Below are positions 1-64,000 of a stretch of 64,000 nt of DNA, piece after piece (the stretch's first letter is position 1; each line of letters starts with the position of its first letter). The position numbers and the translations under genes are program-made. The notes under the pieces were generated by a model. That model was not told the DNA's origin. It was given only the letters and a program-made list of their open reading frames with translations, and did no database searches. Source of the stretch: an uncultured Clostridia bacterium (lineage in GTDB: Bacteria > Bacillota > Clostridia > UBA1381); the NCBI GenBank assembly GCA_947591315.1, contig CANQDD010000042.1, positions 1 to 64,000 on the forward strand, given 5' to 3'.

Positions 1-3000
1 TGTAACCGTAATCTGCGGAGCTGTGCTGCTGAGTACCTTACTCGTATTCGGCGGCAATATCCATGTCGCGTCATAGTTGTCCTTCGCGGCACCGGTAAGC
101 TCCGAAGCGGTTGTCTTAATCGTTGCCTTGTTCGGATTGAAGGTTACATCCGAATACTCGATAGACCAATCAACGCCTACGCTGTCATCTGTCAGGAACT
201 GCTTAATCGAAGCACCTGCCGTCACATTCGCGCCGGCATATACATCATATTCCGTCGCGTCAAGCTTACGCGTGGGACTGGCGGCGTTCCATGTGAAGGG
301 TGCAAGCGTATCCTCCGTTACCGCAAGTGTTATAGGCTTCTTTGTAATGTCCGCCTGCGTTACGCCGCTGACGTCTATATCCGTTTCAGCCGAAGCGGGC
401 AGCTTGTAAATCTTAGCGTTATCGTCTGTAAGCGTTACGCCGAGACCTGCAAGGTCTACCGTAATCGTCTTTGTATCGTCTTCAGACGAGCCTACGTATG
501 ACGCGTTCGGATTTGAGGCAGTTGCGCCGTACTTTATCGTACCCGCCGTTACCAAAGCGTCAACATTGTCAAGCGTTACAACTGCGTCGGTCGCGCCTGC
601 CGGTTTAAGCACAGCCGTAATAGCGTACGTGTTGCTTGCATCATCGGCAATCTTCACGAGCTTATCGGTCTTATCGTATACCTTCGTTGCCGTACCCGAT
701 ACGAACAGCTTAAGCTGTAATCTGCTGACGGTAATATTAACTTCAGCATGCTTTGTAGGATCCGACTTCGATTTTACGGACAGATGGAACGTCTTATCCT
801 CGCCGTCATTGCCGGTCGCGCCGTTCTTCGGCTCGGTAAGCGACAGCTCATCATTCTGCGCCGCCTCATTTGCGGGATCCTCAGCTATGTCCGTTCCCGC
901 ACTCCAGTACAGCTCGAACGGAAGTTCATCGTCTGTAACCGTTGTGCCGTCGTCCTTCTTCCAGCTTCCGTCTTCATACTTGTATGTTTCCGTTGTGTTA
1001 TCACCCTTTGTAACCGTTACGGTCATACCCGTAAGGTCAAGGTGATCGCCGTGATTGTACTCGCTCTTTGAAGGCTTTGTTGCCGTAATATCCTTCGCTG
1101 CCGCAAGCGGCGTTACATTACCGTTCGTAATGCTGTTACTGTCAAATGTCGGAGTGTAGTTTGCCACAACATATTCAGCATTTTCGGCATGAGCGGGTTT
1201 AAGCGAGCCGGCTGTAAACGTTATCGGAGCCTGGGCAGCGCTGTTCTTATCAATACTTGCAATATCGAATATAATCGACCAGTCAACCTCTACCTCGTCC
1301 TGACCATCATAAGGCATTATGCCCTGTATAGCTGCACCTACATTTCCTCCCGGACCTTCTACCGTGATATTGTCGGGTTTAATCAGCTTCTTTGTATACT
1401 TTGTGCCTCCCGGTACATCGGGCGTATCCGTATTGAGGTCAAGCCTCGGCAGATCGTTCTGTGACTTCGCGGTAATTACCAGCGGACGCGGTACAATTTC
1501 ACCGCTCGCGTTGTTGATGATAAAGCTTCCGCTGCTCGGCATCTTGTACGAGTCAGCCGTTCCGCCCTTTACGCATGTTATATAAGATCTGAGCTGACTA
1601 AGCGTAACATCTATATTCTTTTCGCCTGCGTATGAATCCGGCTTACTGTCCTTACTCTTCAAAGAGAACGCTTGGGCATTTGCAATAGCGCCGGCCTTAT
1701 CAAACGTAACATCAAGCGTAGTCGGGAGCGCTCCTTGTGTAACTCCGTCAACAACCGTTACGGTAAGCTTGTCACCTTCTACGCGCTCACTGCCGACAAC
1801 ATAGGAATTTGGAGTGAGCGAGGTGGAGCCGTTATACATCTTCGTAAGCGTACCATCTATCTTCAGCGCAATCTGTCTCTTTGCGACAGTTATCGCATCC
1901 GATTCCGCGGCTGCCGCGTAATCGGTGCTTTCCGGAGTTTCGGGAATGGTCGGCGTAACCTTTATCTTGGTTGACCTCGGATCACCGTTTCCGGTATAAC
2001 CCATATCGGTCGCACTGTAAATCATTGCGGCGTTTTCTGAATTATACTTTGTCTCTACCGCTCTATTGCCGTTCCATGTAAGCGTTACATCCTGAATACT
2101 GCCCACATTTTCCGCTTCTCCGAGCGCACTGCCGCTTGATTCATATCTCTGCAGCTTCCACGGCAGGGTGGAGTTGTTATCACCGTCATAGGTATATACA
2201 TTGTACGAGCTGTCGCTGTACGTCACTTTAACTACCATGCCGCTAAGGTCAAGTATGTCGCCGTGCGTGTATTCCCTATCGGTCGGCTGCGCTGTTATCT
2301 CAACCTTTGATATACCCTTGTCGTTAACCATGCCGTTCACCTTGGCGGGTGACGAAGTGATATTGTAGTTCAGTTCGGGATAACCCGCCTGTGTACCGCT
2401 CATTGATATTTCGGTCTCCTGACCTCCAACCGCGTTTTGGTCGCTGTATTTAGCGGTAAGCTTAATATTGCTAAGGGTATCGCCGTCAACCTTGCCGCTA
2501 ACGGTATAGTTGGACTCGGTCAAATCTACCGTTTTTTCACCGCCGGCGCTGTTCTTCGCTATCGACGGAACGCTTGTTACCGTAATGCTGAGCGGCTTTG
2601 CCGATATGGTACCCTTGAGTTGGTTTTTCTCATCAAGCACGTCTTTGCTGACTGTCGGATGATACCTGTCAAAGTCAGAATCTACCGCATTAAGGTTCCA
2701 TGTATCCGCATTGGCAAGCTGATAATTGCCGCTGCCCGCGCCTGTCAGATGCAGGTTGGAGAGCTGGATTGTCTTTGGAACTACATTACCGCTACCATCA
2801 CGTTTTACATCCTTGCCTTCCATGTTGCAGGCTACCCATGCGCCGCCATCCGACAACTTATAAGAAGCGTTGTCTCCGCCGAGATACTCAGCTCTCAACT
2901 GATTATACGTCGCAGCCGTACCCTCCGCGGGAACATCTATCTTAATGTTCTCCTCCGGGAAGGGGTTAGTGTACTTCTCGAAATCAGCATTTGTTTCCGC

Positions 3001-6000
3001 GTCGTTACCGTTGCCTGTGCCTGTATAGTCATAGAACTCAAATTCAAGACCGGACGGGTTGGCAAGGTTATTGCCGTCGTATTGCTTATTGATTTCAATA
3101 TCTGAACCGGATCTCTGCTTTCTTACAAACGCGTAAATCGGGCGTCTAAGGATTGTCACCGCACCCGTGTTTGCGGTCGCGTAACCGCCTCTGCCGTTAT
3201 GCAGCGGCACTGATATAACAATGGTCTTGCCGTTGTTTGCGTAGTTGGCGTAATCGGTGCCGTTGGGGTTAATTATAGTTCTGGTACCCTCCCAGCTCAG
3301 CGTTACACCGTACGTATCACTGAGCGCGCTCGCGTCAATGTTTACGAAGTCGTGATCATTCGCGTCCTTCTTCTGCCACTGACCGTCTACGTTTTGGAAT
3401 GTTACCGTATAGTTAACCGTGCTGTGATACTCTACCGTGAACTTAAGTCCGCCGAGATTGAGCTTGTCGCCGTGCGTTGACCTGGCGGGCGAAGCCGTCG
3501 AGTCTGTTATTTGAATGGCGGCAGGTACTATAATACCGCGCGGCACAGGCCACGTGAAGTTATAGTTTGCCGTAAACAGCTCATCGCTGCCGCTTTCGTT
3601 TGTTACCACAGGATAAGCGCTGTCCTTAAACGTCAGATTCTCCGGAGTGTCCAGATTCTCGGTCTTTGTAAGCACAGTAACGGGGAACGTCGCTGTCCAT
3701 GACGCTCTGAACGCTCTCTTATCCGCCTCGGGCATCTTCGCAGCGCTTCCGTCCGTATCATTGAGAACAACGGTCGTCCTATCTTCCGTACCGATTATCT
3801 GACCTGACGTCGAAACATCTACCGTTTCCGTCGCGTCGGAATTTTGCGCGGCTCTCAGCAGCGGCAGTGACTTTATCGAAATATCCAGCTTTGTAACCTT
3901 GCCCGTAAGCGCTGTTGCCGGAGCCTGCCACTCAACCTCGTAACCAGCCGCGCCGTCGCCTTGAAGCGTGAACGAGCTGTTGCTTGCCGTAATGCTTATC
4001 GGCTTATTTTCACCCGCGTATGACGGATTCACACCCGTGAATACAGCGCTTGCCGTATTCGTGAGATTGAGCGTAATACCTGCGGGCGCGTCCACAAGCT
4101 TGTACGTCACGAACATGCTCGCGTCAGCCGTACCGTCGTACTCTCTCGACGCTGTTTCACTTTGTTCAGCCGTTACTGTAAGCTTCTTCGGATTTACAGT
4201 GATTTCAGATGTCGCGTTAGATGTGGTAATAGTGTCGGTTATCTTTACCTTAAATTTCTTTCCGCTGTCGGCTGTCGTTAACGGTGTACCCTGCGCGGGA
4301 GCATCCGCTACGCCGTCTTCAAGAACAATCTTAAAGCTCGACAGCCAGTTTTTGCCATACGTGTAATCTATCGAAACGTTACCCGCAGTATCGGTATATA
4401 CAACACGTACTGTCAGTCCCTTATAGTCGATACCATCGCCGGACGAATACGTTTTCTTCATTATATTATCCGGCTGCTTGGGATCTTCCAGAATTGTCGC
4501 GCTTACGACTGATCTGTTCTTTATCGTAACCGACGCGTCACCCTTTGTAAACGTATAGTTCGTAAGCGGGAAGTTCGTATCATCTGTCGTCTTGATTTCC
4601 CACTCGTACCGATCATCGCCGTCAGAAACAGTGTTACTCTTATACGCATTGTCGCCCGAAGCATTGGCGGCGGAAATTGTATACGTGCTCGCGGCGTTAT
4701 GCTTTGACGCCGACAGTTTTATTGTATACGTAAATGTATACCTGCTCTGCTCGCCGTCTACAAAGGTTTCCGCGTTATATGGCGCTTCGCTTATGCTTAT
4801 ATTGGTGTTATCCAGATAATAATTCTGCTCCAATTTCGGCGTAAGCGTTACCGGCTTCGGTGTGATCTTACCCTTAACGTCCTTAAGCTCAAGCTCGTAC
4901 TGGTCTGTCGGTATATCGGCATTAGCTGTAAAGCTTACGTCAGCGGTAATGTCATACGAAGTGTCGCCTACGCACGCGTTCTTAACCGAATTTTCTCCCT
5001 GTTTGTACAACGCGCCGTCGGCAGCGGTTACGGTAAACACTGTTCCGTAATCGCCGGCAACAAGGGCTTTATCCACTTCCGCGAGACCGTAGCCGTCGCC
5101 TACCTGTTCAACTTCCGGAGCTACCGTAAGACCTGTTACGGTTGCCGCGGGCGTTCCGTCGTACTCCTTATTTATGGAAGCTGCCGCCTTAACAATCAGC
5201 TTACGCTTGCTAACCGTAAGGTCAACCGTGTTCGATGCTTGAGTTCCGTCCTTGTCTTTAACCTGAACGGTCGCCGTACCCGCCTTAAGCACGGTGTTGT
5301 CACGGTCTGTCACAGGTGTGGTGTTGTTTGTAACAACAAGCTCTAAATTGTAGTTATCAAACTTCGGATCAACCGCGCCGCTGGCACTATCATAATACTT
5401 GAACGTGTCGTTACCGTTTACCGTGATTTCGAGGTCGTCAAGCTCAGCGTCTGTCAGCTTATCGCCGTAGTAATACGCTGTCTGTGTCTTTGTTATCGCG
5501 ATACTTGTTATCGCGGCTCTCGTTACCGTACCGGGCAGCGTGGTTACCGCGTCGTAATCAAGCACGAAGTTATTTGTCGCGGCGCTGAATTCCATACTGA
5601 AGCTGTCCCCGTTTGAACCCGACTTCGCAATGTTCACCGCGCCTGTTCTGGTTGACGCGAGATTACCGTAATCATACGTTATAGTAATCTCGGGCGCTTC
5701 TACACCCGGGGGCCATGTGCCCTCTGTAACCGTGTCACCGTCGTAAATGTACTTATCGGGTGCCGATGTGCGTGAGCCCGACGCCGTGACAGTACCGTTT
5801 GTCGTTGCCGCCTTAAACTCTACCGGCTCAGCCTTTACCTCCGCGCCGAGACTGCTTACAACAACCTTACGCGGCTTGATTGTACCCGTTACGCCTGCGG
5901 GCGGAACCAATATATAGTTACCCGCGTCATCGCCGCCTGCTGTCAGATCGAACGTAATGTTCTGCGCTGTCGGTGCCGCCGCCGAACCCGCAACGTCCGC

Positions 6001-9000
6001 GCTTGCATACTGCGCGGTACCCGTAACGGTTACAACGTCCTTACGGCTCTCCTTTGTAAAGGTTACAAGGTCAGTATCTGTCGGCGTAAGCGTAAAGCCG
6101 GTTACAGTCTTTGTGCCGTCGTAGTACTTATCATACGTGGTTTCGTTAGCAGTTACATGAAGATCTGCCTGCTTAACTACAACCTTATTGGCCGATGTTT
6201 GCGCGGGTTGACCTGTTACCTCCAAGATGATGTCCTTACCATTCATATTGGTATAGTGCGCCTGAAGATTCTCAAGGTCGGCCTTTGTTGTAATCGGAAT
6301 ATTTCCTATATGAACCGCAATTCCATCAGGCAGTGTAACCTCACTGCTACCATCCCTCGTCCAATACTGCGCACCCGCTTCACCGGCAATCTTATACTCT
6401 AATTCTCCGTAAGCTTTTGATGTTACGTTAATTGTCAAGCCTGTAAGGTCAAGCTTATCACCATGCTTGTGCGGATTAACCTCCGACGTAATCTTGTTGC
6501 CCGCATCGGTCGGAGGCGAAACCTCTTCGTACGTATCAGCCGCTACATTACCGAGCAGGTAATCCGACCGGTTTGCGCCGGGTTGTGCTTCTTGCAGAGT
6601 TTTCCAGTCTGTGCTGCCTGAAGCTTCTTCACTCTTTCTTGATTTAGCTTCTACATCCGTCCACTGAATCTCATAGTTGCTAAGTTTTACATTATGCTCC
6701 GCAGCATCTGCCGTTTCTTCACATTTATTCCCTGACATTGTGACAAATACAGGATTTTCCGCACCCGATGTACCTCTCGCGTCACCGTCTCTGTACGTTA
6801 TCGTATAAGAGAATGTAAAGTACGCGTCTTCACCTGTCACAAAGTTATTCGCACGAACCTGTTTGCTCGTAAGAGCGCCGCCGGATGTAGTTACTGCCTT
6901 CGCATCCGTAACATTAACAGTTGGCTGCGGTTCGGCAGAATTTGCGGTAATGCCCGGAACATACACGTCTGTAACTTTAACCGTTCTCTTTGTAATCTTA
7001 CCCGTAAGATCTTCAATATTTACCACATCCGCAAACTCATAGTTGGGATCGGAAGTGTCCTCTCCGTTGGTGAGCGTGAATTTTATTGCAATATTGTCAT
7101 TAACATCCTTGCTCTCATACTGCGCCTTTGCGGTAGGCGTAAGCGTCGGCTCTGTACCCTCTATAGTCTCGCCTTCGGCTATAGCATATGTGATGTCCTG
7201 ACTAACATCCGTATTGCCGTCGTATTCCTTTTCAATACCAGTACCTGATGCCGTTACCTTTGAAATCTTCTTCTTATTTACCGTTACCTTGCCGCCGCCC
7301 GCAGAGGGTGCGTTGCCGTCGGGGTTTGCTGTTTTCAGCGTCGCGGTAAGCGTCGCGCCGTTATACTTCTCGGGCGGGAGCTTCATACCGGGCGTAACGT
7401 TCGTATCCGCACCGCCCTTCGTGTCGCTCCACTGCAGCGTAAACGGCGGATCAGGCACTACATCACCGCTGGCATTGTCCTTATGCCACTCTATAACACC
7501 GCCATTGTTAACCGCGTAATACGTGGTTGTATCGTCAGTGGCGTTGGGATCGGTATTCTTAACCGTAACCGTCAGACCGTCCACAACAAGACCGCCTTCG
7601 TCGAACGTGTAGCCGCTGTCAAACTGTGTCGGGTTTGTAACCTCGACGCTATAGCTTGCCGCGTTAACCGTACCCGTACCCGTTACGGAGTTTGCGGTTA
7701 CAGTGTAGTTCAGCGCTGTATCGTTCGTCGCCTGAACATCCGAAATGGTTACGGGAGCCTGATCCTTCTCCGACTTTACTTTCGGCGTGTTATAGCTATA
7801 ATCAACCGTAAAGCTAAGCGTTTCGCTCTCTACCGCGCCGTCCACTACGGCATAAGGCTTGTCGGCGTCTGCCGCAGTCGTTACCGCAAGATCGTTACCG
7901 GTATAATTACTTGTGCCCTGTACTATCGGTGTTACGTTATGCACCTGTTGTACCGTTACCGAACGCTTTGTAATCGTCGCGGAAGCGGAAGCGCTCTTAT
8001 TTTTAAGCGCATATTTATCTGGATTGCCTGCTGTATCAGAAAGTTTGATATTCGTTATGTTGACTTTTTGCGCGCCGCCTATACTGTCGGTCGCGTTTTT
8101 ACTGTTATACGTAATATCATTATCAGCTGCCGTCGCGCTTACAGTACCGGGAAGCGAGTACGATCCATCAGTATACTTTGTCTTTTCGGGAGTAAGCGTA
8201 TACGTAATCGCGCCGTCAGTAGTCGAAGTATACTTCACCGTGCCGTCGTACTGCTTTGTAATCGTACTTGCCGGCGCAGCCGTTACATTCACCTGACGCG
8301 CGTATACGACAAGAAATTCGCTTGTGTCTGTTACCGTCGGTTGACCTTTGACTGTTACCGTCAATCCGCCGCCTGTGTCACCGGATTCGTCCACATAGTC
8401 TATTATGTCGCCTTGCTTGTGAGGCGTGGGTGCTCCGCCCTCGGCATGACCGCAGGACAGCGTAAACGGAACAGCAGATGCTTCAACCATGTTAGCTTTT
8501 CCTGAACCGATTTGCTCCATCCAATGGGCAATAGCTCCGTCCGTAAACGCGTCTGTATCGCTCTCCGGCAGAGTGTACTTAGCATCTATGCCGCTGGCAT
8601 AGTGAATTGTTACCTCTATACCGCGATAGTTAAACTTATCGCCGTACTGCACAGCATTGCGAGTTTGACTGTCGGTAAACATCGTCGGCGCTTTAATATC
8701 TATGCCCTGTGCCTGTGCCGCTGTTATCGCACCCTCTCTTGTGAGAGTTTCCAGACTTTCATTCGGATCCGGATCAAACTTATAGTTGTTATTAAGCAGC
8801 GTTATCTCCGAAATTTTAAGTCCGTTCGCCAATGTCGCCGGGTTTGCTGCCTCGTCAGTATTTTCGTAATGATACTTAAAGCTGATAGTCGCGGCTTCAG
8901 CCACCAGAACGCCCGTACCGGTACCCTGTGCATCGTCTCCGGTTGCGGCGGCAAACTCAGCCGTTGACGTATATGTTGCGTCGGTCGCTCCGCTTGTCGC

Positions 9001-11475
9001 TTTGCCCTCTGCTTCTATGTGATTTGTAAACTGCGCTACAGCCGGAATCTTCTTAATAGCTGTAAGCGTTATCGGACGCGGCTTTATATTACCCTTAGAC
9101 ACACCCGTCAATTCGCTAATCTCGTAGCTCTTTGCGCGCTCATCCGCGTCAACGCCACTAAGACCGCCGATAGTCCAATCACTTTCCTCTATATGGTTGC
9201 CGAAGCTGCCTCCGAAATGTAAGTCTATATTGTCACCGGCATTCGCATCAGTATATGTGACTTTATGATCCGCACCGCCGTTAAATGTAACTGTCAGATC
9301 TTCGTCGCCTGTGGCAACGTCCTGCGGTGCAAATGTCCAATGCGCGGCATCCAAAGCCGGCTTAAGATCTATAGTATAATCGTAGTTCTTTTCCGGCACA
9401 TGCGTTGTGTCTCCTTGATATTGAACATCTACCGATATTTTCTTCTGGCTTACAGAAACCTGTTTGCTGCCTGTTTTTACGCCTATTGTTGCTTGAAGTG
9501 TACGTCCACTCTTGGGATACGTCCATGTTATGCCTTTCTGCAAGTCGGTTAAGCTTGTTATTACGCCGAGCGTATCAGCATCATACGTGTCGCCGGCGCC
9601 GCCGAAGACCCAAGTGAGTGTAAACGGCTTCTTATCATAATCGGCGTATATATCGCCGGTTGTTACATCGGGATCGGTAATTGTCCAGTGACTGTGGGTA
9701 GAATCCCACACATACTTAACCGTGCCGTCCGCGTAAACTACATCAATCGTCAATCCGTTATATCCCGCTGTGTCGCCACTCTGATTGAATTTGTAGTTAG
9801 CGTCACCGTACGTTATCTGACCCATGCCGCTGCTTACGTTAGGATTCAGCGCGGGCGGCAATGTCAGATTGATGTTACTGATTTCCACATCTTTAACCGT
9901 ACCGCGGCCTTGAACACTGGCAGCATCTGATGCGTCAAGGTTGGTAAATGTATAGTTTTTATTTTGTGTGTTAGTGGTTGCATCGGCAAGCTTGATTGAT
10001 TTAAGCGTTACCTCCGCCGCGTTGTTTTCGGTTGACACTGACGTATTATCGTATTCATACGTAATATCGAACAGTACGCCGTCCGTTCCCGCAATCGCAT
10101 GGTCAGGGTTAAGCTTAGCAACCGCCTTGTAGTCGGCGCTTGTATCAGCCGCATCCGCTACAACAGCCTTACCCACGCGCACACCGGCAGCACCTACTCT
10201 TACGGGCTTGATGTAGTCAATCTGATCTACCGTAATAGCAAGTTTGCTGATTTCTGCTGCTGTGATATGCGAAACGGTCTGGCTGACGGTGTATTCGGCA
10301 TTACTAAAGCTGCCGTCCGTTGCTTTTGCAACATCTTCATATTGCGTAGCGCCGCCGTAGGTTGCGCTGTATGCGTCTTTCTGCGCGAATTGAACCGTTA
10401 CGCCCGACACGCTAAGACCTGCGCTGCTAACAGTCTCATTATACTTGGTCTGATGGTCGCCGTCCATGCCGGTCGTATCGACAGCATAGGTGTATGAGAA
10501 TGCGGACGTTACCGTATCGCCTTCACCTTGATTAAACGAATCATCACCGTCATACGGCTTGCTAATCTTTTCCGCGTTTACCGTAACAGTAACCGGAATC
10601 GGATTTACCTTGATTTGCACGCTGCCGGTTTTAACGGCGCCTTCGGTTGCGTCGTCTTTGAGCGTTACAACAATATATTTGTTATTGTTCGCCGTAACGG
10701 TAACGCCTTCGTTTGTATCAACGTCCGTTGTACCCGCAGTTGCCGAATCGCCCCATTGTACCGACTGAATCTTGCTGCCTTCAGCCTTCGCAGCGGCGAT
10801 ATTGGCGTATTCTTCCGGATCTCCCGAGCTATACACAATCGTAATCTTCGCGTCAGGATGATCGGTCGAGTAGTAGGTATTAGTACCTTCCCCAACAGTG
10901 TTGAGCGGTTCTACATCAATACGGCTTACCGTTCTCTTTTTGCGCTCACCTGTGGCTTTGCCGTCAACAATAATAGTATAGTTGTCAGCCACTACATCTT
11001 CTATCGTTACTTGTGTGCCTCCGACATCATCGTATTTATAGCTGTATGTAACATGTATACCTGTTTCCCTATCAGCTTCAACCAGATCGTTGCTGTTTTT
11101 AAGGAACTCGTCCATAGATGCGCCCGAGTGCTTATCAACATCGTCATATTCTGCTTGCGGCACTGTAAAATTACTGCCGTTTACATGGATTTCCTTCTTA
11201 TTTATCTTACCCTGTTTATTATCTGCTGTGATATTGTAGTTTGCAATATCAGGGTGACCGTCGTTATCAGGAGTAACGTTAAATTGAATAGTCTTGTTAT
11301 CTGTCGACGCACCTGCACCGCCTTGATACGTACCCGCGACTGTGAAGCAATCCGTAGGACTGTTAAACGAAGTACCGAGCGCATCTCGATCCTCCGTTAT
11401 CGGAGCATCAACCGCTGTCCATGTAAGCACATCCTTTACATCTGCTGTGCCGTCATAGTCCTTATCAAGCTCTGA
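1..11475 (-). repeat. Tandem YDG + Ig-like super-repeat array within gene D
   Basis: Reading the minus frame gives eleven YDG-type motifs at about 672, 1834, 3077, 4138, 5160, 6120, 7222, 8248, 9418 (degenerate, YQGDTTHV), 10550 and 11455. Spacing is about 0.9-1.24 kb, roughly 300-410 residues. Many units also contain a GD-x-LDL-x-GL-type segment typical of bacterial Ig-like group 3 domains, for example near 1040, 2260, 3450, 6450 and 8620, usually followed by a strand ending in K-R-x-(I/L/V)-x-(I/V). Copies are diverged at DNA level, so this is an old domain array rather than a recent tandem duplication. The array continues past the left edge, so total copy number is unknown. Confidence 0.75.
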
Positions 11476-14400
11476 ATTGGTAACAGTAAGCTTAACCTTC
11501 TTCTGCGTAACGGTGAGCGTTGCGGTCTTATAATTTGTGCCGTTCGTACCGAATGCCACAGTGTCGCCGTTGCAAAGCAAAGCGGTCAAATCCGTATCGG
11601 TTGACTTCTTATTAAAGCGTACAATCTTATTGCCTGCAACGTACTTAGTAATAAATTCATCAAGTGTTATTGCTGATGACACTTTAGGCTGTGAGCCCGA
11701 GCTTGTGACATTAACCATAATATTTGTCGGCGTTGTCTTATCCCAGCTTCCGCCGTCATTGGTAGCGGTATATGTATACTCGGATCCGTCGTCTAATGTA
11801 AATTTAACCGTACCGAGCGCGTCACCGTGCTCTTTGTCTGACGGCAGAGTCACACTCTGAACTTCAGGCGCACCTATTACTTTAAATTTACGCACCGGAA
11901 TAGTATAATCCCATTCGTCATTTGTGCTATCGAGTATATCATTAAACTTAAATGTAACGGTATAGTCACCCGGCGCCAAAGCGTCCAAAATCTCAGGCGT
12001 AATGGTGATTGTATCACCGACTACACTAATAGTACCCTGTACTTCGCCTCTTTCGTTGGTCACCTGTGCGCTTTCAAGCGTATAGTCAGACGTCGTGGTA
12101 TGCTTATAGACAAAGTTGTCCCTACCCATGCCGACTTGGTGCGTTGCTCCTTCGTCTTTTGTGCCTGCATCCCATTCGGGCTTAACTTTATCCGCAAATG
12201 TAATCGTAATCTCTTGCCCGTCTGTTATGTCGTCGTTAGTTAATGTCCTTGATACGGTCTTGCTGTTGGTCGACGATTCACCTGTAAACGAGATAATTTT
12301 CTTTTCCTTTGTCGCAGTCGCGGTAATGGTTATATCGCCGTGACTGGGCAATACATGATATGTACCGTCTCCGTCCTTGGTAATGCTGTTGTTTTGTGAC
12401 TGAACGGTAACATTGCTGTCGTCGCCGCCTGTCTGCGTTACCTTGAGCTTCTTAAAATTCAACTCCAGATTCGCGGTGAGAGTAAATTCGCTCTCAGGAG
12501 CGGTAAAGGTATAAGTGCGCGCACCTGACGACTGTCCGCCGTCCTCGGCATCGGAAAGTGTAGTAGTCGCCGACCATGCCGGATTACCAAACTTGTGATC
12601 AGTATCGGGCGTAACGGTTACAACGTACTTCTTATCAGGGTAAATCTTATATTTACCACTTTCCTCACTGACAAGACTGCCGCCCTGTTCCTGCACACTC
12701 GTTACTGTGTCGCCATTCGCTACTACCGTCATTTCTATCGGTCCCTCAAAGGTTGCGCCGACGGTGTAGGAGGTGCTTTCGGCGGGGGTGAACCTAGCGG
12801 GGTTGGTGGTCTTACCGCCGCTGGTTTGATAAACCGTGTCCGTCGTTGTATCCGACCACTCCTTGAACTTGTAAGTGCCGGATTCATTCGCTTGAACAGT
12901 TACCTCGCCCGTCTTTTTGAGCGCAAGAGTAGCGCCGCCGGACTGTTCGCTATAGTTCAAATCATCATTGTCCGTCTGCGTAACCGTAATCGTTCCGTTA
13001 GTCGTCTTCTCTACCGTCAAATACGGGGTGGTGTTTTTGAGCGTGATATTCTTTGTAATGTCAGAGCCGGAATATTGAATATCAATAGCGGCTGTAACTT
13101 GCTGTCCGGTGGCGTTCGGTGCTGTCGGTTCACTACCGCTATACAGCAGCTGCTTGACAAGATCCTTCGCCTTAGCCTCAGTTATTGTAATAGTGTTACT
13201 ACCGGTAAAGTGATAGTCCGTATCGCTCGTTAACTCTTGTCCACCGATAGTAAGCTTGTCTACGGTGCCGATGAGATCCGGTGTCAGCGTTAGTGTCAGA
13301 TCCTTGCCTTCGTAGTAGTCGTATACTACATCCTCAACACGCGGCGCACTAAGCATCGTGACATCAAACTGCACATAGGTGTCGCCGCTATCGACATCGG
13401 TCACTGTCTGTGATTCTGTAAATGTATCTACATTACTTCTCGAATCGCCCTTAGCCGACAAATTAACCGTTAATGTATCGGCAAATTTATAATTATCGTC
13501 CTCCGGATTTAACTTAAACTGTACCTTATATGTCGAACCGTAGTTAAAATGATTAGCATCGCCGACAGAGCCGCCGCCCTGTGCGAGCCAATCGTCCACA
13601 GTAGCATCAACTCCGGCTGTAGTAGTCGATCCGTCCTTGCCTTGCACCGGCGTGTCGCCTACGGTCGGCATGGTAAGTTCAAGGTTGATTTCGCTGATCG
13701 TGGTTACAGTTTTAACGGTAAATGTGATCCACGTTTTATCGATCGCCATGGAATTCGCTGTAAGATCCGCGTCAACCTTGACATGTACCGATGATCCGGT
13801 CGATTTTATTTCCGACACCTGACCTGCTGCAACTGTACAATCTGTTCCATCAACTTTAAGCCAATCGGGATTGTTAGTCGGATTATATGTTTTAAGTTCA
13901 CCATCCGACAGTGTAACTTCCATACTTCCTTTCGTGAGGTCGTATGTATTGGCTTCCTGCGTTATATTTTCATCCTCATTTGGATTACGAAGCGTCAGAC
14001 TGCTTACCTTTATAGCGGGATAATGTATTGTAATTGTTCCCTTTGTATCGTCAGTCTTGCTGAACTCAACCGTCGGCGTATAGCCGCTGCTGCCGTAATC
14101 ATCACCAAAGCTCGCCGGTTTAGCCGTTACGGTATCACCAAATTTATCACTAGCGTCAGACAAAGTAACGGGAAACGAAACGGTGTAGCCGTCACCCCCG
14201 AGCGCCACTTTGGGAGCAGTCGAGGTTCCGTCGGGAGTATATGTAATGTCACCGTTAATAGACACATTTGCACCGTCATTTGCCGTTATGTCACTGTTTT
14301 GCGGCGCAGTGAGCTCTTTGTCAAACTCTATTTTCGGAATGTCAACAGTAAGTTCCGTAACCGTCTTGCCTGACGGAGGAGATACTTCCTCGCCCGGAAT

Positions 14401-15138
14401 GGTAACAGACGAAGCAGTAGAGTCAAATGTCGTCTGGTAGACGAACATTGCATCAAGACTGTTGGTGACGTTATAGTTTGAAGTAGCAATAAATATAGCT
14501 ATCGGGATATCTTTTGTAACGTCACTTAAACTACTACCATCCTCAGCCGCTGTTTCAAATGCGGTTCTTATGCTATCCGCAGTTAAAGTTACATTTTCTT
14601 CCGGTCCCGGAATAACAGAATATTGTAAAAGATTGGTAACCTCTCCTTGGTTTGCATGATTTGTCTGTCCATCTACATGTGCATAAAAGAATGGAAACAT
14701 TAAGCTTAAATTTTCTGTAGCGGATGCACCACTCTGTATATTTGTTACAAGAGTTTCCATATCTGTGTCAGCAAATAATCCATTTGTCCAATCACTGTAT
14801 GTAGGAAAATACTCCGCCTGTGCTCCGGTAACTGTATAGTTGCCGATAGGCAAGATAAGTGCATATAGTTGACCATTACTATTATGCCTACTTCCTGCTG
14901 GAATAGATACATCAAATTTAGTAAGTTGACCATTTTCAAATTTAATTTCTATTTTGTCAACTATTTTATTTGACGAATCACCTGTGTATGTTTTTGTTGC
15001 GTCATCATACGTTGTACCGCCTTTTGGAATGGTGGGAGTGTCAGCAGCCGATGCAGTCAGACCCCCCCCTATTGAGTTAGGAATTATTGAAAAAATCATA
15101 GAAAGCGCGAGTAATGCGCTAAGTATTCGTTTTTTCAT
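1..15138 (-). CDS. Gene D: giant secreted YDG/Ig-like repeat protein, 3' end outside window
   Basis: An uninterrupted frame runs from the ATG at 15138 to the left edge, 5,046 codons with no stop. The ORF track omits it, apparently because it lacks a stop in the window. The start is supported by an AAAGGAG ribosome binding site and a typical signal peptide (MKKRILSALLALSMIFSII, cleavage near ASA-A at residues 31-32). Residues about 33-480 are an unrecognised beta-rich region. Residues about 480-690 hold Ig-like modules beginning ISEINLELTMP. Residues about 705-960 resemble divergent InlB B-repeats (YKFKEWSDTT, then ARFTPAESTSYTV). From about residue 1,225 to the edge there is a long array alternating YDG motifs (KEYDGT, KQYDGN, REYDGT) with Big_3-type Ig modules (HGDKLDLTGL). 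No catalytic domain or membrane anchor is visible; an anchor could lie beyond the edge. Surface adhesin or fibre is an inference. The first 700 bases look AT-richer than the rest. Confidence 0.9.
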   Translation of the reverse strand, partial: MKKRILSALLALSMIFSIIPNSIGGGLTASAADTPTIPKGGTTYDDATKTYTGDSSNKIVDKIEIKFENGQLTKFDVSIPAGSRHNSNGQLYALILPIGNYTVTGAQAEYFPTYSDWTNGLFADTDMETLVTNIQSGASATENLSLMFPFFYAHVDGQTNHANQGEVTNLLQYSVIPGPEENVTLTADSIRTAFETAAEDGSSLSDVTKDIPIAIFIATSNYNVTNSLDAMFVYQTTFDSTASSVTIPGEEVSPPSGKTVTELTVDIPKIEFDKELTAPQNSDITANDGANVSINGDITYTPDGTSTAPKVALGGDGYTVSFPVTLSDASDKFGDTVTAKPASFGDDYGSSGYTPTVEFSKTDDTKGTITIHYPAIKVSSLTLRNPNEDENITQEANTYDLTKGSMEVTLSDGELKTYNPTNNPDWLKVDGTDCTVAAGQVSEIKSTGSSVHVKVDADLTANSMAIDKTWITFTVKTVTTISEINLELTMPTVGDTPVQGKDGSTTTAGVDATVDDWLAQGGGSVGDANHFNYGSTYKVQFKLNPEDDNYKFADTLTVNLSAKGDSRSNVDTFTESQTVTDVDSGDTYVQFDVTMLSAPRVEDVVYDYYEGKDLTLTLTPDLIGTVDKLTIGGQELTSDTDYHFTGSNTITITEAKAKDLVKQLLYSGSEPTAPNATGQQVTAAIDIQYSGSDITKNITLKNTTPYLTVEKTTNGTITVTQTDNDDLNYSEQSGGATLALKKTGEVTVQANESGTYKFKEWSDTTTDTVYQTSGGKTTNPARFTPAESTSYTVGATFEGPIEMTVVANGDTVTSVQEQGGSLVSEESGKYKIYPDKKYVVTVTPDTDHKFGNPAWSATTTLSDAEDGGQSSGARTYTFTAPESEFTLTANLELNFKKLKVTQTGGDDSNVTVQSQNNSITKDGDGTYHVLPSHGDITITATATKEKKIISFTGESSTNSKTVSRTLTNDDITDGQEITITFADKVKPEWDAGTKDEGATHQVGMGRDNFVYKHTTTSDYTLESAQVTNERGEVQGTISVVGDTITITPEILDALAPGDYTVTFKFNDILDSTNDEWDYTIPVRKFKVIGAPEVQSVTLPSDKEHGDALGTVKFTLDDGSEYTYTATNDGGSWDKTTPTNIMVNVTSSGSQPKVSSAITLDEFITKYVAGNKIVRFNKKSTDTDLTALLCNGDTVAFGTNGTNYKTATLTVTQKKVKLTVTNSELDKDYDGTADVKDVLTWTAVDAPITEDRDALGTSFNSPTDCFTVAGTYQGGAGASTDNKTIQFNVTPDNDGHPDIANYNITADNKQGKINKKEIHVNGSNFTVPQAEYDDVDKHSGASMDEFLKNSNDLVEADRETGIHVTYSYKYDDVGGTQVTIEDVVADNYTIIVDGKATGERKKRTVSRIDVEPLNTVGEGTNTYYSTDHPDAKITIVYSSGDPEEYANIAAAKAEGSKIQSVQWGDSATAGTTDVDTNEGVTVTANNNKYIVVTLKDDATEGAVKTGSVQIKVNPIPVTVTVNAEKISKPYDGDDSFNQGEGDTVTSAFSYTYAVDTTGMDGDHQTKYNETVSSAGLSVSGVTVQFAQKDAYSATYGGATQYEDVAKATDGSFSNAEYTVSQTVSHITAAEISKLAITVDQIDYIKPVRVGAAGVRVGKAVVADAADTSADYKAVAKLNPDHAIAGTDGVLFDITYEYDNTSVSTENNAAEVTLKSIKLADATTNTQNKNYTFTNLDASDAASVQGRGTVKDVEISNINLTLPPALNPNVSSGMGQITYGDANYKFNQSGDTAGYNGLTIDVVYADGTVKYVWDSTHSHWTITDPDVTTGDIYADYDKKPFTLTWVFGGAGDTYDADTLGVITSLTDLQKGITWTYPKSGRTLQATIGVKTGSKQVSVSQKKISVDVQYQGDTTHVPEKNYDYTIDLKPALDAAHWTFAPQDVATGDEDLTVTFNGGADHKVTYTDANAGDNIDLHFGGSFGNHIEESDWTIGGLSGVDADERAKSYEISELTGVSKGNIKPRPITLTAIKKIPAVAQFTNHIEAEGKATSGATDATYTSTAEFAAATGDDAQGTGTGVLVAEAATISFKYHYENTDEAANPATLANGLKISEITLLNNNYKFDPDPNESLETLTREGAITAAQAQGIDIKAPTMFTDSQTRNAVQYGDKFNYRGIEVTIHYASGIDAKYTLPESDTDAFTDGAIAHWMEQIGSGKANMVEASAVPFTLSCGHAEGGAPTPHKQGDIIDYVDESGDTGGGLTVTVKGQPTVTDTSEFLVVYARQVNVTAAPASTITKQYDGTVKYTSTTDGAITYTLTPEKTKYTDGSYSLPGTVSATAADNDITYNSKNATDSIGGAQKVNITNIKLSDTAGNPDKYALKNKSASASATITKRSVTVQQVHNVTPIVQGTSNYTGNDLAVTTAADADKPYAVVDGAVESETLSFTVDYSYNTPKVKSEKDQAPVTISDVQATNDTALNYTVTANSVTGTGTVNAASYSVEVTNPTQFDSGYTFDEGGLVVDGLTVTVKNTDPNATDDTTTYYAVNNGGVIEWHKDNASGDVVPDPPFTLQWSDTKGGADTNVTPGMKLPPEKYNGATLTATLKTANPDGNAPSAGGGKVTVNKKKISKVTASGTGIEKEYDGNTDVSQDITYAIAEGETIEGTEPTLTPTAKAQYESKDVNDNIAIKFTLTNGEDTSDPNYEFADVVNIEDLTGKITKRTVKVTDVYVPGITANSAEPQPTVNVTDAKAVTTSGGALTSKQVRANNFVTGEDAYFTFSYTITYRDGDARGTSGAENPVFVTMSGNKCEETADAAEHNVKLSNYEIQWTDVEAKSRKSEEASGSTDWKTLQEAQPGANRSDYLLGNVAADTYEEVSPPTDAGNKITSEVNPHKHGDKLDLTGLTINVTSKAYGELEYKIAGEAGAQYWTRDGSSEVTLPDGIAVHIGNIPITTKADLENLQAHYTNMNGKDIILEVTGQPAQTSANKVVVKQADLHVTANETTYDKYYDGTKTVTGFTLTPTDTDLVTFTKESRKDVVTVTGTAQYASADVAGSAAAPTAQNITFDLTAGGDDAGNYILVPPAGVTGTIKPRKVVVSSLGAEVKAEPVEFKAATTNGTVTASGSRTSAPDKYIYDGDTVTEGTWPPGVEAPEITITYDYGNLASTRTGAVNIAKSGSNGDSFSMEFSAATNNFVLDYDAVTTLPGTVTRAAITSIAITKTQTAYYYGDKLTDAELDDLEITVNGNDTFKYYDSASGAVDPKFDNYNLELVVTNNTTPVTDRDNTVLKAGTATVQVKDKDGTQASNTVDLTVSKRKLIVKAAASINKEYDGTPAATVTGLTVAPEVEQVGDGYGLAEVDKALVAGDYGTVFTVTAADGALYKQGENSVKNACVGDTSYDITADVSFTANADIPTDQYELELKDVKGKITPKPVTLTPKLEQNYYLDNTNISISEAPYNAETFVDGEQSRYTFTYTIKLSASKHNAASTYTISAANASGDNAYKSNTVSDGDDRYEWEIKTTDDTNFPLTNYTFTKGDASVTIKNRSVVSATILEDPKQPDNIMKKTYSSGDGIDYKGLTVRVVYTDTAGNVSIDYTYGKNWLSSFKIVLEDGVADAPAQGTPLTTADSGKKFKVKITDTITTSNATSEITVNPKKLTVTAEQSETASREYDGTADASMFVTYKLVDAPAGITLNLTNTASAVFTGVNPSYAGENKPISITASNSSFTLQGDGAAGYEVEWQAPATALTGKVTKLDISIKSLPLLRAAQNSDATETVDVSTSGQIIGTEDRTTVVLNDTDGSAAKMPEADKRAFRASWTATFPVTVLTKTENLDTPENLTFKDSAYPVVTNESGSDELFTANYNFTWPVPRGIIVPAAIQITDSTASPARSTHGDKLNLGGLKFTVEYHSTVNYTVTFQNVDGQWQKKDANDHDFVNIDASALSDTYGVTLSWEGTRTIINPNGTDYANYANNGKTIVISVPLHNGRGGYATANTGAVTILRRPIYAFVRKQRSGSDIEINKQYDGNNLANPSGLEFEFYDYTGTGNGNDAETNADFEKYTNPFPEENIKIDVPAEGTAATYNQLRAEYLGGDNASYKLSDGGAWVACNMEGKDVKRDGSGNVVPKTIQLSNLHLTGAGSGNYQLANADTWNLNAVDSDFDRYHPTVSKDVLDEKNQLKGTISAKPLSITVTSVPSIAKNSAGGEKTVDLTESNYTVSGKVDGDTLSNIKLTAKYSDQNAVGGQETEISMSGTQAGYPELNYNITSSPAKVNGMVNDKGISKVEITAQPTDREYTHGDILDLSGMVVKVTYSDSSYNVYTYDGDNNSTLPWKLQRYESSGSALGEAENVGSIQDVTLTWNGNRAVETKYNSENAAMIYSATDMGYTGNGDPRSTKIKVTPTIPETPESTDYAAAAESDAITVAKRQIALKIDGTLTKMYNGSTSLTPNSYVVGSERVEGDKLTVTVVDGVTQGALPTTLDVTFDKAGAIANAQAFSLKSKDSKPDSYAGEKNIDVTLSQLRSYITCVKGGTADSYKMPSSGSFIINNASGEIVPRPLVITAKSQNDLPRLDLNTDTPDVPGGTKYTKKLIKPDNITVEGPGGNVGAAIQGIMPYDGQDEVEVDWSIIFDIASIDKNSAAQAPITFTAGSLKPAHAENAEYVVANYTPTFDSNSITNGNVTPLAAAKDITATKPSKSEYNHGDHLDLTGMTVTVTKGDNTTETYKYEDGSWKKDDGTTVTDDELPFELYWSAGTDIAEDPANEAAQNDELSLTEPKNGATGNDGEDKTFHLSVKSKSDPTKHAEVNITVSRLQLKLFVSGTATKVYDKTDKLVKIADDASNTYAITAVLKPAGATDAVVTLDNVDALVTAGTIKYGATASNPNASYVGSSEDDTKTITVDLAGLGVTLTDDNAKIYKLPASAETDIDVSGVTQADITKKPITLAVTEDTLAPFTWNAASPTRKLDATEYDVYAGANVTAGASIKQFLTDDSVGVDWSIEYSDVTFNPNKATIKTTASELTGAAKDNYDATWILPPNTSKVLSSTAPQITVT
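15062..15069 (-). repeat. G8 homopolymer in the signal-peptide region of gene D
   Basis: Eight consecutive C on the plus strand read ATA GGG GGG GGT (I-G-G-G, residues 23-26) in gene D, just after the hydrophobic core of the signal peptide. The frame is open as given. A one-base slip would frameshift the protein before the mature region begins. This makes it a candidate phase-variation tract, or a candidate sequencing-error site. Which of these applies cannot be decided from one sequence. Confidence 0.6.
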
Positions 15139-15146
15139 TGATTTAA

Positions 15147-15153
15147 CTCCTTT
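15147..15153 (-). promoter_or_regulatory. Ribosome binding site of gene D
   Basis: AAAGGAG lies eight bases upstream of the ATG at 15138, with an A/T-rich spacer (TTAAATCA). It fixes the start of the otherwise unlisted gene D. A TTGACA-like hexamer occurs further upstream, but no TATAAT-like partner is seen at the right distance, so no promoter is called. Confidence 0.8.
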
Positions 15154-15222
15154 CAAGTTAAATTTTTTTGTATGTCAAAGGCGTTTCCGCGCCTGTTGTT
15201 GTGGTTGTTTGTTGGACCCTAC

Positions 15223-15401
15223 GTGAGGCCCCCTTGTCAAAGGGGGCTGTCAGCGGAGCTGACTGGGGGATTCCTTTTTGATTTCCACATTGAATCCCTC
15301 CACCGCCTTCGGCGGTCCCTTTTGTTACGGCATACGAGCAAAGCTCTATGCCTACAACGCTAAAGCGTTGTTCACCTCCCTTTAACAAGGGAGGCTTGCG
15401 G
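15223..15401. repeat. Hairpin repeat copy A1
   Basis: Begins GTGAGGCCCCCTTGTCAAAG and ends AACAAGGGAGGCTTGCGG. It matches A2 over about 178 bases, apart from a TTTCCAC versus TTTTTCAC difference. It contains at least five short palindromes, including GCATACGAGCAAAGCTCTATGC and ACGCTAAAGCGT. Confidence 0.85.
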
Positions 15402-15415
15402 TGTGTGTCCTCTAC

Positions 15416-15532
15416 GTGAGGCTCCCCTTGAGGGGAGCTGGCGCCGTAGGCGTCTGAGAGGTGGTGTCTCTTAATTGCCACCTCTCCGTCATTGCTTCGC
15501 AATGCCACCTCTCCTCAAGGAGAGGCTTGCGG
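15416..15532. repeat. Hairpin repeat element B
   Basis: Begins GTGAGGCTCCCCTTGAGGGG and ends CTCAAGGAGAGGCTTGCGG. It has the same overall design as A (a G/C hairpin at each end, internal stem-loops) but different internal sequence, with GAGAGGTGG paired against CCACCTCTC and a central ATTGCTTCGCAAT palindrome. It appears to be a second family of the same element class. Confidence 0.7.
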
Positions 15533-15537
15533 TGTGT

Positions 15538-15558
15538 GACCCCCTCATAGAGGGGGTC
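15538..15558. other. Perfect 9-bp stem-loop between repeats B and A2
   Basis: GACCCCCTC-ATA-GAGGGGGTC is a perfect inverted repeat with a three-base loop. No T-tract follows on either strand, so it is not called a terminator. Confidence 0.6.
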
Positions 15559-15592
15559 TTGCGGGACGTCGAGGCGCCGTCCCCTACGGTAT

Positions 15593-15772
15593 GTGAGGCC
15601 CCCTTGTCAAAGGGGGCTGTCAGCGGAGCTGACTGGGGGATTCCTTTTTGATTTTTCACATTGAATCCCTCCACCGCCTTCGGCGGTCCCTTTTGTTACG
15701 GCATACGAGCAAAGCTCTATGCCTACAACGCTAAAGCGTTGTTCACCTCCCTTTAACAAGGGAGGCTTGCGG
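15593..15772. repeat. Hairpin repeat copy A2
   Basis: Near-identical copy of A1. It is preceded by the linker GGGACGTCGAGGCGCCGTCC, which is also present before A3. A2 and A3 therefore sit in a direct repeat with a 208-bp period. Confidence 0.85.
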
Positions 15773-15800
15773 GACGTCGAGGCGCCGTCCCCTACGGTAT

Positions 15801-15918
15801 GTGAGGCTCCCTTGTCAAAGGGGGCTGTCAGCGGAGCTGACTGGGGGATTCCTTTTTGATTTCCACATTGAATCCCTCCACCGCCTTCGGCGGTCCCCCT
15901 CCCTTTAACAAGGGAGGC
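15801..15918. repeat. Hairpin repeat copy A3, internally deleted
   Basis: Matches A1/A2 at both ends but lacks the internal segment of nearly 60 bases that runs from TTTGTTACGGCATACGAGC to GCGTTGTTCA. CGGCGGTCCC therefore joins almost directly to CCTCCCTTTAACAAGGG. The first hairpin also carries a CC to TC change (GAGGCTCCCTTG). Confidence 0.8.
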
Positions 15919-15963
15919 ATATTATCACCCCCAAATACAGGGTGGTGTTAAAAACGCACGACA

Positions 15964-15989
15964 GGCACACGCGTACAAACGCGTCTGCC
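15964..15989 (-). terminator. Possible terminator hairpin downstream of gene C
   Basis: On the minus strand GGCAGACGCG-TTTGTA-CGCGTGTGCC forms a ten-pair stem with one mismatch, 22 bases after the stop of gene C. A TTTTT run follows, but only about nine bases beyond the stem, so the match to a classical intrinsic terminator is imperfect. Confidence 0.4.
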
Positions 15990-16010
15990 CTTCGTTCAAA
16001 ATCTATTAAA

Positions 16011-18416
16011 TTATAGCGAATCCGCATTTGCTTTCAATGCCGGATATTGTTCACACCATGTTTTTGCCGTCGCTTTATCAACATACGGATCAGTTGTGTT
16101 AATCAGCGCATACTGAATTTGATACCACGTCAAGGTCAAATAATCTTGTCCCGCTTCTTCAGCTTTTTTTACAAGTTCAATCAGCGGTGTTTGAGCTTTT
16201 TTGACAGTTAAGTTTGTATATGCTTTTCCTGCCGTGCTTGATGTGAGATTTAAAGCTTTCAATTTCGCTACTGTCAGCCATGTTCCCGATTTGTTGTTAT
16301 ACGCGTTTTCAAGTATTTCCTGTACGCTGATTTGAAAGCCTATTCCTTCCGGTCCTCCGACCGCGATTTGCTCAAGATCGCTTATTGCACTTCTTTGATT
16401 TCCTATAATGATATTAGCATCATAAGAATCTCTCAAAGTATAGTCAACGGTTTTAACGGCGTTTGTCGGAGTAAGGAACACACTCATTTTATCACTGTTT
16501 TCCATCATGACTCGAAGCGGCGTACTCGCCGCCGCTCCCGTTTGCACAAGTGCCATGTTGATACTTGGTTCTTTTATTCTGTATACCCCATATCCGTACT
16601 GATTTATCCGTTCATAACTAAAAGCAAAGGAATATGTCGTCACCGTAGATGTAGAAGCGCCGACCGTTCCCGTTTCAATAGGTCCTACCGCTGTATAATC
16701 GGTATCGGTTAGTGTATTGCCTGCACTTTGTCTGTTCAGCATTTCACCCGCGCTGTACGCAGCCTTTACGTATAGGTTGCCGTCACTCGCGGCGAGCTCC
16801 GCTTTTGTTATTTTTGAAAAATCACACGCTATAAGGTCGGGAATCTCTTTTCCGTCCACCGGCGCTCCTGCTGCGTCCAATTCCGGCGCAAAGCCGTATG
16901 TCTTATTTTCCGTAGGCGTTTCCGCTGTGAATGTATCCTCCATAGCCTTCGGCAAAATATCCGCGGTTTGACCGGGGTACTTGCCCGTGTCGCTGTAGTC
17001 CGGCGCGTCGGGCAGCACCTGCGTCCAGCCGTACGCGAATGTGTACGGGTGATCCGCGTCCACGAGGTTCTTGCCCGCGAAAGCGTAGTCAAGCTTATTC
17101 GTCAGTGGATATTTCGAGCCGGGCTCGTCTGAGCCGTCGCCGTACGCGCCCGTTTTCGCGAGCGGGTTGCCGCTTGCGGGGCCGTCCTCGGGGTATTCGC
17201 CGCGGTAGTTATATTTGCGCTGCTTCTTTTCCGTGTCGGACAGTGACGCGTAGCCGATTTTGCGCAGCTCGGGGTGGACAAACTTCTCCTTTGTGTAATT
17301 GTGCACCGCCTCGGTCGGATCCTCGCCGACGCCGGCTGTGAGCGTGCCGAGAAGCGAATCGTCCCAGTCGAAGAACAGGATAGTGTATATGTCGCTGAGC
17401 GACAGACCGCCCGTTTTGAGCGCGCTTTCGCCTTCGAGGGTGACAACCGTTATATCCGTGTCCTTAAGCCTGTTTTCCGGCGTTATGCTGCTGCCGACGA
17501 CGTATTTGTAGTCGTCAACGGAGCGCAGACCGCCCGCCGCCTGCGTGAACGGTTCCGTCGGGAAATTGAACATAAACGCTTTTTCCTCGTAGTTCTGCGT
17601 GTAGATAACAAACGGGTACTGCGCCGGTGATTTTGCGGCAATGTCGTCGCCCGCGAGTGTGAGTATCGTGTTCGCGCGCCAGTCGTAGTCCCAGTTTGTG
17701 GTGTGGGTGTCATTTAAGCCGTTAGTGGCGTTCGCGCCTTCGAGCCATGCTTTTGTGAGGCTTTCCTTTACGTCCGCGCCCGTTTTTGTGTCGCCGTCGG
17801 CGTTATACACAAAGCGCACCGCAACAACCGGCGCCGTGCCCGTTTCGGGCTTGGGCGTCGCGTCGGGTTCGGCTTCGGGTTCGCCGAGCTTAGGTTCGAG
17901 CGCCGCTTCGGGCGCGACCGTCGCGTCGGGGTTGGGGCCTTCCTCGGGGCGAGGGTGCTCCGCGCTGAGGTAGAGGTAGCCGTATTTTTTGCCGTCCGCG
18001 TCCGCCTGCGGCTCGGCTTCCTCGTACGCGAGAGCGGTGTGTGTTGACCACGTGTCAACGCCGAGCGTCGGGAGTGCGCGGCGTGTCGCCCATGAGTTGT
18101 TTTCGCTCATGTCGGCTTTTCCCGCGTCCTCCGCCCATGATTCGGCGGGTGTGATGTATTCGGGATCGTAACGCAGTACAACGCCTACGGAGGAGTATTT
18201 GTCGTAGTCTTCGTTTACTTCAAGACTTATCTCGAAGTAGGTGTCGTCGCCGGTAACGCGTTTCGCCACTACCGTTACCGGCTGCGTCTGATCGAATACC
18301 TTGCCGGTTTCGGCATCTTCGGCAAAGGTCGGTAAAGAGAGGCATGGCAATAACAGCGTCAGTGACGCTGTAACGGCTAACATTCTTTTAGCCATGTCCC
18401 TCATCTTGCCCCTCAT
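16011..18416 (-). CDS. Gene C: secreted multidomain protein of unknown function, 801 aa
   Basis: The ATG at 18416 overlaps the stop of gene B as ATGA, and GGAGG lies just upstream, so translation is probably coupled to B. Alternative ATG codons follow at residues 5 and 8. Residues 1-32 are a Sec signal peptide (MLAVTASLTLLLPCLSLPTFA-ED). The Cys in this segment follows LLP, a poor lipobox. Residues about 38-220 form a beta-rich domain with VGVVLRYDPEYITP, vaguely cohesin-like, interrupted by a Pro/Glu/Ala linker around residues 165-200. The remainder is unrecognised. No dockerin, anchor or catalytic motif is seen. Base composition is split: a hand count gives 39/60 G+C at 17101-17160 but 17/60 at 16381-16440. 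The C-terminal quarter may therefore have a different origin. Function unknown; partner of gene B by context. Confidence 0.9.
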   Translation of the reverse strand: MRGKMRDMAKRMLAVTASLTLLLPCLSLPTFAEDAETGKVFDQTQPVTVVAKRVTGDDTYFEISLEVNEDYDKYSSVGVVLRYDPEYITPAESWAEDAGKADMSENNSWATRRALPTLGVDTWSTHTALAYEEAEPQADADGKKYGYLYLSAEHPRPEEGPNPDATVAPEAALEPKLGEPEAEPDATPKPETGTAPVVAVRFVYNADGDTKTGADVKESLTKAWLEGANATNGLNDTHTTNWDYDWRANTILTLAGDDIAAKSPAQYPFVIYTQNYEEKAFMFNFPTEPFTQAAGGLRSVDDYKYVVGSSITPENRLKDTDITVVTLEGESALKTGGLSLSDIYTILFFDWDDSLLGTLTAGVGEDPTEAVHNYTKEKFVHPELRKIGYASLSDTEKKQRKYNYRGEYPEDGPASGNPLAKTGAYGDGSDEPGSKYPLTNKLDYAFAGKNLVDADHPYTFAYGWTQVLPDAPDYSDTGKYPGQTADILPKAMEDTFTAETPTENKTYGFAPELDAAGAPVDGKEIPDLIACDFSKITKAELAASDGNLYVKAAYSAGEMLNRQSAGNTLTDTDYTAVGPIETGTVGASTSTVTTYSFAFSYERINQYGYGVYRIKEPSINMALVQTGAAASTPLRVMMENSDKMSVFLTPTNAVKTVDYTLRDSYDANIIIGNQRSAISDLEQIAVGGPEGIGFQISVQEILENAYNNKSGTWLTVAKLKALNLTSSTAGKAYTNLTVKKAQTPLIELVKKAEEAGQDYLTLTWYQIQYALINTTDPYVDKATAKTWCEQYPALKANADSL

Positions 18417-21400
18417 GGCCCTCCTCCTTCATCTTCTCCGCCCGGCGATTCGATGGGGTAAGACTTCTCATAATTTTGGTTGAGAAGATTTAAATCAAAT
18501 AGATTTACATTTTTATCGCCGTTCAGATCATTACGGTCGAACCTCTCCGTAAGCTCCGGCGTCCATGGACGCGATTGGTTGAATGTGTGTATCAGGTACG
18601 CGCGGTCAGTGTCTTTGATATAGTCGTCACTATTGATATCACCCACAATCATATCAAATGTGTCGGCTTGTTCTATCGTTCCTTTTGCGGTCGTTTCGTC
18701 CACAACGATATCATCGGGCGTGACCGTTGCGTACGGGTAGGTCAGGTGTGCCTGTTTCTCGTATTCGACGCGGTATTTCGCGACCGGTATGTCGCTCAAT
18801 TCAAAGTCCCACGTAACCTCGCCTTCGGCGGTTGTGACAGTCGTTTTGCCGCTAGTGTATAGGTCGTTCTCGATTGACGTAAACGTCTTGTAGAGCGTCT
18901 CCGTCGCGCCGTCGTCGTTTTGTAGGTAGAACTTTATCTTGAACGGTTCAATCGGGTTCCAGCCGTGCAGTGAGCCTTTGAACGTGAAGCGGTCGTCCGT
19001 GCCGAACAAGTCCTGCACGTCTATGCCGTTAAAGTGGTTAAAGGCGTTCTGTTCCTTATCTTTTATCAGGTTAGCCGTTTTTTTGTCGTCCGCGCCTTCC
19101 CACGATACGCCCTTCGGCGCGCCTTTTTCAGCCGCGCCCATTACGAACGTTTGTTCGGTTATGCCGTTTATCGTGACGGCAAGTCCCGTGTAACCCTCGG
19201 GCGGTTCCTTCTGCACGAGGAACGGTATACGCAGAAGGTATATCGTGTCGGTCTCCATTAGCTTATCGTCAATAGAGTCCATGATATTGTCTTTGGTAAG
19301 GTCTTTCAGCCTCAGCGACGTTCCGTCCTTTGAGCGTATTGTGACGAATACCGATTTGTAGCGGTCTTCCTTTGTGTCGCCGCCGTAGTCCTCCGAGCTT
19401 AAATTTAAGTCGGTTTGTAGCGATTCCGTATACAGCTCCGCGTTGTTCCATAGCGTGACGTCGTGGTTGTCCGCGTCGCCCGACGTCGCTATGTTATACC
19501 TGTTTATCGTAGCCGCGTAGTCAAAGCCGTCGGCACCCGCGAGCCTGCCGGCGGTGTCGCACGGTACAAGTATGTCCTCGTCGTAGTCTACCGCGATGTC
19601 GAGGCTGTAAATACCGTTCTCAGTAAAGTATTGGAGCTTCTGCGGATCTTTTATGCCCACTCCAAACCATACCTTTTTGCTATTTAAATCTGCGGGCTTG
19701 CTCAAATATTTTTTGTTTTGCGGCACATCGCCGTCACCGAGGTAGTCGAGCACGAGTGTCGGCTTGTCCTCCGGTATCGTATACGGCGGTGTGTATGTAA
19801 AGCCGTCTCGATTCTCCGCCGCCTTCATGCCGGGCCATACCGTTTTAGGTGCGTTCTCCGCGGGTGTGTCGACTGTCTTTTTTTCGGTCGGCAGCGGCTC
19901 GTAATATTGCGAAAGCGTGACGCCGTTGCGTATGGCGTTCGCGTCGATCGAATTCGTATTACGGTCCTCTGTCAGATCACTGACACGGTATGAAACGAGA
20001 CGTGCCCACGCATTTTTACTGTTTATCACTTCCGTCAAAAAGCTCGTGTAAGGCGCGCCCTTTTCGCTGTCGTTAAGACGGTTGTAAAGTATGTTCGCGT
20101 CGGTTTCATCAACCTTTCCGTTAACATTTATGTCGCCCTTTTCGGGAAGTATAATCAGCGGTCTTTCAAATGTTGCGGGAGCTCCCGTTTCGTCATTGAA
20201 TTTGTATACGAGAGAATATACTCCGGGCAGTACGTTAAGGTTCTGAAGCTCCGTTATAACACATGAGCCGTCGTCCTTATCCTTGCCCTCGTCGGGAATT
20301 TCCAATACGCTTTGTTTTTTTAATTTCGAGCCGAGATTTGTCAGGCTGCCCAGCCCGATCAAATCCGTATTCGTGAGCGTTTGACCTTCGTCAATCAATA
20401 TAAGGTCATGTATCTCTCTCGTAATATCTTTAGCGCTGATTTGTGAGCCCTCGTCGTCATACACGGCTGTGAAGCCGGGATCGACAAAGGTAGTTTTGTT
20501 GTAGACGAACAGCGCTTCGTCCACTTCATCGTAGTTTATTGTATTGTGGCTTGAGTCGGTGTAGACGCCCAAATCCCGCCATGCCTCCACGCTGTAATAC
20601 GTGTTGTACGTATTTATCGCCGTCAGCGGCGTGAATTTATTTGTATAGGCGTTATCGTCGCCGTCAAAGGCTACGAAGCTGTGATTTTCCGCAAATCTCT
20701 GCTTTGCCTCAAGCTCCTCGTCTTTAGCTTGTGACGCTTCGGTCGGATCCTCGCTGTTTACCCTGTCCGCAAACTGCGCCGCTATCAGACCGTAGGGCGA
20801 ATTGCCCGGACGCCATCTGACGTCTACCTCCGCTTTTCTTCTGTGGATAATTACTTGGTACGACTGCGTGTAATCTTTACCGCCGTCGCTGTAAGTAACC
20901 GTAATGGTAACATAGTTATGACCTTCTTTGAGCTGGAAGTCCTTCGACTTGTGTGTGACAATTCGGTGATCGCTGTCTTCCACTCCCACATCGCCGTCAT
21001 CCTTGATATTGTGTTCCTCATTCTCGCCGTCATATCTGAGCGTAACCGTGTATTGCATCTGGTCATATTTTTCCCACTTTTTCAGACCGAATTTTACATA
21101 GTTATCCTCATCCTTGTAATCGACAACAACGTAATATGTATGTATCGTCTCGTCGAACTGCGGATCGTTCTCTATGATATGCGTCGGAGTGTCGCGAAGA
21201 TCATTCTTCTTGTCAGGTCCCGATGTGCCGACTTTGGTGTAATCCTCAAGGTTTGCAAGTCTTAAATACAAGTCGGTTTTTTCCTTAAATACAGGCTTTA
21301 TCGTTAGGTTATGCGCCGGCATTTGGAATGACAGGGGATTATCTTTATGACCATTGTCGCTCCAAACATCGGCTTTATTGTCTGTATTCCAGCTCCACCA

Positions 21401-24400
21401 GTAATCGAATTCATAGCCTTCCGTGTCTGTTACGACTGTCGTCGCATGAACGTAGTCGCCCGCCGCATAGGTTTTCGAGTAAACCGTTCCGTCGCTGTCC
21501 GTAAGGTACGCCACGCCAATCGCCGAAAATCCCGAATTGGGATCATCCCTCTTTTTGTAGTTATTGACCGTGACCGTATACAGCTCCTTTTCCGCGCTTA
21601 CAACCTTGAACTCAATGTCAAAATGCGCGAGGTCGTCATTCATTCTTGAACCGACTATTACACGCGCTTTATACGTTCCTTCAGGCAGCGACATCAGCGG
21701 ACGCAGTTCAACGTCAATTTCGTTGTACTGCTCTGAATACAGCTTTGTAAGCGTCTTGTCGGGCGCAAGCTTTGTTATATCGAGCGGAATACTGTCCGTA
21801 AAGTTAGCCGCGCTGCCGTCAAAGCTGCCTTCCGCATCCGGCGTAATATCCGCGATACGCATCGTAAGTCCCGCAATATCGACAGAGCCGATGTTCTTTA
21901 TCGTGAAGGTCTGACGCTGCGAGGGGCTGTATCCGACGTTTTGCGTGTCGAACTGGAACGTTTTGTCGTTCATAACAATCTTATACGCCCCGTTACCGGG
22001 CGGAACCTTCGTCGAAATCTCTATCGCTTCACCTTGAACGGGAGAGGGACTCGCGTTCGGATCCGGTGTAGCGTCGGGATCCGGTGTTACTTCCGGTGTC
22101 GGACTTGCATCGGGACTTGGTGACTCCGACGGGTCCGGCGGATCTATCGGCGTGAGTATCAGGTGAAGCTTTATTTCCTGCGGATTTGTGACATTGTCAA
22201 AATTTGTGTAGGAATAATCTTCAAGCGTACCCACGAGCGTTATATTGCCGACATGATCTGTCGGAATTGTGTCGGCGCCGTCATCATCGAGAATATGCCA
22301 TGCTATGCCGTTCTCGTCCTCCTTGACCTTCGCCGCGCCAAGCTCCGCGGGCTGATAGCCGTCCTTGCCGTGATACATCACCGGAATCGTGCTGTCGTCG
22401 GGAAATTCGATATAGCTCGATATATCCTTTAGCGATTGACCTCGATAGACGGTGAACAGTCCCGCGCGGCCTTCCGAATAGTCCTTCTCGATATATCCTT
22501 CCGTTTTGGGATCTGTCTCAACCGATAAATGGTCGGGAGCAATCAGCTTATGGCTCTCGTCAACGTAATACTCAAAGTACGTGTCGTCGTCGAGATAACG
22601 GTTTATGCGCTTATTGAAGCTGAACCTGTACAGCGGACTTTCAACAACATGGTCGTCAGGTAAAAGCTCGCTGAGCCTGAATGTATTTTCACTGCCGAGG
22701 TTTATAAGGCTCTGTATCTCCCTGCGCTGCGCTTCGTTATACGTGTCGGCGGGATCGGATAAATCCTTTTTCATAGCGTCCACTCTGATAGTAGCCGTAC
22801 CGCCTTGGATATCTACGTCAACATAGCTTTCCTTGCTCGACAGTACCCATCCGTTGGGGAGGTAGATGTTGAACTCCGTATTGTCCGCTATTGCAGCGCC
22901 GCCGAGCCTTGTTACTGTAATTTCAAGCGTACCCGGCATATCGGTTTCAAGGCTATCTTTGTCATAGATTATTTCAGCCTTAATTTCGGTATTGCTGCCG
23001 TCGTCGTCCTTCGGCGGTAATACTTCGCCCGAATCGTTGTCAATTACATATCTGTACGCGTCTACCGTATAGTCAAAGTCCGCGGGAATTGTGAGCCACG
23101 GTTCTTTTTCCAGATTTTCCTTCGGGAACTCAGTGGTAAACCGTGCCGTAATCGGATAACTATTGTCCGTCTGAAGCTTGGTAACGCCCTCACTCGCAGC
23201 CGATGTTGTTTCGTCGTGATTATATTGCCACTGCGTTTCATCATTCGGCTCATACGTCGGCGGAACATATTCATCGTCCACGCCTGTTACCACAGCCGTT
23301 ATCGGACTTGGCATTTTGAGGTATTCCCAGTTAATAGACGGCTGTTCGTCTTTACCGAATACCATATTGCGTCTGTCGTATTCAAAGCCCGTAAGCTCCG
23401 ACGGTGTAACCGTCAGGAAGATCGTTATAATCTGCTCGGGATCCTTCATATACGGCTGCTTAATCATGTATGTCCTGTTGCCCTTCGCGCTGTAGTTATC
23501 GGCATTAAGCGTCTCGGCGTCACTATCGAATGTCTCCTCGACCATGGGCTTGATGCCTTCAACGTACTGTATCACAGCGTTATTCGCTGCTTCCGGATCC
23601 GTACGCGTCCACTTTATAAGCTCGCCTATGCTCTGAGTACCCGATGCCTTGGTGACCTTGACACGGCTCATATTCCTGTTAATATAGTCATAGAGCGCGT
23701 CTATCGTACCCGCCTTGGACGGCTCGGAGCAGCTCTTATAGAGCGTGTAAGCCGATACGGTGCCTCTCGGTATCGTAGCCGACGCGTCCGTTCTCTGCGC
23801 GTCAATCGTGATGGTGACGCTTGAATTCGTCACAAGAGCGTCGTAATGGGTGCTGCTTGATGAATATCTCGCCGCTGTTCCGAAATATTCGTTTTCACTT
23901 GCCTGAATACTTTCGAGAACTCTTGACTCGATCTGTTCCTGCGGAACCTTTATAAGCTGCGCGGAATCCGTAACCTTGAAGCTTATCGTTCCGATTTTGA
24001 CCTTTTTATGCTCCGGACTGCAGGCGTTTATGTGCCACTGATCTATCGTATCGGGATGTGAGTACAAACGGTTTGTTATAACATCATCCGCACTCACTTC
24101 TGCATCCTTGAAATCATTACTCGCCAACGCCTGATTCATCATCAGCAAAATATATATCGTTTGCTCCTTCGGATCAATCTCTGTGTAAGTGACCCCAAAG
24201 TATTTGCTGATGTCATTCTCATCGGTAACCTTGAATACTTTGTCAGCCTCCGTACTGTCGACATTCGTTTCAAGCTCGGAGGGGACTATGTAGTCGTGAT
24301 ATTTCAATCCGATAGTCATGGTAGTCATGGCAAGATTTTCAACGTATATATCCGCTGTCGCCTGTATTGAATTGTCTTCTCTGTAATTGAAGGTAAAGCC

Positions 24401-24535
24401 TTCAAACGAGATGTTACCGTTGGTTTGAATATCGCTGTCCTGGTCAGCGGAAACGCTGACTCCGAAGCAGGATATCATCATACAAAAAATCATCCACATT
24501 GCCACAATACGGTTCATTGTGGCATTATGCTTCAC
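18413..24535 (-). CDS. Gene B: secreted dockerin-containing multimodular protein, about 2,040 aa
   Basis: The ORF track starts at the ATG at 24553, but AAAGGAGGGGG lies inside those first codons. The GTG at 24535, seven bases after GGAGG, is the better start. The signal peptide is NRIVAMWMIFCMMISCFGVSVSA-DQ. In ORF-track numbering: an N-terminal beta-rich, vaguely cohesin-like region (about 40-255); Ig-like segments; a Ser/Pro/Asp linker at 802-845 (PSESPSPDASPTPEVTP); an InlB-like module at about 990-1100 (YEFDYWWSWNTDNK); a cadherin-like beta-sandwich at about 1100-1240; an internal dockerin-like segment at about 1472-1545 (GDINVNGKVDETDANIL); a beta-domain with NGIYSLDIAVDYDEDILVPC at about 1620-1800; and a C-terminal type I dockerin at about 1967-2035. 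The terminal dockerin has two calcium loops, DINSDDYIKDTD and DLNGDKNVNLFD. It probably docks to a cohesin outside the cell. No enzyme domain recognised. It appears co-transcribed with gene C. Confidence 0.92.
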   Translation of the reverse strand: MKHNATMNRIVAMWMIFCMMISCFGVSVSADQDSDIQTNGNISFEGFTFNYREDNSIQATADIYVENLAMTTMTIGLKYHDYIVPSELETNVDSTEADKVFKVTDENDISKYFGVTYTEIDPKEQTIYILLMMNQALASNDFKDAEVSADDVITNRLYSHPDTIDQWHINACSPEHKKVKIGTISFKVTDSAQLIKVPQEQIESRVLESIQASENEYFGTAARYSSSSTHYDALVTNSSVTITIDAQRTDASATIPRGTVSAYTLYKSCSEPSKAGTIDALYDYINRNMSRVKVTKASGTQSIGELIKWTRTDPEAANNAVIQYVEGIKPMVEETFDSDAETLNADNYSAKGNRTYMIKQPYMKDPEQIITIFLTVTPSELTGFEYDRRNMVFGKDEQPSINWEYLKMPSPITAVVTGVDDEYVPPTYEPNDETQWQYNHDETTSAASEGVTKLQTDNSYPITARFTTEFPKENLEKEPWLTIPADFDYTVDAYRYVIDNDSGEVLPPKDDDGSNTEIKAEIIYDKDSLETDMPGTLEITVTRLGGAAIADNTEFNIYLPNGWVLSSKESYVDVDIQGGTATIRVDAMKKDLSDPADTYNEAQRREIQSLINLGSENTFRLSELLPDDHVVESPLYRFSFNKRINRYLDDDTYFEYYVDESHKLIAPDHLSVETDPKTEGYIEKDYSEGRAGLFTVYRGQSLKDISSYIEFPDDSTIPVMYHGKDGYQPAELGAAKVKEDENGIAWHILDDDGADTIPTDHVGNITLVGTLEDYSYTNFDNVTNPQEIKLHLILTPIDPPDPSESPSPDASPTPEVTPDPDATPDPNASPSPVQGEAIEISTKVPPGNGAYKIVMNDKTFQFDTQNVGYSPSQRQTFTIKNIGSVDIAGLTMRIADITPDAEGSFDGSAANFTDSIPLDITKLAPDKTLTKLYSEQYNEIDVELRPLMSLPEGTYKARVIVGSRMNDDLAHFDIEFKVVSAEKELYTVTVNNYKKRDDPNSGFSAIGVAYLTDSDGTVYSKTYAAGDYVHATTVVTDTEGYEFDYWWSWNTDNKADVWSDNGHKDNPLSFQMPAHNLTIKPVFKEKTDLYLRLANLEDYTKVGTSGPDKKNDLRDTPTHIIENDPQFDETIHTYYVVVDYKDEDNYVKFGLKKWEKYDQMQYTVTLRYDGENEEHNIKDDGDVGVEDSDHRIVTHKSKDFQLKEGHNYVTITVTYSDGGKDYTQSYQVIIHRRKAEVDVRWRPGNSPYGLIAAQFADRVNSEDPTEASQAKDEELEAKQRFAENHSFVAFDGDDNAYTNKFTPLTAINTYNTYYSVEAWRDLGVYTDSSHNTINYDEVDEALFVYNKTTFVDPGFTAVYDDEGSQISAKDITREIHDLILIDEGQTLTNTDLIGLGSLTNLGSKLKKQSVLEIPDEGKDKDDGSCVITELQNLNVLPGVYSLVYKFNDETGAPATFERPLIILPEKGDINVNGKVDETDANILYNRLNDSEKGAPYTSFLTEVINSKNAWARLVSYRVSDLTEDRNTNSIDANAIRNGVTLSQYYEPLPTEKKTVDTPAENAPKTVWPGMKAAENRDGFTYTPPYTIPEDKPTLVLDYLGDGDVPQNKKYLSKPADLNSKKVWFGVGIKDPQKLQYFTENGIYSLDIAVDYDEDILVPCDTAGRLAGADGFDYAATINRYNIATSGDADNHDVTLWNNAELYTESLQTDLNLSSEDYGGDTKEDRYKSVFVTIRSKDGTSLRLKDLTKDNIMDSIDDKLMETDTIYLLRIPFLVQKEPPEGYTGLAVTINGITEQTFVMGAAEKGAPKGVSWEGADDKKTANLIKDKEQNAFNHFNGIDVQDLFGTDDRFTFKGSLHGWNPIEPFKIKFYLQNDDGATETLYKTFTSIENDLYTSGKTTVTTAEGEVTWDFELSDIPVAKYRVEYEKQAHLTYPYATVTPDDIVVDETTAKGTIEQADTFDMIVGDINSDDYIKDTDRAYLIHTFNQSRPWTPELTERFDRNDLNGDKNVNLFDLNLLNQNYEKSYPIESPGGEDEGGGP
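18450..18655 (-). other. C-terminal type I dockerin of gene B
   Basis: Two calcium-loop segments, GDINSDDYIKDTDRAYLI and DLNGDKNVNLFDLNLLNQ, are separated by about 25 residues. This is the standard duplicated dockerin layout, with Asp/Asn at loop positions 1, 3, 5 and 12. A short Gly/Glu tail follows. By family knowledge it should bind a cohesin in a calcium-dependent way. No certain cohesin is encoded in this window. Confidence 0.8.
19920..20140 (-). other. Internal dockerin-like module of gene B
   Basis: GDINVNGKVDETDANILYNRL is a good first calcium loop. About 45 residues later comes DLTEDRNTNSIDANAIRNG, a second and weaker loop. Spacing is longer than in a canonical dockerin. It lies mid-protein rather than at the terminus, so it may be structural or a second docking site. 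Confidence 0.6.
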
Positions 24536-24542
24536 GCTACCC

Positions 24543-24550
24543 CCTCCTTT
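24543..24550 (-). promoter_or_regulatory. Ribosome binding site of gene B, decides a GTG start
   Basis: AAAGGAGG followed by GGGTAGC and then GTG at 24535. Spacing is optimal for that GTG, whereas the upstream ATG at 24553 has no equivalent site and would place the Shine-Dalgarno inside the coding sequence. Confidence 0.75.
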
Positions 24551-24624
24551 CATTGGTAATTACTTGTAATTTTACCTTATTTTACCTTAAATTATTTGTT
24601 AAATCTGCACATTTCACCGACGTT

Positions 24625-24654
24625 ATTATACTACAAAATTATTGTACTTGTCAA
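24625..24654 (-). promoter_or_regulatory. Consensus sigma-A promoter for genes B and C
   Basis: On the minus strand TTGACA (24654-24649), an 18-base spacer, and TATAAT (24630-24625). Both hexamers are perfect consensus. It lies about 90 bases upstream of the gene B start, leaving an A/T-rich leader that contains a direct repeat (AAGGTAAAATAAGGTAAAAT). It should make B and C a transcription unit independent of gene A. Confidence 0.8.
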
Positions 24655-24671
24655 TACTTAATAAAGATAAA

Positions 24672-24690
24672 AATGCATAACAAATGCATT
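24672..24690. promoter_or_regulatory. Small palindrome upstream of the gene B promoter
   Basis: AATGCAT-AACAA-ATGCATT is a perfect seven-base inverted repeat located 18 bases upstream of the -35 box. It is a possible regulator site. It is too short and A/T-rich to be confident, and no cognate regulator is in the window. Confidence 0.25.
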
Positions 24691-24784
24691 ACTTTTTTGT
24701 ATCAAAACATTGCGCAATATCATAGTTTTTACAAGAGTGCCGGTTGTGCCGAATATAGATTTCTTGCTCGTGTAATGCGGTACA

Positions 24785-24815
24785 AGACAGCGTACCGTCC
24801 TTCGGTACGCTGTCT
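24785..24815. terminator. Strong hairpin just downstream of gene A
   Basis: AGACAGCGTACCG, a five-base loop, then CGGTACGCTGTCT: a perfect 13-bp stem starting 12 bases after the stop of gene A. On the minus strand only a weak TTGTACC follows instead of a T-run. It probably terminates or stabilises the gene A transcript. The rest of the gap (24554-24827) holds the gene B promoter and leader and no ORF. Confidence 0.5.
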
Positions 24816-24827
24816 GTGCCGTTTGTA

Positions 24828-27800
24828 TCAGGTCATATCATATGCTGTTACAAGTGTTCTGTTCTGCGATGTCAGGTTGTCCGAATTGGGAGCTTTAATG
24901 CCGATATGCGATGCGATGTAGAGCATATCCTTAAAGTTTATCGTTCCGTCATCGTTGAAGTCGCAGAGGAACAGTCTAAGCTTCTTGACAGCCGCTGTTA
25001 TGTCAGGCTCCGGCATGGGTTCGGGATCGCCCGAGGGTTCGCCGACGGTGGGTTCATTTCCACCGATACCCGTGTCATTCGCTGCGCCGGCTGCGTCCGC
25101 GCCGATGATTGTTATATCATCGTTTGTTTCGGAAGCGTCAGCTTCGCTGTCAACTGCTTCATCGCCGGTCGTTACAGGCGTGTCGGTTATCTCTTCCGTC
25201 TGCTCGCCTTCGATTTCGGGTTCTGTATCTGTCTCATCCGCAGTATCCATGATCTCGTCCGCGGGTTCGTCGGTGCTGTCGTCATCGAGCGATTGGATAT
25301 AGTCGTCCACATTGGCGTCTACGTCGTAAGCGCCCATTACAAGTCCGCCGCTTTCCGTATCGCCGCCGCTTGCGTCGCCGCTGTCTGCCGCGCTGTCGGA
25401 CGATGTATCACTGTCGGAAGCAGTATCGCTGTCGGACGATGTATCTGTATCCGCTGCGCTGTCTGTGCTGTCCGTATCGCCGCCGACAACCGCGTCACCT
25501 TCTGTCGGCTTATCGTCAGCCGCACCGTCAACAGTATCGTCTCCAATCTCGGGCTCTTCGCCGTTTTCGGGTTCTGTTACTGTAATGCCGCCGCTCTGCT
25601 CCTCGTCACCTGTCTCGCCGTCCTCGGTCTGCGTGTCATTCTCGCCGCCGTTGGGAACGGTCGTATCGTCGGTCTTATCGCCGCCGGTTGTTTCGTCGGA
25701 AGCGTCATTGCCGCCTTCCGGCTCAGTCTTGTCCTCACCGCCAACATCAATATTATCGTCTGACGGCTCGGTTTCATTCGTGTTATCCGCAGGCGTGTCG
25801 TCGGGCTTGGTCACCTCGGGATCGGTTACCTCCGGAGTGGTTACATCAGGTTCAACTATACCCGGCTCGGTTATTCCCGGTACATCCGCCGAAGGCGTAT
25901 CCGCTCCCGGAGCAGACTGCTCGGGTAACTGCGGCTCGGGCTGTGTATTGTCCTTAGAGCCGTCATTTTCGGGCTTGGGAGCTTCGGGCTGCTGTGTATC
26001 CTTATTCTGCTCCGCGTTCTCGGGCTTGGTTTCAATCTTTTCGGGTTCGGGAGCATCCTCATCCGCAGCGCCCGTTATATCCTTATAGAGACCTGCGTAA
26101 ATTCCGTAAATCTTATCGAGGTCGTCCATGGTGCAGTTATCGCCGATACCCTTCATCATATCGGTGAAGCGGCTCATATCCTCATCATCCACAACGTTAT
26201 GGCTGTCGCCGATGCCGTATACGTCGCCGGCGATAAGATCCAGTCTCGTGAAGTTATACATTACCGGAACATACGACTCCTCCACAACGATGTTCGATAC
26301 GTAGGTTGTCAGATAACCCGCGCGTCTTATCGCAAGGCTGTAAGTACCCGTATCCGTTATCTTATCCTGCGGGAACTTAAATGTTCCGTCGTCGTCGGAC
26401 GTCGTTTCCGCTACGAGTAAATTGTTAATCGCGGTTATATCCATTGCGCCGTCCGTCTCAAGCGCCTCTATGTCAGCCGTCTTGTAGAGGTAAACCTCCG
26501 CGTTGTGCTTACCGTCGGCAAGCGTGTTGACCGTACCTCTTATGCCCGTCTTACGCTCGGGAACGTATGTACTGTCGTCCGCCTTGGTATTTCTTATTAC
26601 CTTAACTCTGTACGTGCCTGTGTCGCCGTTTGCGTGCTTTGCGGTAAATACGTAGTCAAAGACGTTACGCGACAGGTCAAGACGCGACAGCGTTACAAGC
26701 TCTGAAGCGCCTTTGGCACTGTTAATCGGTTCGCTGTTACCGTCCTTGTAAACGGTGATGTCGGAGCTGTCGGACGTTTCAACCGTAAACTCAATCTCCT
26801 GATCCATGGTGTCAACGTATACTCTGTAATCGGTTGTGTTCGGATCGAATGTCGGAGCAAGGATATAGAACTCGTCATCCACATCGTCATCCTTAACCGA
26901 GAGGTTCGTCAACTGAGCGCTGTTCTGCTGAATCACGTACAGTACGTATGTTGTGTATGCGTGCGTCTCGTCAAGATCCCATGATACGTTTAAGAAGAAT
27001 ACGTCTTCGCCCGTGAACTTGTTGAGCTTCGCCTCGGCAATGTTATTGTGAATGTTCAAAGAATCGCCGAGATTTGTGTGAAGCTGTTCGCCGTTATGCG
27101 TTATCGTTACAACGTTGGCCGGTGTCAGAGCCTTCGGATTTATCTGTATTGAATCCTGCTGAGCGTCCACAAGCGCAACATAGACGAAGGTTTCACGGTC
27201 AAACTCTTCAATCGGTGTGTTGTACTCATTGTACTTATACAGTTGATTCTGCGTACCCGATATAGTGGGATTGTACAGCTTTAGGTCTTCAAGACGGAGC
27301 TGATAATCACCTGCTGTACCTTGCTTCTGCTCGCTGCGTCTGATAACTACTCTGTAGTTGCCTACCGTTTCGCCGTCGGGAGCCACAACCGTGAAGTCTA
27401 CGATTTCCTCGGCGTTCGGATCACTCATGAACGATTCGGGCATCGTGAACTCGTGAGGTTCACCGTTCTCCATGATTACGGTGTTATTGACAACGTATTC
27501 GGAAATTGCAACGCCTTCGCCGTTATAGTTGCCCTGGTCGGCGATAACCGTCATATCGTCGCCGAATCTCGTGCCTATGGAAACGGTGTTGTCCTCGAAG
27601 TCTATGACCGTCTCGTAAAGTCTCACGTACTTGTTATACTCGGGTATAAGCTCGTACATGCCGTTGTCCTCATCGTCGTCCTCGTCCACTACCCAGAGGT
27701 CGCCCATGTATACATTCGTATCATCGAACGGCTCTCTGATTACATGGAGCGTGTACGTCTCGGAAACGGTTTCGTAAGCTTTCTCGCCGTCCGTCGCGGG

Positions 27801-30800
27801 ATCCTTACCGTCTATCAGTTTATTGTAGCTGAGAACCACGTCAACGGTAAATTCCTTCTCGTCTGTCGCAGTTGTGATGGTTACGTTCTTCGCGTGCTCT
27901 CTGTCCGAATGATTAGCGTCAGCGACCGCACTGTCAATCTCGTCACGGCGTGCAATCTTAATGCTTACGTTGTCGAACGCCGTCGCAAGTACATCGAAGC
28001 TTGTAACGCTGTGGCCGATATGTACATCGTAGTCCGTTACGGACGGGTTGTACTTCTGCGTCATGATAGCGTTTCTTTCGGGCGTTACTTCGTCAACATC
28101 CTTACCGGGTACGGGGAATACCCACAGATCCGTAAGTACCGGCTTATCTGTGTTGAATACGTTAATCACGTACTCGGATACGTTCTCAAGTCCGCTCTCC
28201 GCATACTCTGTCAGACGGAAGGTATAACGTCCCATACCCTTCGTGAGCTTCGTGGTTATGTTATCGGTAAATTTCGTTGTAACCGTGTAGTCGTTCATGT
28301 ATGCGTCGCTCGCCTCATAAGTGTCGAGTACCTGAACGTATACGTTCTCGTTTTCTTCGGTTATGCTGCCCGAAACACCCTCTATTTCCTTCATGTGCGT
28401 GATAAGCGAGTGTGCGAACAGCTCGAGGTCTTCGCTCGATACCATTACGTTGTAGGTATGTCTGCCGCCCTCAACCTCATGGTCAAAGCTGCCCAGACTC
28501 TTTTGAACGGTTTCGTTACCGTCCTCGTCTGCGGTCGTCTTAAGACTTCTTACAAGTATCTCCGTCACAAGCGGTTCATACTTGTCGGTGTCGAAGTCAC
28601 CGTCAGCGTTATTATGCGTTATGTCAAGATTCTTATAGTATACGCTGCCGTCCGTTGTTTCGACGCGTATATCGTATCTCTCTCTGTCGCTCGTAATGAG
28701 CTCTTCTATTGTGCCGTCCGTTAAGCGCTTGCCGTTTACTCTGATAACGGCATTCTCAGCGGCTGCCGCGCCGAGAGACATTGTAAGGTCTTTGCGCAGG
28801 CTGTAGTCTCCTGACTTATCGTTGGCTGTGTCAAGTCTCGTTACGGTGTGCGCCGAAGCTTTGTAAGCATCATCGCCGATTACCGATTGCGTGTCCGCGG
28901 TAAGGCTTGTAAGCTGTGCACTTGCCGCCTCGGACTTCTTCATAATTATGAGCGAATATCTCTGCGCGGCTTCCTCACCGATTGCAGATGTGATTATAAC
29001 CTTATTCACACCGCTGTGGACTGCAATTTCCTTAGATGCAGTGCCGTCGGTGCCGGATGCCGAACCGTCGTCCGCCGATATGGTCAGCTTCGGAGCATCC
29101 TTACCCGTGTATTCGGCAGCCGCATTAAGAACAACCTTATCAACGCCTTCATCGACGTACGCGTAGTAGTTCACGCCGCGCGCGTAGTTGTCGCCGCCCT
29201 TGGTGAATTCCGTCGTGAACGGTATCGTCTTGCCGTTCGTGTCCTTAAGCACAAGGCCTGTGTTCTTTGCAAGCGCGATGCTCTTAACCGTCTCGTGAGT
29301 ATGTCTGTTTATAATCATCGAGTACGCTCTTGTCGGATACTTCGCGTCATCTGTCGGATATACGAGCAGTGTGATCGTCGAATCCTTACCCTCCGGCAGC
29401 TTAGCCGTAAAGCTTGTCTTTGACGTTCTCGTAATAGCCGCTTTCGACGAGTATGCCGATACCACTACGCCGTCGTCGGGCAGACCGGTGGGTGCCTTCG
29501 AGCCGTCATCAAGCGTCTTGGGCAGCATCTTACCGAGCGTTTCTATATCCACTTCTTCCGCGTCATACGGTACGGATACGTAGTACGTTCTGATTGACGG
29601 ATCGAATACCGGCGCCATGCTGCCCTTGTCAACCGCAAGGTAGTCAAGGTCTGCGATCGGATCCTCCGGTCTGATTACGTTGAGTACGTAATGCACGCTC
29701 GTCTGTGAATCCTTCGTATACTTGTCGTCGTTGACGTCCTTCTTCACATCTGTCTTTGATGTCAGAACAATATCGAAGTAGTTGATGCCCGTTCTGAGCT
29801 TCGTGAGGTTGAGACGGTTGTCATTGTCAGTCTTTTCACCGTACGCCATATACGCTTCTTCAGCCTCGGACAGCTTCATGCCGCTCTTTGTGATAGGCAT
29901 ATTTCTGACGGTGACGCTCATGTTTTCCTCGTTGTGGAAGATCGCCGCGACGTCGATCTCGTCGGTCTTGGGATCAACGATTGCGGTGTAGGTGTGCTGG
30001 TTCTCGATGAAGTCGGGAATTATCGGCACAACCGTACCGTCAGCGTCTGTTGTCGTCACTGTGAGGTTGTCAAGCACGAGCTTGCTGTCGCTGTTCTCAA
30101 GCGTGTTATCCGCCGTTACGGGCTGCAGTCTGATACCTGTTTCGTCGGTTTCCGTCTGCGCCTTCTCCGCTCTGTTGATTACAACAACGTATCTCTCCTT
30201 CGAGCCGACGCTGTTCTCAACCGTCATATTGAGCAGGTTGTCGCCGCTTGCAAGACTGATTTCGTTCAGACCTCCCGACTGAGCGGGCGTGTTGTTAACC
30301 TTGAGCGTGTAGTCACTATTGTCAAGCGTGCCTCTTACCCATACCTTGCTTACGTCCTCGTCCACGTTCAGATAGTACGCGTGCTCGGAATGGTAGAAGC
30401 CTGTGGACAGCGTGTACTTCGACGCCTCAACGCCGGTTGACGTCGGATAAATGTCAATCGGGATATTCAGCTCGGGTCTGTCCTCGCCGTACGCTCTGTT
30501 GACCGTTACTATGTAGCGTTTCTCCGTGCCGTTATAGAGCTTAACGTCAAACAGTACCTCGGTATCGCCGTAAGGCAGGTCTGTGAGAGTATACGTCTGA
30601 CCGCTCTTATACGCTATCGGCAGAGCGTTGGAGTTGGAGTGGCTTATGTTGATGTACGATTCTTTCTCCACGCCGTCAACCTCGCCCTTAAGCTCGTCAG
30701 GTCTTAACGTCGGCGTGAAGGTAAGCGTCGATACGTCGTAATCGTACGATACGAAGTAGTTTGTAAGCTTGCTGTTCCAGTGCGGCGTCTCGTGCGAGAA

Positions 30801-33800
30801 CTTCTGATCTGACTCCGCCGCCGTATCCGCAAGCACGTCTATCTTCATATCGAGTATGTCGCCCGTGAGAGCAGGATCGGCTGTCGCGCGGAACGCGTCG
30901 ATTACGTAGCGCTCCTTTGTAACGCCGTCCTCGGCTGTTACGGTAACGACTATCATGTTGGAGCCTTCGTTCAGCGGTATGCCGTCGGGCTTTTCTCCGC
31001 CTATGTACGGGTCGGCTTCGGTGTCGAACGTGCTGCCTATACCGGAGTACAGTCTCTCGCCGCCGACTTTTCTTACTCTGAGCGTCGAGTTGTCGTTAGC
31101 CGCTTCCGCGGTAAGGTTAAGCTCATCCTCGTCATACGGTATCGAGAGGAAGTACTCATGCACGTCCTTGTCGAACATCGCCGTAAGGAGCGTGTAATTC
31201 GAGGACGTTATTCCCTTAAGCTCCGCGTTATGGCTTATCTTGCCGGACTCATCGTTATCCGTATCCTCGGCGCTTGCCTTGTTGATGGTTACGGAGTAGA
31301 ATCTCGTATTCTTTACGTGGTCACGGCTGTCAATGCCGCTGCCGTCGAGCTGGCTTACCTCAAACAGGAAGGTGTTGTCGCCCGGCTGGAGTATCGCGGT
31401 ATAGTTCAGAGTATTTGTAAGCTCCGTTCTTTCCTCATACTTATACGTGTTGCTGTCTGTCTTTGTGGAGAGCAGGTAGATACGGCTGTCCATAGCAAAC
31501 TCGTTCTTTACGAACTGCAGGCTTATCTGATGCGTATCCGCGTCTACAAAGTCATAGTAGTTGCCGTCGTACTCGTTCGTCGCAACTCTTCTCGTCAGCG
31601 GCTTGCCCGTGTCGGATCTGATGATGTTCGACAGGAACGGGAATTCCGGAGTTGTCTTTAAGGACGAATCCTTGAAGAATTCTATCGCGTATTCCTTCTC
31701 CGTGGCGAGCTTTCTCGACGATACGATGAAGATTACTCTTACTCTGTCGCCGTTATTGAGGTTGTTGGCGAATACGGAACCCGGGAACTGCGTACCCTTG
31801 CCTATTACAACCTCGTTGCAGTCAAAGCCGTTCTGCTCGTTCGTGAGGTCGCCGTAAACGTTGTTCTCACCCTGCGTGCCAAAGTTCTTAGGATCTGTAT
31901 GCTCGGGCATGTTGTAAACCATTCTGTATACAACGCTGTAGTCGTCCTCCATCGGAACAGGCTTGATTCTTATAGGCGTCTTTGTAAGGTCGAGATCCTG
32001 CGGAATCGTGTAGTGATACGTGAACACATCCGAGGTCTTGTCGTCCGAAGGAACGGCTATCGTATCATAATAGCTGTTCTCCGGCTCGTCGGGATCGCCT
32101 ATAATAATCTGTATATCGTTCAGTCTCGCGATGTTGTTGTTCGGATCCTTTCTGATGATACTGAACTTGTACGTATTGGTAACCGTTCTGTCCTCACTCG
32201 TTACCTTTATCTTTATGTCGTTTATACCGACCTTCAAATCGAACGTGTGTCTGTCGCCCGGATCGTACGACTGCAGAACGCCGCTCGTCGTGTAGCCGCG
32301 CGAGTTCTGAACGTACGTACCTGTCGCTCTGTCACTCATCTTGAGGTTCTTGAAGGTGATATGGTCGGCGTCGGTCTCCGCCTGAAGCGTGAAGCTGAAC
32401 TGCTCGTCCAGAAGCTCCGTAAAGTCTGTTATCCATTCATCTTCATCCGCAACATCTTTACCGTCCTTAAGCAGATAGTCCGCGTTAAGGAGCAGAGCCT
32501 CGTTCTCCATCTGCTCAATCGAGAGGAGATAATTTCTGAACGTCAGATTCTCGGTTTCAACGCCGCCGGTAAGCGTACCGTTGGTTACGCCTATCGTCAC
32601 AACCTGCGGAACGGCAACCGCGCCTCTCGCGGTAAACTGTTTGCCGGTTTCGTCGAAGAAGTCATTGCCCTGCGGCGTGAACGAGCCAATCTTCACAATC
32701 TTACCGGAATCAACCGTTATCACGCGTATTCTCGTCGTATCCATAGCCTTGGGCACTCTTGCGACGTACGCGTCGGCTATCGTGCCGTCGGGCATCTGAT
32801 GATTCTTCTCGAATATCGCCGTAATCGGCATATCGTATCCGAGCGAGTTGTCGGTCGCAAAACCGCCGTCGGGCGTGCCGAGAAGTATGCTCAGAATATC
32901 TTCCGTTGACGCCGGCAGTACCCAGAGGTTGTATTCCTGACTGTGCGTACTGCTTGTGCTGTCCTCAAGGTGTATCTTAAGGAGCGTCGCATGCTCGTAA
33001 GGCGGCGTATCAAATGCTGCATGATCATAGTCTGTGCTGCTAAACGGATGATGCGCCACGCCGGTCGCCATCGCGTATGTAAGTCCGTTACTCGGCGTCA
33101 TAGTGCCTGTCTCAAGAGTATGGCTGTGCTCGTTCAGGATACTCGTCGTTACAAGATACGGACTGTCGGACTGCGCCTCAATCTTGAGGTTTGTGCCGTC
33201 GGCAACGTAAGCAACAAAGTCGTTGCCCACTCTCTGCGCTCTTACATCGTTTACGATTACTCTCTCAACATTGAATTCCGTCTGGTTTCTGTTGATGGTT
33301 ATCGTGTAATCGTTAGTCTCCGTGCCGTCCTCGCTCGTTACCTTTACGATAAATCTGTTTACTCCCGGAGTGAGCGTTACAGGTGTTCTTATATCGCTTA
33401 TAGCCGCGTCGAGAACGTTGAGCGTCTCGCCGTCGTCGCCCTGTCTGAACAGCGATACGAGCGTACCGGAGTTCTTGTGTACGTGGTATGCGTAAGCGAA
33501 TATTTCAGCCGTTGTAACCGTCGGGCCAACCGATACCTCGTATTCCTTGAGGAGGTAGTGGTAGCCGTACGGACTGAAGTCTTCGCCCGTTTCGCCAAGG
33601 TCTGCGGGCGTATGATCAAGCTTGAACTGCGACAGCTCTGCTTCGTCTCTCAGGAGCGCGTAGCCGGTTACGCCGAGACCGACAAGATTTCTTCTGTCGT
33701 CGGGCAGCGTTTCCTCACCGGTGTGGTTGAGGTCGGCGTTATTTGAACGGCTGTGTATTATAATTCTGTACTCGTTCGTGAAGTCGCCCAGCACGAGCGT

Positions 33801-36800
33801 TACGGGTATCTCAATGTACTCCGCATTGTTCGGCATAAGCTCTTCCCTTGTGTACTCGCGTACTATCGGACTGCCGAAGCCGTCAGGATCGCTGCGCTTC
33901 TCTACCGGTACAGCCTTCTGCTGCAGATCGTACTTGTCAATGTAATCGCCTATCCAAATCTTGAGGTCGTCGGTTATGGGCGGTTCGCCGTTATACGGTT
34001 TGCTCTTAAGCTCCTGAACGGAGTCGTAAGCCTTCTGAGCGTCAGCCATGATTACATATCTGCCTTCATTGTTTGTCGGCAGATCTTCAAGCTCGTATTC
34101 CTGTACGGTCGGAACAAATTCCTTGCCTCTGAACGGTATCTTGTCGCTCGGAGCCGCAAGTAATGTATATCTGTTTGTGTCTCCCGTTGTATTGTTATGT
34201 TCGCTTCTTACATATACCTTTCCGTCCGCGGAGTTCGCGCTTCTGTAGTCGCCGCTGCCGGCGGTGTTCGCAAAGCCTTTTGAGCGTACCTCAAGCATAT
34301 CAAGCGACATATCCACATTGGTATAGTAGATATAGAGCTTGTAGAAGCCGGATACAATCGTATTCTCGGGATGGATCGTTATGCTGAAGGTGTTGAGACC
34401 GTCCGCAAGGTTTGTTACGCCCGCGTCGAGCGAGCCGGCAGCCATGCCGTTCCATATATTGGGCTCTACATCCTGCGGGTTATTCGTACGCGACATGCTT
34501 ACACGGGCAAGTCTGTCATACGCCTGAACAAATACGTTTGCCGTTCTCGTGTTGTTGTATACGTAGGAGATGAATACTCTGTTACCCTCATCGTCCGTTG
34601 TCGTCTCATCAGGCTCGCGCTTTTCAACCGTTATGTATTCGAGAATATCGTCTATCGAGCTCTTTCTGACAAGAACGGTGTATGTATTCTGCGGCGTCGC
34701 AGCATCGGCGCTCGAATAAATCGAAACGGGTACGTATGTCGATTCACCCTCGAGCGGAACTGCCGGATTGAATACCGTTCTGTCGTCCGCCGTTATGAGC
34801 TCGGGCTTCATATTGCCTACCGCCGCGTAGAAGCCTGTTGTCGAGGTGAACAGTACGGATACCTTCGCGGTTCTCTGGTAAACGGGAAGTGTCTCATTCT
34901 CATCCTGAATGTACATCTGTCTCGCGTTGTTCCAAGGCGCGTCTATGGTATCTTCGATCGTCACCTTCATACCGTTGCTGCCCTCAGTTTCTCTGTACAG
35001 AAGCAGCTCGTATTCTACCTTTATGCCGTTCGTTGACTGAACAGTTATAGGCATTCTTATAGGATTGGTTGCCGTCGCTTCGGATACGTTTACGCTGGGC
35101 AGCATTACGGGGCCTATATCATTTGTGACATAACCCTCTACCGTTATCTTCGACGATGCTACCGTCGGCTCGATATACAGATCTGTGAAGTTCGAGTCGC
35201 CCTGTACAACACCTATGAAGCCGTAGCTTCCGTTTCTCGACGCATAAGTCTGGTGCTCTGTATTATAATCAACCGTTATGGACTTAAGTCCCGTTCCCAG
35301 CGGCGTGTTCAGAATGTCAAGCATGTAGTACGCGCAGCCGTCCGTCGCGCTGTAATGCTCTGTTCTGCTGTTGTTCGGGTTGAAGTATACGCTTGCCGGA
35401 ACAATTCTGAAGTAGAGCTGCTGCTGCGAGATATTGGAGATAGGAATGTAGTTCGTTCTCTTCAAATATCTCGGCGTCTGGTCGTTCGATACGAACGTAC
35501 CGAGCTGTGCGTCGTACAATTCTATTACCGCGTACTCGCTCAACGCCTTAATCTCAAACTTCGAGTCACCGGACTCCTCGGGCATGTTGATTACATAGTA
35601 GTTATACATACCCGGCGTTTCCGTTGAGGGGCCTGCGTTTGTTCTGATACCGTTTGACGAAGCCTCGGGCATCGTTATATCCATCGGCTTATCGTTATAA
35701 TCGCGCAGATCGTAAGCCCTGATGTAATCGAGCAGAGCATCGTTCGACTCGCGTCTGATGTTAAGGTTGTATTCCTTCGTGTCGCCCGTGCCGGAGCCGT
35801 TTGTCGCGCGTACCCTTACGGTAATCATCGAGCCTGTCATAGGCACGTTGAAGCTGAGCCTCTGCATTGCGGGGCCTGCGATGTAGTCCGCATTAAGTCC
35901 CTTGTCTTTCGGATTAGTGTCGTCCTTTGTCTTGAGCTTAAACAGCTCCTTACCATCAAGAACAGTAGAGCTTGAGATGATTTCGTAGCTGTTTACGTCG
36001 AGAACATAGTCACCGTCCGGAGACTCATTGTATTCGCCCGTAAGCTCGTCATAGCTGTATCTTACAACGCCCTCGTGGTCAAGCTTGGTTATGTCGGTAT
36101 CAAGCTTGACATATGTGCGGTCTTCGGGATCTCTCAGCACGTATTCCGCCTCGTTGGGGTTGTCTGCCTTTATGTAGTCAATCGGATAGTACGCCTTGAG
36201 AACCGTTGTCTTATAGTTATTTGTTACGTTAATGTATGCCGTCGTCGCGTTCTGGTCTATGAGAACCTCATACGTCGCCGGATCTGACAGCGTGCCGCCT
36301 ATTGTCGAGCGCGTCGCGAGTATACCCGCGTAATTCGGCAGGTGGTAAACGCGCATCTCAATGTCAAGGTTCGGATCCACGTAATCAGCCGGACGGCGTC
36401 TTATGTAGAGCTTAACCTCGCGTATCTGGTCGGGCTCGCCGTTTACAAGGTTGTTCGAGCCTACGTAAATCTTATACAGCGTGTCGTCCGATATGGTTAT
36501 GAGACGATTTCTGTTCGATGTACGCGTCTCGTCGTCCGAACGTCCCGTTTCGGAATTGAAGCTTGCTCTTTCGTCGTATGTAAGCGGCTCTATATGGATT
36601 CTATCGCCTGTTGCGGGGTCAATTTCCCACTTGATCCAGTCATCCTCAGAATCCCTTTCGGGATTGTCAAATACGTTTACACGCGTGTTTTCACTCTCCG
36701 CTACCGCCCTTACTTCAACATTCTTCGTCTTGTACGGAATTGTAGCGTAGTACGCGTCAGTCTCCTCATCGTATACCGCGAGGTCGCCCGCAACGTAGAT

Positions 36801-39800
36801 TTCCTTAAGCGCGAGATTGTTTACCCTTCTGGTAAGAACGAGGTCGTATTCCTGCGGCTTCTGGTCGCCTTCCTTGTTCTCCACAATGACGTGATACGTC
36901 TTTTCGTTCACATCCTGCGGGAAGTTCAGATATACGTTCAGAGCGCCTGTTGTGTTATTGGACGGGCCTGTGAGCTGCGAGCCGATTACGTCACCGTCAT
37001 CGTTCGTTACGTCCACGCCGTCTATGATGTCGCCATCCGCGCCCGTTACGGTCACGATCGCCGATTTTACGTTCGGAACAAGTCTTACCGGAACGATTGT
37101 TGTTCCGTAGTTAACCTCCGCATGGATCGACTCGGAGCCGTCCTCGTTTACGGTATATCTGCCGCTTGCGTCCGGTGTAATCATGTTGGGCGTATGCTCC
37201 ATCTTGGCAGTGTCAGCCGCGCTGAGCGAAGGAGCCACACCGTCCGGTCCCGCAAAGTATTCGGGATCGAGCAAGTCCTCTCCGCCGTCGCTGACAGAGC
37301 CGTTTTCACCCTTTGTAGGCGCGATGTATACGTAGTCAAGCGTTCTGTCCTTGGGCACTCTCTGCAGACGCAGCGCGTATACTCTGCCTCTGCCGGTCAC
37401 ATCGTCATGCGCCGTGTTTGCAAGATCCTGAGATCTTACATATATACTGATCATCAGGCTCTGACCTCTCACCATATTGGTGATGGTCGTCGTCTGCTGA
37501 TGAACGGCGTATTTGGAGTTGTGAATTTTTATGCTTGCAAGCGGATGCTCCGTAATACCCTTAATCTCAACCGCCGTTACGTCGTAGTCGATATACGCGA
37601 TAAACAAATCGTTATTGTCTACACCCTGCGGTATAGTCTTAAAGTATTCTTTCTTCTCATCATCATTCGGCTGTCTTACGTTCGGTCTGTCCATAAGCGA
37701 GATCGAACCCGTTTCGCCCGCCCAGAGCGATACTATATGGTCTTTACCGTCTTTATCGGTCTTTGACGGATAATCGAGCCATTCGAGATTATCGTTCTCG
37801 GTATCCATCGGATACAGACGAAGCTCATAATACTTATGAGTTATGCCGTCCTCAGCCGTGGTTACAAATCTCATATAGGTGTAACCGTCCGCCTCCATAG
37901 CTTCGAGCTCCGTAAATGTATGACGTATGTTATATGTTCCGTCATTTGTTCCTTCGGTGCCCTTTTCCTTGTACTCGTCAGCGCCGTCATATATTACGTA
38001 CTTCGTATTGAGCTTAATATCCGTGGTTTCTTCTACGGTCTTAATAGCAATACTTACATCACTGTTCTTCTTGCCCACGTCGTCGGAGGACAGGTAACCC
38101 TTATAAACCTCCCATTCGTGCTGCTCGCCGTCAATCCACGCACTATGTTCTGTTCCCATGTGAGTGAATTCGTTGGTCTTTTCAGCCCAGTTGTAGGTAT
38201 TGGACGTAGATATCTGTATTGTATCAACGTCGGCGTTAGCGGATACCATCTTGAGGTACGCAACATGCTTCGACGACATTGAGCCGTCCTCGGACGTTAC
38301 GGTGAAGTATACCGGCGCTCTGCCGTTGTCGATATTGATCGGTATCCATACATAATTCCGTTCGGATACTGAAGTATGTATGAACTTCTTCGCGGCTTCG
38401 GTTCTCGTTACCGTGCCGGTCTCGTCATCTACCGTTATATCGTATACTGAAATTGCGTCACCGTCCGCGTTAGTTATGGTTATAACCGCGTTCTTGTCCT
38501 CGGTTTCGATATATACCGGAGCGTATGTGACAGCCGCGTCTGTAACGGTGTATCGGCTCGACAGTGTTTCTTCCTGATTGTCCGGATCTCCGTCGTTCTT
38601 TTTGCCGTACTTATGTCTGTCTCCGTCATAGTAACCGCCGTTTATGTCTATATTCGCGCCTTCTTCCGTTACGCTGCCCGGTATTCTGAGAAGTTTAAGG
38701 TCGGCATCGCTGCTCTTGCGGTACAGTGTAATTCTCACGTGAGTAACCGTGCCCGCCTCGCTGCGTGAATAGATGTCGATTACCGGAGCGACGTCGCTTC
38801 CGTCCTCGGATTCGCCTATCTTGATCTTCTCCGCGCCGCTTGCGTAACCGCCGTCCTCGTCTGCGCCGAGCGCATCGTCGTAATTGCCGTAGGTGAAGTA
38901 ACCCTTCGCTCTGTAGCCCGCTGCCGTATCCTCCGCTGTCAGCTCGTAGCCTTCATACTTCATTGTATACTCGGTATTCGGCAGAGTTACCTCTTCACCG
39001 TCCGTGTTCGGATTATACGGAGGCGTTACCTTGTTCTTCGTGAGCATGTTGACAAGCATATTGAGCTTATCACGGTTATCAGCGCCTTCATAATGAGTAT
39101 AGCCGTAGCTGAACTCATAAAGCTTGCTGCCGTTTTCTTCTTCGACAGGCTCCATGCCCTTCGTTGTGAAGGTGGCTTCATCGTCCGTGTCCTTGCCGAG
39201 CGTAACCTCAAGATTATCCTCATCACTGTACATCTGCGAGATGAACAGGTTGTAAATCTTAGATGTGCCGTAATGTATTGTCTCATGAGGCGAATGGAGA
39301 GTACCCTCCGTGCCTTCCGAAGCAAGCGCGGCAACCTTAACCTTTACAAGCGTTACGGCGTTCTCGCCCTCTACAAGCACCGCGCTCGGGAGAACATTCT
39401 CAAGCTTCGTTGTGCCGAGGTACCAGTCTGACCATATGATATGCTCGTCGTCGTCACCGTAGAGCTTGGCGTTGGCGGTGTAGTAATCTCCGGCTTCAGG
39501 ATCAAGATAGCCGTAGCTTACGTAATACTTGTTGAGGTCGTCTGCATTCTTATCATGACCGTCGGCTGTCTTATTGAGATCAAGCTCGAGGTATCCGGGC
39601 GTTCCCGGAGCTACTCTTACGTCAAATCTTTCCTTATCCGCCGCGTTCTGCTTAGCAATGTGCGGATGATCTTCATCATACAGCTTACCCTCAACCTTTG
39701 ACTTGTCATAAACCGTGATGTACGGCGTCATGTCAAGTCTCGTTATGTCGAGAGTGAACGTCTTCGAGGCAACGCCGTCGGTAGCCTTTACCCATATCTC

Positions 39801-42800
39801 GGTAGAGGTTGTTTCGCCGGTAAGAACAAAGTCTTTCTCGGTATCTGTATGAACTTTATAGCTGTTGTTATCCTTAAACGTTACGGTCGCGAGCGGCTCC
39901 TTCGTTTCAGCCGTAAGGTCTACGATTGACGCGGTATCGGGCACGTAAGCCTGATACTTGCTGTCCGCCGTCTTTTCGGCTATTATTGTCTGCGTCTTGC
40001 CGCTGCCGTCAACGTAATCCACGACTACTCTTTCAAGGTCCGCCACGTTGTTCTTTACGTAAATTCTGAGTATCTGGATTTCCTTCTGCTCGTAAGGCTT
40101 ACCCTTGTTGTACGTAACCTCGGCGTATACCTCGTGAGGTACGCCGTCCGCAAGCTCGGACGGTATGTTTGTCATACCGCGGTTCTCCTTGTATGCCTTT
40201 TCAAAATTGCTCCAGAAGGTTATCTGTACGCCTTCAACAACAGGCTTGAAGTAGATAGTCTTATCGCCTCTGCTGCTTACAAGAGCGTTATGGATTCTCA
40301 CGCTGCTGTCTGCGTCGTCGGTAAGCGTGTATGTTTCCTTCGGCTCGTTCGCCGCTGCGCCCTCTCTTGCGGTTACTTCTATCTTCTTGCCCGTCAGCGT
40401 TTCCTTCGCCGCGAGGTTGCCAAGCTCGTCAGGGTTGACGTATTCGGTGTAAGCGTCAATGTCGAGCGATACCTCGTGTACGAGTACAACGTGGTACTCC
40501 TTCTCGGCAATGCCGTCCATAGCGAGGATATACGCGTATCTGTCGAGTATCGCGCCCTGAGCGAGACCGATGTTCTCCTCGGTGTAGCTGCCTATTGCAT
40601 AATCGTCGCCTATCGTATCCTTCGTAAGACCGGATGCGGTATCGAGGTATACTTTTGCAAGCGCGTTTGCGGGTATTGCCTTAGCCGTCAGCGCTTCAAG
40701 CGTGTCTACGTCATACGGTACTCTTACAATATAGATTGTATCGCTTGCGCCGCTCTCGTTGGTTATCTGCGCCGCTTCAGCCTTAACCGTCTGCTTCTCG
40801 CCCTCGCTGTCCGTGTATGTTCCGGTTATTTCGAGGTCGGTCAGACTGTTGATTACGATTATTCTCAGGTATGCCTTCTTGTCAATCTTCGCGTCAACGC
40901 TCGGCTTGAGCGAGATGGTCATTGTGAGAACCGTCGAATCCTTAATACTATCCGTTACGGTAATGCTGTTTGAGTTGTTGTGCGTCGGAGTTGTTTCGTA
41001 CATGTCAATCACAGCGTTCTGTCCGAGCGCCTCCGCGTACATCTGTATATCGTTCGGGTTTTCGACAACGGTCTGGTAAACCGTCGCTTCCTCACCGTCA
41101 ATTACCTCCTGAACAGCCATACCGGTAAGAACGGTGTTCTCGACAATCTTATCGGTATCGTTTACATAGAGCTCCTTAAGCTCTAAGTCAGCTCTGTAAA
41201 TCGTGAGCGTGTACTTCGCTTCCTTCTTGTTGAGCGACGATACAACCGAAATATCTGCCGTCTGAACATCCGATACGAGCGCATAGTCCTCATACGTGTC
41301 GTATGCCGTTCTGCCCTGTCTCGTTTCACTCGGTTCAATCGTTACGTGCGAGGACTTGCTTTCCGCCGCCGCGAGGAGGTCTACGTTTCTCGTCCTTGCG
41401 GGAACGATTACCGCATACTCGTTGTCGCCCGTCTTAACGGCGCGCAGCGTCGTCTCGGTCGCTCTATCCTTATCGTACGTTACGTCGATATAATCGAGAT
41501 TATTGTTGTCGTTGTTCTTGTAAATTCTGATATACGCTATGTTGTTAAGGTTGTCGGGTATACCCTCCGCGCGTCCTTTGCCGACTCTTACCTGCAGCTC
41601 CGCGTAACCGTCCGTAAGACCTACGGAGCTGTTCGTGTAAATGTTCGGTGAAGCGGATGTGGGCATCGGTGCGCCTGCCGGCATGTAACCTGCCGTTACG
41701 CCCGCGTCATTGTTCTTCGCCTTAACCTGGAGGTCGGTATAGTCGCTGTCTATGAATATCTCATAAATATCGGTCATAACGCCGTCTACCGTCTCGGTTA
41801 CGGGTTCGTAGCGAACGCCCTCGGACTCTACGTATTCAATCTCGAGATCGAACAAGTGAACTCTGAGCTTATACGACTTTGACTTAGCGTCATCCGTGTT
41901 CGCGGTTACCGTTATCGTTCTTTCAATAACGGGTTCGAGCGTCGCCGTCTGGTCGTTCTGAACAGCTATGTGACGCGTCTTATCGCCGTCAGCGCCTCCG
42001 CCCGTAATCTGTACCCATGCGCCGTCGGACGTTGCGATTGCTTCAATGTCCACAAGCTCCGAATTTTTATCCGTCAGCAGCCATGCGTCGTAGCCTACAA
42101 CGTTGCCTTCACTGTCATACTCGGGTACAACAGAACTCGGTCCCTTTACGCCATGACGCGTGTAGTATACGTTGACCTCTTTGAGAGATACGTCGTCGTT
42201 CTCCTTATAGATGTTTACGTAGATTGTCTTGTAATCGTCAGGTTCCGCGTCCTCGGCTCTTATCTTGAACTCGTAGGACGTAAGCTCGCTGTCGAGACTT
42301 GCCTTAACTCTTATCTCATTTCTGTATGTCTTTGTGCCTATTGTCGACTCGTCGGGCAGTGCCGCGCCGATATCGGCGAGATCGCCGGTGAGCATCGCGC
42401 TTCTGCCGTCAGCGGTGACGATGATATTCTTCTCAATGTCGCTTGCGCTCACCTTCGCCGAATACGTTACGCCGTCAGCCTCCGGTTTGAGTGTTATAAC
42501 ATTGTCGTCTCTGAAGTTACCGTCGTCGTCCGTGCCGTCGTCGCTCAGCTTAACCGTTATGTTGCCTATGCTGAGGTTCTTTCTCACGAGCTTTAACGTG
42601 TATCTGTACGTGTGCGGGTTCTCGCCCGGAACGTCAACATATACGGGTATGTAGATTTCCTTGATGTCAGGTCTTAAGTATATGCTCGTGAACGAGTTCT
42701 CGCCGTAACTCTTATACTTATCCGTGTACGGCGTTTGATCCGTTCTCGTCTCGTTCTTTTCGTCGCCCGTAAGCGGCATCGTCACGTACTTAACCTGCGT

Positions 42801-45800
42801 CTTTCCGCTTTCGTCCGCGCCGTTTTCGAGCGGGAGCGTCATTGTAATCTTCGCGTCGGAAGCGAGAGCCTTTGCCCAAATGTTAAGCTCCGTATCCTGC
42901 TCGCTTATAACCTTCTCAAATACGCCGTGAACACTGATGTCGTCGTATTCCTTAAAGGTATCCATCTCCTCCGGAGTTACGGCTCTTACCTTGAGAGTTT
43001 CGTAATCGTCGTCGGTTACGTCCATGTTCTTAAGCGCAATCTTCATGAAGTCAAGACCGCCGAAGTAGAGGTCTCTGTTGAGTACGAGCATGTAGTCAAC
43101 CGTATTCTTGCCGTTTTCGGACGTTACTCTTATAACGTACTTCGTCGTTTCCGTATTGTTGTCGAGCGCAAGCTCCGCCTTCTTCCACTCATACTCGGGA
43201 TCATCCGTGTTGTCACGAACCTCCGCGCCGGCGGACTTGTTGAGAACCTGTATCGACGCTCTGTTAGCCGTCTTAATGGTTACGTTCGCCGTCGGGTTGG
43301 TGAGCGGCTGCGAATTGAAGGACGTTATACCCTCCTTATACAGCTCCTTGCCGTCTACCGTCACGCTCGCGATGCTTGTGTCGTCGCTTCTGCGCACGAT
43401 GGTAAGAGTATACGTCTTGGCGAGCGTTGTGCTCTCCGTCGGCGTTACTCTGATTGTTACTTCCTTCGACGGTGCGGAAGCGTCTATATGCGTTGTCACG
43501 TCAAGCGTTCCGACTCTCGACTTACCCTCCGCGGTAACGGTCGAAGTGCTTTCCGTCGGGATAATCTGCAGCTTGATATCCTCCGTCGAATTGGATATTA
43601 CAAGCCTGTATGTATTGTCGCCCGTCTTGTCGGCAACGTCCTCGGTCGCCGTACCCTTCTGGGCTATGATACTGTAAATTCCCGCTTCCTGTGTCTTTTT
43701 ATTGATATACAGCGGGTACGCGGCGGTATGACCTATGCCGTCGCTTACCTTAATGGTATACGCGTTCTGTACCTGATCCTCCGCAAGCTGAAGTATTCTG
43801 CGGTCTATACGCAGCTCTTGGCTCGTGTTTACAACATTGCCCTCTTCGTCCACTGCGTCGCCGGCTGTATAACCCTCGATTATGTCGCCGTCCTTGTCGA
43901 GCAGCTGCAGCGTGTATCCCTTCCTTGCGTCGAAGGTAACGGTTACGAACTGATATGTCTTATCCGCGTCAACCGTTGCCACAAATGCGCCGTACTCGTT
44001 TGAACGTACAACTGTGGACAGAGCATCAAGCTCATCCTGCGTATATACGAATACGTTCTTGAGGTTCGCGTTACCCTTTGTTATAACGAGATTTCTCGTC
44101 GTTACGTCGGTATCGCCGAACGGAGCCACTCTGATGCTGAGCGGTATTGTGAATACCGACTGGCCCAATACGTCGATTGAGTAATCCTGCTCGTCGGAGT
44201 CGAATACCCAGTCGCCTTCGCCAATCTTAACCTGAGCGTCAGGATCGCTTGCCTTCACGGAGATCCTTACCTTCTTCGCGTTCGGAAGCGTCTGGTACGA
44301 ATACTGTACCTTGTTGAAGTAGCGTCTGTCGCCGTCCGTGTAAACCTCTTCAAGCTGCGGTGATACCTTGATGAACTTGATAAGGTTATACGATACTTCA
44401 GGCTCCTTGGTGCCGAATTTACCGTGTGATGTGATTGTATACGGTATTTCAACAACGCTCGCTTCAACATTGTATACGTAATCGAGCAGTCCGTCATTGC
44501 TTGTCATAAGCGGCTCTGCGTCAAACGGGTTGGTATCGTTGGGCGCGTACAGAGTGATTATCTGCTTCTCATTCGCGCCTCTTATGATAATATGACCCTG
44601 CGACTTCTGCTCGCCTATGAGGTTTATGATATGCTTATTGTCATACGAATACGTATCGCCGTCCTTGGTGTAAACGTCGTCAGCGTTCGGATTAACCCTC
44701 GTGCTGTCTACCGTTCTTGTGCTTGTTATCGTATCCGCGCCTACCGTCGTCGTTACGTCGTAGGTGAAGTATACGCCCTCCTTGCCCGTGTCAACGTCCT
44801 TTGAAACGTCGGTATCATCGTCGCCGGCGTAAAGGATCGTCAGCTTATATGTATTCGAGTTGCCTGTTGCTTCGCCGTTATCGTTATAGTCGGCGGCCTT
44901 TACGATGAACATAAGGTTCGTTTCACCGCTCTTGCTCTGCTCTATCTCCTCAAATACGCCGCCTCTGTACTTCTCGATTCCTCCTTCGGGGAGCGTACCC
45001 GTGCTATAGTCGGGGTTATTCATGAGAACCACGCTTGCGGTCTTACCCGAAGGCAGTATGGAGATATTTATCGGATCACGTCTGTTGACGGTCGCAACAT
45101 ACTCGTTAGACGCTATGCTGCGGCTGAACAGGCTTATATCTACATCCGTGTTATTCGCCGCTACGAGCAGCTTATTGTTTACGTATACCTGGTCTACCGT
45201 CGATACCGAACGGTCTCTCGAAATGTTGAGAGTGTAAACCTGGTGGTATACATCCGAGGACGAAGTCGTTTCAAACGTCAGCGATATTTCGTCCGAGTTC
45301 AAGGTATACCAGTAAATGAGCTGACCGAGAGACGAAACATTCGTAACCGAGCCGCCCTTTGCGGACTTGCCGTTCGCCTCTATATTTGTATAGCCGTTAA
45401 GAGCGTTGATCTCTATCTCGGCATTCTGCCACTCGCTGCCCTCGCCGGTCTGCGGTATTGCAACGTCATAAATCGTCTGGTTCTCCGGTCTGGGCTTCGC
45501 AACTATGCCGTTAACCTTAACCTCACCCACGTCGGTTCTGTTTGACGACGTGTAGAGCTTAATGCGGTATATCTGCTTAGCTCTCGGCGTCTTTGCCGGA
45601 TTAGCTTTGTCGTAATACTTCGAGTATACGGTAAGCTCAATCACGTTAACCGCCGCTTCGAGATCTATATCGTCCGCGCTGAGCGGAGCTTCCTCGTTCC
45701 AAATATACGTCTGAGCGCCTATTTCCTCATCACGCATCGGCTTACCTTCAATAAGCTCGTCGTTGTCGCCGAGGTAATATGGCGTCATCTTTACATGACT

Positions 45801-48800
45801 TATGATAGCGTTCTCGGACTTCGCCTCAACGAACAGATGCTCGTAATCAGCCACCATGAAGTTGTACGACGGTATATCGTCCTCATCGAGGTAGAAGTCG
45901 TCGCCGTCATATGTGACGTAACTTATATCCGTAGGAGCGTTAACAGCCGTGTACTTGCTTACGGTCTTAAGACCTATCTCATCGTCGTCGCCGACGAGCC
46001 AGAGAACGTACTCCTTCTCCGCGCCGCCGCTGTGCGGACGTACCTTTATGCTGTAGTACTCTTGGCTCTTAATCTTAACGCCGCCGTCAATATGCGCCGC
46101 TCTGTCATCACGGAGCGAGCCGCTTATATTGTTGTCTTGTATAAGTACCTTCGGCGTTTCCGTTTCGGGTGAGTTAAGCTCTACCGACTGCACGCGTCTT
46201 ATATCGGTGATAACCGCGTGCTCGTTGTTGAGGATAATCGTCAATGTGGCGTATCTGTCCTCCGGATTTGCCGCTTCCGTATTCTTTTCGGGAGCCTTAG
46301 CGTACCATACCGAATCGTTATTCGCCCAGTATTCGCCCGGTCTGCCCATTTCGACTATGATACTCTTAATTCTCGTATCATCGTCCTTAGCCGAAAGCAG
46401 GAGCGGATACTTCTTCACGTCGTCATCGGACTTAGAGCCTTCGGACTTGACGCGGAGCTGATACTCACCGTTGTTGTACGAGGTCGAGAGATTGCTTATT
46501 GCTCTCTTTAACGCTTCGTCAACCGTAGTGAAGCCGTTATCGTTATTCTCCACAACCCACTCGCCGTTAACCTTCGTGTAAAGCGCTATCTGCGCTCCCG
46601 TCGATTCGGGCGTTACGTATACGTTACCGTTTATCGTCGCCTGACCGCTGTTATAGTAGATGATAAACGCGGGGGTGTCGTCGGTATACTCATTCTCGTC
46701 GAATGTGAACCTGTCGGGATTATCCTTCAGGATTTCCTTTATCGCGCCTATAGTCGTCTTTTCTGACTCTGTGCCTATATCCGTACCTTCTACGCGGTCG
46801 ATTTCGGCTGTCGTGTTCTTGCGCGTAATCTGGAGGATATAATAGTTGTCATTGTTGGGCGTTCTTACAACCGTACCGTCCTGAGCCGTTACGTAGATAT
46901 GGATTACAGGTATTTCGGCATCATGGTCGTATGCCGAGCCGTCATCAGTCTTAGGCGTATCCATTGTATCTCTGAATACGTGCAGGAACGGTGTCTTCGG
47001 ATCGTCAAGACCGAGATGCGCCATTTCGTTTGTCGTTTCTATGCGGAGGTCGTAAGTGTCCGCGGTGTTGGAGATGCTCGTAGAGTAGATGCCGTTTATA
47101 AGCTCTACCTCATAGCCATCCACCCAAACTCTGATACTCGTGTCGTCGGACATAAGGATCGACGCGAATTCATATTCCTTCGTATATTCCTTAACCTCAT
47201 TCGTGTTGTCATAGTATCCGAGAACCTTGTGAACGACTATCTTATAATCCTGCTGAGCAAATTCCTTGGACAGCTTGTTGTCGAAGGTTACATTCTCGTC
47301 AAAGATGTTTCTCGCATGAGTGATGTTATCCTCGTCGGATTCGTAATAATTGTTATACGGATCTGTCTTTGACTCTATTGTGATATATGTTCCGTCGGTA
47401 GACTCGATATAGAGACGTCCCGAATTTGTGCCTGCCGCCTCATATACGTAGAACTGTCTTACCTTCTTGCCTTCCGTATCCTCCTCGTTTTCGTATCTTG
47501 TAAACTCTCTGTATTCCGTGAAGTTTTGATTGTAACGGAGGTTGAACCTTGTATCGCTAAGCTGCTTTATACCCACGTTGAGGTCGTTCGGCTCAACAAA
47601 GATTACATACTTCTGCTTTCTGCCCGATTCGGACGTTACGTATACCGGTACGTAGTAGCGGTTACGCGTTACATCCTTCTCGGCGAGAACCGCAACAAAC
47701 GGCTCGACCGTCTTACCCGTTACGGGATCGGTCTTAATTTCCTCGCCGTTATATTCAAGCTTCGCCTTCGGGTCGGAGAGCGTTATGTCGAAATCTACCT
47801 GATACGAGAGCTGATCCGTTTCCTCGTTGAGGAATACCGTATACGTCGGTATTATATCAGCGGAGGACTCCGAATTGCCCGTTACGCTGTCGTGAATAAG
47901 CTCGTTCGGTACAGGGTCGTTGTACATTCTCGGCGGGTTGGTGGAGTCGCTGTTCTCGTACTCTTCTCCCGGTGAGATTGTAACTATTGTAATACCCGTA
48001 TCGTCGGACTGCTTGTAAAGCTCAAGCGTGAAGCCGTCAAGCTCATCATCGGTGTTTTCAGAGCCGTACTCCATGCCCTCCACGATATGCTCGTTCGACA
48101 GAATCTCGCCGTTGTCCACATACTCGTAAATCTTAACAATAGTGGACTGCGAATCCTTGCTGAGCTGAATATTTGTTCTCAGCACTTCACCCGCGGCGGT
48201 GTCAATTTCCTTGACAATTCTTTCGCCGTGTTCATCATAAGCCTGATAATCCGTCTTGTAGTCGGAGGTCGGATCATTTGTATCGTAGAGCTTCAGCGTG
48301 CTTATCCATATACGCTTGCCCGTAACGGGATCCGTGGACGGCTGAATAATATGCTCGTTACCGTCCTCATCCTGCTCAATCTGTCTGTTTTCGCCTATGA
48401 GAACCGAGAGTACGTCCGCGCGTGTCGGAATTACTCTTACGTCCACAGTCTGCATATTGTTGAGCACGGGAGCTCTGAACCTATTCGCCGCATCGTCCCA
48501 CTCTGCCGGTACCCATAAGTACGTGCCGTCCGTGCTTACCTGCTTAACCCAAACCTCCTTGGGCGGCTCTACCTTCTTTTCCTCGCGGACGAGCAGGTAG
48601 GTTATGCCGGTGTCTCCGTTTTCGGCTTTTACAACCACAGGTACGACTACGCCTACGCTGAGGTCAACCGTACTCGTGTAGTTTGTTGACGGATTGTACT
48701 GGTTAATATATGTTACGCCGCCGTCAGCCGCCTGCGCGGTGAGGTCGTATTGAGCGTTGTTCGTGCCGAGCTTGTACGCGCTTACGCTGTTGGCTTCTAT

Positions 48801-51800
48801 ATCACGGATATAGCGCTCTTCAATGACTTCTCTGTTATCTTCGTCAGCGATGTATCTTATGTAGTCCTCCATCGAGAAGAACTTACCGATAGCCACATCC
48901 GCGTACTCGTTTGCAGCCTTAACGCCTATCGCCGCCGTTCTGTTTACGCCTGCCTTGGCTTCCGCAACGGTTACGAAGTAACCCTCGAAGCCGGCGGTAT
49001 CGTAAACATCTGTGTCGGCGTTAGCATTAGCCGTGGCGGTCAAGCTTGCCGCCTTGTTGTAGTTGACGTCAAGTCTGCCGTATGTCGTATTGCCGTGCTC
49101 GTCCGTTATGTCGGCATACTTGTGAAGGTCATATTCCTCCTTTTCAATCTCCGCCTTAAACTCATCGCCGGTAAACGTCTTGCCGCTCATGTCGAACGCG
49201 TGCATATAACCTTCGCCGTCGAGAGTTACGTCGGGCGACTGAATTACTATAAGAAGTCTGTAAATCTGCTCGTAGCCGCTTTCACCCGTTACCTTAATTC
49301 TTACGAGGTAATCGAGCGGATCTCTCGTTTCGTTTACATTCTCCGTATCTATTACATAATCCTGAAGTCTTATCTGGCGTGTGAGAGTATAGCCCGCGCC
49401 GTTTACGCCTTCCGCGAACGCAACCTCATTATCGGGCTGCGTCGGGTTAACAGCCATAGTTACCTTAGCGCTCCTGTCGTTAGCCTCCGCTTCGATAGTC
49501 ATCATATTATTCTTCACGAAGTCGGAACGCTTAATCGCAACGTAATACTGATACTTCTTATTCGGATCGTAGTTGGCGGGGTTAGCCGGATCCGTTACCT
49601 TTATAATCTCGTAGCGTGCCGATTCGGGTTCGGATACGTCGGCTACTCTGATAAGACTTACATCATCGTGACCAAGCTCAAGTACAAGGTCGTATTCCTG
49701 CTCGTTATCGCCGGACTTAACCTTGATTCTGAAGTAGTTCTCGGTTACGTTCTCACCGTCCGTGAGCGGCTGCTTCTCGAATACGAGTGTCGGCTCTTCA
49801 CCTTCCGGCGTCTTTTCCGTGAGCTTTCTGTACTCGCCGTAGGTGTACGTGCCGTCCGCCGCTTTCTTCGCAATCGCAATCTGCTGATACGGATGGTCAA
49901 GAGTTATCCTGATGTCAGCCGTGTTCGCGTCAACCTTGTCGTACTTAACCATCTTGCGGAATGTTACAAGACCTGACTCGTTTTCATCGGCTCCCGTTCT
50001 CTTTACCTCGGGTATATCGTAGCCTACCATTTGCGCTGTCTTAGCGTTAGCCGCTATTTCGGTCGTCTGCTTAACAACCGCAAGGTTGAATACGTGGTAA
50101 TCGTCCTCGTATGTCTTGCCTTCCGCGTCGGTTACGCTGAGCTTGTAGTTTGTAACGGTGTCTACCGTATTTGTTTCAAGTACCTGTATACCGCCTTCGT
50201 CGTGTGACTTGAGCTGCGCGTCCGCGGGATTTTCGTCGGTAATCTCAACAGACGACTTCTTCTCCTCGCCCGACGCGTCGGTGTACTTAAAGCCTGCCGC
50301 TTTTATGGTGATGCTGTCGTCGTTCGAGTAATCACCCGGTATCTCCGCAACGTACTGCTGCTGAACTGTATCGTACTTCGCGGGAACGGTGATGTATTCC
50401 GTTGTCTCGTTGCCTTCCGCGTCTGTACCCTTTACTTCATAGATAACCTCGAGAAGCTCGGGCATCGGATATGCTCTGCTGCTGTAAATGCGGATTGTCT
50501 TTTCCTGAGCCGTGCCGACCATCGGGAAGATGGTGAACGGTACCTCGATGTAGCCGGAATCCGTGAACTGACGGTTTTCATCATCGCTGAAGATGTAGTC
50601 AACCTCGTTAACGGTCGGCTTCGTCAGACCTTCGCTGCCAATCTTGACCTGTCCGCCTTCGAGAATTGTAGACACGGTAATTACAGCCGACTTCGCGTCA
50701 TCCGCGACGTAAGCTATGTACTTGCCCTCAACGCTCGGCAGTATTCTGTTGTAGTCAACCGCTACATACGGATCGTCCTCATCGGTTACTCTTATGATTT
50801 CGAGCGTGTAATTCTTTGAAGCCGCTCGTCCTGCCGTCGCATAGATTGTAATGTCAACGGTCGTCTTGCTCTCATCACCGAGAACAAAGTTCTCATATAC
50901 CGCCGGATTCTTATCTATGCTCTTGGGCGTGTTGGCAGTTACGGAGCTTTGCTTGTATTCAATAGGCTCCGCTTCCTTATATGTAGCTCTCGTGAGTATA
51001 TCGCCTATCGTCACGTTCGCGGGCACGATTATCTGATACGTCGTGTCGCCTGACTTAACGGCGGTGTACGTCTTGCCGTTCTCCGACGTCTTATCGGTGA
51101 ACGTAATCTCATCGATCGACGTTACGTACTCGTCTCTGTAGAGGTAGAGAATATACTCGCGTCTTTCTGTCTTTTCAACCTCTCTTTCTTCGGTTATCGG
51201 GTTGCCTTCCTCATCGGAATCACCCGTCTCAACCGTTTCGGTTGTGTGATATGTCTGCTCTACCGCAAGCTTAACAGCCGTTATGTTGTTGGTTGAAACG
51301 ATCTTTCTGTTTTCAACCTCCACAACGGATACGTTCTGCGCGTCGTACCATGTCGCATGACGGTCAGCTATTTCATGGTCGGAGTTGACGGGTATGGAAG
51401 CTACCTCGACAACCGAAGCCTTCTGACCTTCGATGTAAACCGTCGCGCCTATGAGTTCCCTGCCGTCGGCGTCATGACTGTTCAGGATATAGGTGTAGTA
51501 GTCTATATTGCCGTCGGCGTCCTTATGCGCTTTCGCTCTGTTAAGGCTTTCCGTTTGAGCATGCTTGTGAGGCTCTTCCATCTCGGTCGGATCACCTGTC
51601 GTGTTGTACTGAGCCGTCACGTACGGAGTAATATCCAAGCTCTTATTCTCCGCGATAAGCGCTACCTTAACCTTTCTTGTGCCGTCAGCCTTTAACGTGC
51701 CGTCCTCATATTCGTCAAACTGCGCGTAGTACAGCGATACGTCGTCAACGTCAACGCCCTCGATGAGATAGTACGGCGTATGGTCGTAATCATCATCATC

Positions 51801-54800
51801 AACGCCTGTGTTATATGTCATTCTAAGACCGTTGTTTTCAACCGCCGCGTGCGGATTGCTTGCATCCTCGGCGATAAGCTCATTGCCGTCGCTGTCAAGC
51901 AGCTTAAGAACGTCCGCAGAATACCGTGCGGAAATCTTGAGAGTACCCTTGCCCTTAAGATGTCCGTCCTCGGCGGGTTCTATCGTGTCAAGCGGTATGG
52001 ATACACTGTAGAGCTCCTTAAGGTCGTTTATGAGTACGGGAACATTGAAGTCATCGTTCGTTGCCGTATCGTGAACGTTTCTAAGCTCATAATCATTGCT
52101 CGTGAGGTATCCTCTCTCAATGAACCAGTCGGTGTCGCGTACCTCGCCGAAGTACTTCTCATGATTGCTGTCAAGGATATAGAGCAGACCTTGCGTTCTG
52201 TCGTCATCTTCAGCGATTACCTGGAATGTCGCTCTCATATCCGTGCCGTTCTCGTAATCCTGAACAACGAGAACCGCCGTACCTTCACTGTTCGCGTGAA
52301 CAGTGGACGTATTCTTTGTAAAGTCGATTACATGGCTGCCGTCTGTATCAAGGATATAGTAGCCGTAATCTTTATTGTTATCATTGTCGTCGCCGGTGAT
52401 ATAGAATCTCGGCATCGTTATCTTGACAGCCGTATTTGTGCCGACAGGCATTATCTTCGACGACGGAACTATGCTCGCAAGCTGTCCGGCGATAAGCGTC
52501 GGCTTCCATACGTCTACAACCTTACTCGTTACATTGCCAAGCGTATCGCGGTTCACACCTGCCGCGCCGAGCGCAAGCTGTCCGTCGTTATTGAGACCGA
52601 AGCCGTACATAAGACCATTCTTCGCCTTAAGAGCGTCGTCGGGTTTCGTGCTTCTGCCCACTATCGTGAACGCGCCGCCTGCCGAAATCGTGAGCGCTTC
52701 AAGGGTGCTCTGCTGATATTCTACATCTGATGTACCCGTACCCTGTACCGCATCAGTTACCTCTATGTATTCGGGTGTAACAACCGGCTTCGGATTCGTC
52801 TCGCTCTGCTGCGTCGGATCGCCGAGACGGCCGTTCGCGGAGCTTCCCCAGCCCGCAACCTTCTGGTCGTTGAACATTGCCAGGCCGTGCGTTACGCCTA
52901 TAGCAAGCTCTACGATATAGTTGTTGTCCTTATCAATCTTTGTTACGTCTATAAGTCCCGGAGCGTAGATAGTCTTACCGTCCGTATTTGTAAACGGAGT
53001 CTCGGACGAAACATCTCTTCCGAGCTGCTGCTCCTGCTTGTCCTCGTTACCCCACGCGATAGCAGTACCGTCGTTAAGGAGAGCGACAGCGAATCCAAGT
53101 CCGCTGTAGATGCGGATTACCTTGCCGTCGTAATTAACAACCTCGCCGTTTTCCTTCTCTATGGTAAGATCCACGCGGGTAGGTCTTACAAATTCCTGCT
53201 CGGATGACTTATAGTCGATCTGTCCGTCAATGTTGTTGCCCCAGCCCCAAACCGTACCGTCGTAACGGATTGCGAATACGGTCTGACCACCGCTGCGGCG
53301 GTTAATGTCAACCACGTTGTTGATATTCTTAACTATTACAGGCTCGATCGCCATTTCCTTAACGGCGTCGGAGTCGTTGCCGAGCTGTCCGTACTCGTTC
53401 CAGCCCCAGGCGTACAGTATACCGCTCTCTGTGAGTATTACGGTATGGTGTGTACCCGTGGAAGCCTTAACAGCGCCGGTAAGCGGCTTTCTCGTGCCGT
53501 CCGCTGCGGCGATCGTTACCTGTTCGGGAGACGGAACCATGTTGTAAATCGACGGGTTGTAATTCAGACCGAGCTGTCCGCGGTCGTTGCGTCCCCATGT
53601 GTATACGCTGCCCTTATTCGTCAGCGCAACCGAATGGTACTGTCCCGTGTAAACCTTTGTCACATACTCGTCCTCGACGAGATGTTCGTCGAAGAACGTT
53701 ATTCTCTGCGGAACCTGGTCTACTATCTCGTCGGTGTTGCCGATACCGAGCTGTCCGTACGTGTTCTTACCGAATGCCCATACGGAGCCGTCCTGCTTAA
53801 GAACAATCGTATGCTCCTGACCGGACGCTACCATCGGCGCAACCTTGCCTTCCGCGTCTATGGTCGTTATGAAGTAAACTATTCTTTCGTCATGGTCGCG
53901 GTTGTCGTCTATCTGTCTTGTAACAACCACATGCGTGAGACCTGTGTTATCGCCGCCGGTTACGAGTACGCCAGTTCCGGTTTCGTCAAGCTGCGCCGTC
54001 GCGATGGACTCATTCTTGCTCTCCGCGTCTATATCGCTTGTGCTGTCATAATCCACAAGCAGGTTAAATCTGTTTGCTCCGGGCAGGTCAAGCGCAACGG
54101 TCTCACCTGTGTGTACCGTTACCTCGTTATACATCGTTACTACCTTTGAGCCGCCTATAACAACAGGCGTATCGCTGCGTGTTTCGATGCTTGTGAGACC
54201 AAATCTCTGACTGTCGCCCTGCGTGTAGTCACCCCAGCCGTATACAACACCGTTCTTGTCCGCGAATACGCTGTAGTGATTGCCTGCCGAAATGCTCATC
54301 GCGGAAATACCGTCGAGATACGTCTTGTTATCTCTCGGCGTATGCGCGTACTGTATCGTGCCGTCAATCATACCGCCGATACCAAGCTCGCCGTAGGTGT
54401 TGTCACCGAAGGTGTAAACCGTGCCGTCCTTGTCGGTGAGCATCGAGTGGTTCTCACCCGCGGAAATGCTGTAAATATTTGCCGCGTTTATACCCGGCAT
54501 ACCCGCCTGCGGGAGAACCGTACCCATACCGAGCTGTCCGTAATCGTTGCTGCCGAACGCAACCGCGGTAGCGTTGTAGTACAGAGCCATGCTGTGGCGT
54601 CCACCAGCCGCAACGGATACGATGTGATTATCGTAATGCTCGTTGACACCCGTTATCGCGAACGACGGTATCTTTGTCGGAACTGCGGCATTAGCGCTAA
54701 GTCCCGGTATGCCGAGTCTGTTATCCTCATAGTTACCGGAAGCGTAAACCGTACCGTTCATCTGGAGGTACAGCGTATGCTCCTTGCCTATGGATACTTC

Positions 54801-57800
54801 TCTTACCTGAGCTATGTTAAGTCTTGTCGGCTTGTCGGTCTTTTCCGTTTCAGCGCCGAGACCTATTCTGCCCTTCGAGTTGTCGCCCCATACGTATACA
54901 TTACCGAGGCTTGTAACAGCGGCGCTTACGCCGTCGCCCGCCGCAACGGATACGAACTTCTCACCTTCTTCAAGGCCTTCAACCTTTATCTTGTCGAAGT
55001 AGTTGCGACTCTCACCCTCTGTGCCGAGCTGTCCCTTTGAGTTGTCGCCCGTTGTCCATATATTGCCCTCACTGTCAAGAGCGATGGAGTGATTTCTTCC
55101 CGCCGCCGCGTCAACATAGAATGTGTCGAGCGTTACCGCCACGTGCGGAGCGTCGTAGGATATGTTGTTGGTCGTGCCGAGCTGACCGTCCGTATTCGCG
55201 CCGAAGCCCCAGATTGTACCGTCGTGGCGTACCATTATCGTATGGTTCTCGCCCGCGTCAACCTTCGGCTGGAAGTAATGCTCGTTGTAGTACGTCGCTT
55301 CCTTCGGAATTACAACTACCTTTATGTAAGAACTCTTGTTTATGCTGCCGGTTTCCTTAGCCATCACGTACGTTATACCGGACTTAAGACCCTTGACATT
55401 AGCATAATGCTGACCTTCTGCCGTAGTCGAAGCAAGCGACAGAATATCGCTGCTGTCCGTTGTGAGACTGTGCGTGGTGTATATGAAGTTGTAGTTTGTA
55501 TCCGCGTCATTGTTTATCTTGTATACGTTGAACGCGTTATAGTATGCCTGGAGGTAAGTCTCCTCTTCCTCCTTAATATATATCGTGCCGTAGCCGACGG
55601 CAACAATATCGCCGAGCGTGCCGTCCGCGTTTACGGTCACCTTGTTGATCTCAATCTGTGAGTCGCCGCAGATTATGAAGCTGTTTACATCGGTAGTGTC
55701 GCCGTTTGCAAGCTGACCCGCGCCGTTTTCACCGATACCCCATACGCGGCCCTCGCTGTCAACAAGGAACGCCTGCTTGTAGCCCGCGGTCATGAAGTCA
55801 ATATTCGCGGGTGCGGAGGTCATAACTATCGGCTTAACAACATTGCTGTTAAGCATTGCTTCCGCCGCCGCAATACCTATCTGACCAACGGAGTTGTCGC
55901 CCCAGCCGAACAGCTTTTCATTGCCGTCACCGTCTATCGCGAGCGCGTACGACGAATTGGCTGACGCCGCAAGGTTCACGGCTGTGTAAACCTTCTTTGT
56001 CTCCTCTGACAGACTCTCGTCAAAGACTGTTTCGGAAAGCTCTACCTTAACCGCCTTAGACTCTTCCGCGACGCTGCCCTGACCGAGCTGTCCGTAATTG
56101 TTGCTTCCGTACGCCCACAGCTCCTTATCGCCGTCAAGAGCAAGTACATGGCTTGCGCCTGCGGCAATCTGAACTATGGACAGGTCGCTGCCGTCCTCAC
56201 GTTTTAAGGGCAGCTTATGCGGAGCGCCGTCGGCTACAATCTGCCATACGGTACCCTGTCTGGTGAGAGCGTACAGACCGCTTATCTGCATTACGTTCTC
56301 AAGATTCGGTATAAGCTTTATCTTGCCGGAGTTCTGCGCGAACAGATCGCCCATTCCGTATACAAGACCGTTCTGAGCGTTATCCTCCTGTACAAGTATA
56401 AGAACGGTGTTATCCTGAACGGCAAGCTGCGTTACGTTTTCTATCGGCTTACCGTCCGTGCCGAGTACGAGTACCGGCTCCGCCGTGTTCTTCGCCGTTG
56501 TACCCGAGCCGAGCTGTCCGTAGGTATTGTCGCCCCACGCGTACAGCTTGCCGTCGCTCGTTACCGCGTATGACGCGTTCTTGCCCGCCGCGACAAACTT
56601 AATCTCAGGTTCGGTTTCTCCGTCCGCTGTCGGGAACGTCACTCTTCCTACGGCGTTCGCATCATCTCTGCCAAGCTGTCCGTAGGTATTGCCGCCCCAT
56701 GTCCAAACGCTGCCGTCCGACTTTAAGACAACGGTGTGGTTTTCACCCGCGGCAACTATCGGGCTGTAATTACCGCCCTTGCCGATTACCGTTACGTCGA
56801 AGTACGCCGTCAGACCGCCGACCTCGAGCTTGAGCTTCGACTTGCCGGCTCTCTTACCTTTAATTGTGGGTTTGGTTGTTTCAGCACCGCTTTCAACGGT
56901 GAATATTCTCTCGTCAACCGATGAATACTTCGGATTTGTAAGCTCGCTGCCTCTGTCAATTATGAGGTTAAACGCAGGCTGCGCCTTATATTTGGGCGAT
57001 ACCTCAAGCGTGTCGCCCACGTTGAGCTTATACGACGTCGGAACTACCTCAAGCTGACCTTGACCTACAAGTACGGGTACCTGTGAATCCGTCTCGTCAA
57101 GGTTGCCGAGCTGACCGAAGCTGTTAAGACCTGCCGTCCACATGAAGCCGTTGTCTTCAAGCATGGACGTTACGCTGTAGCCCGCGTCAATATCCATTAT
57201 ATTCTTATCGGTGTCCTCTATGGATTCGCCCGACGAGCCGTCGATCGCCGTAAACTTAACCTTCTTCGGCTTCAGGATTTGCGACGCATCAGCCGAATTG
57301 CCAAGCTCGCCATTCTTGTTGTCGCCCCACGTGTATACGCTGTACTTGTAGCCGTCTTCTTCGTTTCCGAGACGAACAAGCGCAACGCTGTGGTCGTCAC
57401 CCGCCGCTATGCGGACAACGTGACCGAGAACTGATATTTCTTTATTTGTATATTCTCCGTCTGCAAGCTGTTTTACGTTTACGGTTACGCTTGATTCTCC
57501 TTCTTCATCGGGCAGAACATATTCTGCGTCCATGCTGCCGCTGTCGGTGCCGTTGCCGAGCTGACCTTCTGTATTGTCGCCCCACGCGTATACGGTGCCG
57601 TCCTTTGTAAGCGCGAGCGAGTGGAGATCCGTCGATGCTATATCGACTATATTGTTCAGGATATAATCATTTGTCGAAGCAGCCTCATTGGTGCCCGCAA
57701 AGCCTGTATTTCTGTTGAAGCTCGACTTTGTCGGATCCTTCGGCAGCTGCCATACGGTGCCGTTGAACTTCAATACGTTGTTGCCCGCTATACCGCTTAC

Positions 57801-60800
57801 GCGCTTAACCATGCTAAGCTGCGTCGGAGCCGCGCCGTATGACTGCGCTTTCTGCTCGTCAGCGCGATAGTCGTCCGTAACGGTACCGCCTTCGCCCACG
57901 TACTTGGAGCTGTACGCCGAACCGAACGCGTATGTCTCTCTGTTTATCGGCATCGTAATCGTAAGCGTGCTTACGTCGGTCTTGCCGACCTTAACTACCT
58001 GGTCGCTGCTCGTTATAACGAAGCTTGCGTTTTCGTCTGCGAATATATCCGCTATGTTGAGGCCGTCAAGGTGGTCAACGCCGTCTATTACGCCGACAAT
58101 TACCGGTGTCGAGGAATACGGAGTTTCTTCGGGATCTATACCAAGCTGACCGGTAGCCACCGTGTTGTTTTGGTACGTGGTTGTATTTGAACCCCACGCC
58201 CAGAGCTTGCCGGTTGAATCAAGAGCAATCGCGTGCGCTCTGCCTACGGCAATCTTCTTAATATATGTTCCTTCGTCTTCAAAGTCAAACTCTACCTGCG
58301 TCGGAACGATGTTCTTGCCTGTCGTTCCCTGACCGAGCTGACCGCTGTCGTTAGCGCCCCATGACCATACCGTGCCGTCCGCTTTGAGCGCAACTGTATA
58401 ACCGTCTCCGCTTTCCATCTTCGGAGCCGTTCTGTAAATGTTTTCGCTGTCGTAAATCGGACTGCCGTCGTCATTCGTACCCGTCTGTCTGTAAGCCTCG
58501 CCGAGTACTGTCACGTTCGCAACCGCCGTCATGCTTTCGTTATTTGCGCTGTTGGTGTACGTGATAAGCAGCTTTGTATCGCCGTACTTAATATTGTTGT
58601 CCTCATCTCTCCTGAGCGATACCTTGCCGTACTTAACATTCTCGACAACATTGCGCGAGCCGAGCAGCTTAACTGTATCTTCCTTGCTAAGGTTTTCAAC
58701 CTGTATAATATCATCGTTAAGCGTGCTGAACGAGAGCATGCCCGTCTTTTCCGTGTCAACCTGTATGTCAAGGCTGAAGGAGCGCATGTATACCGCGGGA
58801 ATTACGGCGTATTCCTTATCCGGTCCGAGAACTATGTCATAGTCGCCCAGAGCTATGTATTCTTCGTCAACATAACCCGGATATGTTCTGTCGGCGTTCA
58901 CACCGCCGTCTGTCACCATGAAGTTACCGAGCTGGCCCTTGTCGTCGCTGCCCCATGTGTATACGAGACCGTCGTCAACAAACGCGCCGGAGAACTGTCC
59001 GCCCGTTGCCGCGCCGATAATGTTTCTCTCCGCGGGTGTTGATGTAATACCGCCGTTTTCATCAGCCGTATAATACAAATCCTTTATGAGATACGCGGAG
59101 TTAAGCTTGTCAGGTCCGGAAACTCCGAGTTCTCCCTTGGCGTTTTCACCCCACGCGTACGCGTTAGCCATAGCCACCATGTTGGGAGCCTCTTCCGTAC
59201 CCTTGTTGACAGACTTACGGTCTATCGCGAGCATGTGGGTGTGTATTCCTTCATTATCCTCATAGTAGCCTATGGAGATGTTCGCTATATTGCGCAGGAA
59301 TTCGGGATGAACGTCATCGCTCTTGTTATCATAGCTGCCGCTTTCCATTCCGCTGTATTCGGGATCGTTAGCCCAGTTGTCCTTGGGATTCATGGTTACT
59401 TCCATCGGAACCTTTGAATACATCGGTTCATTCTGCTGCCAGTCGCTTTCGGCGGACTTCTTCGGTTTGTAGATACCCGTACCAAGCTGCATCGAGGAGT
59501 CGTCGCCCCAAGCGTATACCTGTCTGTTTCTGGTGTACTTAATCTGCTGATACGGCACGCCGCCGGAAACCACATACTGCGGTTTTCCGTTCTCGTCGTA
59601 AACAGGCTCGGACTTCGTGGAAATTGCCGCGAAGTTATATCCCTTACCGACAATTCTCGTTACGTCGGTGAGATATTCCGTCTTTTTCGTCGAATCAATC
59701 GCGTCTTTGTTTGTATCAATGAGGCTTACCATCGAAAGCTGCGTTTCAAATTCGTTATCGCTGTTTATACCCAGCTCGCCGCGTTTGTTGCCGCCGACGG
59801 TGTATACCATACCGTTCGCGAGAAGTACAGCCGTAGCCTCCTTGCTCGCAGCCGACATTACGACGTTCGTAATCGTGCTGTCTCCGGTACCCTTCATCTT
59901 CGCCGGTTCAAAATTCTCCGGCTCATAATCGCTTGTCGTGTAGCCTCTGCCAAGCTGTCCCTTATCGTTGCGTCCCCATGTGTATACCTCGCCTATAGCT
60001 GTTACCGCTACGGTGTGGTAAGCACCCGCTGACGCGTCTACTATCTGGTTGTCGATCTTGCCCTTGTTGATAATATCGTTTGTAAAGTTCTTATATAACT
60101 CTATCTGTACCGGACGGTCTACATACGGCGCAACTATCGGGCTTATACCAAGCTGTCCGTAGGAGTTGTCGCCCCATGCGTAAATGCGTCCGCTCTTGCC
60201 GACCGCGATAGCGTGCTTATCGCCGACCGAAATCGTAAGGATTTTTTCTATCGGTGACGAAATACCCTTAACCGCGTCGCTTGCGTTAGCGTAGTATCTG
60301 TCTATCTGTACCGGTATGGTAAGCTCTCCCTGCTTACTTCCCGAACCGAGAAGTCCGGTGTCGCCGGAATCGAAGGTATTATTACCCCATGACCATACAG
60401 TACCGTCCTTCTTCAGCGCTACCGCGAAGTCCTTACCGAACTGCATCTGCGGATACGTTATATCGTCCGTGATGATTACTCTCGCGAATACCGGCTGGCT
60501 TGTAATCTTGTTTATGGCTATAACTCTCGTCTCGCCCTCGCCTTCGCCGCGCAGCTGCGCTCTCGACGAGTCGCTGCCCGAAAGAACCGCTATACGCGCG
60601 ATCGTGTCGTCAAGCACCTTCCAGTCGAACGCGCCTACGTCGCCCTTAAGCTCATCATATACGGGGAACAGCTCTCCGCCCTGAACACGGATATCAGCCG
60701 TACCGCCCTTTCTTCTGATAATCGTAGGCTCACTCATCGACATGCTGGAGTTGCCCGCAACTACGGGAACCATCATGGTCGCCTGGCTCTTTATACCGAG

Positions 60801-63800
60801 CTGGTACTTGTTATCGTAGCCCCACAGGTACGCAACGCCCGTGCGCGAGATTGAAGCGATATGCTCTCCGTTTATAATCGCGGGTATCGAAACGATTGTG
60901 TCGAGGTAATCCATCGACGAATCGTTCTTGTATACGAGCATCGGCTTGTACTGGTCAACGTTCAGCGTTCTATTGCCGAGTACGCCGGAGTTGATGCCCG
61001 AATATCTGTTCGTACCCCACATATAAACGTTGTTGCCTTCAATATGATCCGCGTTGATAAACGTACCCGCCGTAAGCGCGCCGGAGAAGTGATCGCCAGC
61101 GAATACAGTGTAAACGTTATCCATTATGCCTGTCGGCTTGTCTGACACACCGTCGTTGTCCCATACGTGTACGAGCGCGGCATCCTTATTTGTCGGGAAG
61201 GAGAGAATTTCCTTCGCCTCGTGACCGTTAAGGTCTGTTGTGCCGTTGTCCGTACGCGTACCGGTCTTGTCAACCCTGTAGAACTTACCGTTCAGGTAAG
61301 CCACGCCGTTGCCGAGCACGCCGTTGGTGTTGTTGCCCCACGCGTAAACCTTATTTGCGAATACGTCGTTCGTATCCACGTCATGTGAGGTTGTTGTGCC
61401 GCTCACATCGCCCTGTTCCTTCGGAGCCTCTTTTTCCGTTACAACTGTTATTGTTGTATGACCGTCTCCGCCTCTCGTTACCGTCTTTGTTGTATGCGTC
61501 GTTGTAAGCGTCGTCTCGCTGCCGGCTGTGTCGCCTTCCTTATACGCCGCTGTCGAGCTCTTCGAGAATGTAGTCGTCGAGCCTTCCGAATCCGCTTCGG
61601 TCTTTGTAACCGTTCTCGCCGATACCGTCGTTACCGTATTCATTGACGTGCTTACCGTCTCGTCGAAGTAATCGCCGTTCAGCGCCGTCTGCTCAACATC
61701 GGTCGTAACCGTCGGATCGGCGTCAGGCGTCTCGCCGTATTCGGTAGAAGTCGTTACTGTCGTTCTTCTGTATTCCGTAACCGTTGACGCGCCGTCGACG
61801 TCACCCGGTAAGTAAGCGCGATCCTCTGTTACGGACGACGTGCTTACTACTCCGGCTTCTGCGTTGAGTATTTCCGTCTTCGTGGTTTCGGTTGTAATCT
61901 GACCGTTTACAGACAGCGTTACCGTTACTCGTACAGCCTCCTCCCTGGTGGTTGTCGTAACAATATCCTTTGTGGTCGTCGTGTAAACCTCAATGGTTGT
62001 TTCGGAATCCGTATCCGTCACATCCGCGTCTGTAACCGTCGTGGTTGTGGTTGTTGTCTTTGTTCTGTCGTCCCCTACTGTCGTTTCAACCTCTGTATTG
62101 GTTGTGGTTGTAGTCGTTTTTTCGTAATTGTATGTATTGATTATAACGTGGTTCGGGCCTAACGCGGCGTTTACGATACCCTTCATCGCGCCCGTTGTAT
62201 GGCTGCCGTCGCCGTCGAGCACAGGGAGAGCTATCGTTCTGTTGTACGCCGCCATATCCACGTTGTTCTGCGCGTTCCAAATTTCGCCGTTACCTAACTG
62301 ACCGTTGTCGTTGCTGCCCGCGATATACATTGTACCGTCGCGTCTTACAACGGCTATGTTTTTCTCGCCTATCACAACGTCAACCGCGTCGTCGATACCG
62401 TACATTCTTACCGGTCTTGCGCTGCTTGAGCTCTGTTCAAGCTCCGTAAGCTCGTCTTTTCCTATACCAAGCTGTCCGTAACGGTTTGAACCCCATACGT
62501 ATACGTTGCCGTTCTCCGTAATCGCCGCAGCCGTCGAGCCGGAAGCGAATACCTTTACAATCTTGCCCGTCGCATCCGAACCGAGTATACGTACTCCGTC
62601 GTCAAGCTTCGCGGTGCTGTCAGCCTTTGTATCGGCGTTCACTGGGTTGGAAGCCACGTCGCGCGCGTACTGCGGGCCGGAGAGATTACGTCCTACGGTC
62701 GAGTTTCTGCCAAGCTGACCTATACCCGCGTCGTTGCGTCCCCATGACCATACGTGACCGTCCTTATCGGCTGCGATTACGAAGTTGTCGCCCGCAGCTA
62801 CGGATACAATGCCGCTGAGCGGCTTGCCGCCTACCTTAAGCTGTCCCGCGCCGTCTATTACCGGTGCGTTTATCGTCTTTGTATTTGTAGATACCCCGAG
62901 CTGTCCCTTTGCGTTGTCTCCCCAGAGATATACGTATCCGCCGCTCGTGAGAGCCGCCGTGAACTGACCGCCCGTCACAATCATCGGCTGTACCGCCGTG
63001 TCGAGGTTGGACGTTTCGGGCAGCACGTTTACATCGAACAGCGCGTACTTATCGCTGTCCGTCTTTGATACAATAATTCTCGTCGAGCCGACAGCCGTGT
63101 ATGTGAGATCGCCCTCGCTCGTTATCTGTGCCACAGACGGATTGATTGAAGCCGCGTGGAACTGAGCGGTGGTATCATGCTTCTTGAACGCATTGAATAC
63201 GTCGTACGAGAAGCTGACCTTACCCCTTGACGTTCTCTCGAAGTAAGTTTCGTTGTCAATAAGGTTGAGCTTCGTCTTTATCGCGTTGTCGCTGCCTATA
63301 ACCGTTCCATCTTCGCCCGTTACGTTGATAACGCCCGAGTATACATCCACAAGCTCCGAGCTGCTTGTAAGCGTCGCGTCGCCGAGCTGTCCGCGCGAGT
63401 TGGAGCCGACGGTCTTTATCTCACCTTTCGTTGTGATAAATCCTGACATAGAGCCGTTCGCGCTTACCGCCGCCGCGAGTATATCGCTTACGCCGTCAAT
63501 CTGCTTGATTTCGGGTACATTCGGCTCGTCCGCGGCAAGCTTGCCGCCGCTGTTAGAGCCGACAGCCATAATCGAGCCGTCCTTCTGAACGAATATCGCC
63601 GCGTCGCCGTTCGTTACGTCTATCGTATTTTTGAGTATATCAAGCTTAGCGGGTGCGTACGATGCCGCCTCGCCTTCCGCCGGTGCGTTTACAGGTACCA
63701 AGCCGCTTTCGGTATTACCCCAAGCGTAGTACGCCGTATCGGTCGTGCCATGCGTTGTTGTGAGAGCGACCGCGTTGCCTTCACCCGCCGTTACCTCAAG

Positions 63801-64000
63801 GGCGTGAACGCTGTTTTCAAAATCCTTGCCTCTCACTACAGCCTGACCTGTTATCGTGTCGACCGTACCGTCCGCATATTCATGATTTCTGTTTGAACCC
63901 CAGGCTATTATCTTACCCGTTTCCTGAACGCCGTAGCTTGTAGCGTAGTTTTCACCGCTGCCCGCTGAAATCGACGTCACTCTCGATACGGAGGATATAG
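24828..64000 (-). CDS. Gene A: colossal secreted RCC1 / Ig-like / cadherin-like / dockerin protein, 5' end outside window
   Basis: The frame is open from 64000 to the TGA at 24828, at least 13,057 codons. The ORF-track start at 63980 is a GTG in the middle of an RCC1 repeat, and codons upstream (ISSVSR) continue the repeat, so the true start lies beyond the right edge. Modules in order: RCC1 units in groups of seven separated by Ig-like spacers (64000 to about 52490); an unrecognised beta-rich region (about 51200-52190); a long array of cadherin-like beta-sandwich domains (about 26590-51200); a carboxypeptidase-regulatory-like domain (about 26260-26550, DDDGTFKFPQDKITDTGTYS); a first dockerin half; an acidic Thr/Ser/Asp/Pro linker; and a terminal dockerin half. 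Cysteines are very rare. No catalytic motif is seen. It probably acts as an extracellular scaffold or adhesin attached through its dockerin; this is inference. At about 1.4 MDa or more it would be among the largest bacterial proteins. Confidence 0.93.
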   Translation of the reverse strand, partial: ISSVSRVTSISAGSGENYATSYGVQETGKIIAWGSNRNHEYADGTVDTITGQAVVRGKDFENSVHALEVTAGEGNAVALTTTHGTTDTAYYAWGNTESGLVPVNAPAEGEAASYAPAKLDILKNTIDVTNGDAAIFVQKDGSIMAVGSNSGGKLAADEPNVPEIKQIDGVSDILAAAVSANGSMSGFITTKGEIKTVGSNSRGQLGDATLTSSSELVDVYSGVINVTGEDGTVIGSDNAIKTKLNLIDNETYFERTSRGKVSFSYDVFNAFKKHDTTAQFHAASINPSVAQITSEGDLTYTAVGSTRIIVSKTDSDKYALFDVNVLPETSNLDTAVQPMIVTGGQFTAALTSGGYVYLWGDNAKGQLGVSTNTKTINAPVIDGAGQLKVGGKPLSGIVSVAAGDNFVIAADKDGHVWSWGRNDAGIGQLGRNSTVGRNLSGPQYARDVASNPVNADTKADSTAKLDDGVRILGSDATGKIVKVFASGSTAAAITENGNVYVWGSNRYGQLGIGKDELTELEQSSSSARPVRMYGIDDAVDVVIGEKNIAVVRRDGTMYIAGSNDNGQLGNGEIWNAQNNVDMAAYNRTIALPVLDGDGSHTTGAMKGIVNAALGPNHVIINTYNYEKTTTTTTNTEVETTVGDDRTKTTTTTTTVTDADVTDTDSETTIEVYTTTTKDIVTTTTREEAVRVTVTLSVNGQITTETTKTEILNAEAGVVSTSSVTEDRAYLPGDVDGASTVTEYRRTTVTTSTEYGETPDADPTVTTDVEQTALNGDYFDETVSTSMNTVTTVSARTVTKTEADSEGSTTTFSKSSTAAYKEGDTAGSETTLTTTHTTKTVTRGGDGHTTITVVTEKEAPKEQGDVSGTTTSHDVDTNDVFANKVYAWGNNTNGVLGNGVAYLNGKFYRVDKTGTRTDNGTTDLNGHEAKEILSFPTNKDAALVHVWDNDGVSDKPTGIMDNVYTVFAGDHFSGALTAGTFINADHIEGNNVYMWGTNRYSGINSGVLGNRTLNVDQYKPMLVYKNDSSMDYLDTIVSIPAIINGEHIASISRTGVAYLWGYDNKYQLGIKSQATMMVPVVAGNSSMSMSEPTIIRRKGGTADIRVQGGELFPVYDELKGDVGAFDWKVLDDTIARIAVLSGSDSSRAQLRGEGEGETRVIAINKITSQPVFARVIITDDITYPQMQFGKDFAVALKKDGTVWSWGNNTFDSGDTGLLGSGSKQGELTIPVQIDRYYANASDAVKGISSPIEKILTISVGDKHAIAVGKSGRIYAWGDNSYGQLGISPIVAPYVDRPVQIELYKNFTNDIINKGKIDNQIVDASAGAYHTVAVTAIGEVYTWGRNDKGQLGRGYTTSDYEPENFEPAKMKGTGDSTITNVVMSAASKEATAVLLANGMVYTVGGNKRGELGINSDNEFETQLSMVSLIDTNKDAIDSTKKTEYLTDVTRIVGKGYNFAAISTKSEPVYDENGKPQYVVSGGVPYQQIKYTRNRQVYAWGDDSSMQLGTGIYKPKKSAESDWQQNEPMYSKVPMEVTMNPKDNWANDPEYSGMESGSYDNKSDDVHPEFLRNIANISIGYYEDNEGIHTHMLAIDRKSVNKGTEEAPNMVAMANAYAWGENAKGELGVSGPDKLNSAYLIKDLYYTADENGGITSTPAERNIIGAATGGQFSGAFVDDGLVYTWGSDDKGQLGNFMVTDGGVNADRTYPGYVDEEYIALGDYDIVLGPDKEYAVIPAVYMRSFSLDIQVDTEKTGMLSFSTLNDDIIQVENLSKEDTVKLLGSRNVVENVKYGKVSLRRDEDNNIKYGDTKLLITYTNSANNESMTAVANVTVLGEAYRQTGTNDDGSPIYDSENIYRTAPKMESGDGYTVALKADGTVWSWGANDSGQLGQGTTGKNIVPTQVEFDFEDEGTYIKKIAVGRAHAIALDSTGKLWAWGSNTTTYQNNTVATGQLGIDPEETPYSSTPVIVGVIDGVDHLDGLNIADIFADENASFVITSSDQVVKVGKTDVSTLTITMPINRETYAFGSAYSSKYVGEGGTVTDDYRADEQKAQSYGAAPTQLSMVKRVSGIAGNNVLKFNGTVWQLPKDPTKSSFNRNTGFAGTNEAASTNDYILNNIVDIASTDLHSLALTKDGTVYAWGDNTEGQLGNGTDSGSMDAEYVLPDEEGESSVTVNVKQLADGEYTNKEISVLGHVVRIAAGDDHSVALVRLGNEEDGYKYSVYTWGDNKNGELGNSADASQILKPKKVKFTAIDGSSGESIEDTDKNIMDIDAGYSVTSMLEDNGFMWTAGLNSFGQLGNLDETDSQVPVLVGQGQLEVVPTSYKLNVGDTLEVSPKYKAQPAFNLIIDRGSELTNPKYSSVDERIFTVESGAETTKPTIKGKRAGKSKLKLEVGGLTAYFDVTVIGKGGNYSPIVAAGENHTVVLKSDGSVWTWGGNTYGQLGRDDANAVGRVTFPTADGETEPEIKFVAAGKNASYAVTSDGKLYAWGDNTYGQLGSGTTAKNTAEPVLVLGTDGKPIENVTQLAVQDNTVLILVQEDNAQNGLVYGMGDLFAQNSGKIKLIPNLENVMQISGLYALTRQGTVWQIVADGAPHKLPLKREDGSDLSIVQIAAGASHVLALDGDKELWAYGSNNYGQLGQGSVAEESKAVKVELSETVFDESLSEETKKVYTAVNLAASANSSYALAIDGDGNEKLFGWGDNSVGQIGIAAAEAMLNSNVVKPIVMTSAPANIDFMTAGYKQAFLVDSEGRVWGIGENGAGQLANGDTTDVNSFIICGDSQIEINKVTVNADGTLGDIVAVGYGTIYIKEEEETYLQAYYNAFNVYKINNDADTNYNFIYTTHSLTTDSSDILSLASTTAEGQHYANVKGLKSGITYVMAKETGSINKSSYIKVVVIPKEATYYNEHYFQPKVDAGENHTIMVRHDGTIWGFGANTDGQLGTTNNISYDAPHVAVTLDTFYVDAAAGRNHSIALDSEGNIWTTGDNSKGQLGTEGESRNYFDKIKVEGLEEGEKFVSVAAGDGVSAAVTSLGNVYVWGDNSKGRIGLGAETEKTDKPTRLNIAQVREVSIGKEHTLYLQMNGTVYASGNYEDNRLGIPGLSANAAVPTKIPSFAITGVNEHYDNHIVSVAAGGRHSMALYYNATAVAFGSNDYGQLGMGTVLPQAGMPGINAANIYSISAGENHSMLTDKDGTVYTFGDNTYGELGIGGMIDGTIQYAHTPRDNKTYLDGISAMSISAGNHYSVFADKNGVVYGWGDYTQGDSQRFGLTSIETRSDTPVVIGGSKVVTMYNEVTVHTGETVALDLPGANRFNLLVDYDSTSDIDAESKNESIATAQLDETGTGVLVTGGDNTGLTHVVVTRQIDDNRDHDERIVYFITTIDAEGKVAPMVASGQEHTIVLKQDGSVWAFGKNTYGQLGIGNTDEIVDQVPQRITFFDEHLVEDEYVTKVYTGQYHSVALTNKGSVYTWGRNDRGQLGLNYNPSIYNMVPSPEQVTIAAADGTRKPLTGAVKASTGTHHTVILTESGILYAWGWNEYGQLGNDSDAVKEMAIEPVIVKNINNVVDINRRSGGQTVFAIRYDGTVWGWGNNIDGQIDYKSSEQEFVRPTRVDLTIEKENGEVVNYDGKVIRIYSGLGFAVALLNDGTAIAWGNEDKQEQQLGRDVSSETPFTNTDGKTIYAPGLIDVTKIDKDNNYIVELAIGVTHGLAMFNDQKVAGWGSSANGRLGDPTQQSETNPKPVVTPEYIEVTDAVQGTGTSDVEYQQSTLEALTISAGGAFTIVGRSTKPDDALKAKNGLMYGFGLNNDGQLALGAAGVNRDTLGNVTSKVVDVWKPTLIAGQLASIVPSSKIMPVGTNTAVKITMPRFYITGDDNDNNKDYGYYILDTDGSHVIDFTKNTSTVHANSEGTAVLVVQDYENGTDMRATFQVIAEDDDRTQGLLYILDSNHEKYFGEVRDTDWFIERGYLTSNDYELRNVHDTATNDDFNVPVLINDLKELYSVSIPLDTIEPAEDGHLKGKGTLKISARYSADVLKLLDSDGNELIAEDASNPHAAVENNGLRMTYNTGVDDDDYDHTPYYLIEGVDVDDVSLYYAQFDEYEDGTLKADGTRKVKVALIAENKSLDITPYVTAQYNTTGDPTEMEEPHKHAQTESLNRAKAHKDADGNIDYYTYILNSHDADGRELIGATVYIEGQKASVVEVASIPVNSDHEIADRHATWYDAQNVSVVEVENRKIVSTNNITAVKLAVEQTYHTTETVETGDSDEEGNPITEEREVEKTERREYILYLYRDEYVTSIDEITFTDKTSENGKTYTAVKSGDTTYQIIVPANVTIGDILTRATYKEAEPIEYKQSSVTANTPKSIDKNPAVYENFVLGDESKTTVDITIYATAGRAASKNYTLEIIRVTDEDDPYVAVDYNRILPSVEGKYIAYVADDAKSAVITVSTILEGGQVKIGSEGLTKPTVNEVDYIFSDDENRQFTDSGYIEVPFTIFPMVGTAQEKTIRIYSSRAYPMPELLEVIYEVKGTDAEGNETTEYITVPAKYDTVQQQYVAEIPGDYSNDDSITIKAAGFKYTDASGEEKKSSVEITDENPADAQLKSHDEGGIQVLETNTVDTVTNYKLSVTDAEGKTYEDDYHVFNLAVVKQTTEIAANAKTAQMVGYDIPEVKRTGADENESGLVTFRKMVKYDKVDANTADIRITLDHPYQQIAIAKKAADGTYTYGEYRKLTEKTPEGEEPTLVFEKQPLTDGENVTENYFRIKVKSGDNEQEYDLVLELGHDDVSLIRVADVSEPESARYEIIKVTDPANPANYDPNKKYQYYVAIKRSDFVKNNMMTIEAEANDRSAKVTMAVNPTQPDNEVAFAEGVNGAGYTLTRQIRLQDYVIDTENVNETRDPLDYLVRIKVTGESGYEQIYRLLIVIQSPDVTLDGEGYMHAFDMSGKTFTGDEFKAEIEKEEYDLHKYADITDEHGNTTYGRLDVNYNKAASLTATANANADTDVYDTAGFEGYFVTVAEAKAGVNRTAAIGVKAANEYADVAIGKFFSMEDYIRYIADEDNREVIEERYIRDIEANSVSAYKLGTNNAQYDLTAQAADGGVTYINQYNPSTNYTSTVDLSVGVVVPVVVKAENGDTGITYLLVREEKKVEPPKEVWVKQVSTDGTYLWVPAEWDDAANRFRAPVLNNMQTVDVRVIPTRADVLSVLIGENRQIEQDEDGNEHIIQPSTDPVTGKRIWISTLKLYDTNDPTSDYKTDYQAYDEHGERIVKEIDTAAGEVLRTNIQLSKDSQSTIVKIYEYVDNGEILSNEHIVEGMEYGSENTDDELDGFTLELYKQSDDTGITIVTISPGEEYENSDSTNPPRMYNDPVPNELIHDSVTGNSESSADIIPTYTVFLNEETDQLSYQVDFDITLSDPKAKLEYNGEEIKTDPVTGKTVEPFVAVLAEKDVTRNRYYVPVYVTSESGRKQKYVIFVEPNDLNVGIKQLSDTRFNLRYNQNFTEYREFTRYENEEDTEGKKVRQFYVYEAAGTNSGRLYIESTDGTYITIESKTDPYNNYYESDEDNITHARNIFDENVTFDNKLSKEFAQQDYKIVVHKVLGYYDNTNEVKEYTKEYEFASILMSDDTSIRVWVDGYEVELINGIYSTSISNTADTYDLRIETTNEMAHLGLDDPKTPFLHVFRDTMDTPKTDDGSAYDHDAEIPVIHIYVTAQDGTVVRTPNNDNYYILQITRKNTTAEIDRVEGTDIGTESEKTTIGAIKEILKDNPDRFTFDENEYTDDTPAFIIYYNSGQATINGNVYVTPESTGAQIALYTKVNGEWVVENNDNGFTTVDEALKRAISNLSTSYNNGEYQLRVKSEGSKSDDDVKKYPLLLSAKDDDTRIKSIIVEMGRPGEYWANNDSVWYAKAPEKNTEAANPEDRYATLTIILNNEHAVITDIRRVQSVELNSPETETPKVLIQDNNISGSLRDDRAAHIDGGVKIKSQEYYSIKVRPHSGGAEKEYVLWLVGDDDEIGLKTVSKYTAVNAPTDISYVTYDGDDFYLDEDDIPSYNFMVADYEHLFVEAKSENAIISHVKMTPYYLGDNDELIEGKPMRDEEIGAQTYIWNEEAPLSADDIDLEAAVNVIELTVYSKYYDKANPAKTPRAKQIYRIKLYTSSNRTDVGEVKVNGIVAKPRPENQTIYDVAIPQTGEGSEWQNAEIEINALNGYTNIEANGKSAKGGSVTNVSSLGQLIYWYTLNSDEISLTFETTSSSDVYHQVYTLNISRDRSVSTVDQVYVNNKLLVAANNTDVDISLFSRSIASNEYVATVNRRDPINISILPSGKTASVVLMNNPDYSTGTLPEGGIEKYRGGVFEEIEQSKSGETNLMFIVKAADYNDNGEATGNSNTYKLTILYAGDDDTDVSKDVDTGKEGVYFTYDVTTTVGADTITSTRTVDSTRVNPNADDVYTKDGDTYSYDNKHIINLIGEQKSQGHIIIRGANEKQIITLYAPNDTNPFDAEPLMTSNDGLLDYVYNVEASVVEIPYTITSHGKFGTKEPEVSYNLIKFIKVSPQLEEVYTDGDRRYFNKVQYSYQTLPNAKKVRISVKASDPDAQVKIGEGDWVFDSDEQDYSIDVLGQSVFTIPLSIRVAPFGDTDVTTRNLVITKGNANLKNVFVYTQDELDALSTVVRSNEYGAFVATVDADKTYQFVTVTFDARKGYTLQLLDKDGDIIEGYTAGDAVDEEGNVVNTSQELRIDRRILQLAEDQVQNAYTIKVSDGIGHTAAYPLYINKKTQEAGIYSIIAQKGTATEDVADKTGDNTYRLVISNSTEDIKLQIIPTESTSTVTAEGKSRVGTLDVTTHIDASAPSKEVTIRVTPTESTTLAKTYTLTIVRRSDDTSIASVTVDGKELYKEGITSFNSQPLTNPTANVTIKTANRASIQVLNKSAGAEVRDNTDDPEYEWKKAELALDNNTETTKYVIRVTSENGKNTVDYMLVLNRDLYFGGLDFMKIALKNMDVTDDDYETLKVRAVTPEEMDTFKEYDDISVHGVFEKVISEQDTELNIWAKALASDAKITMTLPLENGADESGKTQVKYVTMPLTGDEKNETRTDQTPYTDKYKSYGENSFTSIYLRPDIKEIYIPVYVDVPGENPHTYRYTLKLVRKNLSIGNITVKLSDDGTDDDGNFRDDNVITLKPEADGVTYSAKVSASDIEKNIIVTADGRSAMLTGDLADIGAALPDESTIGTKTYRNEIRVKASLDSELTSYEFKIRAEDAEPDDYKTIYVNIYKENDDVSLKEVNVYYTRHGVKGPSSVVPEYDSEGNVVGYDAWLLTDKNSELVDIEAIATSDGAWVQITGGGADGDKTRHIAVQNDQTATLEPVIERTITVTANTDDAKSKSYKLRVHLFDLEIEYVESEGVRYEPVTETVDGVMTDIYEIFIDSDYTDLQVKAKNNDAGVTAGYMPAGAPMPTSASPNIYTNSSVGLTDGYAELQVRVGKGRAEGIPDNLNNIAYIRIYKNNDNNNLDYIDVTYDKDRATETTLRAVKTGDNEYAVIVPARTRNVDLLAAAESKSSHVTIEPSETRQGRTAYDTYEDYALVSDVQTADISVVSSLNKKEAKYTLTIYRADLELKELYVNDTDKIVENTVLTGMAVQEVIDGEEATVYQTVVENPNDIQMYAEALGQNAVIDMYETTPTHNNSNSITVTDSIKDSTVLTMTISLKPSVDAKIDKKAYLRIIVINSLTDLEITGTYTDSEGEKQTVKAEAAQITNESGASDTIYIVRVPYDVDTLEALTAKAIPANALAKVYLDTASGLTKDTIGDDYAIGSYTEENIGLAQGAILDRYAYILAMDGIAEKEYHVVLVHEVSLDIDAYTEYVNPDELGNLAAKETLTGKKIEVTAREGAAANEPKETYTLTDDADSSVRIHNALVSSRGDKTIYFKPVVEGVQITFWSNFEKAYKENRGMTNIPSELADGVPHEVYAEVTYNKGKPYEQKEIQILRIYVKNNVADLERVVVDYVDGSGKTQTIIAEKTADSKYQAYVPDTASIVDLTAETKEPLATVTFKDNNSYKVHTDTEKDFVLTGETTSTEIWVKATDGVASKTFTLDITRLDMTPYITVYDKSKVEGKLYDEDHPHIAKQNAADKERFDVRVAPGTPGYLELDLNKTADGHDKNADDLNKYYVSYGYLDPEAGDYYTANAKLYGDDDEHIIWSDWYLGTTKLENVLPSAVLVEGENAVTLVKVKVAALASEGTEGTLHSPHETIHYGTSKIYNLFISQMYSDEDNLEVTLGKDTDDEATFTTKGMEPVEEENGSKLYEFSYGYTHYEGADNRDKLNMLVNMLTKNKVTPPYNPNTDGEEVTLPNTEYTMKYEGYELTAEDTAAGYRAKGYFTYGNYDDALGADEDGGYASGAEKIKIGESEDGSDVAPVIDIYSRSEAGTVTHVRITLYRKSSDADLKLLRIPGSVTEEGANIDINGGYYDGDRHKYGKKNDGDPDNQEETLSSRYTVTDAAVTYAPVYIETEDKNAVITITNADGDAISVYDITVDDETGTVTRTEAAKKFIHTSVSERNYVWIPINIDNGRAPVYFTVTSEDGSMSSKHVAYLKMVSANADVDTIQISTSNTYNWAEKTNEFTHMGTEHSAWIDGEQHEWEVYKGYLSSDDVGKKNSDVSIAIKTVEETTDIKLNTKYVIYDGADEYKEKGTEGTNDGTYNIRHTFTELEAMEADGYTYMRFVTTAEDGITHKYYELRLYPMDTENDNLEWLDYPSKTDKDGKDHIVSLWAGETGSISLMDRPNVRQPNDDEKKEYFKTIPQGVDNNDLFIAYIDYDVTAVEIKGITEHPLASIKIHNSKYAVHQQTTTITNMVRGQSLMISIYVRSQDLANTAHDDVTGRGRVYALRLQRVPKDRTLDYVYIAPTKGENGSVSDGGEDLLDPEYFAGPDGVAPSLSAADTAKMEHTPNMITPDASGRYTVNEDGSESIHAEVNYGTTIVPVRLVPNVKSAIVTVTGADGDIIDGVDVTNDDGDVIGSQLTGPSNNTTGALNVYLNFPQDVNEKTYHVIVENKEGDQKPQEYDLVLTRRVNNLALKEIYVAGDLAVYDEETDAYYATIPYKTKNVEVRAVAESENTRVNVFDNPERDSEDDWIKWEIDPATGDRIHIEPLTYDERASFNSETGRSDDETRTSNRNRLITISDDTLYKIYVGSNNLVNGEPDQIREVKLYIRRRPADYVDPNLDIEMRVYHLPNYAGILATRSTIGGTLSDPATYEVLIDQNATTAYINVTNNYKTTVLKAYYPIDYIKADNPNEAEYVLRDPEDRTYVKLDTDITKLDHEGVVRYSYDELTGEYNESPDGDYVLDVNSYEIISSSTVLDGKELFKLKTKDDTNPKDKGLNADYIAGPAMQRLSFNVPMTGSMITVRVRATNGSGTGDTKEYNLNIRRESNDALLDYIRAYDLRDYNDKPMDITMPEASSNGIRTNAGPSTETPGMYNYYVINMPEESGDSKFEIKALSEYAVIELYDAQLGTFVSNDQTPRYLKRTNYIPISNISQQQLYFRIVPASVYFNPNNSRTEHYSATDGCAYYMLDILNTPLGTGLKSITVDYNTEHQTYASRNGSYGFIGVVQGDSNFTDLYIEPTVASSKITVEGYVTNDIGPVMLPSVNVSEATATNPIRMPITVQSTNGIKVEYELLLYRETEGSNGMKVTIEDTIDAPWNNARQMYIQDENETLPVYQRTAKVSVLFTSTTGFYAAVGNMKPELITADDRTVFNPAVPLEGESTYVPVSIYSSADAATPQNTYTVLVRKSSIDDILEYITVEKREPDETTTDDEGNRVFISYVYNNTRTANVFVQAYDRLARVSMSRTNNPQDVEPNIWNGMAAGSLDAGVTNLADGLNTFSITIHPENTIVSGFYKLYIYYTNVDMSLDMLEVRSKGFANTAGSGDYRSANSADGKVYVRSEHNNTTGDTNRYTLLAAPSDKIPFRGKEFVPTVQEYELEDLPTNNEGRYVIMADAQKAYDSVQELKSKPYNGEPPITDDLKIWIGDYIDKYDLQQKAVPVEKRSDPDGFGSPIVREYTREELMPNNAEYIEIPVTLVLGDFTNEYRIIIHSRSNNADLNHTGEETLPDDRRNLVGLGVTGYALLRDEAELSQFKLDHTPADLGETGEDFSPYGYHYLLKEYEVSVGPTVTTAEIFAYAYHVHKNSGTLVSLFRQGDDGETLNVLDAAISDIRTPVTLTPGVNRFIVKVTSEDGTETNDYTITINRNQTEFNVERVIVNDVRAQRVGNDFVAYVADGTNLKIEAQSDSPYLVTTSILNEHSHTLETGTMTPSNGLTYAMATGVAHHPFSSTDYDHAAFDTPPYEHATLLKIHLEDSTSSTHSQEYNLWVLPASTEDILSILLGTPDGGFATDNSLGYDMPITAIFEKNHQMPDGTIADAYVARVPKAMDTTRIRVITVDSGKIVKIGSFTPQGNDFFDETGKQFTARGAVAVPQVVTIGVTNGTLTGGVETENLTFRNYLLSIEQMENEALLLNADYLLKDGKDVADEDEWITDFTELLDEQFSFTLQAETDADHITFKNLKMSDRATGTYVQNSRGYTTSGVLQSYDPGDRHTFDLKVGINDIKIKVTSEDRTVTNTYKFSIIRKDPNNNIARLNDIQIIIGDPDEPENSYYDTIAVPSDDKTSDVFTYHYTIPQDLDLTKTPIRIKPVPMEDDYSVVYRMVYNMPEHTDPKNFGTQGENNVYGDLTNEQNGFDCNEVVIGKGTQFPGSVFANNLNNGDRVRVIFIVSSRKLATEKEYAIEFFKDSSLKTTPEFPFLSNIIRSDTGKPLTRRVATNEYDGNYYDFVDADTHQISLQFVKNEFAMDSRIYLLSTKTDSNTYKYEERTELTNTLNYTAILQPGDNTFLFEVSQLDGSGIDSRDHVKNTRFYSVTINKASAEDTDNDESGKISHNAELKGITSSNYTLLTAMFDKDVHEYFLSIPYDEDELNLTAEAANDNSTLRVRKVGGERLYSGIGSTFDTEADPYIGGEKPDGIPLNEGSNMIVVTVTAEDGVTKERYVIDAFRATADPALTGDILDMKIDVLADTAAESDQKFSHETPHWNSKLTNYFVSYDYDVSTLTFTPTLRPDELKGEVDGVEKESYINISHSNSNALPIAYKSGQTYTLTDLPYGDTEVLFDVKLYNGTEKRYIVTVNRAYGEDRPELNIPIDIYPTSTGVEASKYTLSTGFYHSEHAYYLNVDEDVSKVWVRGTLDNSDYTLKVNNTPAQSGGLNEISLASGDNLLNMTVENSVGSKERYVVVINRAEKAQTETDETGIRLQPVTADNTLENSDSKLVLDNLTVTTTDADGTVVPIIPDFIENQHTYTAIVDPKTDEIDVAAIFHNEENMSVTVRNMPITKSGMKLSEAEEAYMAYGEKTDNDNRLNLTKLRTGINYFDIVLTSKTDVKKDVNDDKYTKDSQTSVHYVLNVIRPEDPIADLDYLAVDKGSMAPVFDPSIRTYYVSVPYDAEEVDIETLGKMLPKTLDDGSKAPTGLPDDGVVVSAYSSKAAITRTSKTSFTAKLPEGKDSTITLLVYPTDDAKYPTRAYSMIINRHTHETVKSIALAKNTGLVLKDTNGKTIPFTTEFTKGGDNYARGVNYYAYVDEGVDKVVLNAAAEYTGKDAPKLTISADDGSASGTDGTASKEIAVHSGVNKVIITSAIGEEAAQRYSLIIMKKSEAASAQLTSLTADTQSVIGDDAYKASAHTVTRLDTANDKSGDYSLRKDLTMSLGAAAAENAVIRVNGKRLTDGTIEELITSDRERYDIRVETTDGSVYYKNLDITHNNADGDFDTDKYEPLVTEILVRSLKTTADEDGNETVQKSLGSFDHEVEGGRHTYNVMVSSEDLELFAHSLITHMKEIEGVSGSITEENENVYVQVLDTYEASDAYMNDYTVTTKFTDNITTKLTKGMGRYTFRLTEYAESGLENVSEYVINVFNTDKPVLTDLWVFPVPGKDVDEVTPERNAIMTQKYNPSVTDYDVHIGHSVTSFDVLATAFDNVSIKIARRDEIDSAVADANHSDREHAKNVTITTATDEKEFTVDVVLSYNKLIDGKDPATDGEKAYETVSETYTLHVIREPFDDTNVYMGDLWVVDEDDDEDNGMYELIPEYNKYVRLYETVIDFEDNTVSIGTRFGDDMTVIADQGNYNGEGVAISEYVVNNTVIMENGEPHEFTMPESFMSDPNAEEIVDFTVVAPDGETVGNYRVVIRRSEQKQGTAGDYQLRLEDLKLYNPTISGTQNQLYKYNEYNTPIEEFDRETFVYVALVDAQQDSIQINPKALTPANVVTITHNGEQLHTNLGDSLNIHNNIAEAKLNKFTGEDVFFLNVSWDLDETHAYTTYVLYVIQQNSAQLTNLSVKDDDVDDEFYILAPTFDPNTTDYRVYVDTMDQEIEFTVETSDSSDITVYKDGNSEPINSAKGASELVTLSRLDLSRNVFDYVFTAKHANGDTGTYRVKVIRNTKADDSTYVPERKTGIRGTVNTLADGKHNAEVYLYKTADIEALETDGAMDITAINNLLVAETTSDDDGTFKFPQDKITDTGTYSLAIRRAGYLTTYVSNIVVEESYVPVMYNFTRLDLIAGDVYGIGDSHNVVDDEDMSRFTDMMKGIGDNCTMDDLDKIYGIYAGLYKDITGAADEDAPEPEKIETKPENAEQNKDTQQPEAPKPENDGSKDNTQPEPQLPEQSAPGADTPSADVPGITEPGIVEPDVTTPEVTDPEVTKPDDTPADNTNETEPSDDNIDVGGEDKTEPEGGNDASDETTGGDKTDDTTVPNGGENDTQTEDGETGDEEQSGGITVTEPENGEEPEIGDDTVDGAADDKPTEGDAVVGGDTDSTDSAADTDTSSDSDTASDSDTSSDSAADSGDASGGDTESGGLVMGAYDVDANVDDYIQSLDDDSTDEPADEIMDTADETDTEPEIEGEQTEEITDTPVTTGDEAVDSEADASETNDDITIIGADAAGAANDTGIGGNEPTVGEPSGDPEPMPEPDITAAVKKLRLFLCDFNDDGTINFKDMLYIASHIGIKAPNSDNLTSQNRTLVTAYDMT
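24900..24970 (-). other. Terminal dockerin half of gene A
   Basis: LCDFNDDGTINFKDMLYIASHIG is a canonical second dockerin segment, with Asp/Asn at loop positions and a following helix. About 25 residues remain to the stop. Its expected partner segment is not adjacent but about 400 residues upstream. Confidence 0.75.
24970..26080 (-). other. Acidic low-complexity linker of gene A
   Basis: About 370 residues rich in Pro, Glu, Asp, Thr, Ser and Gly (PEVTDPEVTKPDDTPADNT; SDSDTASDSDTSSDSAADSG). The Ser-Asp segment includes an 18-base direct repeat, GCTGTCGGACGATGTATC, at 25392-25409 and 25428-25445 (36-bp offset). Such linkers are usually disordered and extended. It sits between the two dockerin halves. 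Confidence 0.8.
26150..26242 (-). other. First dockerin half of gene A
   Basis: AGDVYGIGDSHNVVDDEDMSRFTDMM reads as a dockerin calcium loop with a small insertion (compare GDVNGDGxVDDEDLSRL). The following NCTMDDLDKIYGIYAG may be a helical continuation. It follows a carboxypeptidase-regulatory-like domain and precedes the acidic linker. Confidence 0.6.
26590..51200 (-). repeat. Cadherin-like beta-sandwich array of gene A
   Basis: About 8,200 residues of repeated modules matching the cadherin-like beta-sandwich pattern (Pfam PF12733 type). Each has an entry strand such as FDPNTTDYRVYV or LSTGFYHSEHAYYL, a middle with V-x-V/A-x-A, an L-x-x-G-x-N-x-(I/F)-x-(I/V) turn, and a final strand such as TSEDGTETNDYTITINR or YVVVINR. 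The block length would fit roughly 75-80 copies at the family's usual period; I did not count them individually. Copies are well diverged in sequence. Confidence 0.75.
52190..64000 (-). repeat. RCC1 seven-unit propeller / Ig-like spacer array of gene A
   Basis: Forty-six RCC1-type units can be read (H-x-x-A-L-x-x-D-G-x-V-Y-x-W-G-x-N-x-x-G-Q-L-G). Ig-like (Big_2-type) spacers lie at about 63005-63290, 60465-60735, 58490-58845, 56770-57062, 55300-55690, 53830-54150 and 52190-52490. Each complete stretch between spacers holds exactly seven units: 60735-63005, 58845-60465, 57062-58490, 55690-56770, 54150-55300 and 52490-53830. The right-edge stretch shows four. Seven matches the blade number of the RCC1 fold, so each group is probably one closed propeller. 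Confidence 0.85.
61375..62120 (-). other. Thr-rich insertion inside one RCC1 propeller
   Basis: About 250 residues of Thr-dominated sequence (KTTTTTTNTEVETT, TKTTTTTTTVTDAD, YTTTTKDIVTTTT) lie between HVIINTYNYE and KVYAWGNNTNGVLG. That is within the fifth RCC1 unit of the second visible propeller. It resembles a mucin-like, potentially O-glycosylated loop. No other propeller has a comparable insertion. Confidence 0.8.

Follow-up and report, generated by a model that had tools for sequence, protein, structure and literature searches.

The described arrangement nearest to the locus reported here is that of Apilactobacillus kunkeei, in which consecutive genes encode Giant1-5, elongated extracellular proteins of 3,000–8,000 aa whose N-termini are proposed to bind (PMC12863079). 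Giant open reading frames (ORFs) are also known from Omnitrophota, with one of 39,678 aa described (PMC10066038) and lengths of up to 85,800 aa according to a figure cited in PMC12057145; these proteins are extracellular and repetitive and carry adhesion domains, including dockerins (PMC10066038). The nearest known switches are the intragenic G tract that turns the sortase-dependent pili of Bifidobacterium breve ON and OFF, a mechanism tested experimentally (PMC9187656), and the poly-G spacer in the promoter of porA in Neisseria meningitidis (PMC3639595).

The DNA analysed here (the window) is a stretch of 64,000 nt of an uncultured Clostridia bacterium (genome G000), corresponding to positions 1–64,000 of contig C42 (174,481 bp), so that window base 1 is also base 1 of the contig. 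It contains most of a conserved set of genes, A to E, of which four encode giant or large surface proteins and one a smaller protein. Like the A. kunkeei cluster, this is a row of genes for giant extracellular proteins, but the A. kunkeei proteins have beta-solenoid tips and belong to an unrelated taxon, whereas beta-sandwich modules, an SLH anchor and, in the neighbouring genes, RCC1 repeats and dockerins are found here. Gene A falls into the size class of the Omnitrophota giants; the differences lie in the Gram-positive-type gut Clostridia as hosts, SLH anchoring, the RCC1 array and a gene order conserved across species. Gene D, at the left end of the window, probably encodes a Sec-exported, SLH-anchored giant adhesin consisting of a variable tip, a stalk and an anchor, and switched by slippage at a run of eight G residues (G8).

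An ORF listing with open ends gave a frame of 5,052 codons from a TTG (1–15156, minus strand), within which an ATG at 15138 begins the gene D frame of 5,046 codons (1–15138, minus strand), open at the contig end. The ribosome binding site AAAGGAG (15147–15153, minus strand) is located 8 nt upstream of this ATG. The gene D frame is free of stop codons, where base composition would predict about 264, and each of the remaining five frames over the same region has 72–474 stops. The gene is cut at its 3′ side because contig C42 begins at window base 1, and it is absent from the ORF track because the program drops open-ended ORFs and this frame exits the contig. Orthologous frames of about 4,960–5,737 codons occupy the equivalent syntenic position in genomes G008, G014 and G004, which independently proves the coding status of gene D, while the plus-strand ORFs at 7483–8505 and 10528–11475 are antisense to it and without support. 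All this agrees with the preliminary description, which had reported an unlisted frame of at least 5,046 codons, 15 kb without a stop, with an ATG, a good ribosome binding site and a signal peptide, and had held that no other coding reading of the left quarter of the window was coherent and that the listed plus-strand ORFs were meaningless. The 15-kb frame is thereby confirmed as a real gene of a secreted giant protein. A comparison with plasmid and viral contigs yielded no match and so gave no sign of a mobile or viral origin.

The signal peptide comprises codons 1–31, MKKRILSALLALSMIFSIIPNSIGGGLTASA, followed by ADT (15046–15138, minus strand); its n-, h- and c-regions and the ASA cleavage site were recognised by eye, and its first 22–24 codons are nearly identical in G008 and related in G004 and G014. 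The N-terminal tip domain (aa 33–262, 230 residues; 14353–15042, minus strand) shows 20–31% identity between orthologues. Its structural model was poor (pLDDT 51.5), and the best PDB matches, the Fhb/SadP adhesins of S. suis with a TM score of about 0.28, were too weak, so this fold assignment was dropped. The tip is followed by a mixed region with weak CBM_X2 and InlB-type matches up to aa ~1060, and then by a stalk of about 11 tandem modules built of a Big_3-like, a YDG and a third beta domain (aa ~1060–5046; 1–11960, minus strand). The modules are 320–400 aa long, and their mutual identity of 20–28% indicates that they are not recent duplications. They surfaced through chunked BLAST and an iterated HMM, with Big_3-like repeats detected at aa 1786–4970, and the stalk also gave YDG and Big_3 matches; a BLAST self-comparison with the whole of D as a single query found no repeats, HMMs for the YDG and third domains did not generalise from one seed, and an NCBIfam scan of the front and stalk of D returned no informative family. 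AlphaFold2 modelled a stalk module with pLDDT 86.1 and pTM 0.80 from an alignment of 33 modules, and Foldseek placed the model weakly among cadherin, Ig and Rib-type chains and the grappling hook protein GhpA (5,009 residues).

The preliminary description had proposed to look beyond the contig end for the stop codon and for a sortase motif, SLH domain or dockerin, and the existing assemblies sufficed for this. The first 800 residues of D, used as a query against the genomes of relatives, matched two members of the same genus, G004 and G008, and one genome from a different genus, G020. The orthologous frame is present in full on a 185.8-kb contig of G008, where it terminates at 130617 and genes E (3,948 aa) and F come next. 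The same order of E and F was found on contig C28 (20,888 bp) of the genome to which the window belongs, where the C-terminus of D lies at the open end (C28:20056–20886) as a fragment of 276 codons with 98.6% identity to the G008 protein over its final 276 residues. By alignment, about 380 residues (~1.2 kb) of D fall into the gap between C42 and C28, and the full-length protein is estimated at about 5,700 aa.

This C-terminus carries SLH domains (PF00395; E-value 1.4e-36 on the C28 fragment and 3.8e-35 on the G008 C-terminus), two of which pass singly, with a third copy (SREE) recognised by eye; proteins of this class usually have three, at one end. At the end of the G008 stalk, InlB-type and Big_2 domains lead through a proline-rich linker to the SLH block. 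SLH domains bind a polymer that is pyruvylated by the enzyme CsaB, and CsaB is encoded in the genome (C12:55676–56593; TIGR03609, 266.4 bits versus a cut-off of 213). The combination of LPXTG, hydrophobic helix and basic tail was not found at the C-termini of D proteins, which end in ...ADSGQAGTTE and the like, nor did Pfam reveal a dockerin, cohesin or catalytic domain in the scanned parts of D. By the features tested, D belongs with the SLH-anchored surface proteins and not with sortase-anchored or cellulosomal ones. It resembles the CsaB-dependent SLH multidomain surface proteins of Firmicutes in its C-terminal SLH domains with the motifs TRAE and GYxDGTFRP, but is much longer, has a YDG/Big_3-like stalk and adjoins a gene for a protein of 33,065 aa. 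A class-wide search, in which six candidates per genome were scored and G008, G004 and G043 were left out, detected the C-terminal block of D in two of 391 sampled genomes, both of this genus.

A G8 tract in codons 24–26, GGGGGGGGT, in the c-region of the signal peptide (15062–15069, minus strand; about nt 70–77 of gene D) is a candidate slippage switch. The G008 orthologue has G9 between the conserved first 22–24 codons and the downstream LTASA, and the two parts lie in different frames; this is the only run of at least seven G in 153 kb of the contig. The G8 tract in frame and the G9 tract out of frame are thus compared between two different species, and tract lengths taken from short-read assemblies can be wrong; at D itself, no variation in tract length within a population was seen. 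A frameshift had been named beforehand as a sign against the gene: the frame of D proved unbroken in the window, while the G008 orthologue is frameshifted exactly at the signal-peptide tract, which we read as a phase-variation switch, not as evidence against gene D. As in the B. breve pilus, the reading frame of a surface-fibre gene of a gut commensal would be set by a G tract early in its coding sequence, but the switch is here a prediction, and it is the signal-peptide c-region of an SLH protein that contains the tract.

Further tracts were found in promoters. The genome contains 13 runs of at least eight G, fewer than the base-composition estimate, so that the case rests on the position of the tracts, not on their number, and no genome-wide excess is claimed. 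Most runs of at least nine G lie between TTGACA and a TATAAT-like box 17–21 nt apart, shortly 5′ of ORFs with signal peptides; tracts between the −35 and −10 boxes are located at C1:122207, C2:19113, C19:43332, C23:31921, C27:28 and C33:58. Across the family, tracts of G7–G15 between a TTGACA-like −35 and a TATAAT-like −10 box mostly stand just 5′ of genes for secreted proteins. The pattern TTGACA-N(2–9)-G8 occurs in 10 of 70 family genomes and the reversed control pattern in none of the 70; of the 19 distinct sites, 16 stand 5′ of an ORF with a signal peptide. Other genomes with such tracts are G003, G005, G007, G008, G009, G011, G018, G037 and G060. The position of the tract between the −35 and −10 boxes is that known from porA, although porA belongs to a Gram-negative pathogen and the tracts described here to an uncultured Clostridia family with many loci per genome. 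These sites are probably phase-variable promoters across the family. In G014 the promoter of gene B has a G7 tract (C4:106391–106397) in a 17-nt spacer, TTGACA ATTAGGGGGGGTTGTAG TATATT.

Four of the 13 tracts of at least eight G are found no more than 80 bp from a contig end, where 0.04 would be expected (P ~5e-8). The end of C19 and the start of C27 are identical over the 67 nt that precede the promoter tract and the 27 nt that follow it, the sole difference being G10 versus G9. Such a pair is what an assembler leaves for a population with two tract lengths, although a poly-G sequencing error can give the same picture; it lends support to slippage in the organism, not at D itself.

One could instead suppose that the G tract is neutral, that the frameshift in G008 stems from an assembly error or marks a decaying pseudogene, and that D is constitutive. 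The D orthologues of G004 and G014, two of the four examined, have no G tract, short-read consensus sequences err at homopolymers, and trouble with G tracts is documented for Illumina data (PMC9187656). Nevertheless, we regard this explanation as possible but doubtful, since no other break occurs in the 5,737-codon G008 frame or in its neighbour of 33,033 aa, poly-G promoter loci occur widely across the family, and the assembly to which the window belongs itself contains the G9/G10 pair. Because of the G8/G9 contrast, the recurrent poly-G promoter spacers and this pair, phase variation of D by slippage appears to be the best reading, with good circumstantial support. The wider proposal of a poly-G "phasome" in gut Clostridia, in which the promoter tracts and the D tract together would lead to giants of 5,700 and 33,000 aa being shown stochastically per cell, we consider evenly balanced. 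In the literature covered, which lacks most subscription papers and all preprints, nothing closer to poly-G phase variation in Clostridia than the B. breve and porA switches was found; with this incomplete coverage, the novelty of the phasome is provisional.

The orthologues of D differ in size (5,737 codons in G008, 4,960 aa in G014, 4,558 aa in G043, and 5,506 aa in G004, where the gene is cut by a contig end), and identity varies along the protein. D and its G008 orthologue share 47% identity over 4,600 residues, with 25–30% in the first 750 residues and 36–86% in most of the stalk, besides the nearly identical anchor. A fast-changing front and a fixed anchor would fit a surface protein under recognition pressure. 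The same divergence of the front could also be an escape from phages or immunity if D were a structural component of an S-layer or cell coat, with many copies that tile the cell and form a thick brush. This alternative draws on the relatedness of the anchor to the S-layer protein Sap of Bacillus anthracis, whose SLH structure (3PYW/6BT4) was the PDB match of the SLH block of D, and on the neighbouring gene E, which also encodes an SLH protein. S-layer proteins are typically abundant and about 800–1,200 aa in size, which D far exceeds; an ordered tip and a tandem-repeat stalk suit a projecting fibre, and a possible ON/OFF switch would be unusual for an essential coat. We therefore consider a coat component unlikely and retain the adhesin interpretation.

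Genes A-B-C-D-E stand in unbroken order on one contig each in G008 and G014, both of the same genus, and parts of it (B-C-D or C-D fragments) are present in G004, G020 and G034; in G043, of another genus, C and D are preceded by several dockerin-type ORFs, identified by motifs seen by eye. Gene C (16011–18416, minus strand) encodes a secreted protein of 801 aa, present in seven of 95 genomes of the order, and its start overlaps by 4 nt the end of gene B (18413–24553, minus strand), which encodes a secreted protein of 2,046 aa with a C-terminal dockerin type I domain. The named relatives are uncultured Clostridia or Oscillospiraceae MAGs, including those labelled Lapin (rabbit) and goat duodenum. 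In G004 (C543:4724–6785), a second homologue of protein C, which is broken and has a G10 tract, was seen among phage-like ORFs, recognised by eye, and the intergenic region upstream of D (15190–16000) contains repeated palindromic elements of the CCTCCCTTGTTAAAGGGAGG type.

Gene A (24828–64000, minus strand, for the part inside the window, which encodes the last 13,050 aa; C42:24828–124025 as a whole) is a single frame of 33,065 aa (99.2 kb), with counterparts at the equivalent position in G008 (33,033 aa) and G014 (29,377 aa). Its first ~24,000 residues consist of RCC1 β-propeller repeats, beyond which come Cadherin-like domains, an acidic segment of low complexity and, by eye, a dockerin-like Ca-binding C-terminus. 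This gene, too, has an in-frame G8 tract, near codon 707 (C42:121898–121905, minus strand), a site at which its G008 counterpart shows no run of at least seven G. The N-termini of B and C looked cohesin-like by eye, but Pfam Cohesin gave no match here, B or E proteins of relatives scored below the cut-off, and this reading was dropped. A cellulosome-like surface complex, in which D and E would supply the SLH anchors, A and B would dock through their dockerins and the set would hold plant fibre or mucin, could accommodate the dockerins of B and A, the weak CBM_X2 matches in D and the above-cut-off cohesin domains that exist in the genome, but it is improbable given that the scanned parts of D contain no cohesin, dockerin or catalytic domain by Pfam and that the genome's cohesins lie away from a locus whose relatives offer only below-cut-off scores.

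Taken as a slippage-switched adhesin, D works most like a long adhesin fibre. It would be exported by the Sec system via its signal peptide, and its SLH domains would bind the pyruvylated secondary cell wall polymer, as the presence of CsaB in the genome suggests. The stalk may extend some 100 nm or more from the cell, and the tip, which diverges fast, could bind a glycan or protein presented by host mucus, plant fibre or adjacent cells. Through replication slippage, the G8 tract would turn D ON in frame, as in the genome studied here, and OFF at G9, as in G008, and D may be one among the many poly-G contingency loci that the family has for secreted proteins.

A frame left off the ORF track is now a well-supported surface protein gene whose anchor has been located, and the locus reveals a conserved cluster of giant proteins in gut Clostridia. 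If the slippage mechanism is true, a major uncultured gut lineage would display giant adhesins in an on/off manner, with consequences for phage sensitivity, host binding and the annotation of such genes, whose frameshifted copies are called pseudogenes.
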